The notes under the pieces: generated by a model
Told to the model about the DNA's origin: nothing
The model's database searches: none
Seen by the model: only the letters and a program-made list of their open reading frames with translations
NCBI RefSeq assembly: GCF_011777495.1
Contig: NZ_JAATJS010000004.1
Coordinates: 248,001 to 312,000 of the forward strand
DNA length: 64,000 bases
Source of the DNA: Microvirga terricola
GTDB lineage: Bacteria; Pseudomonadota; Alphaproteobacteria; Rhizobiales; Beijerinckiaceae
Direction of reading: 5' to 3'
Program-made: the position numbers and the translations under genes
In this document: one piece after another, positions 1-64,000 of the stretch
How positions within the stretch are numbered: the first letter of the stretch is position 1
How the letters are laid out: each line of letters starts with the position of its first letter

Positions 1-468
1 GGCGACTGGGCACAAGGGAGCGTCCAGCTTCTCGAAATTCCGACCGATGCCGAGATCAACCAGAACATCCTGACCTATTGGCGGCCCAAGGCTCCCATGG
101 CCGCAGGCTCCGAGGTGTCGTTCGCCTATCGGCAATATTGGTGCTGGGCTCCGCCTGAACGTCCGCCCCTTGCGACCGTGACAGCAACCCGCGTCGGGCG
201 CGGCTCCGGAGGCCGCAGACGGCGCTTCGCGGTGGACTTTTCCGGTGATATGTTTGGCGACGCCCTGCCGACCGACATGAAACCGGTGCTGACGGTCGGG
301 CCGGGAAATATTCAGAACGTCAAACTCTGGCCTTATCCGGATCGGAAGACGGTGCGCGTTGCTTTCGAGCTTGACCCAGGCAACGAAAACGCGTGTGAGA
401 TGCGTCTCATTCTAGAGGCAGGCGGGAAACCGATTAGCGAGACATGGCTTTATCGTTGGACACCCTAG
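1..468 (+). CDS. opgG: Glucan biosynthesis protein G, C-terminal part (gene enters from upstream)
   Basis: The frame is open from the first base, so the true start lies outside the window; 155 C-terminal residues are visible. The segment contains 'NQNILTYWRPKAPMAAGSE' and 'FAYRQYWCW', matching the end of OpgG/MdoG, the periplasmic protein that shapes and branches osmoregulated periplasmic glucans. The tail has the beta-sandwich character expected of the C-terminal domain. It overlaps the start of opgH by 25 bases, the classical opgGH operon arrangement. The alternative, the paralogue OpgD, cannot be excluded from the C-terminus, but an opgH partner favours OpgG. Confidence 0.9.
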   Translation, partial: GDWAQGSVQLLEIPTDAEINQNILTYWRPKAPMAAGSEVSFAYRQYWCWAPPERPPLATVTATRVGRGSGGRRRRFAVDFSGDMFGDALPTDMKPVLTVGPGNIQNVKLWPYPDRKTVRVAFELDPGNENACEMRLILEAGGKPISETWLYRWTP

Positions 469-2636
469 GTCCCGATTCGAACGTAGCGTCCCTTCAGCGG
501 CCCGATTCCGCGATGCCGCCGGAGAGTCGGTTGGAAATGCCGACTCAGTCGCTGCGGCGCTGGTCGTCTTCGCAGGAACGCAAGCCCACCGTGCAGCATC
601 CTCGCTTGAGGACGTCGCTCGCACGTCTTTTCGTCTTTGGCGGCGGCCTGCTGCTCACGGCCTACGGCACCTATGAGATGTATCAGGTGGTGTCGGTGAG
701 CCGCACCACTATCCTCCAGTGGGTGCTGGTTGCGCTGTTCACCGTGAACTTCTCCTGGATCGCGGTCGCTTTCACCAGCGCGCTTCTGGGCTTCTTCGTC
801 CTGCTTCACCAGCCAGAAAGCCGGTCCGGCGCGCCGTCTTCGCTCTCGCAGCGAACCGCCATCGTCATGCCCGTCTATAACGAGCAGACGTCCCGGACCT
901 TTGCCGCGCTGGAGGCTATCTACGAGTCCATCGAGGCGACCGGGCTCGGCGCGCATTTTGACTACTTCATTCTCTCCGACACGACCCAGCCGGATGCTTG
1001 GGTTGCGGAGGAGCGCGCCTTCCTAGCCCTCAAGGCCCGCCTCGGCTCGAATGCGCGCTTCTATTACCGCCACCGGGCCAAAAACTATCATCGCAAGGCC
1101 GGCAACATCGCGGATTTCGTGACCCGCTGGGGCGGGCACTACGAGCATATGCTCGTTCTCGACGCCGACAGTCTGATGACCGGCGAGTGCATCACCCGTC
1201 TCGCGGCGGCCATGGAGGCCGACCCCGATGCCGGCATCATCCAGTCTCTGCCTCTCATCATCAACCGCAACACACTCTTTGCGCGCGTGCAGCAATTCGC
1301 GGCGCGCGTGACCGGCCCGGTCATCGCCACAGGCCTTGCGGTCTGGATGGGTCGCGACGGCAATTACTGGGGCCACAATGCGATCATCCGCACCAAGGCC
1401 TTCGCCGCCCATGGCGGCTTGCCGGACCTCAAGGGCAAGCCGCCGCTCGGCGGACATATCCTGAGCCACGACTTCGTCGAGGCAGCGTTCCTGCGCCGCG
1501 CCGGCTGGTCCGTTTACATGCTTCCCGATCTTGGCGGATCGTATGAGGAGAGCCCGCCCTCCCTCATCGACTTGTCAGCCCGCGACCGGCGCTGGTGCCA
1601 GGGCAACCTGCAGCATTCCCGTGTCATCGGCGCCAAGGGCCTGAAGCTCCCGACGCGCCAGCACTTCGCCACCGGCATCATGTCCTATCTGGCATCGCCG
1701 TTCTGGCTGTTCCAGCTCATCGTCGGTATCGCGCTGGTTTTGCAGACCACCTATATCCGGCCGGAATATTTTGCTCGCGACTTCCGACTCTACCCTATCT
1801 GGCCGCGGTTCGACCCCGAGCGCGCTCTCGCGCTCTTCGCGCTGACCATGGGCATTCTGCTCGCGCCGAAGATTTTCGGCCTGATCCTGATGCTGCTTCG
1901 CGGCAAGGACCGGCGGGCTTCCGGCGGCGGCATCCGGCTTATCGTGTCCTCGCTGATCGAGATCGTTCTGTCGGCGCTGCTGGCACCCATCCTGATGCTG
2001 ATTCAGTCGGGCTCGGTGTTCCAGATCCTTCTGGGGCGCGATACCGGCTGGCAGCCGCAGCGCCGTGACGACGGATCGATTCCGCTGAACGACATCATCC
2101 GCCGCCACCGCTCTCACACGGTGCTTGGCGTTCTGGCCGGCCTGTCGGCCTTCATGATCGCGACCTCCCTGTTCCTCTGGATGTCGCCGACGATTCTCGG
2201 CCTTCTTCTCGCCATCCCCCTGTCCTGGCTCAGCGGCCAGTTGGGTGCTGGTCTGGCGCTGAAGAAACTCGGCCTTCTGATGACACCCGAGGAGCACGAG
2301 CCTCCGTCGATTGCGACGCGCGCCAACGAATTGCAGGTGCGCAATACCGCTTTCGGCTTCGATGACGCGGACAGCCTCCGCGCGTTGTTCGAGGACGGTG
2401 CGCTTCGGGAGCGGCATGTGGACATGCTCCCCCTCGAAGCGCCCCGCAAACGTGGTGCGATCGAAACGGAACGTGCGCTGGCCGAGGCAAAACTGACCGA
2501 CGCCGAGACCATCGAGGATGCGATTGCCTGGCTCCATCCCAAGGAGCGCATGGTGGTGCTGCACGACCGGGCTCTGCTTGACCGGCTAATGCACCTCAAG
2601 AGAACCCCGCCGGCTGGTATTCAAGCCGCCGAATAA
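444..2636 (+). CDS. opgH: Glucans biosynthesis glucosyltransferase H
   Basis: This is the inner-membrane glycosyltransferase (GT2) that makes the linear beta-1,2-glucan backbone from UDP-glucose and passes it to the periplasm. The 730 residues show an N-terminal membrane region (about 60-130), a cytoplasmic catalytic domain opening with 'MPVYNEQTSRTFAAL', the 'VLDADS' nucleotide-sugar DxD motif, and the acceptor-site motif 'RDRRWCQGN'. Several membrane segments follow (about 405-600) and then a charged cytoplasmic tail. The ATG overlaps the end of opgG, implying translational coupling. It converges on the LysR gene, whose stop is 15 bases away. Confidence 0.95.
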   Translation: MALSLDTLGPDSNVASLQRPDSAMPPESRLEMPTQSLRRWSSSQERKPTVQHPRLRTSLARLFVFGGGLLLTAYGTYEMYQVVSVSRTTILQWVLVALFTVNFSWIAVAFTSALLGFFVLLHQPESRSGAPSSLSQRTAIVMPVYNEQTSRTFAALEAIYESIEATGLGAHFDYFILSDTTQPDAWVAEERAFLALKARLGSNARFYYRHRAKNYHRKAGNIADFVTRWGGHYEHMLVLDADSLMTGECITRLAAAMEADPDAGIIQSLPLIINRNTLFARVQQFAARVTGPVIATGLAVWMGRDGNYWGHNAIIRTKAFAAHGGLPDLKGKPPLGGHILSHDFVEAAFLRRAGWSVYMLPDLGGSYEESPPSLIDLSARDRRWCQGNLQHSRVIGAKGLKLPTRQHFATGIMSYLASPFWLFQLIVGIALVLQTTYIRPEYFARDFRLYPIWPRFDPERALALFALTMGILLAPKIFGLILMLLRGKDRRASGGGIRLIVSSLIEIVLSALLAPILMLIQSGSVFQILLGRDTGWQPQRRDDGSIPLNDIIRRHRSHTVLGVLAGLSAFMIATSLFLWMSPTILGLLLAIPLSWLSGQLGAGLALKKLGLLMTPEEHEPPSIATRANELQVRNTAFGFDDADSLRALFEDGALRERHVDMLPLEAPRKRGAIETERALAEAKLTDAETIEDAIAWLHPKERMVVLHDRALLDRLMHLKRTPPAGIQAAE

Positions 2637-2651
2637 TTCAACGCAGGCGGC

Positions 2652-3560
2652 TCAGGCCGTCTGCGCCTTCACAGTACCTGCATCTTTTGCGACTTCACTC
2701 AAGACCCAATCCACGAAAGCTTTGATCTTGGGCAGGCGTTTGCGGCCTTTCGGATAGACGATCCAGTAGCTTCGATCCGATTCGAGCACGAGATCGAATG
2801 GCTGAACAAGGCGGCCGGCGTCCAGATCCGCCTGGAAGAAATTTGGACTGATGAGGGCCACGCCCTGCCCGGCAATCGCTGCCATGACCTCGAATTGCTG
2901 CGTGCCGAGCGAATGATCGGGGCGATCCGACAGGTCGAAATCCGTCACGCCCGCGGCGGTGAGCCATTCCTGCCACCACGGATCGCCCACGCCGATGAGC
3001 GGTAGCTTCAAAAGATCCTTCGGCTCGCGAACATCCATCCGCCGGAGCAGATCGGGGCTGCAAACGGGAGTGAAGATGCTCGGGAAGAGATACTTCGCGT
3101 CAAGACCCGGCCAATTGCCCTTGCCGGCGCGGATACCGACATCGAGCTCGTTCTGGACAAGGTCCACGATCTGCGGCGAGGCGGAGATTTGCACTCCGAT
3201 CTTCGGGTGAAGCTCCTGAAAGCGCCCCAGACGCGGAACCAGCCAGCTTGACGCGAAGGTGGTGAGCGTCGTGATCGACAGAACCGTGTGAACGCTCTCC
3301 TCCACATCAGCAAAGGCTGCGCGGAGCGCCTCGAAAGCCTCGGTGACTGCAGGCGCGAGCTGTTGGCCTTTTGCGGTCAAAATCACTTGGCGCGGGAGGC
3401 GGGTGAACAGGGCTGCGCCGACCCGGTCCTCCAGCATCTTGATCTGATAGCTGACGGCCGCCTGCGTCATGCCGAGCTCCTCGGCTGCGCGGGTGAAGCT
3501 TTGATGTCGCGCCGCCGCCTCGAAGACGCGCACGGCACTCATAGGGGGAAGTTTGGACAT
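2652..3560 (-). CDS. LysR-family transcriptional regulator, GcvA-like
   Basis: 302 residues, a normal LysR length. An N-terminal winged helix-turn-helix (about 1-65: 'MSAVRVFEAAARHQSFTRAA', 'MTQAAVSYQIKMLEDRVG') is followed by a type-2 periplasmic-binding-like effector domain (about 90-295). The opening 'PPMSAVRVFEAAARH' and the 'RLPRQVILTAKGQQLAP' linker are typical of the GcvA branch of the family. No obvious divergent target gene adjoins it: the upstream neighbour is a small DUF1127-like gene 123 bases away in the opposite direction. The effector is unknown. Confidence 0.9.
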   Translation of the reverse strand: MSKLPPMSAVRVFEAAARHQSFTRAAEELGMTQAAVSYQIKMLEDRVGAALFTRLPRQVILTAKGQQLAPAVTEAFEALRAAFADVEESVHTVLSITTLTTFASSWLVPRLGRFQELHPKIGVQISASPQIVDLVQNELDVGIRAGKGNWPGLDAKYLFPSIFTPVCSPDLLRRMDVREPKDLLKLPLIGVGDPWWQEWLTAAGVTDFDLSDRPDHSLGTQQFEVMAAIAGQGVALISPNFFQADLDAGRLVQPFDLVLESDRSYWIVYPKGRKRLPKIKAFVDWVLSEVAKDAGTVKAQTA

Positions 3561-3683
3561 GGTCGACCCATAAGGCTGCCTTATGGCAGCCCTCCGGCTT
3601 TCACTTTGTCAAGCCTCGCTCCGAGGCGCACCTTGAATGGGCATTGCCGAGGGCCTTGAGCCTCTGGCCCTTTCAAGAAACCG

Positions 3684-3899
3684 GTGTCCGTCATGAGATA
3701 CGAGCATGTCCGCCGTTTGAACAGCGTCGAAAGCGCGTGGCTGCGCCTGAAGATGAGGTTCCACAACGGCCCCAGCATGGGTAAACCGCCGCTCCTCAAT
3801 CCGTGTGATCTTTCTGACCACGAAAAGCGCGATATCGGTCTGCCCGAACCCGTCCGCTACGTCGATTGGAAAGTGTTGCGGGAGAAAGGCTGGCTCTAG
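3684..3899 (+). CDS. Small DUF1127-like protein
   Basis: A 71-residue, basic, soluble protein. The C-terminal 'LSDHEKRDIGLPEP' resembles the 'LSDxxLxDIGL' core of DUF1127/YjiS proteins, which are small arginine-rich proteins common in Rhizobiales; some bind RNA and affect phosphate or carbon metabolism. The first codon used here is GTG at 3684; an ATG at 3693 is equally possible and neither has a strong ribosome-binding site. It lies divergent to the LysR gene and convergent with the Na/Pi transporter, ending 3 bases from it. Family assignment is tentative because the N-terminal half is atypical. Confidence 0.55.
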   Translation: MSVMRYEHVRRLNSVESAWLRLKMRFHNGPSMGKPPLLNPCDLSDHEKRDIGLPEPVRYVDWKVLREKGWL

Positions 3900-3902
3900 A
3901 CG

Positions 3903-5546
3903 CTACGATGTCAGGCGGCTCGGTTTGAGATCGCCGCTTTGCTCGAGAAGCGAATGCCCGGTTGCCGCGATATGCGCCTCGATGCGCTTCAGATCGCGGA
4001 CGATATCGAGCTGAAGCGCGCTGGTATCTCCTACCGTGTTGCCCGAGCGCAGTTGGTCGAGGTTTCTCTGGGTGGTGGCGCGCTCTAGGTCGCGGAAGCG
4101 CTCCTTTTCGGCAACAAGCTTCCGCGCGGAACCGACGTCCTGGAACATCAGGACCGACGCTGCGAGCTGCAAATGCTCCAAAAGCTTGGAGTGCATGTTG
4201 TCGATATCGGCGAGGCTGTCCTTCGGCAGGCGCAGGTGGTTCTTAATGCGCTTGGCGGCAAGCTCCATCAGGTTCTTGTCGATGATGTCGCCCACGTGTT
4301 CCAGATTAATCGCGAAAGCCAGGATGTCGGACAGCCGCCTAGCCTCCGTATCGCTCAATGCCTCATGATTGATGGAGCTAAGATAACGTCGGATCGCGCT
4401 GTAGAGCCGGTCGACGACGTCGTCGGTGCGGCTGACGACATCGACCTTGCTGATATCGTCCTCATGGAACAGATCCTGCGAGTTGCGGAGCATGGTCTCG
4501 ACCGTATCGGCCATGCGCAAAACCTCGCGGGCTGCGTTGGAGAGAGCGACGGACGGCGTGTCCAACGCATCATTGTCGAGATATTGCGGCACGCCGGGAT
4601 CCGAGGCGCGCACTTTCTCCGGAAAGAACTTGAGCAGCAGCGTCGCAATCCACGGCAGCAGCAGGATGAACACGGCCGCCAGCGCAACGTTGAACAGCGT
4701 GTGGAAATTCGCGGCCAACCGGGACGGGTTGGGGTCGAACATGGCTGCATACCGCAGGATCGGATCGATGAGCGGCAATGCGACAACGCAGCCGACGAGC
4801 CGAATGGCTAGATTGCCCGCAGGAACCCGAAGTTTGACGGGATCTCCACCGGTCCCCTCCAGCAGCGGGTTGAGCGCGCTGCCGAGATTGGCGCCCAGCA
4901 CCATGGCGAGCGCCGCATGGGCATCGATGACGCCGGCGCTTGCCAGCGACATGATGAAGAGCATGGCCGCGACGCTTGAATGCGCGGCCCAGGCGAAGAT
5001 CGCCGCGAGCAGAACGAGGATCACCGGATCGAGCGCAATCGCCGCAAGAAGGCCCTTCAAGGCGGCAGACGACTCGATCGGCCGGACCGTCTCGCTGAGA
5101 AGATGGAGCGACAGCAGCATCAGTCCCAGGCCGATGACGACGCGCCCGAGATCGCGCGTACGGCTCGAAGACCCGCGCCGGAAAGCGATAAAGCCGACGA
5201 AGATCAGGACCGGAAAAATCAGGCTGATATCGAAGGAGAGGACCTGAACTATCAGCGTCGTGCCGACATTCGCGCCGAGCATCACGGCGAGTGCCGGGAC
5301 AAGATCGACCGCCCCGCCCGCGGTGAAGGAAGCCACCATCAGGGCGGTGGCAGTGCTGCTCTGCAAAACGGTTGTGACGCCAAGGCCAGCCATAAAGGCG
5401 CGAAGGCGCGTCCGCAGCCCGACACCGAGAATCCACCGCAGATCGCTGCCGAAGGCGCGCTGGACCCCGCTATTGACCATGTTGATCCCCCACAGGAGCA
5501 GGGCAATCTCACCGAGCAGGTGGATCGTGACGGCGGTAGCGGACAT
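3903..5546 (-). CDS. Na/Pi cotransporter family protein with PhoU-like tail
   Basis: 547 residues. The N-terminal two thirds is a polytopic membrane protein with the two inverted Na/Pi-cotransporter repeats: 'GLGVTTVLQSSTATALMV' and 'MLGANVGTTLIVQVLS' in the first, 'AAHSSVAAMLFIMSLAS' and 'VLGANLGSALNPLLEG' in the second. The C-terminal part (about 335-530) is helical and PhoU-like, as in the NptA/YjbB group. The likely role is sodium-coupled phosphate movement across the inner membrane. The start is supported by a GAGGAACGA ribosome-binding site just before the ATG. Confidence 0.9.
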   Translation of the reverse strand: MSATAVTIHLLGEIALLLWGINMVNSGVQRAFGSDLRWILGVGLRTRLRAFMAGLGVTTVLQSSTATALMVASFTAGGAVDLVPALAVMLGANVGTTLIVQVLSFDISLIFPVLIFVGFIAFRRGSSSRTRDLGRVVIGLGLMLLSLHLLSETVRPIESSAALKGLLAAIALDPVILVLLAAIFAWAAHSSVAAMLFIMSLASAGVIDAHAALAMVLGANLGSALNPLLEGTGGDPVKLRVPAGNLAIRLVGCVVALPLIDPILRYAAMFDPNPSRLAANFHTLFNVALAAVFILLLPWIATLLLKFFPEKVRASDPGVPQYLDNDALDTPSVALSNAAREVLRMADTVETMLRNSQDLFHEDDISKVDVVSRTDDVVDRLYSAIRRYLSSINHEALSDTEARRLSDILAFAINLEHVGDIIDKNLMELAAKRIKNHLRLPKDSLADIDNMHSKLLEHLQLAASVLMFQDVGSARKLVAEKERFRDLERATTQRNLDQLRSGNTVGDTSALQLDIVRDLKRIEAHIAATGHSLLEQSGDLKPSRLTS

Positions 5547-5676
5547 TCGTTCCTCAAAAGGCGGCGTGTAAGAATGAAACGCTCTGCTTAACCCTCCTGG
5601 ATCGATCAGACAATCAGGTTGCCGGCTAATAATGGGGCCCCTCGGAGAAATCCCCCAAAATCATCATCCTTGTCAT

Positions 5677-5690
5677 GTTTGCCGGCAAAC
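5677..5690. repeat. Perfect 14-bp palindrome GTTTGCCGGCAAAC
   Basis: GTTTGCC/GGCAAAC is a perfect palindrome in the 166-base gap between the Na/Pi gene and the end of the diguanylate cyclase gene. A related GTTGCCGGC stretch lies about 50 bases away. No T-run follows on either strand, so it is not a classical terminator. It could be an operator for the Na/Pi gene (130 bases upstream of its ATG) or a transcript-end structure. Confidence 0.4.
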
Positions 5691-5712
5691 GCTTCCTAGT
5701 CCGAGGCTTGAC

Positions 5713-6900
5713 TCAGGCCTGAAACTGCGGGTCCCGATGACGCCGTGCGACTCGGGCGCCCTCCTCTGCACTCCCCGCGACGCGATTACGTCCGCGCGCC
5801 TTCGCTTGGTAAAGCGCCGCATCGGCCTCGGAGAGCAGTTCCTGCGGCGATGATCCAACGGCCGTGGCGTGTCCGACGCTCACCGTCGCGCGGATGCGCG
5901 ATTGCACCTCGTCCTGACGGTCCCTGACGAAAGCCGCCCTCACCTCTTCCGCAATTCGCTCGGCTTCCGCCTCGTCGGCCTGGATAAATGCGGCGAACTC
6001 TTCTCCGCCTAAACGGCCAAAGGCGCAGACGGGGAGTTCCTTCGCAAGAACTCTCGCGAAAGTCTGAAGAATCGCATCGCCGACGGGATGGCCGTGCATG
6101 TCATTGATCTGCTTAAAATTATCGAGGTCGAACACCAGGCAACTCAAGGCGGCGTTGCCACCGCGCGAGGCGAGCTTTTCGGCGTCGAGAAAGAAGGCTC
6201 TGCGATTTGGGATCAGGGTCAGCGGATCGAGCAGCGCGGCCTGGCGGGATTCGTATTCCAGCCGCTCCTTCGCCATGGAGAGGAGCAGCACGGCGCTCGT
6301 CGGAATGTACATCATGTTCAGCAGGGCCATTTCGGCCGACCACCGACGGGCCAGAACCTCGATCCAGAGACCCGTTTCGACAAAAGGTCCGAAGAGCCCG
6401 CGGAGGGCGCAAAGAATCGCCGCAGAGGAAAAGACCAGGATGGTCGCGCGCTGAGAAATCAGTCGTTGAGGCGCGTATTTCAGAAGCTCCCAAGCCGACA
6501 ACCCCAAATAGGAGCCGGAGATCATCGCCATCAGGACGAGACGCGCGTTGAAGCTATCTCGGAGAAAGGGCCACGCGGTGAGCCAAGCAACAAGACCAAC
6601 GAGACCGCGAAGGATCTCGGTCGGCCTTCCGTTGAAACTTCGGCACCCGCAATAAAGCAGACCGAAGCCCACGGTAACGAGCGCATTTCCCAATAAAGCG
6701 GCGTGGCTTGCCTCCCGCGAGGCGAAGTCCTGCAAGCCAAGGAAAACGACGCCGACCGAACCAAGCAGAGAACTCAGTCCCCACCACCCCAGCGCGTGAA
6801 CGCTCCGGTTCTGCATCCAGGAGAAAAGCAAGAGGCCGCCCATCAATGCGCATAGCAAGACGGACGCGGCACCAAGCGTAACCGGATCGAGAGCGCGCAT
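5713..6900 (-). CDS. Membrane-anchored diguanylate cyclase (GGDEF)
   Basis: 395 residues from the ATG at 6900; a TTG at 6930 would add ten residues. The N-terminal half has about six hydrophobic segments (starting 'VTLGAASVLLCALMGGLL'), and the C-terminal ~165 residues form a GGDEF domain with 'DPLTLIPNRRAF', 'VFDLDNFKQIND' and the active-site 'RLGGEEF', an accepted GGEEF variant. It should make cyclic di-GMP in response to a membrane or periplasmic cue. No EAL domain is present, and no clear RxxD inhibitory site precedes the motif. It faces an AT-rich 348-base upstream region shared with tdk. Confidence 0.92.
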   Translation of the reverse strand: MRALDPVTLGAASVLLCALMGGLLLFSWMQNRSVHALGWWGLSSLLGSVGVVFLGLQDFASREASHAALLGNALVTVGFGLLYCGCRSFNGRPTEILRGLVGLVAWLTAWPFLRDSFNARLVLMAMISGSYLGLSAWELLKYAPQRLISQRATILVFSSAAILCALRGLFGPFVETGLWIEVLARRWSAEMALLNMMYIPTSAVLLLSMAKERLEYESRQAALLDPLTLIPNRRAFFLDAEKLASRGGNAALSCLVFDLDNFKQINDMHGHPVGDAILQTFARVLAKELPVCAFGRLGGEEFAAFIQADEAEAERIAEEVRAAFVRDRQDEVQSRIRATVSVGHATAVGSSPQELLSEADAALYQAKARGRNRVAGSAEEGARVARRHRDPQFQA

Positions 6901-7248
6901 ATCGATGATAAAAGTAGAATCGCGGATCAACGCAACAATTATACTTGCCCTACACGATTACAAATTGTCGATCCATCCCGAAATGCATTTAAATTTGCTC
7001 TATTATTACAACATAACGATAGTTAAGCTGGGTCTCGCACTCCATACCCCTTCGGAATATCCGCCCTCCCAGATCATTTTTTAACCGGCTCAGAGCCAAT
7101 GGCGAACGACCCTTTTGAACACATGGGACGATTGTCTTGTGGGGGACTCCTCATACCGCACCAGGTTGCCGGCCCTGGATCTTGAGTCGCGTCTTAGAGT
7201 GAAAGAATCTGGCCGCCGATTTCAGGATTCGGAGTTTCGGGCTCAACC
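6901..7248. other. 348-base intergenic region between diverging diguanylate cyclase and tdk
   Basis: The first ~130 bases are markedly AT-rich for this genome and plausibly carry the promoter of the minus-strand cyclase gene. The part nearer tdk is GC-normal and ends in a weak ribosome-binding region before the tdk ATG. I see no ORF, tRNA, strong hairpin or repeat here. Confidence 0.5.
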
Positions 7249-7878
7249 ATGGCCAAACTGCATTTTCATTTCTCGGTGATGAACGCCGGCAAGACCACGC
7301 AGCTTCTGCAGGTGCGGTACAACTACATCGAGAACGGCGGCCTGGTGATGCTTTTCACGAGCGCCCTCGACGACCGCGCCGGTGCTGGCAAGGTCTCCTC
7401 GCGGATCGGGCTCTCGGCTGATGCGATCCCGCTCCGGCATAGCGACGATCTGGCTGCGATGGTCCGCGAGGTCCACGCGAAGACGCCCGTGACCGTCGTC
7501 CTGATCGACGAAGTCCAGTTCATGACGCCGGAGCACATCTGGCAGGCTGCGCGGATCGTCGACGAACTCCACATTCCGGTGATGGCCTATGGGCTGAAGA
7601 ACAACGTCTTCGGCGAGTTGTTCAGCCCGGCCATCTCCACGCTGCTCGCGCTGGCGGAAGACATCAAGGAAATCAAGCAACTCTGCCACTGCGGGCGCAA
7701 GGCGACGATGATCCTTCGCTACGACCCCGACGGCACGGCGGTGAAGACCGGGCAGGTCGTGGAGATCGGCGGCGAGAGCCGCTACATCTCGGTCTGCCGC
7801 CCGCATTGGGTCTCGGGTGATATCGGCGCCGCAAGACGGGCGACCCTCCCCGCGAAGATCGCCTGCGACGCCGCCTGA
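7249..7878 (+). CDS. tdk: Thymidine kinase
   Basis: A 209-residue type II thymidine kinase that salvages thymidine to dTMP using ATP in the cytoplasm. The N-terminus carries the P-loop 'FSVMNAGKTTQLLQ', the Walker B region reads 'VVLIDEVQFM', and the zinc-binding lasso is visible as 'CHCGRKATM' together with 'YISVCRPHW' near the C-terminus. The length fits the family. The stop codon abuts the stop of the convergent cysA with no bases between. Confidence 0.95.
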   Translation: MAKLHFHFSVMNAGKTTQLLQVRYNYIENGGLVMLFTSALDDRAGAGKVSSRIGLSADAIPLRHSDDLAAMVREVHAKTPVTVVLIDEVQFMTPEHIWQAARIVDELHIPVMAYGLKNNVFGELFSPAISTLLALAEDIKEIKQLCHCGRKATMILRYDPDGTAVKTGQVVEIGGESRYISVCRPHWVSGDIGAARRATLPAKIACDAA

Positions 7879-8952
7879 CTATTCCGTAACACGGCCTCGG
7901 ACGATCTCTAGGCCGATGTCCTGGCCGATCCGCAAATCCGTGGCGGCCGGAACCTCGACTTCGATCTTGGTGTCGGCCGGGCTTGTCACCTCGACTCGGC
8001 GCAGGGACCCAACCCGGCGAATGCCCGTGACCACGCCGGCGATATGCCCCTCCCCCGCGGGAGCCAGCCGCAAATCCCACGGACGGCAATAGAGGCGCAC
8101 CTTTCCCGAAAGATCAGCGGGCGGATCGACGGGCACCGGCCGGCCCTGGATGAGAAGCTGGTTATCCACCACCTCGGCGATGAAGTGAGATACGTCGCCG
8201 AGAAAGGCCATCACGAACGGCGTTTCGGGCCGGTCCTGCACGTCATCGACACTGCCAACTTGTTCCAAGCGCCCATCATTGAGGATCGCGACGCGGTCGG
8301 CGAGCTCCAGCGCCTCATCCTGATCGTGCGTCACGAAGATGGTGGTCTGACCCGTCCGTTGGTGAAGCTGGCGAATCCATCCGCGCAGATCCTTACGCAC
8401 TTTGGCATCCAACGCGCCGAACGGCTCGTCGAGCAGCAGCACGCGCGGCTCCACCGCGAGCGCGCGCGCCAACGCGACTCGCTGGCATTGTCCGCCTGAG
8501 AGGTTCCCGGGAAACCGCCGCTCATAGCCGGAGAGCTGCACAAGATCGAGCAGATCGGAGACGCGGCGCCTGATATCCTTTTCGGCCGGGCGAGAGCCGC
8601 GCGGACGCGCCCGCAGACCGTAAGCGATGTTGTCTGCGACATTGAGATGCCTGAACAACGCGTAGTGCTGGAAGACGAATCCGACCCGTCGTTGTTGGAC
8701 GGGCAGGCTCGTCGCGTCCTGCTCGCCGAAGAACACCTGTCCGCGGTCAGGAACTTCGAGACCGGCAATGATGCGCAGCAGCGTGGTCTTCCCGGAACCG
8801 GAGGGGCCAAGCAAGGCCAGCAACTCGCCCGCACGAATGTGCAGGCTCACGCCATACAGCGCCGCCTCATCGCCGAATTCCTTCGCGACGTCGACGATCC
8901 TGATGTCGACGTTTCCCGCTTTTTCAGTGAGGGGTTCGGCTGGCGAGGACAT
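7879..8952 (-). CDS. cysA: Sulfate/thiosulfate ABC transporter ATPase
   Basis: 357 residues from the ATG at 8952, which overlaps the end of cysW by 29 bases; a longer in-frame start at 9012 would lie deeper inside cysW and is less likely. Walker A 'GPSGSGKTT' (49-57), signature '[16 protein letters not shown]' and Walker B '[11 protein letters not shown]' are all intact. A ~110-residue TOBE-like regulatory tail follows, as in CysA. It energises uptake of sulfate with CysT and CysW, and is the last gene of sbp-cysT-cysW-cysA. Confidence 0.95.
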
Positions 8953-9820
8953 GACCGTAGCGCCATTCGAGGAGGGTTTTTGCCGCCAGGGTGACGAGAG
9001 CGAGGCCGGCAAGAAGGGATGCGACGGCGAAGGCGGCGACGAAATTGTACTCGTTGTACAAAATCTCCACGTGCAGCGGGATCGTATTCGTCAGCCCGCG
9101 GATGTGTCCTGAGATCACCGACACCGCTCCGAACTCGCCCATGGCGCGGGCATTGCACAACAGCACGCCGTAAAGCAGGCCCCATTTGATGTTGGGCAAC
9201 GTCACCGTCCGGAAGATCCGAAAGCCCGAGGCTCCCAGCGTGAGCGCAGCCTCTTCGTCCGCAGTGCCCTGCTCCTGCATCAGCGGAATAAGCTCGCGCG
9301 CGACGAATGGGAAAGTCACGAAGATCGTCGCCACAACGATGCCGGGCAACGCGAACGCAATCTTGATCCCGTGCTCCATGAGCCACGTACCCCACAATCC
9401 CTGCGCGCCGAAGAGAAGCAGATAGACTAGGCCCGACACCACGGGCGAGATGGAGAATGGCAAGTCGATCAGGGTGATGAGAAGGCTTTTGCCGCGGAAC
9501 TCGAACTTGGCGATGGCCCAGGCGGCCGCGACTCCGAAGATCAGGTTGAGTGGAACAGCAATCGCAGCGACGGTGAGCGTCAGTTGAATAGCGGCTTGCG
9601 CATCGGGTTCCTGAAAAGCCGCCCAGTAAGCCCCCACCCCGCGCCGGAATGCTTCAGCGAAGACCACGGTCAGCGGCAGCACCAGAAAAACCGCCAGGAA
9701 GGCGATTGCACACGCGATGGCGATCCAACGAACCGCTCTCGGCTCCGTCGTCACGGAGCGCCACCCCGAGCCCGAGCGGCGAAGCGAGGGACCGACCCGC
9801 GAGACGGATACGTCAGACAT
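8924..9820 (-). CDS. cysW: Sulfate ABC transporter permease CysW
   Basis: 298 residues with six predicted membrane spans and the permease EAA-loop region '[20 protein letters not shown]'. It is the second permease of the sulfate uptake complex. A GGAGG ribosome-binding site precedes the ATG, and the start overlaps the cysT stop by 8 bases. The sequence 'AISPVV'-like core reads '[19 protein letters not shown]', typical of CysW. Confidence 0.94.
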
Positions 9821-10667
9821 CGCCGAACCTCCGCCGGCTCCAGGCCTGCACGAGATTGATCGCCAGGAGCGCCAGGAACGAGATGGCGAGCATGATGGTA
9901 GCGATCACGATCGCGCCCGTATAGTCGAACTCCGAGAGTTTGATGACGATCAGAAGCGGAGCGATCTCAGAAACATAAGGCAAGTTTCCGGCGATGAAGA
10001 TCACCGAGCCGTATTCGCCGACGGCGCGCGCGAAAGCGAGCGCGAAGCCGGTGAGCATCGCCGGCAGCAGCGGCGGGAGCATCACGCTCCAGAGGGTCTT
10101 CACTCTCGACGCCCCAAGGGTCGCGGAGACCTCCTCCTGGTCGCGGTCGATCTCCGCGATCAATGGCTCAACCGTCCGCACCGTGAAGGGCAGCCCGATA
10201 AACACGAGCGCGACGAAGATGCCGAGCGGCGTATAGGTCACCGTGATACCCAGCCGCTCCAGCGGTCCGCCGATCCAGCCATTGGGAGCATAGAGCGCAG
10301 CAAGCGCGATGCCCGCAACGGCGGTAGGCAAGGCAATGGGCAGATCGACCATGGCACCGACGAGATCCCGCCCCGGAAAGTCGTAACGGGTCAGCACCCA
10401 GGCCACGAGCAGCCCAAACAGGGATGCCACCAGAGCGGCGAGCAAGGAAATTCCGAAACTGACCCAAAGCGCCGCGGCGACGCGCGGTTCGGTCGCCGCT
10501 GCGAGAATTCCGGACAATCCGGCTTCGGACGCCCTGATTAGCAGGACAGCGAGGGGAAGCAGAACGATAAGGCTCAGGTACGTCAGCGTGTAGCCCAACG
10601 TGAGCCCGAAGCCCGGAATAACGCTGGGCTGTTTCAGGCGTAGCTTGACCGCCAGGGCTTTGCTCAT
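9813..10667 (-). CDS. cysT: Sulfate ABC transporter permease CysT
   Basis: 284 residues and six membrane spans. The family-typical opening '[19 protein letters not shown]' and the EAA loop '[19 protein letters not shown]' identify CysT (CysU). It pairs with CysW to form the transmembrane channel for sulfate or thiosulfate. It begins only 3 bases after the sbp stop and overlaps cysW by 8 bases, so the four genes are one transcription unit. Confidence 0.94.
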
Positions 10668-10670
10668 GGA

Positions 10671-11732
10671 CTAACGCTTACTGATCTGGTCGAAGAGTCC
10701 ACCGTTCTCGAAGTTATTTTTCTGGATCTTATCCCAATCGGGTTCAATCGACTCGATCATGAACAACTTGAGGTGCGGCAACAGTGCAAGGTCCTCCGGC
10801 TTCGCCGCCTCCGGCTTGAGCGGGCGATAGCGATGCTTGGCAAAAATCGCCTGGGCCTGATTGCTGTAAAGAAACTCGAGATAGGCTTCCGCCACCTTGC
10901 GGGTCCCTTTTTTGCTCACGTTACCCTCGACAAGCGCGACGGGCGGCTCCGCGAGAATGGAGACCGATGGCACGACGATATCGAACTTGTCCTTGCCGAA
11001 TTCGTCGAGCACCAGGAAAGCCTCGTTTTCCCAGGTCGGCAGCACATCGCCCAAACCGCGCTGCGCGAATGTGACGGTTGAGCCGCGGGCGCCAGTGTCG
11101 AGCACGGGCACATTCTTGTAGACCGCGCTTACAAATTCGCGAGCCTTCTCTGCGGTGCCGCCCTCCTTCGCCTGCGCGTAGCCCCAGGCCGCCAGAAAAT
11201 TCCAGCGACCGCCGGCGGAGGTTTTGGGATTGGGCGTGATGATCCGGATGCCAGGCTTGGCGAGATCGTCCCAATCCTTGATGCCCTTGGGGTTGCCCTT
11301 GCGCACTAGGAAGACGACGGTCGACGTGTAGGGCAAGGAATTGTTGGGCAGCTTCGCGCGCCAATCGGCAGGGATCTTGTTGGTCAACCTGGCGATGGCG
11401 TCGATGTCGGACGGAATCCCCAGCGTGACCACATCGGCATCGATGCCGTCGATGACCGTCCGCGCCTGCGCGCCCGAGCCGCCATGCGAAGCGCGGACCG
11501 TCACCGTTTCTCCGGTGAGCTTTTTCCAGACATGAGAAAAGGCCTGGTTAATCTCTCGGTAAAGCTCGCGCGTAGGATCGTAGGACACGTTAAGCAGGTG
11601 TGTCTGCGCCCAAGCGCCATCGGCTAGGAATAGGACGGCGACGCCTGTGAGGCCTAATAGCCCGCGTTTAAGCCACGCAGACACTTTCCAGGTACGCAGC
11701 GCGGTTCTGGTATCGCCGGATGGCCCGTTCAC
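10671..11732 (-). CDS. sbp: Periplasmic sulfate-binding protein
   Basis: 353 residues with a signal peptide (basic stretch, then 'GLLGLTGVAVLFLADGAWA' and cleavage before QTHLLNVS). 'NVSYDPTRELYREINQAF' and 'ASHGGSGAQARTVIDG' are hallmark segments of sulfate-binding proteins of the Sbp/CysP group. The start is a GTG preceded at good spacing by AGGAGG, which decides it. It delivers sulfate to CysTWA and heads the operon. Upstream lies the regulatory region shared with the CysJ-like gene. Confidence 0.95.
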   Translation of the reverse strand: MNGPSGDTRTALRTWKVSAWLKRGLLGLTGVAVLFLADGAWAQTHLLNVSYDPTRELYREINQAFSHVWKKLTGETVTVRASHGGSGAQARTVIDGIDADVVTLGIPSDIDAIARLTNKIPADWRAKLPNNSLPYTSTVVFLVRKGNPKGIKDWDDLAKPGIRIITPNPKTSAGGRWNFLAAWGYAQAKEGGTAEKAREFVSAVYKNVPVLDTGARGSTVTFAQRGLGDVLPTWENEAFLVLDEFGKDKFDIVVPSVSILAEPPVALVEGNVSKKGTRKVAEAYLEFLYSNQAQAIFAKHRYRPLKPEAAKPEDLALLPHLKLFMIESIEPDWDKIQKNNFENGGLFDQISKR

Positions 11733-11823
11733 GGGAACCTCCTGTCATTCACCAAAAATGCGGAGCAACCCGCATCAGGACAAGATTGCCCACGCGCCGC
11801 GCGCACTGCCACGCACAACGAGC

Positions 11824-11844
11824 GATCCCCTAAAAAGAACAAAT
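11824..11844 (-). promoter_or_regulatory. Degenerate copy of the sulfur-gene palindrome upstream of sbp
   Basis: On the minus strand this reads TTTGTTCTTTTTAGGGGATC. The first half matches one half of the 11948-11969 palindrome (GTTCTTTTTA) and the second half is poorly conserved. It lies about 95 bases upstream of the sbp GTG, so it could let the same factor act on the transporter operon. Support is weaker than for the two full sites. Confidence 0.35.
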
Positions 11845-11947
11845 CAGACGCGCGCAGGATCCTGGAGCGCGAGCGGCGCGACGGAGTCAACAAACGCGAA
11901 GGCAATTTTCCTTTCCGGGGACCGCGTAGCAGAAAATCCCCCGAAGT

Positions 11948-11969
11948 ATCGTTCTTTAAAAAGAACGAT
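11948..11969. promoter_or_regulatory. Perfect 22-bp palindrome, candidate sulfur-regulon operator (copy 1)
   Basis: Arms ATCGTTCTTT and AAAGAACGAT flank a central AA. It lies 40-61 bases before the CysJ-like ATG, in the divergent region with sbp. A second copy with 20 of 22 identical bases, both followed by CC, lies upstream of metY at 42019-42040. Just downstream is CTTGAC (11973-11978), then 18 bases and CTACTT (11997-12002), a plausible promoter whose start would fall at the ATG. In this geometry the palindrome sits just upstream of the -35, a position common for activators. Confidence 0.7.
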
Positions 11970-12008
11970 CCTCTTGACCGGGATTGGCACGGCAGACTAC
12001 TTTTCCTT

Positions 12009-13130
12009 ATGCCCCAGACCGCGCTTCTCGCCGCTTCGCAGCTCTCCTCCGCCCCTTCCGTCCTCGAACTCGACCGTGAACCTGTACTCGGTCAAGTGGC
12101 GCGGCATGTCGAACTGGACTCGTCCCGCGCGGATAAAAAGACAGTTCACCTCGCCTTACGTTTTCCGGAAAAGACGCCCGCCTATGAGCCGGGAGACGCG
12201 CTCGAAATCTATCCGCAGAACGACGAAAGCCTCGTCGACAAGGTTCTCGACGTAGCGGGCCTTTCCGGCGACGACCACTTGCGAACCGCTCTGGTTCATG
12301 AGCGCGACATCACAACATTGTCACTCGCGACCGTCGAAAGGTTCGTCATGACGACCGGACATCGCGAGGCAAGAGAACTTCTTTGTAGCGGTGCCATTCC
12401 AGCTTGGATCGAGGGGCGGCAATTCAGCGACCTTTTGGAAAGATTTCCTGCAACGCTAACCTCTCAGCAACTTCTCGTGCTGACCACGCCACTGCGGCCC
12501 CGTGCCTACTCGATCGCCTCCTCACGTAAGGCGGTTGGAACCGAAGCCCATCTTCTCATCTCCGCGACAACGACGCCTGTCAAAGCCGGAGTCGCTTCCG
12601 CTTATCTCACTAGCCGCGTGACAATAGGCGCGCAGGTCAGAGTAAGGCTCAGACCGAACAACCAGTTCCGGCTACCCGCCCCCGCGACGGACATCATCAT
12701 GATCGGCGCGGGAACAGGCATCGCGCCATTCCGCGCCTTTCTTCAGGAGCGTCGTGCCATTCAAGCTCCTGGCCGAAACTGGCTCGTCCTTGGCGCGCGC
12801 CACGAGGAACGCGGCTTTCCGTACCGCGCGGAATGGAGTGAGGCCATGACAGACGGCTCGTTGCATCGCCTCGACCTCGCGTTTTCGGGCTATGAGCCCA
12901 ATAAGATTTACGTTCAGGACCGTCTCTGGGAGAACCGAGCGGAGATTGTCCGGTGGCTCGACAACGGGGCGAGCCTCTATGTCTGCGGCGATGCGAAAGG
13001 CATGGCGAAGGATGTCCGCGCCATCCTCGTCCGTATTGTCGCGGAGGTGACAGCCGTGGCATCGGACACAGCGGAATTGATGGTGGCCGATCTTGAACGC
13101 CAGCGCCGTTATTGTCAGGACGTGTATTGA
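12009..13130 (+). CDS. Sulfite reductase flavoprotein-like FAD/NADPH reductase lacking the flavodoxin domain
   Basis: 373 residues. It has the FAD-binding region with the connecting domain of the CysJ/P450-reductase family ('EPGDALEIYPQNDESLV'), the flavin motif 'RPRAYSIASS', the NADPH motif 'GAGTGIAPFRAFL', 'YVCGDAKGMAKDV', and the C-terminal 'RYCQDVY' that closes CysJ proteins. The ~150-residue N-terminal FMN/flavodoxin domain of CysJ is absent; the protein starts directly at the FAD module. It probably passes NADPH electrons to a sulfite reductase haemoprotein or a separate flavodoxin or ferredoxin; no cysI is visible. There is no clear ribosome-binding site, and promoter spacing suggests leaderless translation. 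Confidence 0.85.
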   Translation: MPQTALLAASQLSSAPSVLELDREPVLGQVARHVELDSSRADKKTVHLALRFPEKTPAYEPGDALEIYPQNDESLVDKVLDVAGLSGDDHLRTALVHERDITTLSLATVERFVMTTGHREARELLCSGAIPAWIEGRQFSDLLERFPATLTSQQLLVLTTPLRPRAYSIASSRKAVGTEAHLLISATTTPVKAGVASAYLTSRVTIGAQVRVRLRPNNQFRLPAPATDIIMIGAGTGIAPFRAFLQERRAIQAPGRNWLVLGARHEERGFPYRAEWSEAMTDGSLHRLDLAFSGYEPNKIYVQDRLWENRAEIVRWLDNGASLYVCGDAKGMAKDVRAILVRIVAEVTAVASDTAELMVADLERQRRYCQDVY

Positions 13131-13172
13131 AATGGAACGCGCACCTGCGGGCGAAGGACCTCTGTCTCTGAC

Positions 13173-14051
13173 ATGAAACTGTTCATCTTCGGCCTCGGCT
13201 ACAGCGCCCTTCGCTTTGCCGAAGCTTATCGCCAAAATTTCGCGGAAATTTCCGGAACCGTGCGCTCGGACGACAAAAGGGGCGCGCTGACATCAGCAGG
13301 CATTCCGAGCTTCCGGTTAGACGGAATGCACTGGGATCCTCAGGTGAAGGACGAGCTTCTGCGCTCCGATGCCATTCTGGTGTCCATCCCTCCCCTCGCC
13401 GGCTCCGACCCCGTGTTGAGCCAGTTCTCCGACGTCATCCGTTCATCGCCCCGCCTCAGCTGGATTGGCTATCTGTCCACCGTCGGCGTCTATGGCGATG
13501 CTGGCGGCGGATGGGTCGATGAAGGGACGCCTCCCGCTCCCATCAATGAGCGTTCCAGCGCCCGGGTTGTCGCCGAGAATGGCTGGCTCGATCTCGGACG
13601 CGCATCACGTGCCTCCGTCCAGATCTTCCGCCTTGCAGGCATTTACGGGCCGGAACGCAACGCCCTGCGGCGTGTCATGGATGGCACCGCTCGCCGGGTA
13701 ATCAAGCCAGGGCAAGTCTTCAACCGTATCCATGTCGACGATATCGCGCAGCTGCTTATGGCCTCAATCCGGTCGCCCGCGCGAAACGCCATCTACAATG
13801 TGTCCGACGACGAGCCCGCGCCGCAGCAAGATGTCATTTCCTATGCCGCCGAATTGCTCGGTCGCGAGCCTCCGCCGGACGAGCCCTTTGCAGAGGCAAA
13901 GCTGGGCGCGGCAGCAGAGAGTTTTTACCAGGACAACAAGCGCGTGCTGAACACCCGTATCAAGCGCGATCTTGGAGTCGCGCTCAAGTATCCAACCTAT
14001 CGCGAAGGGCTTCAGGCCCTGCTCGCTGCGGGAGAAGGACAGGCGGGTTGA
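13173..14051 (+). CDS. NAD(P)-dependent epimerase/dehydratase-like SDR protein
   Basis: 292 residues with an N-terminal Rossmann fold ('MKLFIFGLGYSALRFAEAY', GxGxxA variant) and later 'RLAGIYGPERNALRRV', 'HVDDIAQLLMASI' and 'IYNVSDDEPAPQQDVI', the pattern of the YeeZ-like extended SDR group. The substrate is unknown. It follows the CysJ-like gene by 42 bases on the same strand with a GAAGGA ribosome-binding site and may be cotranscribed. Confidence 0.8.
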   Translation: MKLFIFGLGYSALRFAEAYRQNFAEISGTVRSDDKRGALTSAGIPSFRLDGMHWDPQVKDELLRSDAILVSIPPLAGSDPVLSQFSDVIRSSPRLSWIGYLSTVGVYGDAGGGWVDEGTPPAPINERSSARVVAENGWLDLGRASRASVQIFRLAGIYGPERNALRRVMDGTARRVIKPGQVFNRIHVDDIAQLLMASIRSPARNAIYNVSDDEPAPQQDVISYAAELLGREPPPDEPFAEAKLGAAAESFYQDNKRVLNTRIKRDLGVALKYPTYREGLQALLAAGEGQAG

Positions 14052-14058
14052 ACCACCC

Positions 14059-14973
14059 TTATTCGGGCAGCGGAATGAATTCGGTCTCTTCCGGCACCGG
14101 CGCGAAACGGCCCGTTCTCCAATCCTCCTTCGCCTGCTCAATCCGCTCCCGGCTCGATGAGACAAAGTTCCACCAGAGATAGCGCGGGCCTTTCATGGCG
14201 GTCCCGCCGAGGAACATCATGCGCGACGGCCGCACGGCTTTGATCGTGATCCGGTCGCCGGGGCGGAAGATCAGCAACCTCGGTCCCTCGAAGCGATCTC
14301 CGGTGATTTCCACCTCGCCATCGAGCACATAGACCGCGCGTTCTTCATAGGTCGCATCGAGCGGCGCGCTAGCACCCGCCTCCAGCCTGACTTCGACGTA
14401 AAACCACTCCGAAAGGGATTTGACCGGCGCGGTCTTGCCGAAAGCCGAGCCAGCAATGACGCGGGCCCGAACGCCGGCGTCCTCGATGACGGGCAGCGTT
14501 GCGGCATCGAAATGCTGGAATGAGGGATCGACCTCCTCCTGGCCCTCTGGAAGAGCGATCCAGCTTTGCAGGCCGAGCATCGAATGCAGGCCCGCCCGCT
14601 CCATTTCCGGCGTCCGCTCGGAATGGGCGATACCGCGCCCGGCCGTCATGAGGTTCATGGCCCCCGGCACGATCTCCTGGATATTGCCCTCGCTGTCCCG
14701 GTGCAGGATGCGGCCGTCAAACAGATAGGAGACGGTGGCAAGACCGATATGCGGATGTGGCCGCACATCCATTCCCTGACCGGCCAAGAACTGCACCGGC
14801 CCGAAATGATCGAAGAAGATGAACGGCCCCACCATCTGCCGCCTGCCATGGGGCAACGCCCGCCGAACCTCAAAACCGCCGAGGTCGCGAACGCGAGGCA
14901 CGATGATGAGCTCCAGAGCGTTGCAGGATTGGGTATCGCCAAGAATGGGATCGTTCGTCGGAAGCCAACTCAT
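14059..14973 (-). CDS. Pirin family protein
   Basis: 304 residues with the pirin bicupin. 'FIFFDHFGP', 'VRPHPHIGLATVSYLFDG' and 'HRDSEGNIQEIVPGAMNLM' supply the metal-binding histidines of the N-terminal cupin, and 'TAGRGIAHSERTP' follows. Bacterial pirins act as metal-dependent quercetinase-like oxygenases or modulators of pyruvate metabolism; which applies here cannot be told. A GGAGAGG site precedes the ATG. It converges on the epimerase gene. Confidence 0.92.
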   Translation of the reverse strand: MSWLPTNDPILGDTQSCNALELIIVPRVRDLGGFEVRRALPHGRRQMVGPFIFFDHFGPVQFLAGQGMDVRPHPHIGLATVSYLFDGRILHRDSEGNIQEIVPGAMNLMTAGRGIAHSERTPEMERAGLHSMLGLQSWIALPEGQEEVDPSFQHFDAATLPVIEDAGVRARVIAGSAFGKTAPVKSLSEWFYVEVRLEAGASAPLDATYEERAVYVLDGEVEITGDRFEGPRLLIFRPGDRITIKAVRPSRMMFLGGTAMKGPRYLWWNFVSSSRERIEQAKEDWRTGRFAPVPEETEFIPLPE

Positions 14974-15073
14974 GGCCGCCTCTCCTTCCTCATACGACAG
15001 ACGCGAAAGACCCTATTCCATATAGGCACCGATGAGCAGTCACGACCCCGTCAGCAAACAGGCCGCACCCAAC

Positions 15074-15098
15074 AAAAAAGGCGACGCTCAGCGCCGCC
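15074..15098 (-). terminator. Intrinsic terminator downstream of tRNA-Arg
   Basis: On the minus strand an 8-bp stem GGCGGCGC/GCGTCGCC (one G-U pair) with a TGA loop is followed by six Ts. It lies 42 bases past the tRNA-Arg 3' end, so it most likely ends that transcript before the pirin gene. Confidence 0.75.
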
Positions 15099-15139
15099 TC
15101 AACCAACTTTAGAAACAAGTCCTAACGCACTGAATTTAT

Positions 15140-15216
15140 TGGCGACCCCGGCAGGGCTCGAACCTGCGACCTACTGCTTAGAAGGCAGTTGCTCTATCCA
15201 GCTGAGCTACGGGGCC
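15140..15216 (-). tRNA. tRNA-Arg (anticodon TCT)
   Basis: A 77-base minus-strand cloverleaf: acceptor GGCCCCG pairs with CGGGGTC (one G-U), D arm GCTC-AGCTGGATA-GAGC, anticodon stem ACTGC/GCAGT with loop CTTCTAA, and T arm GCAGG-TTCGAGC-CCTGC. The CCA is encoded. The TCT anticodon reads AGA (and AGG by wobble). Confidence 0.96.
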
Positions 15217-15235
15217 GTCGGTCGAGGCCTGGGCG

Positions 15236-15541
15236 TCAGTGGGTCCAGGGGCCGACGCGATTGAACTTGAAGTTGTCGGAATAGGCCATGATGCGCCGCT
15301 TGACCTCATGCGGCTCTTCGACCCGGTAGGCGATGCCTTCGCGAGTGGCGTAGGCCACCGCCTCTTCCTTGGTGTCGAACCAGAGCCGGAGCTGCTGGCG
15401 CGTGTCTGCGGAGCTGGTCCAGCCCATCAGCGGCTCGATCTCGCGCGGCTTGTCCTGCTCGAATTCGAGGAGCCATTGCTTGGTCCGGGCCAGGCCGGAC
15501 TGCATTGCGGATTTGGCGGGCTTATAAATCCGTGCGGGCAT
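15236..15541 (-). CDS. NADH-dehydrogenase accessory subunit, NDUFS4-like (ETC complex I subunit)
   Basis: 101 residues matching the 'ETC complex I subunit conserved region': 'MPARIYKPAKSAMQSG', 'WLLEFEQDKPREIEPLMGWT', 'RLWFDTKEEAVAYATREGI' and the closing 'NFKFNRVGPWTH'. This is the alphaproteobacterial counterpart of the mitochondrial NDUFS4/18-kDa subunit, a peripheral complex I component. It is flanked closely on both sides by tRNA genes on the same strand. Confidence 0.92.
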   Translation of the reverse strand: MPARIYKPAKSAMQSGLARTKQWLLEFEQDKPREIEPLMGWTSSADTRQQLRLWFDTKEEAVAYATREGIAYRVEEPHEVKRRIMAYSDNFKFNRVGPWTH

Positions 15542-15578
15542 CGGATCGGCACTCTCTCAAAAGTTCGCTCGGTAAGGA

Positions 15579-15655
15579 TGGTCGGGGCGGCAGGATTCGA
15601 ACCTGCGACCCTCTGCTCCCAAAGCAGATGCGCTACCAGACTGCGCTACACCCCG
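15579..15655 (-). tRNA. tRNA-Pro (anticodon TGG)
   Basis: A 77-base minus-strand cloverleaf. Acceptor CGGGGTG pairs with CGCCCCG, the anticodon stem is ATCTGC/GCAGAG-like with loop TTTGGGA giving TGG, and the T arm is GCAGG-TTCGAAT-CCTGC. The discriminator A and CCA are encoded. A second proline tRNA (GGG) lies at 53005. Confidence 0.95.
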
Positions 15656-15716
15656 TCTTCTTCACCGAAGGGCTGTTGGCTATCACGAGGAACCCGGTTT
15701 CAGCAAGCACCGAGCC

Positions 15717-16181
15717 TCAATGCTTGAACAACGGATGTTCGACGCGATCCCCGGGCTTGATCCCGAGGCGGGACGCGGTTCCAGCGTTCAGTTCCAGCAC
15801 CGCCAGCACCGGCTCGCCCGAGGAGATGGTGCGGGTGGACAACGGTTCCGTATTGGCCGCGATGCGGGCAATCGTGCCGTCGGGGCGGATGAACAGCATA
15901 TCCAAGGGCAGATAGGTGTTCTGCATCCACATGGCGACCGGCTCGACGCGGCCGAAATCGAACAGCATTCCCCGGTCGACCGGCATGGAGCGGCGGAACA
16001 TCAGCCCTTGGGCCCGATCCGCATCGTTGCGCGCAACCTCGACCTGGAAACTCTGCTTCTGCCCGCCCGAGACGATGGAAAGGGCCTCGAGCGCCTGCGC
16101 ATAGCACGCGCCGGCGCTCGTCAAACTCAGCATCAGGGCGGCGAAAAGCGGCTGGAGCCGTCTCAAAAGCGAGGCGCGCAT
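15717..16181 (-). CDS. Secreted DUF192 protein
   Basis: 154 residues. The N-terminal signal peptide ('[20 protein letters not shown]') is followed by a DUF192 domain: '[19 protein letters not shown]', '[20 protein letters not shown]', '[16 protein letters not shown]', ending '[18 protein letters not shown]'. The family is a small periplasmic beta-barrel of unproven function. Its ATG overlaps the cold-shock gene's stop by one base (TGATG), indicating translational coupling. Confidence 0.9.
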
Positions 16182-16798
16182 CAGTGCGAATGCGGCAGGT
16201 TCATGTCGACCAGCCGGACCTCGGCGGCCATCAGGCCTTTCGAGCCGTCGCCGAAGCGGACCAGCACCTGCTCGCCCGGCTTCAATTCGGCGATGCCGTA
16301 ACGCCGAAGGGTTTCCATATGCACGAAAATATCCGGCTTATCGTCACCCTGGGTGAGGAATCCGAAACCGCGCAACCGGTTGAACCACTTCACGACAGCC
16401 CGCTCGAGGCCGGTGGTGGCCACCACCTGGACATGCGTCCGAGGTAGCGGCAATTCGGAGGGATGGAGCGCCGTGGAATCGTCGAGGGACAGGATGCGGA
16501 AGGCCTGCAGCCCGCGCGGACGCTGAACCGCTTCCACCACGATCCGCGCCCCCTCGTTAGCGGCCTGATAGCCGTCGCGGCGCAGGCAGGTCACGTGCAG
16601 GAGGACGTCGGGCATCCCGTTGTCGGGCACGATAAAGCCGAAGCCCTTGGCAACGTCGAACCACTTGATACGCCCGCTGACCTGAACGAGTTCGAGAGAG
16701 GTCCCATCCGCCTGGGAATCGGCCTCACGCCGCCCCTGCTCAAAAGCGGAAACTTCCTCCCGGTGGTGGAGTGAGTTGGAGCCGTAATCGCTAGTCAT
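16181..16798 (-). CDS. Double cold-shock-domain protein
   Basis: 205 residues from the ATG at 16798; an upstream in-frame ATG (16885) would run into the sirtuin stop and is unlikely. There are two cold-shock domains: about 38-105 with '[18 protein letters not shown]', and about 135-200 with '[18 protein letters not shown]'. Each keeps the RNP1-type aromatic surface (KGFGFI / RGFGFL) and an RNP2-like strand (VLLHV / IFVHM). Two-domain Csp proteins are typical of Rhizobiales and probably act as RNA chaperones. It is translationally coupled to the DUF192 gene. Confidence 0.9.
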
Positions 16799-16881
16799 GA
16801 AAAAACCCAGACTCGAATCAGGAACCCGATTCTTAACGATAGGATAACATTGTCCGAAATCTGGGAAAGTCCGAAACGCCT

Positions 16882-17679
16882 TCAAGGCGTCGATGAATTT
16901 TTAAGCAGCGCCGCTGGGTGCGCAAAAGAGGAGAAAACTTGTCCTATTTCGGCGTGGATGACCAAGTCGGCCATCTCGTCGAGGGGCGTCGGCTCGCGAT
17001 TGATGATGACGAGCCTCGCCCCGCTCTCCTTCGCCAGAGCCGGAAACCCGGCAGCGGGGTAAACCACGAGGGAGGAACCCACCACAATGAAGAGATCGCA
17101 GGTCAAAGAGAGCTTCTGGGCCTTGCGCATAGGTCCCTCGGGCATGGCCTGGCCGAAGGAGATGGTCGCGGATTTGACGATCCCGCCGCAAGCCTCGCAG
17201 ACCGGGGCATCGCCGCTCGCCTCAAAGCGCGACCGAACCCAAGCGAGATCGTAGCGCCGCTCGCAGGCGAGGCACTTGGCATAAGTGCCGTTACCGTGCA
17301 GCTCGATGACCTGATCCTCGGCAAGGCCGGAGGCCTGATGAAGCCCATCAATATTTTGGGTGATGACGGCGGGCATCCGACCGGATGCGACGAGGGACGC
17401 GATGGCGAGGTGCCCCTGGCTCGGGCGCGCGTCGCGATAAAGATCGTCCATAATGGATTTGCGCCGCCAGGCCTCCCGCCGCGCTTCGACGCTCCGGACG
17501 AAAAGGTCGAAAGGGATCGGCTTGTGGCGCATCCACGGGCTGCCCGGGGACCGGAAGTCCGGCACGCCGCTCTCGGTGGAGATTCCCGCCCCGGTGAAGC
17601 CGGCAACGATTGCAGCCTCTTGAATCATTTCCTGAAGCGTGGCGATTGACGTGGCAAGGCTATCGGTCATGAAACTCAT
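16882..17679 (-). CDS. cobB: NAD-dependent protein deacylase, sirtuin
   Basis: 265 residues using the ATG at 17679 (another at 17670). Intact motifs: 'GFTGAGISTESGVPDFRSPG' for NAD binding, 'TQNIDGLHQASGL' with the catalytic region, then H in 'ELHGNG', and a zinc module 'CLACERR'/'CEACGG'. It also has 'VVGSSLVVYPAAGFP'. It should remove acetyl or longer acyl groups from lysines in the cytoplasm. It diverges from the DUF1624 gene with about 50 bases between starts. Confidence 0.92.
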   Translation of the reverse strand: MSFMTDSLATSIATLQEMIQEAAIVAGFTGAGISTESGVPDFRSPGSPWMRHKPIPFDLFVRSVEARREAWRRKSIMDDLYRDARPSQGHLAIASLVASGRMPAVITQNIDGLHQASGLAEDQVIELHGNGTYAKCLACERRYDLAWVRSRFEASGDAPVCEACGGIVKSATISFGQAMPEGPMRKAQKLSLTCDLFIVVGSSLVVYPAAGFPALAKESGARLVIINREPTPLDEMADLVIHAEIGQVFSSFAHPAALLKNSSTP

Positions 17680-17731
17680 ATAAGGGCCGCGATGCGGATC
17701 GTAACGCCCTTTCACTCGAGGGAAGCCCGAC

Positions 17732-18712
17732 GTGGACGCAAAAGCAGATTTGCCTCAGGCTCAGGCCGCGGCCTCCCAGCGTTGGGACGCCATCGACATC
17801 GCGCGCGGCATCGCGATTGGCGCGATGATCGTCTATCACTTCAGCTGGGACGTCAGCTTCCTGCACCTGATCGAAACGGACATCATTCAGATTCCGGCCT
17901 GGCGATGGTTCGCACGCGGCATTGCAGGGTCGTTCCTGTTCCTGGCTGGCGTGGGGCTCGCTCTCGCCCACGCCCAGGGCTTTCGCCGACAAGCCTTCCT
18001 GCGCCGTCTCGCGAAGGTGAGCGGCGCGGCCATTCTCGTGACAGCGGTCACCTACTTCGCTTTTCCCGAGAGCTACATCTTCTTCGGTATTCTGCACTGC
18101 ATCGCGGTGTCGAGCATTTTGGCCCTGCCTTTCTTGCGCATGCCCCCTGCCCTCGTCGCTGTCGCCGCCGTGCTCTGTTTTGCCGCTCCGTGGTTCCCGA
18201 CGAGCCCTGTCCTCGATCAACCTTGGCTTGACTGGCTCGGTCTTGGAGCGTCCGAGCCGATTGCGAACGACTATGTTCCCATCTTCCCTTGGTTCGGCTC
18301 GGTGCTGATGGGAATTGCCGTCGCCAAAGGTGTACTGCCGCACAAGCAAACGATGGCACTCGCACAGTGGCGGGGAACAAGTCCTTTCTGGCGCCTTCTG
18401 ATCTTCGCCGGGCGAAAGAGCCTGCCGATTTATCTGCTGCATCAAGTTGTCTTGCTGGCAGCGCTTTACGGCGTGCTCCAATTGACGGGCCCGAACCCGA
18501 TGGCGGACGCGCGCCCCTTCATAGAGCAATGTGAAGCCAGCTGCGCCGGACAAAACGGCGAACCGGGCCAGTGCCGGGCCGTCTGTGCCTGCATCGTCGG
18601 CGGGCTGCGCAGCAACGGGCTATGGCAGCGCGTTCTTGCCAACAATCTTCGACCGGAGGATCAGGCGGGAATGTCAGGCGTCGTGCAGCAATGTGCGCGC
18701 AACCCCTCTTAG
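17732..18712 (+). CDS. DUF1624 / heparan-alpha-glucosaminide N-acetyltransferase-like membrane protein with Cys-rich tail
   Basis: 326 residues. The start is a GTG with a GAGGGAAG site at good spacing. Eight or so membrane spans begin at 'DIARGIAIGAMIVYHFSWD', which holds the catalytic-type histidine of the YeiB/HGSNAT acyltransferase fold. The family moves acyl groups across the membrane to sugars or polymers; the substrate here is unknown. After the last span the final ~57 residues hold six cysteines (QC, SCAGQ, QCRAVCACI, QQCARN), which could form disulfides or bind metal. Confidence 0.8.
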   Translation: MDAKADLPQAQAAASQRWDAIDIARGIAIGAMIVYHFSWDVSFLHLIETDIIQIPAWRWFARGIAGSFLFLAGVGLALAHAQGFRRQAFLRRLAKVSGAAILVTAVTYFAFPESYIFFGILHCIAVSSILALPFLRMPPALVAVAAVLCFAAPWFPTSPVLDQPWLDWLGLGASEPIANDYVPIFPWFGSVLMGIAVAKGVLPHKQTMALAQWRGTSPFWRLLIFAGRKSLPIYLLHQVVLLAALYGVLQLTGPNPMADARPFIEQCEASCAGQNGEPGQCRAVCACIVGGLRSNGLWQRVLANNLRPEDQAGMSGVVQQCARNPS

Positions 18713-18719
18713 TTCTCGC

Positions 18720-19235
18720 TTAATCCTGTCCGTCGAGAACCGGGTAACCTTCGAACGGCTTCAGGGTTTTCAAGACGAAGGTCGTGTGAATGCGTCCGAT
18801 GCCGAGACGCGGATCGCCGAGGAAGGTTTCGGTCAAGCTCTCGTAAGCCGCCAGCGTCGGCGCGACGAAACGGGCCACATAATCGTACTCGCCATTCACG
18901 ACGTGCAGTTCAATGAGCGCGGGATAAGCACACAGGGCACGCTCCAAGCGCTGCCGAGACTCCGTGGAAGGGTCGCGCATGCTGATGCCGGCGAGCGCGA
19001 TGATGTCGTGCCCTAACGCGGACGGCTCAACGAGCGCGGTGTAACCGCGGATCACTCCCTTCTGCTCGAGCCGTTTGACGCGCTCCAGGCACGGCCGCGC
19101 CGACAACCCGACTTTCTCGGACAGGGCCTGATAGGTGATGCGCCCGGCCCGCGTGAGCGTTTCAAGGATTGAAAGATCGATCCGATCGAGGATGGATTTG
19201 GCATTTCGGCCAAGCGGCCGGACGGGTTGTTTCAT
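18720..19235 (-). CDS. Lrp/AsnC-family transcriptional regulator
   Basis: 171 residues: a short basic N-terminal extension, a winged HTH ('LDRIDLSILETLTRAGRITY', 'LSEKVGLSARPCLERVKRLE'), then the RAM effector domain (about 85-165). The ATG follows GGGAAG. It lies 258 bases from, and divergent to, the ACP/type III PKS/FAAL genes across an AT-rich region, so it is a natural candidate regulator of that cluster. It also converges with the DUF1624 gene, whose stop is 7 bases away. Confidence 0.92.
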   Translation of the reverse strand: MKQPVRPLGRNAKSILDRIDLSILETLTRAGRITYQALSEKVGLSARPCLERVKRLEQKGVIRGYTALVEPSALGHDIIALAGISMRDPSTESRQRLERALCAYPALIELHVVNGEYDYVARFVAPTLAAYESLTETFLGDPRLGIGRIHTTFVLKTLKPFEGYPVLDGQD

Positions 19236-19493
19236 GATGCTTCCCGAAACAAGGAGCGCTCCCCGGAATCAAACGGCGAGTCCGCCTCCTTTATCCCACC
19301 ATCGCAGTGCCGCCTAATCCGTTGCCAATCTCAACCATGAGAGATCGTTGCGCAAAAAGTAATGATCTATAGCCGCACAATATTTGTTATATTATAACTT
19401 AAATTTCTGATTTTAATGCTAAAAAAGATATGGCATATCGTAACGTAATAGATTATCAGTCATGCAACGTTACGAAACGTAATGGGGGCAAGC
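19236..19493. promoter_or_regulatory. AT-rich regulatory island between lrp-like gene and the ACP/PKS cluster
   Basis: Bases ~19340-19480 are strongly AT-rich against a GC-rich background. They include the palindrome GTTATA-T-TATAAC at 19386-19398 and, at the ACP start, CGTTACG-AAA-CGTAATG (19468-19484), an inverted repeat with one mismatch. The heptamer ACGTAAT occurs twice (19444, 19477). The second repeat overlaps the ACP ribosome-binding region, where a repressor would block initiation. This fits a regulated divergent promoter with Lrp-type AT-rich sites. Confidence 0.5.
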
Positions 19494-19778
19494 ATGACAA
19501 CGAGTGTGCAGTCGCATGTTTTGACGCAGGTCGCAGACCTGTGCCGGACAATTCTTGAGAAAAATGCCGTGGAGATCGAACCGGGAATGTCGCTCACGCG
19601 CGACCTCGGCTTCGACTCAATGCAGTTGATGCAATTCTTCGCCGGAATTGAAACCCGCTATCCGGCGGTTATCCTCGAAGACTGGTTCATCGCCCATGCT
19701 TCCGGGGCGCGCGACACCGTCGGCAGCGTGGCGGATTATATCGCCGGCGCGTTCCATCAACAAATTGCGGCGGAGTAA
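19494..19778 (+). CDS. Stand-alone acyl carrier protein
   Basis: 94 residues from the ATG at 19494, chosen because GGGGG lies 5' at proper spacing; an ATG at 19482 overlaps that site. The 4'-phosphopantetheine attachment motif is 'LGFDSMQLMQFF' with Ser42. It is an acidic helical carrier, but not the FabF-coupled AcpP type (which has GADSLDT). It is followed after 4 bases by a type III polyketide synthase and then a fatty-acyl-AMP ligase, so it presumably carries the activated acyl starter for that pathway. Confidence 0.88.
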   Translation: MTTSVQSHVLTQVADLCRTILEKNAVEIEPGMSLTRDLGFDSMQLMQFFAGIETRYPAVILEDWFIAHASGARDTVGSVADYIAGAFHQQIAAE

Positions 19779-19782
19779 TCTA

Positions 19783-20844
19783 ATGCTCCACAACAGCCCG
19801 TCACTCCTTCCGACTTTCGTGAGTCTCTCCTCGGCCGTTCCCAAACAGGCCTTCGACCAGAACACGCTGTGGGACAGCGTGTTCGACGATTGGTACGCCG
19901 ACATTCCCGACGCGCGCGATATCGGAACCGTCACCCGCGTCCGCAAGCGGCACATGGCGTGGGACCCGGCCCGCGAGCTGGGGGGGCGTACCCGCGGCAT
20001 CGGCGAGCGCATGAAAGACTTTGTCGGCATCGTCGATGAGGTCGCCGGTGAAGCGGTGGAGAATCTGCTTCAAACTATGCATCCCACGGATGTCGGCAGC
20101 ATCGTGATGGCGAGTAGCACTGGCTATTACGGACCGACGCCGGACTATTTCCTCGCCAAGCGCTTCGGCTTCAAGTCCAATATCCGCCGAACCTTCATCG
20201 GCCATATGGGATGTTTCGCCGCCTTCAATGTCATCAAGACGGCCATCGACTCCGTCACAACACGGCCGAATGAATATACGGTTGGCGTGTGCGCGGAGTT
20301 CAGCAGCCTTCATTTCCGACCAGATCCAAGCCGCGAGCAGGCCATCGTTCACAACCTCTTCGGCGATGCCGTCGGCGCATTCACTTTAGCGATGCGGGAA
20401 CCGGGCCATGGGCCACAGATCCTCGCCACCCACACGCACCAGTCCTACGACACGTCGGACATGATGACTCTCTCAGTCCTCGACGACGGAGTCCGCATGA
20501 CGCTTTCACCCTACGTGCCGTTCGTCATCGCAAGCCTGATCAACCAGTTCATCGACGACCTGTGTGCCTCGGCATCCGTCGATCCGGCCAATATCAAACA
20601 CTGGGCGATCCACCCGGGCGGCCCGAAGATCGTCGATATGGTGGCGCAACGCCTCAATATCTCCGAACACCAGCTGGCTTCGACTTGGCACGTGCTGAGC
20701 GAATACGGCAACTGTGCGTCTGCGACCGTTCTCCTGGTGCTCGAGCATCTGATCGCGAACGACAAGCCGCAGCCCGGGGAGCTCGGCGTCATGCTCGCCT
20801 TCGGCCCCGGCCTGACTCTCGAAGGCGCCCTTCTCCGCTTCTGA
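19783..20844 (+). CDS. Type III polyketide synthase (chalcone/stilbene synthase-like)
   Basis: 353 residues from the ATG at 19783, 4 bases after the ACP stop. It has the thiolase fold with the Cys-His-Asn triad of type III PKSs: Cys144 in 'FIGHMGCFAAFNVIKTA', His277 in 'WAIHPGGPKIVD', Asn310 in 'LSEYGNCASATVL'. The closing 'LGVMLAFGPGLTLEGALLRF' matches the family's C-terminal GFGPG region. Such enzymes extend acyl starters with malonyl-CoA to pyrones, resorcinols or related lipids. Context (ACP, FAAL) suggests a fatty-acyl starter; the product is unknown. FabH/KASIII was considered but the HPGG and YGNxxSA motifs favour type III PKS. Confidence 0.9.
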   Translation: MLHNSPSLLPTFVSLSSAVPKQAFDQNTLWDSVFDDWYADIPDARDIGTVTRVRKRHMAWDPARELGGRTRGIGERMKDFVGIVDEVAGEAVENLLQTMHPTDVGSIVMASSTGYYGPTPDYFLAKRFGFKSNIRRTFIGHMGCFAAFNVIKTAIDSVTTRPNEYTVGVCAEFSSLHFRPDPSREQAIVHNLFGDAVGAFTLAMREPGHGPQILATHTHQSYDTSDMMTLSVLDDGVRMTLSPYVPFVIASLINQFIDDLCASASVDPANIKHWAIHPGGPKIVDMVAQRLNISEHQLASTWHVLSEYGNCASATVLLVLEHLIANDKPQPGELGVMLAFGPGLTLEGALLRF

Positions 20845-20851
20845 ACCCGGC

Positions 20852-20871
20852 CCTGCCTCTCCCGAGGCAGG
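20852..20871. other. 8-bp hairpin in the PKS-FAAL gap
   Basis: CCTGCCTC and GAGGCAGG form a perfect stem with loop TCCC, 7 bases after the PKS stop. No T-run follows, so a full terminator is not supported; it could weaken read-through or protect the ACP-PKS mRNA end. The remaining ~95 bases before the FAAL gene show nothing else. Confidence 0.45.
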
Positions 20872-20964
20872 ACCGAACGCCAACAGCCCTCGCTTTGCGC
20901 GATCCGGGCGGGCAGCCGCTCGCCCGCGATCTCGCTGCGAAGCGCCATTTCGCGAGACAATTCC

Positions 20965-22710
20965 ATGTACAAGGCCCATCACTGCACGCTCGGCCAGCCG
21001 CAGGCCGCCATCGATCTGTCGCACATGGCCGGCGTGCCGCTTGCCGGCGACGAGAAAACCGTCGTCGAGGTTTTGCGCAGTCGCGCCGCCCTCGCTCCCG
21101 AGAAGTCCGCCTTCTTCGTGATCGAATCCAACACGGTCGTTTCCGAGATTTCGAACGGCGCCCTGCTGGAGAAGGCGACGACTCTGGCCCGGCGGCTTGC
21201 CGCCCAGGGTGTTCGGTCCGGCGATTTCGTTTTGCTCGCCCTTGAGACCTCGTCCTCCCTCGTCACCGCTTTCTTCGCATGCCTTGTCGGCTCCTTCGTC
21301 CCCTGTGTGGTCGAAGCGCCGCCCGCGGGGGCGAATGGCGGCGACTGGGCCGAGCGGATCGCGACGCGCGCGCGCCTTGCAAACGCCAAGCTGGTTCTTG
21401 TCCGGGAGGATTGCCGCGATCTTCTGACAACAGCAGGCTGCCCGGCAAAGGCCATCGGCGAGCTGCCAGACCCGGCGGATGCTGATCTTCACGAAGCGTC
21501 CGAAACGGATCCCGTCTTCTTGCAGTTCACCTCGGGCACGACATCGCAGCCCAAGGCGCTTCTCGTGAACCACCGCACGCTGCTCAACAACGTTCGCGGC
21601 CTAGCTCAGGCCAGGGATTGGGCCCACAGCGACGTCGTCGTCAGCTGGTTGCCGCTCTATCACGACATGGGTCTTGTCGCGATGACGCTGACGGGTTTCA
21701 CGACCGGGATGCCTGTGGCGCTGATGCCATCGAACCTGTTCACGATGAACCCGGCCCGATGGCTCTGGGCGCTCCACACGTTTGGCGGAACAGTGTCTGC
21801 CGCACCGAATTTCGCCTACCAATTCGTCGCCTCACACGCACCCGAGCACCGGACACGCGGGCTGGACCTGTCCCGCTGGCGCAGCGCGCTTAACGCCGCC
21901 GAGTTCATTCGGAAACAAACCGTCGAGCTTTTTATCTCCCGCTTCGAACCACATGGCTTCAAACGTGAGGCCTTCGTCCCCGCTTACGGACTGGCCGAGT
22001 GCACCGTTGCGGCGTCGATCTCGCGCCCCTCGGAGCCTTTGCGTTTCGACATGATCTCGCGTTCGCGCCTGATCGCGGCTGGCCAGGCGGTAGAGGTCGA
22101 AGCTTCCGACCCCGATGCGCTGCCGATTGCCTGCACAGGGCCGATGATCCCTGGACATGACGTGCGGGTCGTGGGCAGCGACGGCAACACACTCCCCGAC
22201 CGCGTGCAGGGCCAGATCCTTCTGCATGGTCCCAGCGTGGTCGGTGGCTATTATGGCGAGACGAAGCCGAGCAACGTCCACGACGGCTGGCTTGAAACCG
22301 GGGACCTTGGCTATACCGACAAGGGGCGGATCTACGTCACCGGCCGGATCAAGGATCTCATCATCCGCGCCGGTGCGAACATCTCGCCCTATGAGATCGA
22401 GCAGGTGGCAGCCGAGATTCAGGGCGTCCGCTCCGGTGCCGTCGGCGCCATCGGTGTGCCCGATACCGACAAAGGGACCGAAAACCTGATCGTGTTCTTC
22501 GAGACGACCCAAAAGACCTCTGATGTCATCGAAACGATGCGGAAGGCGATCCGCGAGCGTCTGAGCCAGAAACTGAGCATCGCGGTCGATCACGTCTTCG
22601 ATGTTGCGCCTCACACGCTCCAGAAAACCACGAGCGGCAAGCTGCAGCGTGTGAAGCTTGTGCAACTCGCTCAGGAAAGGTTGAAAGCGCGGCCCGCCTC
22701 CGCCAACTAA
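20965..22710 (+). CDS. Fatty-acyl-AMP ligase (FAAL) / acyl-ACP-loading adenylate-forming enzyme
   Basis: 581 residues, typical FAAL length. The ATP-binding P-loop is 'FTSGTTSQPKALL' (188-200), followed by the FAAL-characteristic 'SWLPLYHDMGLV' (227-238) and 'SAAPNFAYQFVAS'. Then come 'AYGLAECTVA', 'GWLETGDLGY', the hinge 'GRIKDLIIRAGANISPYEIE' and the C-terminal catalytic lysine at about 559 in 'TTSGKLQRVK'. FAALs activate fatty acids as adenylates and hand them to a carrier protein rather than to CoA; the stand-alone ACP two genes upstream is the obvious acceptor. Confidence 0.88.
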   Translation: MYKAHHCTLGQPQAAIDLSHMAGVPLAGDEKTVVEVLRSRAALAPEKSAFFVIESNTVVSEISNGALLEKATTLARRLAAQGVRSGDFVLLALETSSSLVTAFFACLVGSFVPCVVEAPPAGANGGDWAERIATRARLANAKLVLVREDCRDLLTTAGCPAKAIGELPDPADADLHEASETDPVFLQFTSGTTSQPKALLVNHRTLLNNVRGLAQARDWAHSDVVVSWLPLYHDMGLVAMTLTGFTTGMPVALMPSNLFTMNPARWLWALHTFGGTVSAAPNFAYQFVASHAPEHRTRGLDLSRWRSALNAAEFIRKQTVELFISRFEPHGFKREAFVPAYGLAECTVAASISRPSEPLRFDMISRSRLIAAGQAVEVEASDPDALPIACTGPMIPGHDVRVVGSDGNTLPDRVQGQILLHGPSVVGGYYGETKPSNVHDGWLETGDLGYTDKGRIYVTGRIKDLIIRAGANISPYEIEQVAAEIQGVRSGAVGAIGVPDTDKGTENLIVFFETTQKTSDVIETMRKAIRERLSQKLSIAVDHVFDVAPHTLQKTTSGKLQRVKLVQLAQERLKARPASAN

Positions 22711-22754
22711 GAGCTTGCCGGCGCGGAGCGCCTTTGAAGCTTGAGGAGATTGCG

Positions 22755-23381
22755 GTGCTGCGGAACTACCTGATCGAGCTTCCCCTCATCGCAATTCTCC
22801 GCGGGCTCAAGCCTGAGAATGCCGAAGCCATCGGCCACGCTCTCGTGGAAGCGGGCTTTCGGATCATCGAAGTACCGCTGAATTCGCCGGACCCGTTCCA
22901 CAGCATCGGAATTCTCACGCGGGCACTTCCGAAGGATGTTCTGATCGGAGCGGGCACGGTGCTCAACCCCGACGACGTCAACGGCGTTCACGATGTGGGC
23001 GGACAACTGATCGTCATGCCCCACGCCGACACGCACGTGATCCAGCGGGCCAAGGAGTTGCGCCTCATCTGCACGCCCGGCGTCGCCACGCCCACGGAGG
23101 CCTTTGCCGCGCTGAAGGCCGGAGCGGACGCCATCAAGGTCTTTCCCGCCGAGGGTATTCCGCCCGTTGTCGTGAAAGCGTGGCGAGCCGTGTTGCCAAA
23201 GGATGCCATCGTCCTTCCCGTCGGTGGCATCAAGCCCGACACGATGAAAGCCTATCTGGACGCAGGCGCGGATGGATTCGGCCTGGGCTCCGCCCTTTTC
23301 ACACCGGCGATGCCTATTGAAGATATCAGAAAGAACGCGCGAGCCTTCGCGGAGGCGTTGCGCGCGTTGCGGGCGGGATGA
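22755..23381 (+). CDS. dgoA: 2-dehydro-3-deoxy-6-phosphogalactonate aldolase
   Basis: 208 residues from a GTG at 22755 preceded by GAGGAG at good spacing; a TTG at 22734 is the alternative. A class I KDPG/KDPGal aldolase barrel: 'LIAILRGLKPENAEAIGHAL', 'VGAGTV'-type 'IGAGTVLNPDDV', and the Schiff-base lysine in 'DAIKVFPAEG'. 'LPVGGIKPDTMKAYL' completes the phosphate site. It splits KDPGal to pyruvate and glyceraldehyde-3-phosphate. 44 bases after the FAAL stop on the same strand; no other galactonate genes are nearby. Confidence 0.88.
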   Translation: MLRNYLIELPLIAILRGLKPENAEAIGHALVEAGFRIIEVPLNSPDPFHSIGILTRALPKDVLIGAGTVLNPDDVNGVHDVGGQLIVMPHADTHVIQRAKELRLICTPGVATPTEAFAALKAGADAIKVFPAEGIPPVVVKAWRAVLPKDAIVLPVGGIKPDTMKAYLDAGADGFGLGSALFTPAMPIEDIRKNARAFAEALRALRAG

Positions 23382-24364
23382 GCTGGCTGATCCAGCCGAG
23401 ACTAGTTAACAGCCCCTTCGACGATCCGGGGCTCTACATCGATTTTCGCTACGGCCATCGCGCGCTCCTATTCGATCTGGGTGACCTTGCTCCCCTCTCC
23501 TCGCGCGAGTTAATGCGCATCTCGCATGTTTTCGTCTCGCACACCCATATCGATCACTTCGCCGGCTTCGACAGGCTGTTGCGCGTCTGTCTGCATCGGC
23601 CGGGGCCGCTCCATCTCATCGGCCCACCGGGTTTCATCGACCGAGTCGATCATAAGCTCCAGGGCTTCACCTGGAATCTCGTGAACGAGCACTCCATCGA
23701 CTTTCAGCTGCATGTCGCTGAATTCGACGAACCACGGTTAACGCGAGCAGCGGTCTTTTCCGCCCGGCATGTTTTCCGCCGCGAGGGCGTGGCGGTCGCA
23801 GACCTGCCCGATGGGGTTGTGTTGGCCGAAGACGACTTTCGGATCGAGGCCGTCGCGCTCGACCACGGCATTCCCTGCCTCGCCTTCGGCTTTCGCGAGA
23901 CGACGCGCGTCAATGTTCGCAGCGATGCCTTGAGGGAGCTCGGTTTACCGAGCGGCCAGTGGCTCAACGAAGCGAAAGCGATGGTCCGTGCGGGCGTGGA
24001 GGACGCGGGAATCGACATACCCGAAATCGGCAAAGTCGATTTCCGCACGATCAAGGATCGCCTTTTCTTCGTCGGTCCGGGCCAGTCGCTCGCCTATGTG
24101 ACCGACACGGCGATCAGCCTGCAGAACGAGCGCAAGATCCTCTTTCTGGCGCGCAACGCCGACCACCTTTTCATCGAGGCTGTCTTTGCCGAACGCGACA
24201 GAGCACTTGCCGAGGAAGCGCATCACCTGACCGCTCATGAAGCCGGGCGCCTTGCCCACGAGGCGCATGTCGCACGCCTGACCGTGTTTCATCACTCCGC
24301 GCGCTACCTCACCGAGGGCGATGCTTTGCGCACGGAGGCCATGCAAGCCTTCCAATCGGCGTAA
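23378..24364 (+). CDS. RNase Z-like metallo-beta-lactamase-fold hydrolase
   Basis: 328 residues with the zinc motif 'VFVSHTHIDHFAGFDRLLR' (HxHxDH), a later 'RNADHLFIEAVF', and 'HHLTAHEAGRLAHEAHVARL'...'FHHSARYL', the ordering of ELAC-type RNase Z. RNase Z trims tRNA 3' ends; with CCA-encoded tRNAs its role may differ. The exosite loop region (about 95-165) looks unusual, so a different hydrolase activity is possible. The ATG overlaps the aldolase stop (ATGA), so the two are translationally coupled. Confidence 0.75.
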   Translation: MSWLIQPRLVNSPFDDPGLYIDFRYGHRALLFDLGDLAPLSSRELMRISHVFVSHTHIDHFAGFDRLLRVCLHRPGPLHLIGPPGFIDRVDHKLQGFTWNLVNEHSIDFQLHVAEFDEPRLTRAAVFSARHVFRREGVAVADLPDGVVLAEDDFRIEAVALDHGIPCLAFGFRETTRVNVRSDALRELGLPSGQWLNEAKAMVRAGVEDAGIDIPEIGKVDFRTIKDRLFFVGPGQSLAYVTDTAISLQNERKILFLARNADHLFIEAVFAERDRALAEEAHHLTAHEAGRLAHEAHVARLTVFHHSARYLTEGDALRTEAMQAFQSA

Positions 24365-24384
24365 CGCTTGGCCGTACCGGAGTG

Positions 24385-24615
24385 TTAGCGCCGCTTACCG
24401 CGGCCGCCACGAAAGAACGGCACGGTCAGAAGTCGGCGTCCGGTTTCGTCGGTGATTTCGAGTTCGATATTGCCCGCGTCGGCCAACTCCTCCCGGAGTT
24501 CTTCGACCGTTGCCAGCGCTTCGGCGCGCGCGGCTTCGATGTCCGGCAACTCCACTCCTTCATCATCCTCGTCGAGATCGTATCCATCGCGGATATTGAA
24601 GAAGTATCGGGGCAT
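24385..24615 (-). CDS. DUF6894 small protein
   Basis: 76 residues from the ATG at 24615, giving 'MPRYFFNIRDGYDLDEDDEG' and then 'ELPDIEAARAEALATVEELR'. This matches the DUF6894 pattern: MPRYFF start, an acidic DxEG turn, and a helix beginning with the LPDxxAAxxEA motif. These are small cytosolic proteins of unknown function, often present in many copies in Methylobacterium/Microvirga-type genomes. An ATG three codons upstream is possible. It lies between the RNase Z-like gene (convergent) and tRNA-Glu. Confidence 0.8.
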   Translation of the reverse strand: MPRYFFNIRDGYDLDEDDEGVELPDIEAARAEALATVEELREELADAGNIELEITDETGRRLLTVPFFRGGRGKRR

Positions 24616-24713
24616 GGCATCCAACGCGAAGCGGAAAACGTAGGGCTGAGCGACGGAATCAAACTAACGCCGCCGCAACGATAAGATACTGCAATTTTAA
24701 CGGGGATGTGAAA

Positions 24714-24788
24714 TGGCGCGGCCTAGGGGAATCGAACCCCTCTTCCCAGCGTGAAAGGCTGGTGTCCTAACCGATAGACGAAGGCCGC
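24714..24788 (-). tRNA. tRNA-Glu (anticodon TTC)
   Basis: A 75-base minus-strand cloverleaf: acceptor GCGGCCT/AGGCCGC, anticodon stem CCAGC/GCTGG with loop CTTTCAC (anticodon TTC), T arm AGGGG-TTCGATT-CCCCT, discriminator G and encoded CCA. It stands alone between the DUF6894 gene and recJ. Confidence 0.96.
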
Positions 24789-24861
24789 TTGATCGGGGCA
24801 GTGCCGCCGAAGTGGGCGGACATATAGATGGGTTCTCCGAAGACGGCAAGCGCTAGATGAA

Positions 24862-26694
24862 CTATTCCGGCCTCGCCGCGTCGATAATCCTCAAGCTGAC
24901 TTTTTCCCCACCGCCCCAGCGGTCGATGGAAAGCGTTCCGGCCACATGAAGCGGGCTGCCGATGGCCCCCGAAAGCGCGTTTCCGAGCGGCTGTCCGGCC
25001 GCGCGAAAGGCGATTCCGCCGACGAACGAGCCGTCCCCGCCCCGCAGCTTCACGCGCACATGCCCGCCGCTTCCCACCTCGCGCGCCTCGACGACTCGGT
25101 GATGAGGGAAAACAAAGACGGGCTCTGGCTGGCCGGATCCGAACGGCCCTGCCCGTTCCAAATCGGTCACGATTCCCGGCTGCGCACCCCCTGCAGTCAG
25201 GGCGGCATCGATGGCGAAATGGTCGTTGATTCGCGCGCTCGTCACCGGCTCCGCGAGCTTGGCGGTGACGAAGGCCAGAAATTTGTCCACATCGCCCGCG
25301 TTGATGGTAATGCCCGCCGCCATCGTGTGCCCGCCGCCCTTGATCGCAAGACCGATCTCGACAGCCGCGCGCACCACCGCGCCGAGATCGACACCAAGCA
25401 CGGAGCGGCCAGAGCCGGTCGCGGTACCGTCCTGATTCACGGTGAAGGCGAAAGCGGGACGCCGGAAGCGCTCTTTCGTCCGCGCTGCGATGAGGCCGAC
25501 GACGCCGGGATGCCACTCGGGCGACGCCGTGACCACCACGGGGAGATCGGGCGCATGCTCCAGCACAAGAAGCGCCTGCGCCTCCGCTTCCGCGACAGCC
25601 TCGACCTCGATGGCCTGACGCTCCCGGTTAAGCTGATCGAGCTCGGTGGCGAGCTTTCCAGCCTGAACCGGATCTTCGGTCAGCAGAAGTCGGGAGCCCA
25701 AGGCGGCGTCCCCAATTCGTCCGCCCGCGTTGATCCGCGGGCCAACCAGAAAGCCGAGATGCCAGCTTTCTGGCGCCTCCGCCAAGCCTGCCGTGTCGAG
25801 CAAAGCCGCAAGGCCAACCCGGCGGCGGCCGCGCATGACGGCCAGGCCCTGGCGTACGAACGCACGGTTCAAGCCGATCAACGGCACGACATCCGCTACC
25901 GTGGCGAGCGCAACGAGATCGAGGCTTGCCATCAAATCAGGCTCTTGCCTGCCGTTGAAGAAGCCCCGCCCGCGCAAAGCGCGGTTCAGTGCAACGAGCG
26001 TCAGAAAGACAACGCCTGCCGCGCAGAGATGGCCTAGGCCCGATAGGTCGTCCTGCCGGTTCGGATTGACGATGGCGAGCGCCTCGGGAAGTGTTTCGGG
26101 CGCTTGGTGGTGATCAAGCACCACGGAGTCGAGGCCAAGGTGCTTCGCCTCGGCCAGCGGCGCGACGCTCGCCGTGCCGCAATCCACCGTCACGAGCAAT
26201 TGCGCCCCCTGCTCCTTCAGCCCCCGGATCGCATCGACATTCGGCCCATAGCCCTCCGTGATCCGGTCGGGGATATGGATGAGATAAGGTACGTCGCAGG
26301 CGCGTAAGTATTCAGCGAGCAGGGATGCGCTGCACGCCCCGTCCACATCGTAGTCGCCGAAAATCGCGACCTGTTCCCGGCGCTGCACCGCGTCTGCGAG
26401 GCGATTGGCGGCCGCCTCCATGTCGGTCAGGACATTCGGGTCGGGCATCAGATCGCGCAAGCGCGGATTGAGAAAGCCTTCCGTCTGCTGAACCCCAACC
26501 CCTCGCCCCGCGAGCACGCGCGCCAAGACATCCGGCAGACCATGGGTCTGCGCGATCGCGACCGCGATGGTACTTTGCGCCGGATCGCATCGCTCGACCC
26601 AAGTGCGGCCGAGGACGGATTCGGTGACGTTCAGGAACGGACGGAGGGTCGAAAGAGGAGCTGATTCGGTCACGCTTGAGAGGTTACCCGCCAA
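24862..26694 (-). CDS. recJ: Single-stranded-DNA-specific exonuclease RecJ
   Basis: 610 residues, DHH/DHHA1 phosphoesterase. Motif I is 'AIFGDYDVDGACSASLLAEY', motif III 'VLDHHQAPETLPEA', motif IV region 'CAAGVVFLTLVALNRALRG', and the DHHA1 domain has 'GGHTMAAGITIN'. The C-terminal OB-fold contains 'HHRVVEAREVGSGGHVRVKL'. It degrades ssDNA 5' to 3' in recombination and mismatch repair. The start is uncertain (TTG at 26694 or GTG at 26673). It follows the GNAT gene by 6 bases. Confidence 0.94.
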   Translation of the reverse strand: MAGNLSSVTESAPLSTLRPFLNVTESVLGRTWVERCDPAQSTIAVAIAQTHGLPDVLARVLAGRGVGVQQTEGFLNPRLRDLMPDPNVLTDMEAAANRLADAVQRREQVAIFGDYDVDGACSASLLAEYLRACDVPYLIHIPDRITEGYGPNVDAIRGLKEQGAQLLVTVDCGTASVAPLAEAKHLGLDSVVLDHHQAPETLPEALAIVNPNRQDDLSGLGHLCAAGVVFLTLVALNRALRGRGFFNGRQEPDLMASLDLVALATVADVVPLIGLNRAFVRQGLAVMRGRRRVGLAALLDTAGLAEAPESWHLGFLVGPRINAGGRIGDAALGSRLLLTEDPVQAGKLATELDQLNRERQAIEVEAVAEAEAQALLVLEHAPDLPVVVTASPEWHPGVVGLIAARTKERFRRPAFAFTVNQDGTATGSGRSVLGVDLGAVVRAAVEIGLAIKGGGHTMAAGITINAGDVDKFLAFVTAKLAEPVTSARINDHFAIDAALTAGGAQPGIVTDLERAGPFGSGQPEPVFVFPHHRVVEAREVGSGGHVRVKLRGGDGSFVGGIAFRAAGQPLGNALSGAIGSPLHVAGTLSIDRWGGGEKVSLRIIDAARPE

Positions 26695-26700
26695 ACGCGA

Positions 26701-27162
26701 TCAGAACACCCGCCGATACTGAATGAATCCGCTGCGGGAGGCGACCTTGTCGTAGAGGGCCTGCGCCGACACGTTGGTTTCGTGGGTCAGCCAATAGACG
26801 CGGCTCGCGCCATCCGCCTTCGCTCTCGTAGCGACCGCCTCGATCAGCGCGCGTCCAACGCCCTTGTTGCGCGCCTTTTCAGACGTGAACAGATCCTGGA
26901 GATAGCAATAATTGCCTGGGATCCAGGTCGAGCGGTGATAGAGGTAATGGACAATGCCGACGATCTCGTCATCGAACAGAGCGGCGAGGCCGTGCATCGG
27001 CTCGGCGGGGTTGAGCAAACGCTGCCAGGACGTTTCTGTAACCTCCGGCGCGAGGCTCGCCTTGTAGAAGGTCAGATAGCCCTGCCACAACGGCCCCCAG
27101 GCCGCGCGATCCTCGGGCTGGAAGGGGCGAATGACGATGCCATTGTTGTTAGTGTCAGACAT
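26701..27162 (-). CDS. GNAT-family N-acetyltransferase
   Basis: 153 residues. The GNAT core shows 'LQDLFTSEKARNKGVGRAL' (acetyl-CoA pyrophosphate loop, R/Q-x-x-G-x-G/A variant) followed by 'IEAVATRAKADGASRVYWL' and 'TNVSAQALYDKVASRSGFIQ'. The substrate is unknown. A GAGAGGGGC ribosome-binding site precedes the ATG. It sits in a same-strand run with glpX (68 bases upstream) and recJ (downstream). Confidence 0.88.
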   Translation of the reverse strand: MSDTNNNGIVIRPFQPEDRAAWGPLWQGYLTFYKASLAPEVTETSWQRLLNPAEPMHGLAALFDDEIVGIVHYLYHRSTWIPGNYCYLQDLFTSEKARNKGVGRALIEAVATRAKADGASRVYWLTHETNVSAQALYDKVASRSGFIQYRRVF

Positions 27163-27230
27163 ATCGCCCCTCTCTTCCGCTTGTTTGCGAAACGGCTCCC
27201 CTCGCCTGACGACGGGAGCCGCTTTGTGTC

Positions 27231-28229
27231 TTAGTCGAGGTGGAACTTCGACAGCTCGCGGTGCTCGCCGTAAATCCGGCGGACAGTGCCGGTGGCCGAG
27301 CGGTAGACGACCGTCTCGGTGGTGATCACGTCCTTGCCGAAATTGACGCCCTTGAGCAGCGCGCCATCGGTCACACCGGTCGCGGCCACGATCACGTCGC
27401 CGCGGGCGAGATCGGTCATGTCGTATTTCCGGTTGGGATCGGTCACACCCATCTGAAGGGCGCGCGCGCGCTTCTCTTCCGTGTCGAGGATCAGACGACC
27501 CTGCATCTGGCCGCCGATGCAGCGCAGCGCGCCTGCCGCCAGCACGCCCTCGGGCGCCGCGCCGATGCCGAGATAGAGATCGATGCCGGTCTCATCAGGC
27601 TTGGTGGTGAAGATCACGCCGGCCACGTCACCATCGGTGATCAGGCGAACGCCAGCACCCGTCTTTCGGATGGCGGCGATCAGCTCGGCGTGGCGCGGGC
27701 GGTCGAGCACCAGGCAGTTGATCTCGTTCGGCTTCACGCCCTTCGCCTTGGCGAGATTGTGAATGTTCTCTTCGGGCGACGCGTCGAGATCGACAATCCC
27801 GGTGGGATAGCCCGGGCCAACGGCGATCTTATGCATGTAGACGTCGGGAGCGGCGAGCAGCGTGCCCGCTTCCGCCATCGCCATGACGGCGATGGAGCCC
27901 GGCATGTCCTTGGCGCACAGCGTCGTGCCTTCGAGAGGATCGACGGCGATATCGACCTTGGGGCCGTTCTTGTTGCCGACCTTTTCACCGATGAAGAGCA
28001 TCGGCGCTTCATCGCGCTCGCCCTCGCCGATCACGACCGTGCCGTCGATGGGGAGCTTGTTCAACTCGCGACGCATGGCGTCCACGGCGGCCTGGTCCGC
28101 GGCCTTCTCGTTGCCGCGTCCACGCAGCCGAGCGGACGCGACGGCGGCGCGCTCGGTCACGCGGACGAGTTCCAGGGTCAGAATGCGCTCGATGAGCTGG
28201 CCCGGCTTGACGGTAATGTCTTGCGACAT
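27231..28229 (-). CDS. glpX: Class II fructose-1,6-bisphosphatase
   Basis: 332 residues of the GlpX family: 'TVVIGEGERDEAPMLFIGE' and 'VDIAVDPLEGTTLCAKDMPG' hold the metal-binding acids (the DPLEGT motif), with 'GIGAAPEGVLAAGALRCIGG' later. It converts fructose-1,6-bisphosphate to fructose-6-phosphate in gluconeogenesis, and in some relatives also acts on sedoheptulose bisphosphate. GGGAGACG lies upstream of the ATG. The hom-glpX-recJ neighbourhood is conserved in Rhizobiales. Confidence 0.95.
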   Translation of the reverse strand: MSQDITVKPGQLIERILTLELVRVTERAAVASARLRGRGNEKAADQAAVDAMRRELNKLPIDGTVVIGEGERDEAPMLFIGEKVGNKNGPKVDIAVDPLEGTTLCAKDMPGSIAVMAMAEAGTLLAAPDVYMHKIAVGPGYPTGIVDLDASPEENIHNLAKAKGVKPNEINCLVLDRPRHAELIAAIRKTGAGVRLITDGDVAGVIFTTKPDETGIDLYLGIGAAPEGVLAAGALRCIGGQMQGRLILDTEEKRARALQMGVTDPNRKYDMTDLARGDVIVAATGVTDGALLKGVNFGKDVITTETVVYRSATGTVRRIYGEHRELSKFHLD

Positions 28230-28294
28230 GGACGTGTCGTCTCCCTAAAGATGTTCGGGGCTATTTGAGTCGCAGATCGTAGGAAAAATCTGCT

Positions 28295-28564
28295 TCAAGT
28301 GAATGATGGCGGCAGGGATTCAGGATAGTAGACGATGGTGTCATCGAAGGCGCGTGCCATCCAGCAGTCCCATTCCTGACTGAACTCTAGTTCCGCCTCC
28401 ATTTCCATCTCTCCAGTCTCGTAAATAATCACCCGCATACCTGTCTTGGGACCACCGGGAATCGCAGCCAAGTCAGTTACGGAAACGGGGAGGTGAAGAA
28501 AGTATCGCCTCTTATCGAGGTCGTAGTTGTCGAAGTCGTTGCCGGAAAACGCGACCCGATACAT
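28295..28564 (-). CDS. Small acidic hypothetical protein
   Basis: 89 residues from the ATG at 28564, chosen because GGGAGGGG sits 3 bases upstream; an in-frame start 10 codons earlier lacks this. It is soluble and acidic with many aromatics ('YRVAFSGNDFDNYDLDKRRY', 'EWDCWMARAFDDTIVYYPES'). No known motif recognised. It lies between hom and glpX on the same strand, 41 bases after the hom stop, and is probably cotranscribed. Codon usage looks less GC-rich than its neighbours. Confidence 0.65.
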   Translation of the reverse strand: MYRVAFSGNDFDNYDLDKRRYFLHLPVSVTDLAAIPGGPKTGMRVIIYETGEMEMEAELEFSQEWDCWMARAFDDTIVYYPESLPPSFT

Positions 28565-28605
28565 CACCCCTCCCGCTGGCTCAGACGAGGCCATCTCTTA
28601 AACCC

Positions 28606-29928
28606 TTAATCCCGTTCGATGCGAATGACCTGGGGCGGTTCGGCGATAAGGCCATCGGCGGATATTTTCTCCACGGCGGAGCGGATCGCCGCCTCGGTCG
28701 CCGCGTAGGTGATGAGGACCAGCGACACGGGGGCGCCGGAGCGCCCGTGCGGGTCCTGCGTAGCCGCGACCTCGGAACGCTTCTGAAGAATGCTTTCCAA
28801 AGAGATGTCTGCCTCCGCCATGCGCGTCGCGACACCCGCCGCAACACCCGGCCGGTCGTGAACGGTCAGGCGGATGTAGTAGCCGCCCTCATGGCGCTGC
28901 ATTGGCGCGCGCTCAGCCTTTTCGAGCCGCGCCACCGAGCGGCCGAAGGGCGGCTCCGCCTTGCCGGAAGCGACATCGGCGATGTCGGCCACGACGGCGG
29001 AAGCCGTCGCATCGCCGCCTGCGCCGGGGCCAATCAGGGTGAGTTCCTTCACCGCATCCGCATCGATGGTCACCGCGTTGGTGACGCCCATGACCTGCGC
29101 GATGGCGGAGGACTTCGGCACCATGGTGGGGTGAACGCGCTGCTCGATGCCCGTCTTAGTCCGTTCGGCAACGCCCAGGAGCTTGATACGGAACCCGAGC
29201 TCGGACGCCATAGAGAGATCGAGCGGTGTGATCGAGGAGATGCCTTCCACGTAGATGGCATCCGCATCCACCTCGGTCCCGAAGGCGAGACTGGTAAGAA
29301 TGGCGAGCTTGTGAGCCGTGTCGAACCCCTCGACATCGAAGGTCGGATCAGCCTCCGCATACCCTAAACGCTGTGCGTCCTTGAGGCATTCGGCGAAGGT
29401 CAGGCCCTCGAGCTCCATGCGCGAGAGGATGTAGTTGCAAGTGCCGTTGAGGATGCCGTAGAGGCGCGAAACCGTGTTGCCCGGCAGGGCCTCGCACAGC
29501 ACCTTGATGATCGGGATGCCGCCTGCGACGGACGCCTCGAAAGCAAGGGAAACACCCTTGTCTTCGGCGAGCTTCGCCAGTTCCAGGCCGTGCTTGGCGA
29601 GAAGCGCCTTGTTAGCCGTAACCACGTGCTTGCCGAGCGAAAGGGCCGTCCTCACAGTCTCGAGCGCCGCGCCCTCGGAACCACCCACGAGTTCCACGAC
29701 ACAATCCACGTTCTCGGCCTTCACCAGGGCAACAGGATCGTCAAACCACGTGAAGCGCGACAGGTCGAAGCCCCGGTTCTTGGTCTTGTCGCGGGCCGAG
29801 ACGGCCACGACCTCGACAGGCCGCCCGCCGCGCTGCGCGACGACCGCGTTCTGCCGGTCGAGGATCTGGATGACCGATGCACCAACCGTACCGAGGCCGG
29901 CAATGCCGATGCGAAGAGGACGTGTCAC
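28606..29928 (-). CDS. hom: Homoserine dehydrogenase
   Basis: 440 residues from a GTG at 29928 preceded by GGAG at 9-base spacing; a TTG two codons upstream is less likely. NAD(P) site 'IGIAGLGTVGASVIQIL', catalytic region 'YAEADPTFDVEGFDTAHKLA', 'GILNGTCNYILSRM', and a C-terminal ACT domain ('IRLTVHDRPGVAAGVATRM') that senses amino acids, usually threonine. It reduces aspartate semialdehyde to homoserine for threonine and methionine. It follows the aminotransferase gene after 83 bases. Confidence 0.95.
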   Translation of the reverse strand: MTRPLRIGIAGLGTVGASVIQILDRQNAVVAQRGGRPVEVVAVSARDKTKNRGFDLSRFTWFDDPVALVKAENVDCVVELVGGSEGAALETVRTALSLGKHVVTANKALLAKHGLELAKLAEDKGVSLAFEASVAGGIPIIKVLCEALPGNTVSRLYGILNGTCNYILSRMELEGLTFAECLKDAQRLGYAEADPTFDVEGFDTAHKLAILTSLAFGTEVDADAIYVEGISSITPLDLSMASELGFRIKLLGVAERTKTGIEQRVHPTMVPKSSAIAQVMGVTNAVTIDADAVKELTLIGPGAGGDATASAVVADIADVASGKAEPPFGRSVARLEKAERAPMQRHEGGYYIRLTVHDRPGVAAGVATRMAEADISLESILQKRSEVAATQDPHGRSGAPVSLVLITYAATEAAIRSAVEKISADGLIAEPPQVIRIERD

Positions 29929-30011
29929 GAACAACAGCTCCTTCAGGAAAAGTCGCGTTGCTCTTTACGACTGCTACGGTTGCATGTCCATGTGCCGGCG
30001 GTGGTAGGCCC

Positions 30012-31232
30012 CTACTCGGCTCGCGGGAACGGCACCACGTTGTGAAGCGTCTGATCCGCCGTATCGAAGAATTTTCGGACGTTGCGGGCGGCTTGGCGAA
30101 TACGCTGCTCGTTCTCCACGAGAGCAATGCGCACATACTCGTCGCCATGCTCGCCCAACCCGATGCCGGGGGCGACGGCGACATCGGCCTTTTCCACCAA
30201 GAGTTTCGAGAATTCCAGGCTGCCGAGGGAGCGGAATTGCTCGGGAATCTTGACCCAGGCGAACATGGAGGCGCTGGGCGCAGGAATGGCCCAGCCCGCC
30301 TTGTCGAAGGCGTCGACCATCACATCACGGCGGCGCTTATAGGTCGCGCGCATTTCGCGGATGCAATCGTCCGGCCCGTTGAGCGCGGCGGTCGCTGCCA
30401 CCTGGACAGGAGTAAAGGCCCCGTAGTCGAGATAGGATTTGACGCGCGCCAGAGCAGCCAGAAGGCGCTCGTTGCCGACCGCGAAGCCGATGCGCCAGCC
30501 CGCCATCGAGAAGGTCTTGGACATAGAGGTGAATTCCACCGCGACATCGATGGCGCCCGGAATCTGGAGGATCGAGGGCGGCGGGTTTGCCTCGTCGAAA
30601 TACACCTCGGCATAAGCGAGGTCCGACAGCAGGATCAGCTCGTGCTTCTTCGCGAAAGCCACAAGGTCCCGATAGAAGTCGAGGGAGGCCACATAGGCAG
30701 TGGGGTTCGACGGGTAGCAGACGACGAGCGCGACCGGCTTGGGGATCGAATGCGCCACAGCGCGTTCGGCGGCCGGAAAGAAATCCGGGGTCGGCTCGGC
30801 CGGCACGGAACGGATGACGCCACCCGCCATCAGGAAGCCGAAGGCGTGGATCGGGTAGCTGGGATTGGGGACCAGAACCACGTCTCCCGGCTCGGTGATG
30901 GCTTGCGCCATATTGGCGAAGCCTTCCTTGGAGCCCAAGGTAGCAACGACCTGCGTATCCGGGTTGAGCTTCACGCCGAAGCGGCGCTCGTAATAGCCGG
31001 CCTGGGCACGGCGAAGGCCGGAGATGCCCTTGGATGCCGAATAGCGATCGGTCCGGGGCTTGCCGACCGTTTCCACCAGCTTGTCGATGACATGCTGCGG
31101 CGCCTGCAGATCCGGGTTGCCCATCCCCAGGTCGATGATGTCGGCCCCGTTGGCGCGGGCGGCGGCTTTAATGCGGTTGACCTGCTCGAAGACGTAAGGG
31201 GGAAGACGCTTGATGCGGTAAAAGTCCGACAT
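30012..31232 (-). CDS. PLP aminotransferase, LL-diaminopimelate aminotransferase / AlaC-like
   Basis: 406 residues, fold-type I class I/II aminotransferase. It has 'DIIDLGMGNPDLQAPQHVID', 'LVPNPSYPIHAFGFLMAGG', the cofactor lysine in 'SMSKTFSMAGWRIGFAVGNE', and arginine near the C-terminus in 'YVRIALVENEQRIRQA'. Proteins of this kind upstream of hom in alphaproteobacteria are annotated LL-DAP aminotransferase or alanine transaminase; its adjacency to hom suggests aspartate-family metabolism, but the exact substrate is unresolved. Confidence 0.88.
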   Translation of the reverse strand: MSDFYRIKRLPPYVFEQVNRIKAAARANGADIIDLGMGNPDLQAPQHVIDKLVETVGKPRTDRYSASKGISGLRRAQAGYYERRFGVKLNPDTQVVATLGSKEGFANMAQAITEPGDVVLVPNPSYPIHAFGFLMAGGVIRSVPAEPTPDFFPAAERAVAHSIPKPVALVVCYPSNPTAYVASLDFYRDLVAFAKKHELILLSDLAYAEVYFDEANPPPSILQIPGAIDVAVEFTSMSKTFSMAGWRIGFAVGNERLLAALARVKSYLDYGAFTPVQVAATAALNGPDDCIREMRATYKRRRDVMVDAFDKAGWAIPAPSASMFAWVKIPEQFRSLGSLEFSKLLVEKADVAVAPGIGLGEHGDEYVRIALVENEQRIRQAARNVRKFFDTADQTLHNVVPFPRAE

Positions 31233-31274
31233 GGCTCAAAATCCTGGAGCAGACGCTTTGAAATGGTCGTTGGC

Positions 31275-31655
31275 TTATTGTCTCTTTACGGAACCCAGCC
31301 TCTTCGGAACCGCGTTGGGCTCCGGCGCGGGCGTGCCTCCCAATTTAGCGGCGGCAGCACCTGCGGCTTCGTTTTGCGTCCGGATGGCGTCGAGCTCCGC
31401 CTCGACGGCCTTGATCTCATCGGCGGTCTTCGCAGCGGTCGCCCGGCCGGGTTTGGAGGTGCCTATCGGCATATAATCCATCGAAGCGGGCCGAGATTTA
31501 GCAACGAAATCGGGAGTTGCCGCCATGTTCGGCCCCGCCCCGACCGACGCGAGAGCGTCCCGTGTCGGATTCCCGCCTGCGCAGGCGGCAAGACCGGTGA
31601 CGGCGAGAACCGCAAGTCCGGAGATAGCGAGGCGGCGCGGGCTTGAGAAACGCAT
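31275..31655 (-). CDS. Putative lipoprotein, unknown function
   Basis: 126 residues from the ATG at 31655. The N-terminal 'LAISGLAVLAVTGLAACAGG' ends in a lipobox (LAAC), so it should be lipid-anchored. The rest is low-complexity, Ala/Pro-rich, with a short helical segment 'TADEIKAVEAELDAIRTQNE' that may form a coiled coil. No domain recognised. It lies 42 bases upstream of the aminotransferase start on the same strand and is divergent from phaC. Confidence 0.7.
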   Translation of the reverse strand: MRFSSPRRLAISGLAVLAVTGLAACAGGNPTRDALASVGAGPNMAATPDFVAKSRPASMDYMPIGTSKPGRATAAKTADEIKAVEAELDAIRTQNEAAGAAAAKLGGTPAPEPNAVPKRLGSVKRQ

Positions 31656-31776
31656 TTTCAATTCCAAGAATCGTAACATGAGTGAGGCATATCTGATGTA
31701 TGATCGGCTTGCAGGTTAAAATGTCCGAAACGCGGCTCATGAGCAATGGCAGTCGGCCCCGGCGGGAGAGCGCCTT

Positions 31777-33582
31777 ATGAGCACAATGCTCGAAAACGAG
31801 AAGGCACAGGCTTCCACTCCCGATTTCGAGGAGCTGTCGCGCAACATGGCCCGGTTCATCGAAGGGGCCGGGAAAGCCGCCGCCGCCTATTTTAAGCCCC
31901 TTGAGGACCAAACCGCCAAGCCGCGCCTTCCGACTGAAACCGAGGAGGCGATCAAGATCTTCGGTCACATTGCCGAATCGTGGATGTCCGACCCGCATAA
32001 GAGCATGGAGGCGCAGGGCCGCCTCGGAGTCCAGTTCTTCGAACTCTGGGCCTCGGCCCTCAAGCGCGCTCAGGGAGAATCGCCCGAGCCGGTCGCGAAG
32101 CCGGACCCGAGGGACAATCGCTTTCAGGACCCCGAATGGTCCGCCAATCCGATTTTCGATTTCCTCAAGCAGGCCTATCTCATCATCTCGCGCTGGGCTG
32201 AGGAGATGGTCGATGGCGCGGAGGGGATCGACGAGCAGACCCGGCACCGGGCGCAATTCTATTTGCGGCAGATCTCAAGCGCGCTCTCGCCTTCGAACTT
32301 CCTTTTGACCAATCCCGAACTCATCCGCGAAACCTTCCGGCAGAACGGCGCCAACCTCGTTCGCGGCATAACGATGCTCGCCGAGGATATCGAGGCCGGT
32401 GCCGGGGAGTTGCGCATCCGCCAATCGGACCCCACCGGGTTCAAGATCGGCGTCAACATTGCGACAACGCCAGGAAAAGTTATTTTTCGCAATGAACTGA
32501 TGGAGTTGATCCAATATTCTCCGACAACAGATGAGGTTTTGAAGCGCCCTCTCCTGATCGTGCCGCCGTGGATCAACAAGTTCTACATCCTCGATCTGAA
32601 CCCCGAGAAAAGCTTCATCCGATGGGCCGTGTCCCAGGGGCTCACGGTATTCTGCATTTCCTGGGTGAATCCGGATGCGCAGCACGCGGACAAGAGCTTC
32701 GAGCACTACATGCACGAGGGCATTTTCGCCGCGCTCGATGTCATTCAGGAGGCAACGGGCGAGAAGAAGGTAACCGCCATCGGCTATTGCGTCGGCGGGA
32801 CCTTGCTGGCCACCACCCTCGCCTACATGGCAGCCAAACGCGACAAGCGCATCGACAGCGCCACGTTCTTCACCGCGCAGGTGGACTTCACATTCGCCGG
32901 CGACCTGAAAGTTTTTGCGGGCGAGACGCAGATCAAGTCCCTTGAGGCCAGTATGAAGATGCGCGGCTATCTCGAAGGGTCACAGATGGCGAACGCCTTC
33001 AACATGCTACGGCCGAACGATCTGATCTGGCCCTATGTGATCAACGTCTACATGAAGGGTCACGCGCCCTTCCCGTTCGACCTGCTCTACTGGAACTCCG
33101 ATTCCACCCGGATGCCGGCGGCGAACCACGCCTTCTATCTGCGCAACTGCTACCTGGAGAACAAGCTGGCAAAGGGCGAGATGGAAGTCGGCGGCGTCAA
33201 GCTGGGTCTGAAGAAGATCAAAATCCCCATCTTCAACCTGGCGACGAAAGAGGACCACATCGCGCCTGCGCGCTCAGTCTTCGTCGGATCGAAGATGTTT
33301 GGCGGCCCGGTGGAATTCGTCCTTGCGGGGTCGGGCCATATCGCCGGCGTCGTCAACCCCGTCAGCAAGCCAAAATACCAGTTCTGGACCGGCGGCCCGG
33401 TGGAGGGCGAACTGGCGGACTGGGTCCAGAACGCCACCGAGACGCCGGGAACGTGGTGGCCTTACTGGCTGTCATGGATCAAGGCGCAGGCCCCCAAGAT
33501 GGTCCCGGCCAGGGAACCGGGCGGCGGCAAGTTGCCCACACTTGGCAATGCGCCGGGAACCTATGTCTTGATGCGCTCCTAA
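31777..33582 (+). CDS. phaC: Class I poly(3-hydroxyalkanoate) synthase
   Basis: 601 residues, right for class I PhaC. The lipase-like box is 'AIGYCVGGTLLATTLAYMAA' with catalytic Cys338; the triad Asp lies in 'TKEDHIAPARSVF' and His in 'AGSGHIAGVVNP'. 'LLIVPPWINKFYILDL' and 'HYMHEGIFAALDVI' are family landmarks. It polymerises hydroxyacyl-CoA into storage polyester on granules. No phaA, phaB, phaR or phasin gene is beside it. It ends in a 4-base overlap with the convergent DUF3626 gene. Confidence 0.95.
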   Translation: MSTMLENEKAQASTPDFEELSRNMARFIEGAGKAAAAYFKPLEDQTAKPRLPTETEEAIKIFGHIAESWMSDPHKSMEAQGRLGVQFFELWASALKRAQGESPEPVAKPDPRDNRFQDPEWSANPIFDFLKQAYLIISRWAEEMVDGAEGIDEQTRHRAQFYLRQISSALSPSNFLLTNPELIRETFRQNGANLVRGITMLAEDIEAGAGELRIRQSDPTGFKIGVNIATTPGKVIFRNELMELIQYSPTTDEVLKRPLLIVPPWINKFYILDLNPEKSFIRWAVSQGLTVFCISWVNPDAQHADKSFEHYMHEGIFAALDVIQEATGEKKVTAIGYCVGGTLLATTLAYMAAKRDKRIDSATFFTAQVDFTFAGDLKVFAGETQIKSLEASMKMRGYLEGSQMANAFNMLRPNDLIWPYVINVYMKGHAPFPFDLLYWNSDSTRMPAANHAFYLRNCYLENKLAKGEMEVGGVKLGLKKIKIPIFNLATKEDHIAPARSVFVGSKMFGGPVEFVLAGSGHIAGVVNPVSKPKYQFWTGGPVEGELADWVQNATETPGTWWPYWLSWIKAQAPKMVPAREPGGGKLPTLGNAPGTYVLMRS

Positions 33583-34673
33583 CGGTCGGGCGCTCCACGA
33601 TAGACCAGCACATGCCAGAGTTGTTTGAGGTGTTGGGCGGTTTCCGCGGGCGATCCCCAATCGGCCCATTGTTCGGGGTTTCTGCGTAGCGACACGGCGG
33701 CCTCGCCAATCACTGCGGCCGTGATCCACCCCTCACCGGCGATGCGGCGCGCAAGGATAGGCATTGCCGGCCCGCGAAATGTCTCGCAGACGGACGCAAC
33801 CGGCAGGGAAAAGCCTGCGTGCCACCGGAGAGGAATGCCGAAGCGCTCACAAGCTGCCTGCAGGAGCGAGCCGGTCGGCGTCCCACGGAACGAGGGATCG
33901 ACTACCAATTGCTCGACATCGGCATCGAGCCGCAGCGGCCCGTGAATTTGCGCCTCGATATAGTGGTCGAGCAGACGACCGAGAGGGCGCGTCGCGGGGT
34001 CCGGCAGAGCCCCATGCAGCGTATTGGCAAGGCCCTCCAGAAATGCTGGAACCACACCCATTCCCTCGATGCCGGGCCACGCTCCGGCGGCAACAGCCTC
34101 CAGCAATGCCAGGAGAATGCCTTCCATGCGGTCCATCACCCCGACGCGTCCCGTCGGCTTGTGACTGTCCCCGAAGGTGAAAGTGCATCGGCGCAAGACA
34201 GGTTGCCTTAGGATAAGATAGCAGGAGCCGAACCGAGGCGCGGGACCATCCCCGAAGCGCAGAATATCCAGCGCACCGTATTTCGGCCGCTCAACGGCCT
34301 CCACGCCCATAACCTGATACGCGCTACCAAACAGATCGGCCTCCCACAGGTCCCGCTCCCCGCCTGTAAAAGCGCTCAACCCGCCGTTGGAGATGCCCGT
34401 CTCAAACTGGCTGCGATACACACCATCCTCGAAGAGAGCCTTGGCGACGCTCAAACCTCGGGAGCCGAGCCGGTCCGGATGAAAATGAACGGCGACGCGC
34501 GCATCAGTCTGAAGCCGCGATAGAACCGCAGCCCAGAAAGATGGCTTCACACCCCATTCCCCAATCCGCTCGCCCTCGAAGAACCTATCGACGACGGCAC
34601 GAGCCGCCACATGCTCTAGCGCGGCGCGCTGAGCAGGAGACAACTCCTTGAGATCCATTGGAACAGTCATCAC
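33579..34673 (-). CDS. DUF3626 domain protein
   Basis: 364 residues from an ATG at 34673; an earlier in-frame GTG (34754) is only a few bases from the fadL-type terminator and unlikely. The sequence contains 'VYRSQFETGISNGGLSAFTG' and 'WEADLFGSAYQVMGVEAVER', then 'PKYGALDILRFGDGPAPRFG', the signature block of DUF3626. The family's activity is unknown to me; the block is reminiscent of ADP-ribosyltransferase-type folds, which is only an inference. It is cytosolic by appearance and convergent with phaC. Confidence 0.75.
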   Translation of the reverse strand: MMTVPMDLKELSPAQRAALEHVAARAVVDRFFEGERIGEWGVKPSFWAAVLSRLQTDARVAVHFHPDRLGSRGLSVAKALFEDGVYRSQFETGISNGGLSAFTGGERDLWEADLFGSAYQVMGVEAVERPKYGALDILRFGDGPAPRFGSCYLILRQPVLRRCTFTFGDSHKPTGRVGVMDRMEGILLALLEAVAAGAWPGIEGMGVVPAFLEGLANTLHGALPDPATRPLGRLLDHYIEAQIHGPLRLDADVEQLVVDPSFRGTPTGSLLQAACERFGIPLRWHAGFSLPVASVCETFRGPAMPILARRIAGEGWITAAVIGEAAVSLRRNPEQWADWGSPAETAQHLKQLWHVLVYRGAPDR

Positions 34674-34758
34674 CGGCGCAAATCCAATGAGGGCCCCAAC
34701 CAGCGCGATCCTTTCGGCTCCTTCCTGCCGACTGTCATCCGATATTCGCTGCACATAA

Positions 34759-34784
34759 GAAAAAAGGCCGGCGAACTGCCGGCC
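34759..34784 (-). terminator. Intrinsic terminator of the FadL-type porin gene
   Basis: A 7-bp stem GGCCGGC/GCCGGCC with a 5-base loop, followed on the minus strand by six Ts (TTTTTTC). It lies 28 bases past the porin stop. On the plus strand the stem is followed only by TTTCTC. Confidence 0.85.
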
Positions 34785-34811
34785 TTTCTCGTTTCTTCTT
34801 CCTCGCGAATA

Positions 34812-36116
34812 TTAGTTCTTCCGCACGATCGGGGCTGGGATCGCCTTCGCCGGGTTATCCCAGCGATACTTGATCGCAGCCGAAATAATGTCGACCGACG
34901 CATCCACATTCGCCTGAAGCACGACACCGCGGGTCAGGAAAGTCGGGTTGCCAGGCGCGATGTTGATGTTCGTGTTGCCGACCGTGAAGATATGCGCATA
35001 GGACAGATCGAACGAGAGCTGATCGCTCCAATTGTAGGTCGTGCCCAGCGACAGCCAGATGCGATCTGAGTCGGGAAGGCGCGGGCTGCGCGTATGCTCG
35101 TCGATCGGCGAGATTTCGTAGGCGAGACCGGCGCGAACCGTCCAAGCCGGATTGATGATGTATTCGCCACCGACCGAGAAGAACCAGCCATCCTTATAGT
35201 CGAGCGGAATAAACGGCGACTGGGCCAGGAGCGTGCCGGTCAGCTGGTTGGTGACGCGCGGGAAGCCCAGACGGCTCCAGTTCGTCCATTCCACCGTGCC
35301 AGAGAGAGAGAACGCGTCGGTAATGCGCTGGGTCACACCGACCGTAACGGTTTCCGGCAACATCAGATTGGCTTTGATCGGAACACCGAAGTGCTGGAAG
35401 CTGCCTTCGAGCTCCTGTTTCACGGCCGACCGGAAGCCGACGCCGATCGCAGTTCCCGCAAATGGCGTGAAGTTCGCGCCGAGCTGGTAGCCGACGCCCC
35501 AGCTGTCGCCTTCCAGACCGGCGCTCGGAGCGAGCGGGGTCGGTGCAATGGCCGAGAAGAAGCGAACCTTGAAGTACTGCGCGCGGACGCCCGCACCGAC
35601 AGACATCCAATCGTTGACCTTGTAGCCGATGGTCGGGCCGAACTCCGCGGAGAGCACCGACGTGGTCCGGGAATAGATCTGACCGGCCCAGGTGGTGTGC
35701 GGCTTCGTGGTCAGGCCGAACGGCGCATTGGCATTAAAGGCGAGCCAGAGGCGATCGTTGATCTGGAAGCTGGCATAGGAGGCCGGAACGACACCATCCC
35801 GGCCGACATCACCAGCGCCGCCGAGAGCCAGCAGGCCGGGCGGATTGGTCAAGGTCGGGTTGACGTCGGAGGTCGGAATGATGCCGCTGACATGCGACTC
35901 GAACTGCCAGCCGGGCCGCATCGTGATGGTGGCCGGGTTCCAGTACATGGAGGACACGCCCGCGGCACCGTCCGCAACGCCAGCAAAGGCCATGCCGAGG
36001 CCGGTCGCGCTCTGTTCGTGAAGGCCGAAGGCGCCCGCCTGGGCTCCTCCTTGAGCGGAGATGACAGCCGCGAAGGAAACCGCAGCCAGGGTCAAAGAAC
36101 GATTGAAACGGCTCAT
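34812..36116 (-). CDS. Outer-membrane transporter, OmpP1/FadL/TodX family
   Basis: 434 residues with a signal peptide ('LTLAAVSFAAVISAQGGAQA') followed by 'GAFGLHEQSATGLGMAFAG', the N-terminal hatch start of FadL proteins, and 'GVSSMYWNPATITM'. The remainder is beta-barrel-like with alternating aromatic strands and ends in a weakly charged strand. It should admit long-chain fatty acids or other hydrophobic compounds. An AGGACC site precedes the ATG and a strong terminator follows. Its presence near phaC may reflect lipid storage but no operon links them. Confidence 0.92.
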   Translation of the reverse strand: MSRFNRSLTLAAVSFAAVISAQGGAQAGAFGLHEQSATGLGMAFAGVADGAAGVSSMYWNPATITMRPGWQFESHVSGIIPTSDVNPTLTNPPGLLALGGAGDVGRDGVVPASYASFQINDRLWLAFNANAPFGLTTKPHTTWAGQIYSRTTSVLSAEFGPTIGYKVNDWMSVGAGVRAQYFKVRFFSAIAPTPLAPSAGLEGDSWGVGYQLGANFTPFAGTAIGVGFRSAVKQELEGSFQHFGVPIKANLMLPETVTVGVTQRITDAFSLSGTVEWTNWSRLGFPRVTNQLTGTLLAQSPFIPLDYKDGWFFSVGGEYIINPAWTVRAGLAYEISPIDEHTRSPRLPDSDRIWLSLGTTYNWSDQLSFDLSYAHIFTVGNTNINIAPGNPTFLTRGVVLQANVDASVDIISAAIKYRWDNPAKAIPAPIVRKN

Positions 36117-36508
36117 GGAAGGTCCTGCCCTAAATTGGACTGTTCTGATTCTGCCGCGGAACCCGCGTTGAGAGACAGTCTGCCCATGCTTTATTTTTGC
36201 CGCAATCGGTTAATGAGAAACGAACGCGCACGCTTCGCCACCCAATCCCATGCGAATTACGCTGCGCGGCACTGACTTTTACTGTTGCTCAACTTGAAGA
36301 TCTAAGTTGACCAGAGATGGTTCATATATGAACAGCTGTATTTTGCCGACCACAGATCGGCTATTCTATCCGACGTTGCAGGCCCGAAAATTCCACAATT
36401 TGTGTGCTCAAGTGGCAAAACGGCAACATATTTACGTCCAAAAAGTGCGTTGCAGAGGGTTTTGAATCTGTCAGATAGATAATCAAGGCACATGATGAGG
36501 AGCGCAGG
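36117..36508. other. 392-base intergenic region between diverging FadL porin and FAH hydrolase
   Basis: The centre (about 36240-36480) is AT-rich and no credible coding frame is seen; a 63-codon minus-strand frame at 36302-36493 has no ribosome-binding site or family resemblance. It plausibly holds both promoters. GAGGAGCGCAGG just before the FAH ATG is the ribosome-binding site. No hairpin with a T-run was seen. Confidence 0.5.
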
Positions 36509-37402
36509 ATGAAGCTGGTGCGGTTTGGAAAGCCGGGGTGCGAAAAGCCGGGCCTCATCGACGGCAACGGACAGATCCGCGATGCATCGAGCGTCGTCGC
36601 CGACATCAGCAGCGTAACCCTCGGCGAGGGCGCGCTAGCCCGCCTCGGCCAGGTCGACGCAACCACCCTGCCCCTCGCCCCAGCCGGCGAGCGCCTCGGT
36701 CCTTGCATCGGCAAGGTCGGCAATTTCGTCGCCATTGGCCTGAACTATGCCGATCATGCCGCTGAGACTGGCGCGCCGATCCCGGCAGAACCCATCATCT
36801 TCAACAAGGCCCCCTCCTGCATCGTGGGGCCGCATGATGACGTGATCCTTCCGCGCGGATCGCAAAAGGGCGACTGGGAGGTCGAACTCGCGATCGTCAT
36901 CGGCGAGCGCGCATCCTATGTGGGCGCGAACGAAGCGCTGGAGTTCGTCGCCGGCTACTGCGTCTGCAACGACGTGTCGGAGCGCGAGTATCAGATGGAA
37001 CGCGGCGGCACCTGGACCAAGGGCAAGGGCTGCCCGACCTTCGGACCGCTCGGCCCCTGGCTCGTGACGCCGGACGAGATCGCAGACCCGCATAACCTCT
37101 CCATGTGGCTCGACGTGAATAGCGAGCGCATGCAGACGGGGTCGACCCGCACGATGATCTTCAACATCGCGCAGATCGTCTCTTACGTCTCACACTTTAT
37201 GATCCTGGAAGCGGGCGACGTGATCACCACCGGAACCCCGCCGGGGGTCGGCATGGGGATGAAGCCGCAGCGTTTCCTCAAGCCCGGCGATGTGATGAGC
37301 CTCGGGATCGAAGGCCTTGGCGAGCAGCGCCAGCGGGTGATGGCGTTCGAAGGCAGCCTCCTCGACACCAGCCATCCTGGGCACGGACACACGAGGCCTT
37401 AG
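36509..37402 (+). CDS. Fumarylacetoacetate hydrolase family protein
   Basis: 297 residues. The FAH fold is seen from '[20 protein letters not shown]' through '[19 protein letters not shown]', the metal-binding acids in '[14 protein letters not shown]', and '[20 protein letters not shown]', ending '[18 protein letters not shown]'. This branch includes ureidoglycolate lyase and 2-hydroxyhepta-2,4-diene-1,7-dioate isomerase-like enzymes, and the actual substrate is not clear. A strong GAGGAG site precedes the ATG. It overlaps the convergent argC end by 4 bases. Confidence 0.9.
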
Positions 37403-38349
37403 ATCAGGCCCAGCATCAGCTGGATGTTCTGAACCGCGGCGCCGGACGCGCCCTTGCCGAGGTTGTCGAGGCGCGCGACGAGGACCGCGTGACGGTAGGC
37501 GTCGTGCCGGAACACGCGCAGCTCCATCTGATCCGTGTCGTTGAGCGCTTCCGGCTCGATCCGCTCGATGCGCTTGCCGCTATCGACCGTCGGGATCACG
37601 CTGACCTGACCGCCGCCGGCATAGTGCTTCTGAAGGACCGCTTCGAGATCCTCCACCGCAGGCTTGCCCGGCAACAGGTCGAGATGCAGCGGCACGCTGA
37701 CGAGCATGCCCTGGCGGAAATTGCCGACGGACGGAATGAAGATCGGCCGCCGGGTCAGGCCTGTATAGCGCTGCAGTTCGGGCACATGCTTGTGCTCGAA
37801 GCCGAGCCCGTAAAGCTCGAAGGCCGGAGCCGTGCCAGCCTCGTAGGCTTCGATCATCGAACGCCCACCGCCGCTATAGCCGCTGACCGCGTTCACGCTG
37901 ATCGGATAGTCGGCAGGGATGATACCCGCATCCACGAGCGGCCGGATCAGCGCAATCGCGCCGGTCGGGTAGCAGCCCGGATTGGCGACGCGCTCTGCCT
38001 TGGCGATGGCGTCGCGCTGCGCCGGCTCAAGTTCAGCAAAGCCATAGGCCCAGCCGGGGCTGACGCGGTGAGCGGTGCTGGCGTCGAGGATGCGCGGACG
38101 CTTGCCGTTCAGCCCTTCGACGAGGCTCACCGTCTCCCGCGCAGCATCGTCGTGCAAGCAGAGGACGACGAGATCGACCTCGGCCAGAATGTCCCGCTTG
38201 GCGGCCGGATCCTTGCGCAGTTCGGGCGCGATGCTGCGGATCGCGATGCCGGGAATGTCGCGCAGGCGCTCGCGGATGCCGAGGCCGGTCGTGCCCGCCT
38301 CCCCGTCGATGAAAACCGTCTTTACCGCCGTGGTCGCCATGGTCGTCAT
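37399..38349 (-). CDS. argC: N-acetyl-gamma-glutamyl-phosphate reductase, type 2
   Basis: 316 residues of the shorter type-2 AGPR: '[18 protein letters not shown]', '[19 protein letters not shown]', active-site cysteine in '[15 protein letters not shown]', then '[19 protein letters not shown]' and '[13 protein letters not shown]'. It reduces N-acetylglutamyl phosphate in arginine biosynthesis. An ATG nine bases in is an alternative start. Immediately upstream are an Arg-rich small ORF and an intrinsic terminator that together look like an attenuator. Confidence 0.95.
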
Positions 38350-38402
38350 TGCCGATCCGATCTGCCTGTCAGGCCGCTGATATATGGCTTGTGGGAGAGA
38401 AC

Positions 38403-38429
38403 AAAAAAGCCGCGCGGTGGGCGCGGCTT
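38403..38429 (-). terminator. Intrinsic terminator in the argC leader (candidate attenuator)
   Basis: On the minus strand the stem AAGCCGCGC/GCGCGGCTT (9 bp) closes a CCACC loop, and the As pair over the first Ts of a TTTTTT run. It lies 54 bases upstream of the argC ATG and 22 bases past the stop of the Arg-rich ORF. The rpsI terminator lies further upstream, so this one has no other gene to serve. An upstream GCGC...GGCT in the leader can pair with AGCCGCGC as a competing antiterminator (paired by hand). Confidence 0.8.
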
Positions 38430-38450
38430 GCGATCAGACTGGGACAGCCG

Positions 38451-38525
38451 TCATCGCGCTCGCGCAGCGGGAGCGTCCATCATACGTCGGCGGATGGTCG
38501 GCCTGTTTGTCATGAGGCGTTTCAT
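38451..38525 (-). CDS. Arg-rich leader peptide of argC (candidate)
   Basis: 24 codons with 7 arginines, including three consecutive Arg codons CGC CGA CGT at 12-14, then a TGA. An internal ATG at codon 5 (38513) gives a 20-residue form starting MTNRPTIRRR. GTTGACA (-35 at 38544-38549), 17 bases, then CATGAA (38521-38526) and 7 bases place transcription start exactly at that ATG, so the shorter form may be leaderless. The ORF is followed by a terminator before argC. Small size and GC-rich Arg bias make chance possible. Confidence 0.5.
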   Translation of the reverse strand: MKRLMTNRPTIRRRMMDAPAARAR

Positions 38526-38549
38526 GCCGCCGAAGACCCTTGCTGTCAA
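38521..38549 (-). promoter_or_regulatory. Candidate promoter of the argC leader
   Basis: TTGACA, 17 bases, CATGAA on the minus strand; the -35 is perfect and the -10 matches 3 of 6 consensus positions. The -35 forms one arm of a GTCAACG/CGTTGAC inverted repeat (38545-38562), which could be an operator overlapping the promoter. Confidence 0.5.
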
Positions 38550-38574
38550 CGATTCCGTTGACCCGCCGACAAAC

Positions 38575-38603
38575 AAAAAGGGCGGCCCGAGGACCGCCCT
38601 TTT
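38575..38603 (-). terminator. Intrinsic terminator of rplM-rpsI
   Basis: The stem GGGCGG/CCGCCC with an 8-base loop is followed on the minus strand by TTTTTGTTT. It sits about 20 bases past the rpsI stop. The plus-strand side also ends in TTTTC. Confidence 0.85.
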
Positions 38604-38622
38604 CGAAAGGTTTGTTCGACGC

Positions 38623-39099
38623 TTAGCGCTTCGAGAACTGGAAGCTGCGGCGAGCTTTCTTCTTGCCGTACTTCTTACGCTCGACGACGCGCGAGTCGCG
38701 GGTCAGGAAGCCTTCCTTCTTGAGCGGGCCGCGAAGCTCCGGCTCATAGTGGGTCAGCGCCTTGGCGAGGCCGTGACGGACCGCACCGGCCTGACCGGAG
38801 AGGCCGCCGCCGGCGACATTCACGACGATGTCGTACTGGCCATCGCGGCTCGCAACCTGGAGCGGCTGGGCGAGGATCATGCGCAGCACGGGGCGCGCGA
38901 AGTAGACCTCGACCGGACGGTCGTTGATCACGATCTTGCCCGAACCGGGCTTGATCCACACGCGGGCAACGGCGTCCTTACGCTTGCCGGTCGCGTAGGC
39001 GCGGCCCTGCGCATCGAGCTTCTGGACGTGCTTCGGAGCTTCCGGAGCGGCGGCCTGGGCATTCTGGCCCAGATCGGCGAGAGACTGGAGGGTCGCCAT
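38623..39099 (-). CDS. rpsI: 30S ribosomal protein S9
   Basis: 158 residues. The conserved core reads '[20 protein letters not shown]' and '[20 protein letters not shown]', and the C-terminus '[20 protein letters not shown]' closes with the universal 'FSKR' that reaches the P-site tRNA. The alpha-type N-terminal extension (about 35 residues) is present. It starts 2 bases after the rplM stop. Confidence 0.98.
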
Positions 39100-39101
39100 G
39101 G

Positions 39102-39563
39102 TTAGGCTCTCACATTCTTGCTGTTGAGGGCACCCACGTCGAGCGCTTCCGGCTGCTGAGCCGCATGCGGATGCTCAGCGCCACCGTAGACGCGCAGGTT
39201 GCCCAGGATCTGGCGGAAAAGCGGGCCGCGGGGGAGCATGCGCTCCACAGCCTTCTCGACCACGCGCTCGGGGAAACGGCCTTCGAGGATGAAGCGCGCA
39301 GTGCGCTCCTTGATGCCGCCCGGATAGCCGGTGTGATGGTAATACACCTTCTGCTCGCGCTTGCGGCCGGTGAACACCACCTTGTCGGCGTTGATGATGA
39401 TAACGTTATCGCCGCAGTCGACGTGGGGCGTGTAATTCGCCTTGTGCTTGCCACGCAGGCGCATGGCAACGATCGTAGCGAGACGGCCAACCACGAGGCC
39501 GCTTGCATCGATCAACACCCACTTCTTCTCGACCTCGGCGGGCTTCAGCGAAGTCGTATTCAT
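39102..39563 (-). CDS. rplM: 50S ribosomal protein L13
   Basis: 153 residues with '[20 protein letters not shown]', '[20 protein letters not shown]', '[20 protein letters not shown]' and '[19 protein letters not shown]'. It is first in the rplM-rpsI operon. In the upstream leader two hairpins lie downstream of a good promoter, a possible autogenous control element since L13 controls this operon in other bacteria. Confidence 0.98.
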
Positions 39564-39580
39564 CGCGCTGCTTCCCGTTG

Positions 39581-39633
39581 GAGCCCCTATGGGCTCAGGT
39601 TTTGAAAACGATAACCGCCGCGAAATGCGGCGG
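39581..39633 (-). promoter_or_regulatory. Two-hairpin 5' leader of rplM-rpsI
   Basis: On the minus strand, CCGCCGC/GCGGCGG with a 5-base loop (39615-39633) is followed by GAGCCC/GGGCTC with a 4-base loop (39581-39596), 17 bases before the L13 ATG. A promoter TTGACT (39668-39673), 17 bases, TATCCA (39645-39650) predicts transcription start near 39638, so the first hairpin is at the very 5' end. The pattern would suit ribosomal-protein feedback or mRNA stabilisation. Confidence 0.5.
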
Positions 39634-39733
39634 CGAGTGAGGGGTGGATAGTGGGTTTATACGTACAAGTCAACAACCAGAGAAACGTATTAGGGCTTTG
39701 AATCCCTTATAAATCAACGATCTCGACCGATAT

Positions 39734-39777
39734 GGTATGTAAATACCGTATTTGCGGTATCAAAATACCGCAAATAC
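39734..39777. repeat. Tandem GGTATnnnnATACC palindromes, one extended to 13-bp arms
   Basis: GGTAT-GTAA-ATACC (39734-39747) abuts GTATTTGCGGTAT-CAAA-ATACCGCAAATAC (39748-39777), whose 13-bp arms are perfect. Both contain the GGTATnnnnATACC core. The array begins 7 bases after the stop of the secreted-protein gene (minus strand) and ~60 bases upstream of the rplM promoter. It has no T-run. It may be a 3' RNA structure, a dyad operator or a small repeat element; it is AT-richer than its surroundings. Confidence 0.6.
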
Positions 39778-39784
39778 CTTCAGA

Positions 39785-40252
39785 TCATTTCCGACACGCG
39801 CTGACGCCCCCCTTGATCATCCCTTCCCCTCCCCGCCCAGGCACCTCGAAGCCGCCATCCGCGCGGGAGAACCCGATCGGCTGCCCTGATCCAAGATGGA
39901 CGAGGAACGGGCTGTCGACGGGGAGCGTAATGTCGAAATTAAGACCGTTCCCCAATTCCACCACGATGCCGGTGATCCGCTCCGATAAGGCACCAGCGTG
40001 AACGGTCACCTCGATCTTGCCGCCCTCGACGAAGTCGTAGTCGTTGCCGGGAATAGACCCGATCAACTCAACTCCCTTCCGGGCATGGCAAACAATCATG
40101 AGGGCGCGGTCATCCGAGCCGTCCGGCTCGCCGTATTCGATGCGATTCTTTTGGAAGGTTACCGCGTGCCACTGATAACCATCAGCCATGGCCGCCTGCG
40201 CGGCGAGAAACGACGCCAAAAGAGCAGACGCGGACGAAAGGACAGATTTCAT
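39785..40252 (-). CDS. Secreted hypothetical protein
   Basis: 155 residues with a signal peptide ('SSASALLASFLAAQAAMADG'). The mature part is a beta-rich domain ('YQWHAVTFQKNRIEYGEPDG', 'ELIGSIPGNDYDFVEGGKIE', 'IVVELGNGLNFDITLPVDSP') with two cysteines, one in 'MIVCHARKG' and one at the end in 'SACRK', that could form a disulfide. No family recognised. It stands alone, divergent from the GST gene. Confidence 0.72.
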   Translation of the reverse strand: MKSVLSSASALLASFLAAQAAMADGYQWHAVTFQKNRIEYGEPDGSDDRALMIVCHARKGVELIGSIPGNDYDFVEGGKIEVTVHAGALSERITGIVVELGNGLNFDITLPVDSPFLVHLGSGQPIGFSRADGGFEVPGRGGEGMIKGGVSACRK

Positions 40253-40358
40253 AGGAAGTTCGTTGGCCTATATTCCGCTAAAACCTCTACCGTAAACATT
40301 GCATCACAAACCGCCGTGACGGCAACATCATCACGCTCTCTGATTGGAAGGGATTCTT

Positions 40359-40985
40359 ATGGCCGACGAACTTGTCTTCTATACCAATCCCGTGTCGCGC
40401 GGACGCATCGTGCGCTGGATGCTTGAGGAGGTCGGGCGGCCCTATCGGACCGAGCTTCTAGACTTCGGGACAACTATGAAGGCTCCGGCCTATCTCGCGA
40501 TCAATCCCATGGGGAAGGTTCCGGCGATCAAACATGGCGATACGGTCGTGACCGAGGCCGGGGCGATCTGTGCCTATCTGGCGGATGTCTTTCCCGAGGC
40601 GGGACTTGCGCCGCCCCATGGGGATCCTCGGCGCGGCCCCTATTACCGCTGGATGTTTTTCGCAGCGGGGCCGGTCGAGGCGTCCGTCAGCAACAAGGCG
40701 CTCGGCTTCGAAGTGCCGAAGGAGCGGCGCGGAACGATAGGCTATGGCGCGATGGAAGACGTCCTCAACGCGTTGGAATACGCCGTCTCGCAGTCCGAGT
40801 ACCTGGCCGGAGACCAGTTCACCGCCGCCGATGTCTATGCCGGTTCGCAGATCGGCTGGGGCATGATGTTCGGAGCGTTGGAAAAGCGGCCTGCCTTCGA
40901 GGCGTATTGGCAGAGGATCAGCAGCCGCCCTGCAGCCATCCGCGCACGAGAGATTGACGACGCCTTACGTCAGCCGGCGCCCTAA
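40359..40985 (+). CDS. Glutathione S-transferase family protein
   Basis: 208 residues from the ATG at 40359 with GGAAGGG upstream; a longer in-frame start 5 codons earlier overlaps that site. It has a thioredoxin-like N-terminal domain ('LVFYTNPVSRGRIVRWMLEE', 'YLAINPMGKVPAIKHGDTVV', 'TEAGAICAYLAD') and an all-helical C-terminal domain containing 'YLAGDQFTAADVYAGSQIGW'. It probably conjugates glutathione or handles peroxides. It overlaps the convergent thioesterase end by 4 bases. Confidence 0.93.
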   Translation: MADELVFYTNPVSRGRIVRWMLEEVGRPYRTELLDFGTTMKAPAYLAINPMGKVPAIKHGDTVVTEAGAICAYLADVFPEAGLAPPHGDPRRGPYYRWMFFAAGPVEASVSNKALGFEVPKERRGTIGYGAMEDVLNALEYAVSQSEYLAGDQFTAADVYAGSQIGWGMMFGALEKRPAFEAYWQRISSRPAAIRAREIDDALRQPAP

Positions 40986-41419
40986 CGCCGGTCGGGGATC
41001 GAATAGGTCCCCGTCGCGTGGCAGACGATATCGGAGCTACCTTCGGAGAAGATCGACACCTCGCCCACCGCCAGCCGCCTGCCAAGTTTCAGCAGGCGGC
41101 ATTCCGCGATCAGCGCCCGCTGGTCCGGCTTCCTCATGAAGTTGAAGTTCAGGTTCGTAGTCACGGTGAGAGCGACCGGGCCGATTTGGGCGAGGATCGC
41201 GGCGTAGAGCGCGAGGTCCGCGAGGCCCATCATCGCGGGGCCTGAGATCGTGCCGCCAGGACGCAAATGGCGGTCGTGATAGTCCATCCGCATGGTCGCG
41301 GAGAGCGGTCCGATGGCCTCGATGTGATAGGTCCGGCCACCTTCGTGGATCTGCGGGAACTCCCGGTCGAAGAAGGCCCGCAATTCCTCGAGGGTCATGA
41401 TCGGTTGGTGCGATGTCAT
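40982..41419 (-). CDS. PaaI-family thioesterase (hotdog fold)
   Basis: 145 residues from the ATG at 41419 (another at 41398 possible); a longer frame would run over the divergent CoA-binding gene. Hotdog-fold landmarks: 'MRMDYHDRHLRPGGTISGPA' followed by 'MMGLADLALYAAILAQIG' with the catalytic-type Asp, and 'TTNLNFNFMRKPDQRALIAE'. It likely hydrolyses acyl-CoA; the substrate is unknown. Confidence 0.88.
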   Translation of the reverse strand: MTSHQPIMTLEELRAFFDREFPQIHEGGRTYHIEAIGPLSATMRMDYHDRHLRPGGTISGPAMMGLADLALYAAILAQIGPVALTVTTNLNFNFMRKPDQRALIAECRLLKLGRRLAVGEVSIFSEGSSDIVCHATGTYSIPDRR

Positions 41420-41470
41420 CAGCAGGCGGCGCTCATTGAATTGCCCTGCCTTATCCCATACGTTTCCATC

Positions 41471-41998
41471 ATGAACCACGACAATTACCCGAACGATTAT
41501 ATCCGCGGCATCTTGCAAAGCGTGAAGACCATAGCGCTGGTGGGGGCCTCACAGAATTCCGCGCGACCGAGCTGGATCGTGATGAAGTATCTGCTGGAGC
41601 GTGGATATGACGTCATCCCTATCAATCCGGGTCTCGCGGGCCAGGAACTTTTGGGCAAGCGGGTCTATGGAAGCCTCGCCGAAGTCCCCGGCCCTATCGA
41701 CATGGTCGAAATCTTCCGCAACTCGGAGGCTGCTGGGCCCATCACCGACGAGGCGCTGGCGCTGAACCCGCTGCCGAAGGTGATCTGGATGCAGCTTTCG
41801 GTCCGCAACGACGAGGCCGCCAAGCGGGCCGAGGCCAAGGGCTTACAGGTCGTCATGGACCGCTGCCCGAAGATCGAGTTCGGACGTCTCTCCGGGGAAA
41901 TCTCCTGGCAGGGCGTCAATTCTCGGATGATCAGCGCCAAGAAGCCGATTTTGTCAGGCAAGGGCTTTCAGAAGCTGAGCCTCAACCGGCCGCGATAG
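41471..41998 (+). CDS. CoA-binding protein (YccU-like)
   Basis: 175 residues from the ATG at 41471; the frame is open further upstream but the family start fits here. The Rossmann-like CoA-binding domain shows 'VKTIALVGASQNSARPSWIV', 'GYDVIPINPGLAGQELLGKR', 'VDMVEIFRNSE'-type 'IDMVEIFRNSEAAGPITDEA' and 'VVMDRCPKIEF'. These single-domain proteins relate to succinyl-CoA synthetase alpha but lack a catalytic histidine. It is 72 bases upstream of metY on the same strand; that gap contains a regulatory palindrome, so metY has its own promoter. Confidence 0.9.
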   Translation: MNHDNYPNDYIRGILQSVKTIALVGASQNSARPSWIVMKYLLERGYDVIPINPGLAGQELLGKRVYGSLAEVPGPIDMVEIFRNSEAAGPITDEALALNPLPKVIWMQLSVRNDEAAKRAEAKGLQVVMDRCPKIEFGRLSGEISWQGVNSRMISAKKPILSGKGFQKLSLNRPR

Positions 41999-42002
41999 CT
42001 CC

Positions 42003-42040
42003 CTTGACGGGCGAACGTTTCGTTCTTTAAATAGAACGAT
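42003..42040 (+). promoter_or_regulatory. metY promoter with second copy of the sulfur-regulon palindrome
   Basis: The 22-mer at 42019-42040 (TTCGTTCTTT, AA, ATAGAACGAT) matches the 11948-11969 site at 20 of 22 positions and both are followed by CC. CTTGAC (42003-42008), 17-18 bases, then TTTAAAT (42026-42032) forms a promoter whose -10 lies inside the palindrome, the classic position for a repressor. An extra half-site GAACG (42013-42017) forms GAACG-TTT-CGTTC with the left arm. The metY ATG is 30 bases further on. Confidence 0.7.
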
Positions 42041-42070
42041 CCGAATATTTCCTTGGGAGAGGCGCCCGCA

Positions 42071-43354
42071 ATGACCGATCGTTTGCCCGGTTTCAACACG
42101 CTTGCCATTCATGCAGGAGCGGCCCCGGACGCCGCGACCGGCGCGCGGGCCACACCGATCTATCAAACGACATCTTTCGTTTTCGACGACGTGGATCACG
42201 CCGCCTCTCTGTTCGGGCTCCAGGCTTTCGGCAACATCTATTCCCGTATCGGCAACCCCACCAACGCCGTGCTGGAAGAGCGCATCGCAGCTCTTGAGGG
42301 CGGCACCGCGGCACTCGCGGTCGCCTCGGGCCACGCTGCCGAGTTCCTCGTGTTCCACACGCTGCTTCAGCCAGGCGATGAATTCGTTGCCGCCAAGCAG
42401 CTCTATGGCGGCTCGATCAACCAGTTCAATCATTCCTACAAGAACTTCGGCTGGAACGTCGTCTGGGCCAATGCGGATGATCCTGCGAGCTTTGAGGCCG
42501 CGATCACGCCGAAGACCAAGGCGATCTTCATCGAGTCCATCGCGAATCCGGGCGGCGTGATCGTCGATCTGAAGGCCATTGCCGCCATCGCGAAAAAGCA
42601 CCGCATCCCGTTCATCGTCGACAACACCATGGCGACGCCATACCTGATCCGGCCCTTCGAGCACGGTGCGGACATCATCGTGCATTCGGCGACCAAGTTC
42701 TTGGGCGGCCACGGCAACTCCATCGGCGGCCTGATCGTCGATGGCGGCACGTTCAATTTCGCGGGTGACGACCGCTATCCGATGCTCTCGAAGCCGCGTC
42801 CGGAATATAACGGCATGGTCTTGGGCGAGACCTTCGGCAATTTTGGTTTCGCTATTGCCGCGCGCGTGCTCGGCCTGCGCGACCTTGGACCGGCGCTATC
42901 GCCCTTCAATGCTTTCCTGATCCTCAACGGCATCGAAACGCTGCCGCTCCGCATGCAGCGCCACTCGGACAACGCGCTGGCGGTGGCGGAACATCTGGCA
43001 TCCCACAGCAAGGTCTCGTGGGTCAGCTATCCGGGCCTGCGTTCCGACCGCTATCACAACCTCGCCAAGCAATATTGCCCCAAGGGCGCGGGCGCGGTGT
43101 TCACCTTCGGTCTAAAGGGCGGCTACGAGGCGGGCGTGCAACTGGTGTCGAACCTCAAGCTGTTTTCGCACTTGGCCAATATCGGCGACACCCGCTCGCT
43201 GGTGATCCACCCCGCCTCCACCACGCATCGCCAGTTGACCGACGAGCAGAAGAAGCAGGCCGGCGCGGGCCCCGAAGTGGTGCGCCTGTCCGTCGGACTC
43301 GAGGACAAGGAAGACCTGATCGACGATCTCAATCAGGCTCTCGACGCGGCCTAG
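42071..43354 (+). CDS. metY: O-acetylhomoserine sulfhydrylase (aminocarboxypropyltransferase)
   Basis: 427 residues from the ATG at 42071 (a TTG at 42053 lies in the ribosome-binding region GGGAGAG). Cys/Met-metabolism PLP enzyme: '[20 protein letters not shown]', '[20 protein letters not shown]', the PLP lysine in '[20 protein letters not shown]', and '[20 protein letters not shown]'. The long form (about 430 aa) and the [12 protein letters not shown] context favour O-acetylhomoserine sulfhydrylase, making homocysteine directly from sulfide; the shorter MetZ is less likely. Its promoter carries the sulfur palindrome. Confidence 0.93.
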
Positions 43355-43374
43355 ACTAGCCCCTTGTTTGAGCA

Positions 43375-43414
43375 TCGGATTTCTCCGAAAAGTGGATTCC
43401 ACTTTTCGGTCCGA
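43375..43414. repeat. Short interspersed palindromic repeat
   Basis: CCGAAAAGTGG-ATT-CCACTTTTCGG (43385-43409) has perfect 11-bp arms; outer TCGGA/TCCGA (43375-43379, 43410-43414) can extend the stem with a bulge. From memory this CGAAAAGTGGattCCACTTTTCGG motif recurs in Rhizobiales intergenic regions. It lies 20 bases past the metY stop and may act as transcript end or as an inert repeat. Confidence 0.75.
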
Positions 43415-43509
43415 GCTTTAGGGCGGTGGACAAGGCCTCGGGACTTCGTCCGGGCTCAACGCTTTGCACTTGAGCCCGGAAAGACGGAGAAGTTCCCCGT
43501 AAAATCTCT

Positions 43510-44463
43510 TTATGGAAAATACCGCGCCAGGTTGCGTCTGATCCGCGGCAGCGGGTCCTCCCCCTTCGGGGGATAGGCGAAGGGCTGCCCGGTGATCGTC
43601 TCGAAGGCGCGGACATAGACGGCCGAGGTCTGATCGATCAGGTCCTGCGGGATCGGCGGCAGCGCCTCCTTATAGGGGTCGCAGCGGGCGACCACCCAGT
43701 TGCGCACGAAATCCTTGTCGAAGGATTCAGGCTTCTCGCCGGCGGCGAAGCGCTCGGAAAAGCTCTCGGCGAACCAGTAACGGCTCGAATCCGGCGTGTG
43801 GATTTCGTCGGCGAGGAAGATGCGGCCCTCGGCGTCGGTGCCGAACTCGTATTTGGTGTCGGCGAGGATGAGGCCGCGCTCGCGGGCGAGCTTCTGGCCA
43901 CGAGCGAAGAGCGCGAGCGCATAAGCCGAGACAATGTCCCATTGCTCCTGCGTCAGCAGGCCGCCCTCGACGATCTGGCGTTCGGAGAGCGGCTCGTCAT
44001 GGCCGCCGTCGAAGGCCTTGCTCGTCGGCGTGATGATGGCCTGCGGCAGCTCCTGATTGTCGCGCAGGCCGTCCGGCAGGGTGATGCCGTACATCTCGCG
44101 CTGGCCCTGCTTGTAGAGCGTCAGGATCGAGGTTCCGGTCGTGCCGGCCAGATAGCCGCGCACAACGATCTCGACCGGCAGGATCTCGAGGCGCTTGCCG
44201 ACCACGACGTTGGGATCGGGATATTCGACGACATGGTTGGGGCAGATGTCGGCGGTCTGCTCGAACCAGTAGCGCGCCGTCTGGGTCAGCACCTGGCCCT
44301 TCAGGGGGATCGAGGCGATCGCACGGTCGAAGGCGGAAAGCCGATCGGTCGAGATCAGGATGCGCTTGCCATCGGGCAGGTCGTAGTTCTCGCGCACCTT
44401 GCCGCGATAATAGTTCGGCAGCTCTGGGATGACGGCTTCGTGAAGAGGCAGATAATCGGACAT
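43510..44463 (-). CDS. purC: Phosphoribosylaminoimidazole-succinocarboxamide synthase, long form
   Basis: 317 residues from the ATG at 44463; an 81-codon upstream extension passes through a repeat and is not coding-like. SAICAR synthase motifs: '[20 protein letters not shown]', '[20 protein letters not shown]', '[20 protein letters not shown]', '[20 protein letters not shown]', '[12 protein letters not shown]'. It makes SAICAR in purine synthesis. The ~300-residue type is one of two PurC forms seen in Rhizobiales. Flanked on both sides by interspersed repeats. Confidence 0.95.
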
Positions 44464-44528
44464 GGGCGGAACTTGCCTCTTTGACTGAGCGCGAGGGCAG
44501 GCGCCGGAGCGCCGTTCAGCTGCTCTTC

Positions 44529-44633
44529 TAGAGCATTTTCGAGTGAAGTGGGTACCGGTTCGCGTGAAGAAAATGCAATCAAACAAAGAGATGGAGCATT
44601 TCGGCAATTTCAGGGAAACGCGGAAATGCTCTA
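44529..44633. repeat. 105-bp interspersed repeat with 10-bp terminal inverted repeats
   Basis: The element runs from TAGAGCATTT to AAATGCTCTA, exact 10-bp inverted termini. Internal GAAGTGGGTACCGGTTCGCG and AATCAAACAAAGAGATGGAG match, from memory, a repeat widespread in Rhizobiales intergenic spaces. It can fold over its whole length. It sits 66 bases upstream of the purC ATG, in its presumed promoter region, and carries no gene. Confidence 0.75.
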
Positions 44634-44655
44634 AGGGCCGCAGCAATCGACGACC

Positions 44656-44686
44656 CAAAATGAAAGGGCCCGGCATGACCGGGCCC
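44656..44686 (-). terminator. Terminator of the ParA-like gene
   Basis: An 8-bp stem GGGCCCGG/CCGGGCCC with a 5-base loop, followed on the minus strand by TTTCATTTT. It begins about 30 bases after the ParA-like stop and separates that gene from purC. Confidence 0.75.
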
Positions 44687-44715
44687 TTAAACATTTCGAG
44701 TAGCAAGAATCTGGA

Positions 44716-45393
44716 TCAGGCCGCCGCGCGTCCCGAGCCGGCCTTCTTGTAGGCGGTGTGGATAGCGCTGAGCGAACGGTCGAGTGCGTTCCAGAGGCGC
44801 TGAATTTCTTCGGCGGCGTGAGAGTCCGGCTCGAACTCCTTCGCGCCCTCGCCGGCGGCCAGCGCCAGGGAGAAATCGGCCCGGTGGGTGATCTGCCCCG
44901 ACCAGACGGGAACCTTGAGCGCATTCAGCGCGCCACGGGCGTCCGACACGATGGCGACTTCCGAGTCATGACGCTTGGCCGGCGCGCCGTTGATGACCGC
45001 GGCGTAGGGCTTGCGCAGTTCGCGGGCAATCTGAACGGTGTCCTGAAGCGCCGCGATGTCGAAGAGGCTCGGCCGGGTCGGGATGATGACCAGCGTCGCG
45101 TGCTTGATCGCCTCGACGACGACGTGAGATTTGTTCGGCGGAGTATCGATGAGCACCCACTGGTACCCATCGCGCTTGGCTTCTTTCAAGGTGTCGTCGA
45201 GAGACCGCGTTCCGTGCCTCAGCGCCAGATCGGCCTGACCCCGAAGCTCATGCCAGAGCGACAGCGAGCCCTGGGGGTCGGCATCGATCAGCATCGTCGG
45301 GCGGGAAGGATTAGCGATATAGCTCGCAAGATGAGCCGCGAGTGTGCTCTTGCCGGAGCCACCTTTTCGCGAAGCAAAGACCAGCACGTTCAT
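44716..45393 (-). CDS. ParA/MinD-family P-loop ATPase, unpaired
   Basis: 225 residues. The deviant Walker A is 'ASRKGGSGKSTLAAHLASYI', switch region 'MLIDADPQGSLSLWHELRG', and Walker B 'WVLIDTPPNKSHVVVEAIKH'. The C-terminus is short, without a ParA HTH or membrane-targeting helix. No parB, parS or minC/E is nearby, so it is an orphan of the kind that positions protein cargo such as chemosensory or flagellar complexes; the target is unknown. An inverted repeat lies upstream. Confidence 0.88.
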   Translation of the reverse strand: MNVLVFASRKGGSGKSTLAAHLASYIANPSRPTMLIDADPQGSLSLWHELRGQADLALRHGTRSLDDTLKEAKRDGYQWVLIDTPPNKSHVVVEAIKHATLVIIPTRPSLFDIAALQDTVQIARELRKPYAAVINGAPAKRHDSEVAIVSDARGALNALKVPVWSGQITHRADFSLALAAGEGAKEFEPDSHAAEEIQRLWNALDRSLSAIHTAYKKAGSGRAAA

Positions 45394-45699
45394 GCCCGAC
45401 TCCCAATAACCCTGTTCCTACGACCCTGCGCAGTTGAGTGAAGCATACATTAACATTGCTTCTATGTAGCAGAGCAACCCTTTAGCCCGCGACTCCGCCG
45501 CCAAACGCTGTGCATATCTCCGCCCAAGCGGCCCTGACGGCGCGGTTCCGCTTGGCACTGTAAGAGGCCGGCCTCTTCCCGTCTGCCGCGCTTCGCGCCG
45601 CAGGGGCCCATTCTCTCAAAGCAGGGCTTCTGCAACTGGCCAGTCTTCGACTAGATTTGACGCAAGCTGTTTTTCCTTCAACGCCCTTTTGTATCTCGC
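45394..45699. other. 306-base intergenic region between diverging ParA-like and LysE genes
   Basis: It holds GAAGCA-11-TGCTTC (45440-45462), an inverted repeat 47 bases upstream of the ParA-like ATG, as a possible operator. A 76-codon minus-strand frame at 45482-45712 runs into the LysE start, lacks a ribosome-binding site and resembles nothing. No terminator or RNA gene was seen. Confidence 0.45.
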
Positions 45700-46341
45700 A
45701 TGGATCTCTCACTTCTTCTGTCGGCGGGTATCGCCGGTTTCGTCTATGGCATCACGCCCGGTCCCGGTGTGCTCGCGGTGCTTGGCATCGGCGCGGATCG
45801 TGGCCGTAAGGCCGGAGCCGCATTCCTGACAGGCCATTTGGCGGGCGATGTCCTTTGGTCGGCCCTCGCGCTCGTCGCCATCATTGGCGTGACGACCATC
45901 GGCTCCTTCGTATTCGACCTCCTTGGAGCGGTCAGCGGCCTCTACCTGTTCTGGCTCGGCTGGAGAGCGATTCGTGTCAAAAGGAACGCTGATGGCAGGA
46001 TCGACATCCCGGTCCGACGCCCCCTGCTCCATGGCCTGACCTTCGGCATGACGAACCCGAAGGCCTACCCGGTCGCAGTTGCGACCCTGACCGCGCTTCT
46101 GTCGGCCAAGGCCAGCTCCCTTACCTGGGGCATGTTGCCTGCGCTTCTGGTGGCGAGCTGTGTCGGCGGCATCCTGGCTTATGCTATTCTCGTCGCCATC
46201 ATCGGTGCGAGTGCCGTGCGCAGGACCTACCGGCGCTATGAGATTCCGATCACTCGCATTTCGGGCCTCATGTTCATCGGCTTCGCGCTAAACGCGCTCT
46301 TTCACTCGGCGCCGGGCCTGTTCATGCCGAAGCGGGCCTAA
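45700..46341 (+). CDS. LysE/RhtB-family amino-acid exporter
   Basis: 213 residues and six membrane spans. 'GFVYGITPGPGVLAVLGIGA' is the family's N-terminal PGP motif, with 'RKAGAAFLTGHLAGDVLWSA' and 'GLTFGMTNPKAYPVAVATLT' following. It exports an amino acid or analogue through the inner membrane; substrate unknown. It overlaps the convergent ctaA by 20 bases. Confidence 0.9.
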   Translation: MDLSLLLSAGIAGFVYGITPGPGVLAVLGIGADRGRKAGAAFLTGHLAGDVLWSALALVAIIGVTTIGSFVFDLLGAVSGLYLFWLGWRAIRVKRNADGRIDIPVRRPLLHGLTFGMTNPKAYPVAVATLTALLSAKASSLTWGMLPALLVASCVGGILAYAILVAIIGASAVRRTYRRYEIPITRISGLMFIGFALNALFHSAPGLFMPKRA

Positions 46342-47407
46342 GCCCGCTCACCCGTGCATGCGCCACCGCCATGCCGAGCACGGCCATTGCGAAGACCTGA
46401 TGCGCCAACCCGGCCCAGAGCGGCACGACAAGCAGCAGCGTCACGATGCCGAGCACCATCTGCGCCAGAGTCAGCCCTGCCAGCGCATGGGCGCGCCGCC
46501 CGGCCTTCGACCCCGGCGCTTTGCGGCGTAAGTCCCAGGCGTGCCACAGCGCGAAGGCCACGATGACATAGGCCACGATGCGGTGGTTGAATTGAACGAG
46601 AAGGACGTTGTCGACGAAGTTCTCGATCCAGGGTTTGACGACGAACAGCGCGGAACCCGGCGGGATCAACGTCCCATCCATCAACGGCCATGTATTGTAG
46701 GTGAACCCCGCCTTCGACCCGGCAACGAGTCCGCCGAGCGCGATCTGGAGCAGGACGAGGCCCACCAGAAAGCGCGGCGCGAACCGGCCGATATCGCGTT
46801 CATTCGCGATCTCGGAGGGGTCCTTCAGCCCCGCAGCAACCCAGACGAGACAGGCCAGGATCACACTCGCGACGGTGAGATGAAGCGCCAACTTGATCGG
46901 CGCGACGGCGGTCATACCGGGCTCCAGGCCCGAGGCCACCATGATCCAGCCGATGGCACCTTGCAGGCCGCCGAGCGCGCCGATGCCGACGAGCGTCAGC
47001 ACCAGTTTGCCCCTGATGGCGCCGCGCCCCCAGAACCACAGGAGCGGCAGGAAAAATACGAAGCCAATGAGACGCCCCAACTGCCGGTGGCCCCACTCCC
47101 ACGCATAGATGAACTTGAACTCGGACAGGCTCATGCCCTTGTTGACGAGTTCGTATTGCGGGATCTGCCGGTACTTCTCGAACTCGGCCGTCCAGGCCTG
47201 TTCGGTCAGCGGCGGGATCGCCCCGGTGACCGGCTTCCACTCCGTGATGGACAAGCCGGAGCCGGTCAGCCGGGTGGCTCCGCCAACCGCCACCATGGCG
47301 ACGACCAAGGCCGCCAGAATGTAAAGCCAAATGCGGACTGCCTTTAGGGAGCGGATCTCGGGGCGGCGGGCCGATGGCGCGTTTTCGGCTAGGGCTGCGA
47401 CAGCCAT
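46322..47407 (-). CDS. ctaA: Heme A synthase
   Basis: 361 residues from the ATG at 47407 with GAGAG upstream (a GTG two codons earlier is possible). COX15/CtaA type: 'VAVGGATRLTGSGLSITEWK', 'FIYAWEWGHRQLGRLIGFVF', 'GGLVAGSKAGFTYNTWPLMD' and 'LVQFNHRIVAYVIVAFAL' give the four conserved haem-ligating histidine regions in eight membrane helices. It oxidises heme O to heme A for the aa3 oxidase. Confidence 0.95.
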   Translation of the reverse strand: MAVAALAENAPSARRPEIRSLKAVRIWLYILAALVVAMVAVGGATRLTGSGLSITEWKPVTGAIPPLTEQAWTAEFEKYRQIPQYELVNKGMSLSEFKFIYAWEWGHRQLGRLIGFVFFLPLLWFWGRGAIRGKLVLTLVGIGALGGLQGAIGWIMVASGLEPGMTAVAPIKLALHLTVASVILACLVWVAAGLKDPSEIANERDIGRFAPRFLVGLVLLQIALGGLVAGSKAGFTYNTWPLMDGTLIPPGSALFVVKPWIENFVDNVLLVQFNHRIVAYVIVAFALWHAWDLRRKAPGSKAGRRAHALAGLTLAQMVLGIVTLLLVVPLWAGLAHQVFAMAVLGMAVAHARVSGLRPASA

Positions 47408-47545
47408 GCTCACTCTCGTCGTCGATTAGGGCTTGAACCCCGGATGCGGCTTGTCACATAGAGGCAGCATCTTCGCGAGGCAATCAATGCCGGTGACGCA
47501 CCGTGGCGGCTTCGTGAAACCTTGAGAATGGAGAGGACGACCGCG

Positions 47546-47755
47546 ATGCGTATGCGCACCCGCAAGCTGATCGGCACGGTGGTGATGCTGGCTTTTATCG
47601 GCTTCTACGTGCTGTTCGCCATGGTCGTTGCCGAGGGCCGCATTACTGATGCGCCGAAGCCCCTGCAGACATTGGGCTATATTGTCCTCGGCCTCGCCTG
47701 GGTCCTCCCGCTGCTGCCATTGATTCGCTGGATGGCGAAACCCGACAAAGTTTGA
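47546..47755 (+). CDS. DUF2842 small membrane protein
   Basis: 69 residues from the ATG at 47546 (an in-frame ATG at 47522 adds 8 residues but overlaps the GGAGAGG site). 'MRMRTRKLIGTVVMLAFIGF' and 'LGLAWVLPLLPLIRWMAKPD' match DUF2842: two transmembrane helices with a short loop. Unknown function; frequently found near ctaA in alphaproteobacteria, suggesting a respiratory link. Confidence 0.85.
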   Translation: MRMRTRKLIGTVVMLAFIGFYVLFAMVVAEGRITDAPKPLQTLGYIVLGLAWVLPLLPLIRWMAKPDKV

Positions 47756-47773
47756 GCCATCCCAGCCGCGCAT

Positions 47774-47804
47774 AAAGAAAAGGCCCGCGCGAAGCGGGCC
47801 TTTC
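47774..47804. terminator. Bidirectional intrinsic terminator
   Basis: A GGCCCGC/GCGGGCC stem with a 5-base loop; TTTCG follows on the plus strand and TTTTCTTT on the minus. It separates the converging DUF2842 gene and the secreted Pro/Tyr-rich gene and can serve both. Confidence 0.85.
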
Positions 47805-47810
47805 GTGTTC

Positions 47811-48170
47811 TTAGCGGCAAACCCTGCGGCGGCGCTGCTCCCAGCCCCAGCCAGGAACCCACTCGCTGTAGCGCTCGGTCACGCAGCGCTCGACATAAAC
47901 CGGCTGAGGCGGCGGAGGCGCGTAATAGACGGGCGCGGACTCGACATAGACTGGCGGAGGCGGAGCCACATAGACCGGAGCCGGAGCAGCATAAACCGGG
48001 CTCTGCGACGCGGCGATTGCGCCGCCGACTGCGAGACCTCCCAAAACGCCGAGAGCCGCCGCTGCACCCGGCGACAAGCGGTCTGCAGCCGCGGCGGGTG
48101 TCGCCGCGGACAGGCCGGTCACGACGGCCAGAGCCGCCAGCGTGCCGGAAGCGAATTGGATGATCTTCAT
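47811..48170 (-). CDS. Secreted Pro/Tyr-rich hypothetical protein
   Basis: 119 residues from the ATG at 48170; longer frames lack a signal peptide. The signal peptide 'FASGTLAALAVVTGLSAATP' is followed by a hydrophobic Gly-rich segment 'GAAAALGVLGGLAVGGAIAA', then a repeated Pro/Val/Tyr pattern (PVYVAPPPPVYVESAPVYYA). The tail 'VERCVTERYSEWVPGWGWEQ' ends in 'RRRRVCR', two cysteines. Such proteins are common, poorly understood envelope proteins of Rhizobiales. Confidence 0.75.
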   Translation of the reverse strand: MKIIQFASGTLAALAVVTGLSAATPAAAADRLSPGAAAALGVLGGLAVGGAIAASQSPVYAAPAPVYVAPPPPVYVESAPVYYAPPPPQPVYVERCVTERYSEWVPGWGWEQRRRRVCR

Positions 48171-48337
48171 GGTCGCCACCTTGATTCCTGAGGAGGTTCC
48201 GATTCGCCTCCCTTTCTCCAAAAGGGATAGCGCCTCAAACCTCACTGGAAGCTGAACGAACCATGGCAAAGCCAAGGCTGCGAGTCGTTTCGGTCGGCAT
48301 AGTCACCGAAACGTAAAACAAGATTACATTCCTGATA

Positions 48338-49378
48338 TCAGTCGGCCGACCTCAAAGGCACCGAGAGCAGCACGCGGATCAAATCCGCTTGGCGGTTCGT
48401 CTCGGTCTTGCGGAACAGGTTCTTGAGGTGGAACACCACCGTGGTCTGCGCGACTTCCAACTCCTCGGCGATCTGATCCAGTCGCTTTCCATCGATGAGC
48501 ATCAGGGCAACACGCGTTTCGGACGGTGTCAGGTTATAGAGCCTGACCAGCGTATCTCCCGAGACTTTCGTTCTTTGCTCCGTATCGATCAGCAACAGCA
48601 CCACGGCTTCAGGCCTCTCCTCCTGAGAGAAACGCTGACCGGGAACCAGCACAAGATAAGGCCGCCCACCAGACAGGCGTGGATAGGAGACGATCTCGTC
48701 CAGGACTTCCTCCTCGAACGCCTTCGCGATGCTGTCATACAGCTTCGTGTTCAGCTTCGGCACGGAGCCCTTCAGAATGCCCTGCGAGACGCCGAGGCCG
48801 TCATCCTCCGCAAGGATGCGTTCGGCCTCCTTGTTCATCAGACGAACGGCACCCTTCTCGTCGACAATTGCGACACCAACAAGAAAGCGATCGAATGCAA
48901 AGGTCGCCTTGTAAAGCGCCTCAACGGTCCGCCCGCGGGAAGACTGGAGAATCGCCTGCCAGGCCTCTTCCGCACGCTGCACCGCACCGGATTTTACGCG
49001 CTCCACCTGGTTGAGGCGCGCCTCGATCGAGGCCAGGAGAATCTCATAATCGATCGGCTTGACGAGATAATCGTCTGCGCCCGCTTGCTTGCCCACCAGC
49101 ACGTCGTTGCGGCCGGCCAGAGCCGTCAGAAAAATGAAGGGTACGTCTGCAAGGCCACCCTGCTCGCGCATGGCCTTGAGCACGCCATAGCCCCCGAGGC
49201 CCGGCATGGTGATGTCGCACAGCACGAGATCGGGCCGATGTTTCTCCAAAAGCGCGAGCGCCTCAGTGCCGTTTGAGGCCTGAAGTACGTGGTAGTTGGC
49301 GGTGGCCAATTCTTCAGCGAGGTCGATCCGCAGGTCTTCCTCGTCCTCGATGCACAAAATCGTCTTTTGGGTCTTCAT
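48338..49378 (-). CDS. Response regulator with REC, PAS-like and LuxR-type HTH domains
   Basis: 346 residues. REC domain 1-125 with phospho-acceptor Asp55 ('DLVLCDITMPGLGG') and 'LVKPIDYEILLASIEAR'. A coiled linker (125-150) leads to a PAS-like domain (about 155-265: 'FLVGVAIVDEKGAVRLMNKE'). A C-terminal LuxR/GerE helix-turn-helix follows (about 280-340: 'YNLTPSETRVALMLIDGKRL', 'EELEVAQTTVVFHLKNLFRK'). It is a DNA-binding output for the adjacent kinase, 14 bases downstream in the same operon. Confidence 0.92.
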   Translation of the reverse strand: MKTQKTILCIEDEEDLRIDLAEELATANYHVLQASNGTEALALLEKHRPDLVLCDITMPGLGGYGVLKAMREQGGLADVPFIFLTALAGRNDVLVGKQAGADDYLVKPIDYEILLASIEARLNQVERVKSGAVQRAEEAWQAILQSSRGRTVEALYKATFAFDRFLVGVAIVDEKGAVRLMNKEAERILAEDDGLGVSQGILKGSVPKLNTKLYDSIAKAFEEEVLDEIVSYPRLSGGRPYLVLVPGQRFSQEERPEAVVLLLIDTEQRTKVSGDTLVRLYNLTPSETRVALMLIDGKRLDQIAEELEVAQTTVVFHLKNLFRKTETNRQADLIRVLLSVPLRSAD

Positions 49379-49392
49379 CTTGATTTAGCCAA

Positions 49393-51537
49393 TTAAGCAG
49401 CCTGCTGCGCCTGATCCGCATTCGATACAGGTAAGTCGAACGTAAACAAAGACCCTGACGCCTCGTAACTTTCCACCTGTATCTCTCCCCCGTGTAGATG
49501 CATTATTTTTTGAGCGAAATTCAAGCCGATTCCCGTACCCGCGATGCCAGAAGCCGTCCGAGCACGGTAAAAGCGGTCGAAGATCTTCGATAGCTCGTCC
49601 GGCGGAATGCCTATTCCCCAATCCCGAACCGAGCAGAAGGCACGAGATCCATCCATCCAGAGCTTGACCTCCACGACGGGGTTGTCGCCGGAATACTTCA
49701 CGGCATTCGAGAGAAGATTGATGACAACCTGCTCGACGAGGATGGGGTCGCAGTAAACCTGAATCGGCGTGTCCGTCGCCGTGAAGCGGATATCCGCGTG
49801 AGAACTCAGCTCGCTTTGCCGCTCACAGATATCCAGCACAAGCCCCTCAAGATTGCAGGATGTGGGGTTCACCTCGATGCGTCCAGCATCCAGCTTTGCA
49901 GCATTCAAAACGCTATCCACAAGGCGCGTCAGTCGGCTAGTCGCGTTTCTGATCCGCTGCACGCGGGTCGCAAGTTCATCCTGTGTCAGGTTCGACCCGC
50001 GCCGAAGAATGCGCTGGGCGCTCGAGTCCAAAATTGCCAATGGTGTCCGGAATTGGTGCGAGACCATCGAGACGAAGCTGCGATAGGCGCTCGTCATCTC
50101 GCGCTCGCGGTCGAGGGCGTTCTGAAGGACTCTCGCAGACTCCTTGTAGTCCGAGATATCCGTCAACCGCACGAAGATCGTGCCGTCATCCGCACGGGTC
50201 ACGGAAAGGCGGGCCCAGACTTCTTTTCTGATCAACAGGTCGAGTTCAATCGGCTCCGACGGCACCCCTGTCGTCAGCAGGCAAGCGTCGGCGCCCTCGC
50301 ACATGGAGAAGCAGCGCAGGAAGGTCTGCAAAGTCATCTCTTCCCAGCACCAGATCGCGATGGGGTCGGCGGCCCAGATCTGCTCGTTGGCGAACAGCAA
50401 CTTGCCGGACGTGTCGAAGGCCGCGAAACCGTCGGGTGCCACCTCGATGGCAGCGATCAAGCGGCGCTCAGCGCGTCGCAGAGCGGCGGTGCGCTGCTGG
50501 ACCTTGATTTCGAGGTCAAAGTTCTCCCGTTCGGCCTGTTTGCGCGCCCGCCATTGGTGCGTCACGTCCCGGACGAAGGCGATGCCGAGCTTGCGCTCAG
50601 CCATGCTGAGGGGGAAGCTATTGATCTCGAGGCAGCGCTCCTGCCCAACCTCCGAAAAGTTTTCGTCTTCGAAGATTGAGCTTGTTCCGCGAACCGCCAG
50701 AGCCAATGACTTCGCGATGTCGGGCTTCCGGAAAAGCGCGTCGAGTTCTTGGAGTTGGTGCCCAACTGCACTGTCGGGCCCCAGACCCAAAAGCCCCTGC
50801 ATTCCCGGATTCCACAGCAGGCAGCTTAGAGACTCGTCGAATATGACGATGCCCTGATTGCTGATGTTGTTGATCACCAGATCGGACAGCTCCTGCTCCT
50901 CTCGCAGAAGACGCCGCGCCTGCTTCGCCTCACGCACCCCCCTGAAGAGACGAACAAGCAGGAACGCCGCGCTGATGACGATGCCAACGATGAACGCCAT
51001 ACTCTCGAACACGACGCGCATATATTTCAGTCGCGTTTCGGCGCCGTACTCGCGGTTGAGTTGCATGATCTTGTTCGCAACGTCGCGCAGTTGATAGGCA
51101 AAGTCCCGCGCCTGCGCTCGCAATTGCAAGGCGCTTTCGGGAGAAAGATCCTCATTGAAGAATTGCTCGGCGAGCGTCAGTTGGAGATAGGCCTGCTTGA
51201 GACCGGCCATTGCGCCGAATTTCTCGACCAGTTCGCCAATCGGACCTTCCAACAGGATCGCGCTTCGGCTGATGAGAATGGCGAGCCTGAAGCTCGGCTC
51301 TTCGTCCCGCTTGGAAAAGAGATCGTTCGCCGCCTTGCGGGCGAGACTCTCGGCCAGCAACTCGGCCTCGAACTGGGCCTGCGTGATCTGCCACAGTTTC
51401 GCATGCGTATCTTCACTGCGCAGATCGCTCTCGACGGAAAGCAGCCGCGCAACAGTAAGGACGAGGCAGGCCACCAAACTTGCGATCGCGAGCAGCGTGA
51501 CAAGGGCCACCCTGTAATTTTGCGGAGCAGGCTTCAT
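49393..51537 (-). CDS. Membrane sensor histidine kinase with two PAS-type domains
   Basis: 714 residues. TM1 is about 10-32, then a ~145-residue periplasmic helical domain, TM2 about 180-203, a PAS domain (about 215-330), a coiled coil, a second PAS-like domain (about 355-460), HisKA with phospho-His in 'VSMVSHQFRTPLAILDSS', and HATPase with 'NLLSNAVKYSGDN', 'VRDWGIGIPPDE' and 'GTGIGLNFAQKI'. The GTG/ATG start lies 2 bases after the upstream periplasmic-protein stop. The helical periplasmic domain suggests it is read out through a partner protein. Confidence 0.93.
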   Translation of the reverse strand: MKPAPQNYRVALVTLLAIASLVACLVLTVARLLSVESDLRSEDTHAKLWQITQAQFEAELLAESLARKAANDLFSKRDEEPSFRLAILISRSAILLEGPIGELVEKFGAMAGLKQAYLQLTLAEQFFNEDLSPESALQLRAQARDFAYQLRDVANKIMQLNREYGAETRLKYMRVVFESMAFIVGIVISAAFLLVRLFRGVREAKQARRLLREEQELSDLVINNISNQGIVIFDESLSCLLWNPGMQGLLGLGPDSAVGHQLQELDALFRKPDIAKSLALAVRGTSSIFEDENFSEVGQERCLEINSFPLSMAERKLGIAFVRDVTHQWRARKQAERENFDLEIKVQQRTAALRRAERRLIAAIEVAPDGFAAFDTSGKLLFANEQIWAADPIAIWCWEEMTLQTFLRCFSMCEGADACLLTTGVPSEPIELDLLIRKEVWARLSVTRADDGTIFVRLTDISDYKESARVLQNALDREREMTSAYRSFVSMVSHQFRTPLAILDSSAQRILRRGSNLTQDELATRVQRIRNATSRLTRLVDSVLNAAKLDAGRIEVNPTSCNLEGLVLDICERQSELSSHADIRFTATDTPIQVYCDPILVEQVVINLLSNAVKYSGDNPVVEVKLWMDGSRAFCSVRDWGIGIPPDELSKIFDRFYRARTASGIAGTGIGLNFAQKIMHLHGGEIQVESYEASGSLFTFDLPVSNADQAQQAA

Positions 51538-51539
51538 CT

Positions 51540-52043
51540 CTATTCAATATGCAGCCGAGACAATTGCCAGACCCACCGCGAGTTGAACCGCACGTCTTTC
51601 AGGATGGCGACAGAGTCGCGCGGATAAATGATCCATATCGGCCCCTTGTCCCGAACCTTCAGAACCTGCCCATCGACACGTAAAGCAAGGAGAGGCTCAT
51701 ATTTCAGATCCTCCAAGGGGATGTCGACCGTATAATCGTTCAGCGCCGTGGCTTTCATCGTCGCCCCTTTCCCGCCGATCCGCTCGATCACGGCCCTTAA
51801 GGGGACTCCCTCAAAAAACTGCGCCTTGTCAGACACTTCCGAGGAAGTGGTGATTGATGCGCTCCCGAGCGCTTCGAGCATCGCCTTGTCGAACCGTGCC
51901 TCACCCGGCGCGTTCGTTTGCTCGATCTTTCCTGAAATCGTGAGGATGACCGGCCCGGTCGGAGCCGGCAACGGCTCGGAAGCGAGCGCCGCCTCTCCCA
52001 CCCCCATCAGTGCGACCAAAAAGAGATATAAGGCCATGCGCAT
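51540..52043 (-). CDS. Periplasmic oxidoreductase-molybdopterin-fold protein lacking cysteine
   Basis: 167 residues from the ATG at 52043, supported by GAGGGG at good spacing; an 80-codon longer frame lacks support. Signal peptide 'LYLFLVALMGVGEAALASEP', then 'PTGPVILTISGKIEQTNAPG', 'FFEGVPLRAVIERIGGKGAT', 'DYTVDIPLEDLKYEPLLALR', 'GPIWIIYPRD', ending 'SRWVWQLSRLHIE'. This matches the short oxidoreductase molybdopterin-binding (SUOX/YedY-like) domain. The mature protein has no cysteine, so it cannot bind molybdenum as YedY does. First gene of a sensor operon; it probably senses a ligand for the kinase. Confidence 0.75.
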   Translation of the reverse strand: MRMALYLFLVALMGVGEAALASEPLPAPTGPVILTISGKIEQTNAPGEARFDKAMLEALGSASITTSSEVSDKAQFFEGVPLRAVIERIGGKGATMKATALNDYTVDIPLEDLKYEPLLALRVDGQVLKVRDKGPIWIIYPRDSVAILKDVRFNSRWVWQLSRLHIE

Positions 52044-52443
52044 CAGGGGCCCCTCGGAGCGATATAATAATGTACGTTTACTTGTAAGAATTTTTTGAGG
52101 GAAAGCTAGCATCTGCCGCAGAGATCCTGACGCGTTTTTTCTAAACAACTTCTTTCGAAGGGTGTGAAGCGGGTGGCTCACTCTCGGACACTTCCGACAC
52201 TCGGAGAGTATTGAGCCCATGAATTTAAAACGGAACGAAACCACCCGTTGCAGCATCTCACACAGACGGTTGTTTTCGGACATATTTCCTGTCTCGGGCG
52301 AACAATGAGCGTCCCTTTTTCTTTAGTACGCCAGCACACAACCCCGCGACCTGTATTTGCCACGCTTTCCGTGGACGCTATACTGCCGTGCTTGATCTCG
52401 GGCAGTTGGAATTTTCAGCTGCCCTTCGAATGAGGAGTTAGAC
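52044..52443. other. 400-base intergenic region between diverging sensor operon and BA14K gene
   Basis: Near the sensor operon an AT-rich stretch (52060-52100) could be its promoter. An ACTCTC...GAGAGT inverted repeat (52180-52209) encloses two near-identical 9-mers, CGGACACTT and CCGACACTC. GAGGAG lies 6 bases before the BA14K ATG. No coding frame or RNA gene is convincing. Confidence 0.45.
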
Positions 52444-52854
52444 ATGCGCAGGTTCGTTGCAGCTTTGATCGGCGCGACCACTCTCGCTTCGGCAATGCCC
52501 GCCAATGCAGAGACGATCCCGAGCCGTCGCCTTCCCGACGTGCAAAAGGCTTATCCGTCCGAGAGCTATGCGCAGTATTATTATCGTCGTGGCTATTATT
52601 ATCCGCGACACTATTACTATCGCCGCGACAACGGAGCGGCTGTCGCCGCAGGCGTCGCCGGGGTCGCCGCAGGCGCGCTTATTGCCGGCGCAATCGCGAA
52701 TCAGGCCGCAGCTGCGCCCGCCGCACCGCCCCCTCCCGGCACCGTGAGCCCCTCCGTCGCGGCCTACTGTGCCCGTAAATATCGGTCCTACGATCCCGCC
52801 ACGGGCACCTTCCTGGCCCATAACGGTATGCGGTACGTCTGCACCTATCCGTAG
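52444..52854 (+). CDS. BA14K-family secreted protein
   Basis: 136 residues. Signal peptide 'FVAALIGATTLASAMPANAE', a Tyr/Arg-rich segment ('YAQYYYRRGYYYPRHYYYRR'), a Gly/Ala hydrophobic stretch, then the BA14K C-terminal motif 'YCARKYRSYDPATGTFLAHN' and 'MRYVC' with two conserved cysteines. Named after a Brucella immunoreactive protein; reported roles include lectin-like binding. The strong terminator at 52881 follows. Confidence 0.9.
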   Translation: MRRFVAALIGATTLASAMPANAETIPSRRLPDVQKAYPSESYAQYYYRRGYYYPRHYYYRRDNGAAVAAGVAGVAAGALIAGAIANQAAAAPAAPPPPGTVSPSVAAYCARKYRSYDPATGTFLAHNGMRYVCTYP

Positions 52855-52880
52855 CCCCGCCTTCTCGACGACAAGAGATC

Positions 52881-52918
52881 GCCCCGCTGCAGCATCTGTG
52901 GCGGGGTTTTTCTTTTTT
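52881..52918 (+). terminator. Terminator of the BA14K gene
   Basis: GCCCCGC pairs with GCGGGG(T) across a 12-base loop, followed by TTTTTCTTTTTT. It lies 27 bases past the BA14K stop. Confidence 0.8.
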
Positions 52919-53004
52919 GCGGACTTTTTGGAAGACGCCTCACGCCTGCCGCACAATTTGGTGCCGGCATTCGGCGAACGAAGATCGAATTGTTGGGAAA
53001 TAAA

Positions 53005-53082
53005 TGGTCGGAGCGAGAGGATTTGAACCTCCGACCCCTAGTCCCCCAGACTAGTGCGCTAACCGGGCTGCGCTACGCTCCG
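53005..53082 (-). tRNA. tRNA-Pro (anticodon GGG)
   Basis: A 78-base minus-strand cloverleaf: acceptor CGGAGCG/CGCTCCG, D arm GCGC-AGCCCGGTTA-GCGC, anticodon stem CTAGT/ACTAG with loop CTGGGGG (anticodon GGG), T arm GGAGG-TTCAAAT-CCTCT, discriminator A and encoded CCA. It lies directly downstream of the MerR-type gene, on the same strand. Confidence 0.95.
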
Positions 53083-53146
53083 ACTGAGCGGCCCATATAG
53101 GCCCAGACGCTTCCGGACGCAATCTCTCAAAGAGAGAAAGTCGATC

Positions 53147-53638
53147 TTATTCGCTGACGGCGGTCTCGACGGGCGTGCGCAGCGAGCTGAGAACGCGGTC
53201 GCATTCCAGGAGCTCATCGAGCGCCGCCTGCAGGCGTCCCAAAGCTTGCCCCGAAAACGCTGCCGCCGACGCCATGCGCGCGGGCTGCGCCTCGCGAGGA
53301 AGCGGAGCATCGCCGTACTCCCCATCGTCGTCTGCGGCCTCGGGCCGCGGCGCCGCCACGACCTGCTCTCCCCGGCCGATGGCGTGGACGAAGCGGACGC
53401 CCTCCTCTTTCAGGATGCGCTGGACGCCCTTGATCGTGTAGCCCTCGCCATACAGGAGATGGCGGATGCCCTTGAGAAGATCGATGTCGTCGGGACGGTA
53501 ATAGCGGCGGCCGCCGCCGCGCTTCAGCGGCTTGATATGGGCGAAGCGGGTTTCCCAGAAGCGCAGCACGTGCTGAGGCAGGTCGAGATCCTCGGCAACC
53601 TCGCTGATGGTGCGGAAAGCATCGGGGCTTTTGTCCAT
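53147..53638 (-). CDS. MerR-family transcriptional regulator
   Basis: 163 residues. The MerR HTH at 8-75 reads '[20 protein letters not shown]', '[20 protein letters not shown]', '[20 protein letters not shown]'. A charged linker and a short helical tail follow, with no cysteine-rich metal-binding loop. It is the conserved partner downstream of ihfA in Rhizobiales, 22 bases from it; target genes are not evident. Confidence 0.92.
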
Positions 53639-53660
53639 GGCACCGCTCGCCCGTCTGCGA

Positions 53661-53972
53661 TCAGTCGTCGCCCTCGACGACTTCGCCGTTGATGTAGGCC
53701 TTGAGAACGTTCGAAGGCTTGAAAACCATCACGCGGCGCGGGTCGATGGGCACCTCGACGCCGGTTTTCGGATTGCGGCCAATGCGTTCGCCCTTGCTGC
53801 GCACGACGAACGACCCGAACGAGGAGAGTTTCACGGTCTCACCCTCGGCCAAGCTGTCGCAGATCTCGGCCAGCACCCGCTCGACCAGCTCAGCCGATTC
53901 GGTGCGCGACAGGCCCACTTTCTGGTAAACGGCCTCGCTCAAATCAGCTCTGGTTACAGTTTTGCCAGCCAT
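53661..53972 (-). CDS. ihfA: Integration host factor subunit alpha
   Basis: 103 residues from the ATG at 53972 with GGGGGATC upstream; a longer frame reaches back into the intergenic space without support. '[20 protein letters not shown]' and '[20 protein letters not shown]', '[20 protein letters not shown]', '[13 protein letters not shown]' are typical. The arm-tip P in RNPKTG that intercalates DNA is present. It bends DNA with IHF beta. Preceded by fabH at 126 bases. Confidence 0.96.
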
Positions 53973-54098
53973 AAGATCCCCCGGCGGTGAGATGTGCTCT
54001 GCTTGGTCCCGACCCGAGACGCTATGCAGATGCCTCCCTATGGTCAACCTTTCAGGTTGCCGCCCAGTCGAAAACAAGAGTTCAATGCCGGTTTGGCC

Positions 54099-55076
54099 TC
54101 ACCACCGGATCAGGGCGCTGCCCCAGGTGAAGCCGCCGCCGATGGCCTCGATCATCACGAGATCGCCCCGCTTGATGCGGCCATCCTTGCAGGCCACGTC
54201 GAGCGCCAGAGGGATCGATGCGGCAGAGGTGTTGCCGTGCCGGTCGACCGTGATGACCACCTTTTCGGGGGCAATGCCGAGCTTGTCGGCGCTTGCCGTG
54301 ATGATACGCTTGTTGGCCTGGTGCGGCACGAACCACTTCAGCTCTTCCGCGGTGGTGCCGGTGGCGTTGAACGCGTCCTGAATCACGTCGGTCACAGAGC
54401 CGACCGCGAAGCGGAAGACTTCCTTGCCCTCCATCTTGAGGACACCCGTCGTCTTGGTCGAGCCGGGCCCGCCGCTGACGTAGAGCTTGTCGCGATAGCG
54501 GCCGTCGGAGCGCAACTGCGAGGTCAAAACGCCGCGGTCCGCCGAGGTCCCCTCGCCTTCCTGCGCCTCGAGCACGATCGCTCCCGCGCCGTCGCCGAAG
54601 AGGACGCAGGTGGTGCGGTCCTTCCAGTCGAGGATGCGCGAGAAGGTCTCCGCGCCGATGACGAGAGCGCGCTTGTGCGAGCCGGATTGAAGAAACTTGT
54701 CCGCCGTCGCCACGCCATAGACGAAGCCGGTGCAGACTGCCTGGAGATCGAAAGCCGCCCCGTGGCTCATGCCGAGGCCTGCCTGGATCATCGTCGCGGT
54801 GGACGGGAACGTGAGGTCCGGCGTCGACGTGGCGCAGATGATGAGGTCGATATCGGCGGGCGTCAGGCCCGCATCAGCAAGGGCCGCTTCCGCCGCCTTG
54901 ATGCCGAGCACCGAGGTCGTCTCGCTCTCATCGGCGATGTGACGCTGCTCGATGCCGGTGCGCTGCACGATCCAATCGTGCGAGGTCTCCACCAGCTTCT
55001 CGAGATCTCGGTTCGTGACCAAGCGCTTCGGCAGGTAGGAGCCGACGCCGCGCACGATGGAACGGATTGGTTTCAA
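54099..55076 (-). CDS. fabH: 3-oxoacyl-ACP synthase III
   Basis: 325 residues. Triad: Cys in '[20 protein letters not shown]', His in '[12 protein letters not shown]', Asn in '[18 protein letters not shown]'. '[20 protein letters not shown]' is a family landmark. It starts fatty-acid synthesis by joining acetyl-CoA to malonyl-ACP. It follows plsX by 15 bases in the conserved plsX-fabH-ihfA-merR string. Confidence 0.97.
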
Positions 55077-55091
55077 GCTTCTTCGCCTTCC

Positions 55092-56126
55092 TCAGGCCGG
55101 TTGATCGAGCGGACCGTGCTCAAGCATCGTCCGGATCGTGTTCATGAGTTCGAAATGCGCCATGTCGTAAGCGACGTCGATGGCGCTGGCGAAGCCGAGG
55201 GCGTCCGTGCCGCCGTGGCTCTTCACCACCACGCCCTCGAGCCCCAAGAAGACGCCACCATTGACCTTGCGCGGGTCCATCTTGTCCTTCAGCGCGTCGA
55301 AGGCCTGCTTCGCAAAGAGATAGCCAATCTTGGCCATCAGCGTCCGGCTCATGGCGGAGCGGAGATATTCGCCGATCTGCTTGGCCGTGCCTTCCGCGGT
55401 CTTCAGAGCAATGTTGCCGGTGAAGCCTTCGGTCACGACCACATCGACCGTGCCCTTGCCGAGATCGTCGCCCTCGACGAAACCCCGATAATCCAGGTTC
55501 GGCAGGCTCGATTCCTTCAGGATGCGGGCCGCTTCCTTGACGGTTTCGATACCTTTGATTTCTTCCGTGCCGACGTTCAACAGACCGACAGTCGGGCGGT
55601 CGAGGTCGAACACGATGCGCGCCATGGCGGCGCCCATAATGGCCATATCGACCAAGTGACCCGCATCGGCGCCGATGGTCGCGCCGACATCGAGCACGAT
55701 GCTCTCGCCACGCAGGGTCGGCCACATGCAGGCGATGGCCGGCCGTTCGATATGAGCCATGGTCTTCAGACAGATCTTGGCGGTCGCCATGAGGGCGCCG
55801 GTATTGCCGGCGGAAACTGCCGCGTCGGCCTCATTGTCGCGGACAGCCTGCACGGCCTTCCACATGGAGGACTTGCCCCGGCCCATGCGAATGGCCTGGC
55901 TCGGCTTCTCGTCCATGCTGATCGCGATCTCGGAGTGGCGAATTTCCGTCGCCTCTTTGAGCTTCGGATAGGCGTTCAGAAGCGGCGCCAATGTCGCCTC
56001 GTTACCGAACATCAGGAAACGAATGTCGGGGTGGCGCTCCAAAGCCAAGGCCGCGCCCGGAATCACGACCGACGGGCCATGATCCCCGCCCATCGCATCA
56101 AGCGAAATACGCACAGCCTTTGGCAT
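55092..56126 (-). CDS. plsX: Phosphate acyltransferase PlsX
   Basis: 344 residues from the ATG at 56126; upstream in-frame codons are not family-like. '[20 protein letters not shown]', '[20 protein letters not shown]' and '[19 protein letters not shown]' are intact. It makes acyl-phosphate from acyl-ACP for phospholipid synthesis. It lies downstream of yceD by 167 bases, a gap in which rpmF is often found in other bacteria but no rpmF is visible here. Confidence 0.96.
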
Positions 56127-56293
56127 AGACGATCGGTTCTTTCTTCTGGTTCTTCGACAGGTGGCGGAAAATAGCGGTTTGCCATGCCGCCGCAACCGAA
56201 TTCTATCGGGCACGCCCCAGCCGCCGCGCCCTGTGCCCCGCGACGACCTCGACATCAAAGGAATGTTATCACAACCACAAAAGGATGGTGTGG

Positions 56294-56809
56294 TTATTCC
56301 TTATTTTTCAAGGTCTTCAGCGCCGCAAAGGGGGAATCCTCTTCAGCTGCCGGGTCCTTGTAGGCAAAATCGACGCCCGGCTTGCGCGGATAAGGGTCGA
56401 GGCCCAATGCCAGGAACTCGGCGGTCAGCGCGCCGAGGTCGACCTCACCGTTCACGATCTCATCCGGCGGTTCGTATTCGTGCATCTCGGTCGGAGGCTC
56501 CGGCGGCATACCGGAAGATTCCGCGAAATCCACCTCGACCTCCTCCTCCACCTGGGAATCGAACGGATCGAGGCTGACCACGCAGATCTGCGTGATGCTG
56601 GCCTTCACCACGCCGATCACGTGAACGCCCTTGGCGGAATTCACCAGCTTGAAGTCACCGGAAAGGGCCTGGATGCCGGGCAACCCGAAATCCTTCGCAA
56701 GCGCAGCGCATTCCTCCGTCGTCGCCTCGACGTGGATTTGCGTGCCCTGAGGCGGCAGATTCATGACTTCGACCGGGCGAGACAGCGGCCCCACGGCTTC
56801 GGGTGTCAT
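56294..56809 (-). CDS. YceD/DUF177-family protein
   Basis: 171 residues from the ATG at 56809, supported by GGAGGGGAG immediately upstream; an ATG 7 codons earlier overlaps it. It contains '[20 protein letters not shown]' and '[20 protein letters not shown]', which carries the C-V-x-L-x-x-F pattern of DUF177, and an acidic C-terminal half. The family is linked with 23S rRNA accumulation and ribosomal-protein L32. It lies upstream of plsX. Confidence 0.9.
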
Positions 56810-56822
56810 CGGCTCCCCTCCT

Positions 56823-57353
56823 TCAAGCAAAGTCTTCGGGTTTCGGAAAAACGGGCCCCGTCTCCAGGATCGCCGTTAAATCTTGTTCTTTGAGGCCACG
56901 TTCCGCGGCCAAGGCATAACGCGCCAGTCCGGTCGCCGGTGCCTCGGTGCCGCAGGCATTGCGCCCTAGAACCGCCGCCAGAGCCGCCTCGTCCGATGCA
57001 TTGAGCGGCGCCTCGTAGGCATCGGCGTGGCCATAAAAGGAGCCAGCGAGCTTTTTCATGCGCTTAGGGACCGTCGTGTCGCCGATCCCCATTTCCCGAT
57101 GCGCCGCGTCGAGATCCTGAAAAAAGGCGTCCGTGAGGTCGCTGGCGACGTCTCCGGCCGGGGCCGGGAGGCTGCGCAAGGCTCGCAGGACAAGAATCAC
57201 ATGCAGGGACAAGGCCTCAAACCGGCCTTCCAACGTATCGGGAATGCCAAGCGCCGTATAAAGCGCCGGCGCGCGGGAGGCGGTAGCAATCCGCGTGTAA
57301 AGAACCGCAATGGCGGTGCGCCGCGGATTCTTGCGGAAGAGACTGAAGATCAT
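56823..57353 (-). CDS. Ubiquinol-cytochrome c chaperone (CBP3-like)
   Basis: 176 residues. The Ubiq_cyt_C_chap domain is recognised in 'TAIAVLYTRIATASRAPALY', 'TLEGRFEALSLHVILVLRAL', 'DAFFQDLDAAHREMGIGDTT' and 'VPKRMKKLAGSFYGHADAYE'. Mitochondrial CBP3 assists cytochrome b assembly, and the bacterial homologue is presumed to help bc1 assembly. It lies 13 bases ahead of yceD and diverges from the OmlA gene with 103 bases between. Confidence 0.92.
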   Translation of the reverse strand: MIFSLFRKNPRRTAIAVLYTRIATASRAPALYTALGIPDTLEGRFEALSLHVILVLRALRSLPAPAGDVASDLTDAFFQDLDAAHREMGIGDTTVPKRMKKLAGSFYGHADAYEAPLNASDEAALAAVLGRNACGTEAPATGLARYALAAERGLKEQDLTAILETGPVFPKPEDFA

Positions 57354-57456
57354 CGCCCGGACCCTTCCTGCCTTGTCAAAACCATCCCTCCGAGGTACGC
57401 CATCACGATCCGAAGGCGCAAGCTTATCCGCGCCGCATTCCTGGAAGAACCATACG

Positions 57457-57912
57457 ATGCGTCGATATCAAACATTGTTCGTACGCTTGGCCACTGCGAC
57501 CTTTATCGCCACGTCCGTCGCCGGATGCCTGGGCGGTGAGGAGTTCCATCGCGGATATCTCGTGGATGAGCGCGCCGTCAACCAGGTCAAGAAGGGCATG
57601 AACGCCGAGCAGGTCCTCCAGACCCTCGGAACGCCTTCGACTGTGTCCACAGTCGGCAACAAGAACTGGTACTACATCAGCCAGACCTCGCAACGGACCC
57701 TCCAGTTCCTTGGCGAACAGGTGGTGGATCAGCGGGTGACCGCCGTCTATTTCGACAACAACCTGAAAGTCGAGCGCGTGGCTCTCTACGGTCTGCAGGA
57801 CGGTAAGGTGTTCGACTTCATCAGCCGCACCACCCCGTCGGGCGGTCAGGAATCGAGCTTCCTCGGAGCGCTCTTCCGCGGCACGAACAACTTCAACCCG
57901 TTCGGCGTCTAA
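57457..57912 (+). CDS. bamE: Outer-membrane assembly lipoprotein BamE/OmlA
   Basis: 151 residues from the ATG at 57457. Signal peptide with lipobox 'IATSVAGCLGG', then the SmpA/OmlA domain: 'NQVKKGMNAEQVLQTLGTPS', 'NKNWYYISQTSQRTLQFLGE' and 'TAVYFDNNLKVERVALYGLQ'. It belongs to the outer-membrane beta-barrel assembly machine. The C-terminal ~25 residues extend beyond the core. A clear terminator follows. Confidence 0.95.
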   Translation: MRRYQTLFVRLATATFIATSVAGCLGGEEFHRGYLVDERAVNQVKKGMNAEQVLQTLGTPSTVSTVGNKNWYYISQTSQRTLQFLGEQVVDQRVTAVYFDNNLKVERVALYGLQDGKVFDFISRTTPSGGQESSFLGALFRGTNNFNPFGV

Positions 57913-57940
57913 GCCGGACCGAATTTTACAAGATTACGAT

Positions 57941-57970
57941 GGCCGGGCTCTCGCCCGGCCTTTTTCTTTT
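57941..57970 (+). terminator. Terminator of bamE
   Basis: GGCCGGGC pairs with GCCCGGCC across a TCTC loop, followed by TTTTTCTTTT. It starts 28 bases after the bamE stop. Confidence 0.9.
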
Positions 57971-57984
57971 GTGCCGAAGAAGCG

Positions 57985-58542
57985 CTACGCCTTGGCCGCA
58001 CGCTCCGAGCGCAGCTTCAGATGCTGCAACGTCGCGACCGCCTCGGCGGGCATCCGCTGCTCCACACGCCAGTAGGTCCGACAGTCGCGGGTACGCCCCA
58101 TGAGGCCGAAATCGCAGAGCTCGCGCCGCAACAGGGCGTGATCCCCAAAGCTGTGCATGGCTTGCAGACGCATGTTCACTTCAGGCTCCGAAAGATCCTC
58201 CTTCGCCGGCAGACGCGACCACAGGACCCAGAGGGCGATGATCCGCTCACTTTGCTTGCCCGGCCACCGTTGCAAGCAACCCGTCGCATCGTAGCACCGT
58301 GCAAGGCGCGCGACTCTTCGAAAATCGACAGGTTCCGGCTCTGCGGGCAGCGTGTTCAAGCGCTGAGCCGCCCTGGCCTGCGCGCGAAGCTGCTGAAAGT
58401 TGCGATGCCCGATGGAGCGGGCAAGCATGTTGAGCAGTTCGACATGTCCCGGCATCGCCTCCCGCTCGGCGAGTTGGTATCTCAAGGAGCGCGCGAGTGC
58501 GGAAATATCTTTGGCGTGAAATGGTAAGGCTGTTCTCGACAT
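57985..58542 (-). CDS. DUF2087-domain protein
   Basis: 185 residues. The C-terminal 85 residues match DUF2087: 'LQRWPGKQSERIIALWVLWS', 'SEPEVNMRLQAMHSFGDHAL' and 'LRRELCDFGLMGRTRDCRTY', the pattern of a small helical domain often fused to HTH regulators. The N-terminal part ('HVELLNMLARSIGHRNFQQL') is helical and could be DNA-binding-like, but no canonical HTH is clear. Possibly a regulator. It is isolated, converging on bamE. Confidence 0.78.
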   Translation of the reverse strand: MSRTALPFHAKDISALARSLRYQLAEREAMPGHVELLNMLARSIGHRNFQQLRAQARAAQRLNTLPAEPEPVDFRRVARLARCYDATGCLQRWPGKQSERIIALWVLWSRLPAKEDLSEPEVNMRLQAMHSFGDHALLRRELCDFGLMGRTRDCRTYWRVEQRMPAEAVATLQHLKLRSERAAKA

Positions 58543-58751
58543 GACCTATCCTCGATGTCGTGCCTCTATCCGACGTGGGATGTCCGGTGATCGCCTTTCC
58601 GACGCGGCACGAAATGAGTGGTGTCCGTCGATCTTCGAGATGCAGGTTTAGCGTGCCCGTCAGGGCGGCGATGCCTCGGTGAACTGCTGACCGTTGCCCT
58701 CACCTAGTCCCTTCCCGCGCCGCGATCAAGCATCGGCGCTTTTCAGGCTGC

Positions 58752-58790
58752 AAAAAGCCCCGCAGTGTGACCTGCGGGGCTCTGTTTTTT
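58752..58790. terminator. Terminator of hppA (bidirectional)
   Basis: A 10-bp stem AGCCCCGCAG/CTGCGGGGCT with a 6-base loop; the minus strand continues TTTTT and the plus strand CTGTTTTTT. On the minus strand it lies 16 bases past the hppA stop. Confidence 0.9.
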
Positions 58791-58805
58791 CGATATCGCC
58801 GCTTG

Positions 58806-60929
58806 TTACGAGTGCGCAAGGATCGCCAGGAGCAGCAGTGCGATGATGTTGGTGATCTTGATCGCCGGGTTCACGGCGGGGCCCGCCGTGTCCTTGTAGG
58901 GGTCGCCGACGGTGTCGCCCGTCACGGACGCCTTATGCGCGTCAGAACCCTTGTGGTGGGTGTTGCCGGAGAAATCCGTGAAGCCGTCCTCGAAGGACTT
59001 CTTCGCGTTGTCCCAGGCACCGCCGCCCGAGGTCATGGAGATGGCGACGAAGAGACCGGTGACGATGACGCCGAGCAACATCGCGCCCACAGCCGAGAAA
59101 GCCTGCGACTTACCGGCGATCCAGTAGATCACGAAGTAGGTCACGATGGGCGCCAGAACCGGCAGGAGCGAGGGCACGATCATTTCCTTGATCGCGGCGC
59201 GGGTCAGCATGTCAACGGCCCGGCCGTAATCGGGACGATCCGTACCCGCCATGATGCCCGGCTTTTCGCGGAACTGACGCCGTACCTCCTCCACGACGGA
59301 ACCCGCCGCGCGGCCTACCGCCGTCATGGCGATGCCGCCGAAGAGGAACGGGATAAGGCCGCCGAACAGCAGGCCCACCACCACGTAGGGGTTGGTGAGC
59401 GAGAAGTCCGGCTTCACGCCCTGGAAGTACGGATACTGCGCCGCATTCTGCGTGAAGAAGTTGAGGTCGGACGTGTAGGCCGCGAACAACACCAGCGCAC
59501 CAAGGCCCGCCGAACCGATGGCATAGCCCTTGGTCACGGCCTTTGTAGTGTTGCCAACCGCGTCGAGAGCGTCCGTGGACTTGCGGACCTCTTTCGGCAG
59601 TCCCGCCATCTCGGCGATGCCGCCAGCGTTGTCAGTTACCGGACCGAACGCGTCGAGAGCGACGATCATGCCCGCCAGCGCCAGCATCGCCGTCACCGCA
59701 ATCGCAATGCCGAAGAGACCCGCCAGCTTGAAGGACAAGATGATGCCCGCGATGATGACGATGGCCGGAAGCGCCGTGGATTCCAGCGATACCGCAAGGC
59801 CCTGGATCACGTTCGTACCATGCCCCGTTACCGAAGCCTGGGCGATGGAGCGAACGGGCTTGAAGCCGACGCCGGTATAGTACTCGGTGATGACGACGAT
59901 GAGCGCCGTCACCGCGAGGCCGGTGATCGCACACCAGAACAGCGCCTGCCCGGTGAACGTGGTTCCGGCAACAGGGCCGAAGCCGATCATGCCATAGGTC
60001 AAAGCGGCAATCGCGGCGGCGGAGAAGACGCCGGTCGCGATCAGCCCCTTGTAGAGCGCGCCCATGATGGACTCGTTCTGGCCGAGCTTCACGAAGAACG
60101 TGCCGATGATGGAAGTCACGATACAGGCCGCGCCGATGGCGAGCGGATAGAGCAGCATGGTTTCGAGGATCGGCTGACCCGCGAAGAAGATCGCCGCAAG
60201 AACCATGGTGGCGACCACCGTCACCGCATAAGTCTCGAACAGGTCCGCCGCCATGCCGGCGCAGTCGCCGACATTGTCGCCCACGTTGTCGGCGATGGTC
60301 GCCGGGTTGCGCGGATCGTCCTCTGGAATACCGGCTTCGACCTTGCCCACGAGGTCGCCGCCCACGTCAGCACCCTTGGTGAAGATGCCGCCGCCGAGAC
60401 GGGCGAAGATGGAAATCAGCGAAGCACCGAAACCAAGTGCCACGAGGCTGTCGATAACCTGGCGGTCGGACAGCGCGAGACCTGCGATCTTGGTGAGGTA
60501 AGTGAAGTAAAGCGCGACGCCCAAAAGCGCGAGGCCCGCGACGAGCATGCCCGTCACCGCGCCCGACTTGAAGGCGACATCGAGACCGTCCCCGAGGGAC
60601 CGCGTCGCCGCCTGGGCCGTGCGGACATTGGCGCGAACGGACACGTTCATGCCGATGAACCCGGCCACGCCAGAGAGGATGGCGCCGATCAGGAAGCCGA
60701 TGCCGACGCGAAGGCCGAGGAAATAGGTAATGATGAGGAACAGCACCACGCCCACGACCGCGATGGTGGTGTATTGCCGCCGGAGATAGGCCTGTGCGCC
60801 CTCGGCGATTGCGCCAGCAATTTCCTGCATGCGCTGTGAGCCGGCATCGCGCTTCATGACGTCATTAATGGCCCAGAGGCCATACGCTACCGAAAGAAGG
60901 CCGCCCAAAATAATAAGGGTAAGTGCCAT
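58806..60929 (-). CDS. hppA: Membrane-bound proton-translocating pyrophosphatase
   Basis: 707 residues from the ATG at 60929 with AAGGATG upstream. About 16 membrane helices. The PPi-binding acids are in '[20 protein letters not shown]' followed by '[20 protein letters not shown]', and the second site in '[20 protein letters not shown]'. '[18 protein letters not shown]' has lysine at the K+-selectivity position, indicating the K+-independent H+-pumping subfamily. It conserves the energy of PPi hydrolysis as a proton gradient. Confidence 0.97.
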
Positions 60930-61078
60930 TGTGCCATCCTTGTAATGGGAAGGCAGAATGCCGTGCTCAAAGCCTGAATTTTGGCCTTGAACGGCCTCCA
61001 CCCCCAGCGAAGTCCTTATTTGGTGCCAAAAAACCAGGCACCCTGCAATGTGACTTCAAGGGATGTCGGAACAAGACT

Positions 61079-62305
61079 TTAGGCGGACACCGTAGCAACA
61101 CGCCGCCGCCAGCCCAGCAGCGCCAGAGCGATCAAAACCGGCGGAAATACAAGCCAATTCACACTTTCCCAGCCGCCTGCATTGAGCAGTTTGCCGGAAG
61201 AAAACGATGCGATGGCGACCGATCCGAAGACCAGAAAATCGTTAGCCGCCTGCACTTTTGTGCGCTCTTCGGGACGGTAGCAGTCGGTGACGAGGGCGGT
61301 TGCGCCGATAAAACCGAAATTCCAGCCAATTCCTAAGAGAATCAGTGTCGCCCAGAAATGCGCTACGCTGGTACCCGAGAGCCCGATGGCGGCGGAGAGT
61401 GCGATCAAGCCAAGCCCTGCTGCTGTAACGGCCTCTTTGCCGAAACGGCCGATGAGCCGGCCCGTGAAGAAGCTCGGGCCGAACATGGCCAGGATGTGCC
61501 ATTGAATCCCAAGCGCAGCCATGCCGACGGGATGGCCGCAGCCGATCATCGCCAAAGGCGCTGCCGTCATGAGAAAGCTCATGAGTCCGTAGGAGACGAG
61601 CCCCGCCACGACGGCGACGATGAACCGTGGCTGGCTCATGATCTCACGCAACGGCCGACCGCCCGAGGTGGGACCGGCTGCGCTTACCGACGGCGTCGGC
61701 CGCAGGAACGACACGACCATCATGGAGAGAAGCGCGAGGGAGGCATGTCCAACGAAAGCACCGGCAAACGGGGCCGTCGCGATCATATCCCTGGTCCAGA
61801 TGACCGTTTGCGGGCCGATAACCCCCGCAACAAGGCCGCCAGTCATGACCCAGGAGATCGCGCGAGGCTTGAACGCCTCGGAGGCCGCATCGGTCGCGCC
61901 GAAGCGATAGCTCTGAACGAAAGAGCCGTAGAGGCCCGCGATCAGGGTCCCCAAGCAGAAGGTCAAAAAGTTCGCGGAGGCGATGCCGAAGGCGGCGATG
62001 CATCCGCCCAATACACCGATCCCTGCCCCGACCATGTAACCAGTGCGGCGTCCTGCGCGGCGCATCAGCATGGCGGCGGGAATCGTGCCGAGGGCAAGGC
62101 CCAGATTGAGCAGGCTGACGGGAAGGGTTGCGAGCTCCTTGTTCGTCGCGAGCGTCTGCCCAACCAGTCCGCCCAACGAGACCACGATTGCGGGGCTTGC
62201 ACCGCCTAAGGCCTGTGCGCAGGCCAGAACCAGCGCGTTACGCTTGGCAAGGCCATCGCCCCCGACGGTCTGCGTGGCGTCAAAAGTGCGAGAATGAACC
62301 GACAT
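61079..62305 (-). CDS. MFS transporter
   Basis: 408 residues with 12 predicted membrane spans; the signature-like 'MLMRRAGRRTGYMVGAGIGV' lies between helices 2 and 3. It is YbjJ/MFS-1-like in general. The substrate is not evident. It starts 26 bases inside thiL, and the thiL-MFS order is recurrent in Rhizobiales, which suggests, but does not prove, a link to thiamine or its precursors. Confidence 0.88.
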   Translation of the reverse strand: MSVHSRTFDATQTVGGDGLAKRNALVLACAQALGGASPAIVVSLGGLVGQTLATNKELATLPVSLLNLGLALGTIPAAMLMRRAGRRTGYMVGAGIGVLGGCIAAFGIASANFLTFCLGTLIAGLYGSFVQSYRFGATDAASEAFKPRAISWVMTGGLVAGVIGPQTVIWTRDMIATAPFAGAFVGHASLALLSMMVVSFLRPTPSVSAAGPTSGGRPLREIMSQPRFIVAVVAGLVSYGLMSFLMTAAPLAMIGCGHPVGMAALGIQWHILAMFGPSFFTGRLIGRFGKEAVTAAGLGLIALSAAIGLSGTSVAHFWATLILLGIGWNFGFIGATALVTDCYRPEERTKVQAANDFLVFGSVAIASFSSGKLLNAGGWESVNWLVFPPVLIALALLGWRRRVATVSA

Positions 62306-63263
62306 CGTAGCGTCTCTCGAAATCCTTCATCCGAAAGACCGGCGTTTCATGTCCTGGGACGACATGGCCGATGACGGACAGGGCAATGCCGACGCTATCT
62401 GCCTCTTTTGCGAAGCTGTCGAGCTTGTTTTCGGGCACAGTGCAGAGAATTTCGTAGTCGTCGCCGCCGGTCAGCACCCGGTCAATCAGATCCGGCTGAG
62501 CCTCCACGGACTTGCGAGCTGCCGCCGACAATGGAACCCGATCCGCCCCCACGACACCGGAGACGCCGCTCGCCCGGAGCATCTTGGCGAGATCCCCGGC
62601 AAGGCCATCGGACACGTCCATGGCGGCGCTGGCATAGGCCCGGAGGGCGGCCGCCAGACGATACCGGGGCTGGGGGTTGAGGTAGCGGTCTGTGAGAAAC
62701 GCTCTTTGGTCGGACGATAGGTTCTCCACCCATGCCGGGGAGCGCCTGACGAGTAGTCCCAAAGCGCCATCGCCGATCGTGCCCGTCACGCAGATCGCAT
62801 GGCCCGCTTTCGCGGTCGCACGCTGAACCATGCGGCCCGCCGGCACCTCGCCGATGGCGGTGACGGAAAGGGTCAAAGCTCCCCTCGCCTTCACCGTGTC
62901 GCCACCGAGCAGCGGACAGGAAAACTCGCGGGCGGCTTCGCCAAGGCCTCTCGCGAATTCTGTCAGCCAGGCCTCGGTCCAGTCCTCGGGCAGCGCGAGG
63001 CTCAACAGGAAACCCGCCGGATCGGCACCTTTCGCGGCGAGATCGGAGACATTCACGCCGAGCGCCTTGCGCGCGACGGAGCCCGGCGGATCGCCGGGCA
63101 GGAAATGCACGGTCTCGACAAGCGCATCGGTCGTCAGGACGAGGTCGTGGCCAGGCGTCGGCGACAGGCAGGCGGCGTCATCCTTCAGCCCCAGCCCGCC
63201 CGGCGCGGCCAGCGGCGCGAAAAACCGGGCAATCAGGCTGTCTTCGCCGGGACGTGAGGTCAT
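62280..63263 (-). CDS. thiL: Thiamine-monophosphate kinase
   Basis: 327 residues. 'GEDSLIARFFAPLAAPGGLG', 'LKDDAACLSPTPGHDLVLTT', 'DALVETVHFLPGDPPGSVAR', 'LLGGDTVKARGALTLSVTAI' and 'MDVSDGLAGDLAKMLRASGV' are the ThiL landmarks, holding the magnesium-binding aspartates. It phosphorylates thiamine phosphate to thiamine pyrophosphate. It starts 8 bases after the nusB stop. Confidence 0.96.
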   Translation of the reverse strand: MTSRPGEDSLIARFFAPLAAPGGLGLKDDAACLSPTPGHDLVLTTDALVETVHFLPGDPPGSVARKALGVNVSDLAAKGADPAGFLLSLALPEDWTEAWLTEFARGLGEAAREFSCPLLGGDTVKARGALTLSVTAIGEVPAGRMVQRATAKAGHAICVTGTIGDGALGLLVRRSPAWVENLSSDQRAFLTDRYLNPQPRYRLAAALRAYASAAMDVSDGLAGDLAKMLRASGVSGVVGADRVPLSAAARKSVEAQPDLIDRVLTGGDDYEILCTVPENKLDSFAKEADSVGIALSVIGHVVPGHETPVFRMKDFERRYDVGSFSHF

Positions 63264-63271
63264 GCCTCGCC

Positions 63272-63751
63272 CTACCTCTTGGCTGGAGCGGCTTTCTTTT
63301 CCAGTTCCCCTGCCCGGACCTCTCTCGTCAGGGCATCCAGCACCGCGTTCACGAGGCCGGGTTCGTCACCGTCATAGAAGCTGTGCGTCACGTCCACATA
63401 CTCGGTGATCACGACACGCGCCGGAACATCCTTGCGGTAGATCAGCTCGTAGCAGCCCGCGCGCAGGATGGCGCGCAGCACGGCCTCGACGCGGGCCAGC
63501 GGCCAGCCTTCGGCCAGCGCCTTGTCGACCTTCACGTCGATCTCACGCTGGTTCGAGACGACGCCCGAGAGGATGTTGCTGAAGAAGGCGTTATCGGATG
63601 GCTGGAACTCGATGCCTTCGACCTCGCGGCCGATCCAGAACGCCTCGAACTCGGCCAGCGCGTCGACGACCGTCTTGCCGGACAGATCCATCTGATAGAG
63701 GGCCTGAACGGCCGCAAGGCGAGCAGCAGAGCGCTCGGCGGGCTTTGCCAT
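63272..63751 (-). CDS. nusB: Transcription antitermination factor NusB
   Basis: 159 residues, all-helical. 'RSAARLAAVQALYQMDLSGK', 'LPLARVEAVLRAILRAGCYE'-type 'WPLARVEAVLRAILRAGCYE' and 'ITEYVDVTHSFYDGDEPGLV', 'NAVLDALTREV' match NusB. It binds boxA RNA with S10 in rRNA antitermination. It starts 2 bases after the ribH stop. Confidence 0.96.
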   Translation of the reverse strand: MAKPAERSAARLAAVQALYQMDLSGKTVVDALAEFEAFWIGREVEGIEFQPSDNAFFSNILSGVVSNQREIDVKVDKALAEGWPLARVEAVLRAILRAGCYELIYRKDVPARVVITEYVDVTHSFYDGDEPGLVNAVLDALTREVRAGELEKKAAPAKR

Positions 63752-63753
63752 GA

Positions 63754-64000
63754 TCAGGCCTCCTCAAGCTTGCGCTTGATGCGCAGAACGGCCAAGGCCG
63801 CGTCCACCGCGCCGCCGCCCTTGTTCAATTCATTCACGCGGGCGCGGGTCCAGGCCTGCGCGTCATTCTCGACGGTGAGAATGCCGTTGGCGAGCGGAAT
63901 GCGCCGCTCAACCGACAGGTCCATCAGCGCCCGTGCGCTCTCGCCCGCGACAATGTCGTAATGTCCGGTCTCGCCCCGGATCACGCAGCCGAGCGTCACG
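63754..64000 (-). CDS. ribH: 6,7-dimethyl-8-ribityllumazine synthase, C-terminal part (cut by window end)
   Basis: About 82 residues are visible; the gene's start lies beyond position 64000. '[20 protein letters not shown]' with the catalytic-type histidine region, and '[20 protein letters not shown]' are diagnostic for lumazine synthase. It makes the riboflavin precursor. First visible gene of the ribH-nusB-thiL-MFS transcription unit. Confidence 0.94.

Follow-up and report, generated by a model that had tools for sequence, protein, structure and literature searches.

The leader between rpsI and argC in Microvirga terricola is very probably (a probability of about 0.87) a leaderless ribosome-mediated transcription attenuator that ties argC expression to charged tRNA-Arg. 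It lies at positions 38403..38549 (minus strand) of the window, the whole stretch of 64,000 nucleotides that was analysed. An arginine attenuator before argC had been proposed in an initial annotation of this DNA, and the proposal is supported by conservation, a link to arginine genes, codon bias and alternative folds evaluated with controls.

Anatomy and conservation of the argC leader

The features of the locus, in the order of transcription, are the following.

38623-39099, minus strand: rpsI, the gene upstream of the leader
38544..38549, minus strand: -35 element TTGACA, read in the window; all 30 sequences of the wider alignment A2 have TTGAC
38521..38526, minus strand: weak -10 element CATGAA, 17 nt past TTGACA; often CATANA in relatives
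38513, minus strand: putative transcription start, the A of the leader ATG, from the promoter-to-ATG spacing across leaders
38451..38513, minus strand: leader ORF MTNRPTIRRRMMDAPAARAR, 20 codons plus TGA; start and frame conserved in alignments A1 and A2
38446..38503, minus strand: 1:2 hairpin that the free RNA is predicted to form (nt 1-84 fold at -27.9 kcal/mol); it includes the Arg codons as well as the 5' arm of the antiterminator
38484..38492, minus strand: control codons CGC CGA CGT (Arg-Arg-Arg); CGA-CG is invariant or nearly so in A1
38453..38465, minus strand: antiterminator 5' arm GCGCGAGCGCGAU, predicted from the truncated fold under the Arg-stall mask and from the swap test; overlaps the end of the leader ORF
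38421..38434, minus strand: antiterminator 3' arm AUCGCAAGCCGCGC, predicted from the truncated fold and the swap test; overlaps the terminator 5' arm
38407..38429, minus strand: intrinsic terminator hairpin AAGCCGCGC-CCACC-GCGCGGCTT, 9 pairs (7 GC), conserved in A1 and A2
38403..38406, minus strand: U-tract after the terminator stem (T6 if two paired T are included)
37399..38349, minus strand: argC, N-acetyl-gamma-glutamyl-phosphate reductase (TIGR01851 argC_other; NCBIfam 400.8 bits, cut-off 229.85)

The window ArgC belongs to the short type (TIGR01851) and has its nearest relatives in Microvirga. The end of argC overlaps a convergent ORF, so that argC is probably transcribed alone. The terminator reported between rpsI and argC is present on the minus strand (38429-38407, with the U-tract to 38403), and the 24-codon ORF with seven Arg codons, including CGC CGA CGT, was found at 38525-38451 (minus strand). 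TTGACA, 17 nt, CATGAA, 7 nt and the in-frame ATG at 38513 can all be read in the sequence as described. The leaderless 20-codon form suggested earlier is upheld by the aligned relatives: they start at ATG 38513, which makes this form the conserved one. The ATG of the 24-codon form sits inside the -10 box, and this form was rejected as the conserved start.

The promoter claim stood in part. Both boxes are present, but a sigma-70 scan calls no promoter because CATGAA is a poor -10, and support comes instead from comparison. The distance from the start of TTGA[CT] to the ATG is 35-39 nt in 67/67 collected leaders (36 nt in the window); 40 of these 67 were chosen with a spacing rule, but 19 came from a search with model R1, which holds no promoter, and all 19 show the spacing equally well. 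TTGAC and the ATG are both invariant in A2. This spacing suggests that transcription starts at the ATG itself, and the leader apparently has no Shine-Dalgarno site.

Of the other genomes searched, 36 belong to the genus, and conservation was examined at 40 other Microvirga argC loci (L031-L070). The leader ORF is kept in 37 of the 40, and RR, RRR, RRRR or RCR is found in 36 of these 37; in L040, Arg-Trp stands in place of Arg-Arg. The first automatic rule recovered 35 of the 40 loci, and L040 and L054 were added by inspection. No leader was seen on inspection upstream of argC in L048, L062 and L065, which come from three Microvirga species. Within the genus, the proposed check of orthologous argC leaders for an Arg run and a terminator was therefore favourable (37/40 loci), and conservation of Arg codons, frame and terminator also recurs before argC and argD in other lineages. 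Alignment A1 (36 leaders, including four that are not from Microvirga) is invariant or nearly so at CGA-CG, in the first two of the aligned Arg codons, at GCG..GCGATGA, around the stop codon, and in the terminator arms. CGACG lies in the frame of the leader ORF in 64 of the 67 collected leaders and was not found in three. The runs are RR to RRRR in 65 of the 67 and RCR in two, in a set partly selected on Arg content.

Two loci of the genus deserve separate mention. L054 (Microvirga flocculans) has an intact leader (RRR) and an insertion in the terminator loop, at about 1657-1900, which reads as partly palindromic and offers a natural test of whether termination survives. L065 carries another small ORF between rpsI and argC.

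Leaders in other lineages and their target genes

Model R1 was built from 36 leaders (Microvirga and the four others), is blind to the downstream gene and was run on 397 genomes of the order. At E <= 0.01 it gave a match in 229/397 genomes; many among the matches listed cover the terminator part only (model positions from about 80), and only full-length matches with E < 1e-8 were counted. There were 21 of these, the window's own match excluded, and 19 are leaders of the same design; the other two, L129 and L130, were rejected as false matches. The 19 leaders precede argC_other in six cases (L112, L113, L114, L116, L117 and L123), the other type of argC in eleven (L118-L122, L124, L126-L128, L131 and L132), argD in one (L115) and a Rid-family gene in one. 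The target family was assigned by profile for L112, L118, L115 and L125, and by tblastn with the window ArgC or by eye for the others. The two types of ArgC fall into separate NCBIfam families; where they align, along part of the protein, identity is about 30-33%. Model R2, which includes the promoter, added the argC leaders L151, L152 and L189-L191 and the leader L149 before an argD fragment; argC targets of two families and argD targets were identified by NCBIfam. The leader before the Rid-family gene (L125, G260:C2:1441-1562, minus strand; PF01042) has an Arg run and the same design, and its target is not an arginine biosynthesis gene.

Two genomes carry separate leaders at both kinds of gene: G310 at argD (L115) and argC (L199), and G416 at argC (L112) and argD (L200). 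Within each genome the paired leaders differ in sequence, and the Arg run, the promoter spacing and the terminator are kept. The gene upstream of the leader varies by lineage; it is rpsI in Microvirga and in L123, and neither rpsI nor rplM was found near the leader in seven regions of 7.5-9 kb from other genomes. The leader thus travels with the arginine gene.

These loci bear on the reading of the element as a stand-alone sRNA gene, or a small leaderless mRNA, that lies upstream of argC and acts in trans, its terminator being an ordinary 3' end. The element does have a promoter and a terminator of its own, action in trans is known for rnTrpL, the RNA of the trp attenuator in rhizobia (PMC7298713), and the copy before the Rid-family gene fits an attenuator less well. 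However, the element stays at argC or argD though the upstream genes change, it precedes a distantly related ArgC type as well as argD, the second copies in G310 and G416 sit at arginine genes, and the alternative pairing described below is centred on the stop codon of the ORF. We consider a stand-alone RNA improbable, and attenuation of the downstream arginine gene the preferred reading.

Several matches were set aside. In the window's own genome, R1 matches L141 and L146 are not leaders (the terminator-only matches L142-L145 and L147 were left out), and the next R2 match has E = 0.004. The weak R2 matches L153-L168, L192, L193 and L196, the R1 match L203, and L169/L202, whose downstream gene was read as crcB, were judged by eye to be non-members. 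The reading of R2 matches by eye left out L197, L198 and weak rows of G057, G179, G289 and G406.

A leader variant occurs in Bradyrhizobium and Tardiphaga (for example MINAATIIIARRRRAIAVWAVVRV in L077), where it precedes a PaiB-like gene followed by argC. The PaiB-like gene lies upstream of argC in 25/25 named loci, and the leader is present in all 12 loci that extend past it, 11 by the filter and L108 (RRSR) on inspection; the same form was found in L194, L348, L380 and L381, and the PaiB-like gene was identified by profile (PF04299) in L194 only. Leaders of this type (L076, L077, L080, L088, L092, L095, L099, L100, L101, L103, L108, L110, L194, L348, L380 and L381) were excluded from the 67. 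Their runs are mostly ARRRR, with SRRR in L088, VRRRR in L092 and ARRSR in L108. The U-tract of the hairpin is weak, and termination may therefore work differently there. In L081, L087 and L097 (at about position 740), an ArgC of the longer type, identified by eye from how it begins, apparently lies between the PaiB-like gene and the short type, which gives tandem argC genes in Bradyrhizobium.

Two further loci have a similar appearance. L195 (G336:C1:685919-686080, minus strand) has a leaderless ORF MIKTAATFVYFYYVTSIPAAA and a terminator directly before tyrS (TIGR00234), and this arrangement resembles a tyrosine attenuator built on the same leaderless plan. L201 (G412:C11:22568-22735, minus strand) has a leaderless-looking ORF MITNSCAALSSKKGPHPGTRDRRAR and a terminator before a gene read by eye as a member of the DapA family.

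Codon choice, predicted folding and proposed mechanism

A single tRNA-Arg, with inosine in its anticodon, reads CGA, CGC and CGU (CGA poorly), and this presumably holds for the group used in the leaders. The Arg runs (n = 190 codons) contain 85 CGA, 63 CGC and 42 CGT and no CGG, AGA or AGG; these counts are not independent, as the leaders are related. In eight ORFs of the window, 153 Arg codons comprise 88 CGC, 30 CGG, 24 CGT, 5 AGG, 4 CGA and 2 AGA, so that the share of CGA is 45% in the Arg runs compared with 4/153 in the window genes.

The peptide itself is variable. The 67 leaders encode 63 distinct peptides of 16-22 residues with a variable N-terminal half, and no conserved peptide beyond the Arg codons, of the kind that marks the fungal arginine attenuator peptide (AAP), was found among them. 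This matters for nascent-peptide control, by which free arginine would make the Arg-rich peptide stall the ribosome, as in AAP or TnaC. An effect of arginine would readily be expected at an Arg run, and Arg-x-Arg is frequent before the stop; but the peptides vary outside the run (63 different sequences in 67 leaders), the switch in folding coincides with the run, and the constraint on its codons (no CGG or AGR) points to reading by a tRNA. Such control seems slightly less probable still than a stand-alone RNA, and we return to stalling for want of charged tRNA-Arg.

For attenuation, we infer the transcription start, translation, stalling and arginine response of the argC leader as follows. Transcription would begin at the A of the leader ATG, with the ribosome trailing the polymerase. 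If arginyl-tRNA for CGA, CGC and CGU is scarce, the ribosome would halt at Arg-Arg-Arg and cover segment 1; segment 2 (around the leader stop) could then pair with segment 3 (the terminator 5' arm), giving read-through into argC. If arginine is ample, a ribosome at the stop codon would cover segment 2, the terminator (3:4) would form and an RNA of about 110 nt would be released. Arg codons are also found directly before the leader stop, where Arg-x-Arg is common, and a stall there would favour termination, which counts against attenuation.

A further observation concerns the end of the ORF, CGATGA (window 38456-38451). CGA is often the last sense codon before TGA, in relatives too, and CGATGA overlaps the antiterminator arm; a slow CGA-UGA end may help to hold the ribosome over segment 2.

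Folding was computed with transcript nucleotide n equal to window position 38514-n and with a ribosome mask that reached from 18 nt upstream to 14 nt downstream of the A-site codon's first base. In the window the antiterminator (nt 49-93) has an energy of -22.8 kcal/mol and the terminator -16.2 kcal/mol, next to -27.9 kcal/mol for the 1:2 hairpin. The antiterminator first suggested was roughly right; the computed pairing joins GCGCG-A-GC-GCGAU (38465-38453) with AUCGC-AA-GC-CGCGC (38434-38421). Placing the A-site on the run's first Arg codon gave a mean terminator probability of 0.36 (median 0.07) over the 67 leaders, and moving it six to twelve codons further gave 0.92-0.93 (fewer leaders at the far end). 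When the sequence before the terminator was shuffled (41 of the 67 leaders), the difference between stop and Arg positions was 0.02, compared with 0.40 observed, and the largest of 30 shuffle-set means was 0.13. The 36 Microvirga leaders gave terminator probabilities of 0.21 at Arg and 0.94 at the stop, 31 of them shifting as expected by over 0.1 and none the opposite way. The effect is weaker in the 31 leaders from elsewhere (0.54 at Arg, 0.87 at the stop), of which 19 changed as expected (>0.1) and two in the opposite direction.

The window leader behaves differently in its full-length and truncated forms. In the equilibrium fold of the full RNA the terminator is kept at nearly every ribosome position, including the Arg codons (0.97). 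In the RNA truncated before the 3' arm, 0.77 of the 5' arm is paired upstream when the ribosome stands on the Arg run, and 0.34 when it stands at the stop. A mutually exclusive antiterminator with the ribosome on the control codons is thus found in silico, for the window leader only in the truncated RNA; the prediction matches what co-transcriptional attenuation needs.

Pairing of the two antiterminator arms was also examined by an arm-swap test. In 20 leaders, the cognate arms summed to -457.9, compared with a permuted mean of -411.8 (sd 10.4), and 0 of 20,000 permutations was as good; the 20 include three Microvirga leaders and the pairs L112/L200 and L115/L199 and so do not represent 20 independent lineages. 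In the whole swap set of 38 leaders, in which a wrong L093 arm from the terminator finder was left, there were 8 for which at least half of the foreign arms paired as well as the cognate arm or better. By eye, two bases, the one preceding GCGA and the one following CGC, covary in several lineages (C-G in L070, U-A in L115 and L112); the window has C and A at this site. The near-invariant terminator and a hairpin of 3 pairs were all that RNAalifold returned on A1, with a covariation term of -0.01; the terminator shows almost no covariation because it barely varies.

Distribution, known systems and significance

The leader is patchily distributed. In the class sample it was found at 5 of 49 TIGR01851 loci, all of which were examined (among the five is L246, with a weak hairpin), and at none of the 55 TIGR01850 loci examined out of 90 found. 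In the order sample it was found at 7 of the 46 TIGR01851 loci examined (47 found; G062 left out) and at 4 of the 82 TIGR01850 loci taken (101 found), all four from genus g20; this last sample includes L359, with only 15 nt of upstream sequence. Genomes that the model searches had already brought up are included in the class and order counts. The scans took ATG ORFs of 10-34 codons that contained RR and three or more Arg and had a -35-like TTGA[CT] or TTGCC about 29-41 nt upstream (one class scan also TTGA), and with such fixed settings other leader designs are missed, as the failure of the filter on L108 shows. One class-sample scan gave four rows on the argC strand, of which one was accepted by eye, and five on the opposite strand; the order-sample scan gave eight rows (five loci accepted by eye) and two on the opposite strand. 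In the order and class surveys most argC loci are without the leader, which limits its generality, not its reality.

The initial annotation held that chance was not excluded, which is true from the window alone; conservation across genera excludes it. That the locus has no regulatory role, being a chance GC-rich ORF with a spare terminator shielding argC against read-through from rpsI, is very improbable: random GC-rich ORFs are Arg-rich, the opposite-strand control of the scans also gives RR ORFs (five and two rows) and the element is absent from most relatives surveyed, but its Arg codons, start and promoter are invariant or nearly so over many genera and it recurs at loci with no rpsI found nearby.

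A search for the arginine repressor ArgR (PF01316) gave no match in 41 genomes (the window's own and 40 relatives) and was positive in 9 of 14 control genomes. According to a regulon survey (PMC5343134), 62 of 196 proteobacterial genomes have ArgR. The 41 genomes therefore need an arginine sensor of another kind, for which the leader is a candidate in the lineages that carry it. Rfam 15 gave no match at the gathering score in window positions 30000-46000; in 20 loci it gave only a ROSE element (L194:3011-3107) and a tRNA (L098:3996-4079), both outside the leaders.

Enterobacterial attenuators (trp, his, leu, ilv, thr and phe) work by ribosome stalling, an antiterminator and a terminator, and the same logic is proposed for the argC leader, which differs in that it seems to have no Shine-Dalgarno site. 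To our knowledge, arginine is not among the specificities of these classical attenuators. The fungal AAP, a conserved peptide that stalls eukaryotic ribosomes at high arginine, is likewise encoded by an upstream ORF controlling an arginine gene; unlike it, the argC leader has a variable peptide and a bacterial terminator.

The closest likeness is to the leaderless trpL attenuator (rnTrpL / peTrpL) of Sinorhizobium meliloti and other rhizobia, as described in PMC7298713 and PMC10117765. Both have a run of cognate codons, a mutually exclusive terminator and antiterminator (in the argC leader by prediction) and a biosynthetic gene downstream, both occur in Alphaproteobacteria, and the ATG that forms the RNA 5' end in trpL would do so in the argC leader. 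The argC leader differs in having arginine in place of tryptophan, control codons limited to CGA, CGC and CGU, and argC or argD as target. The uORFC-8-2 motif before cysS in Rhodobacterales, as described in PMC8632094, resembles the argC leader in being alphaproteobacterial and in having a leader ORF with tandem cognate codons and a terminator; compared by this description, it differs in its amino acid, cysteine, and in its target, an aminoacyl-tRNA synthetase gene.

No bacterial arginine attenuator was found among the titles and abstract openings listed from a collection of open-access literature, a scope that covers few subscription papers, nor is one described in the available parts of PMC10117765, PMC8632094, PMC2965389, PMC5343134, PMC7298713 and PMC4046766. 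On these comparisons the argC leader is filed as a variant of ribosome-mediated attenuation that would work like the leaderless rhizobial trp attenuator, with a predicted response to arginine. It appears somewhat probable that it represents a new arginine-specific class, leaderless and reading CGA, CGC and CGU, which Alphaproteobacteria devoid of ArgR have on argD and on argC of two distant families, with tRNA-Arg charging as the sensor.

If this is true, the charging of tRNA-Arg, and not a repressor, is the arginine sensor in these bacteria, and the released RNA of about 110 nt and the Arg-rich peptide would be free to act in trans, as rnTrpL does. Arginine would be added to the amino acids under leader-peptide attenuation, and the restriction to CGA, CGC and CGU would show codon choice used to read one isoacceptor. 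Annotators are given a leader to mark before argC and argD, for which no Rfam family matched. The leader offers a concrete and easily tested candidate answer to how arginine is sensed without ArgR in several lineages of Alphaproteobacteria.
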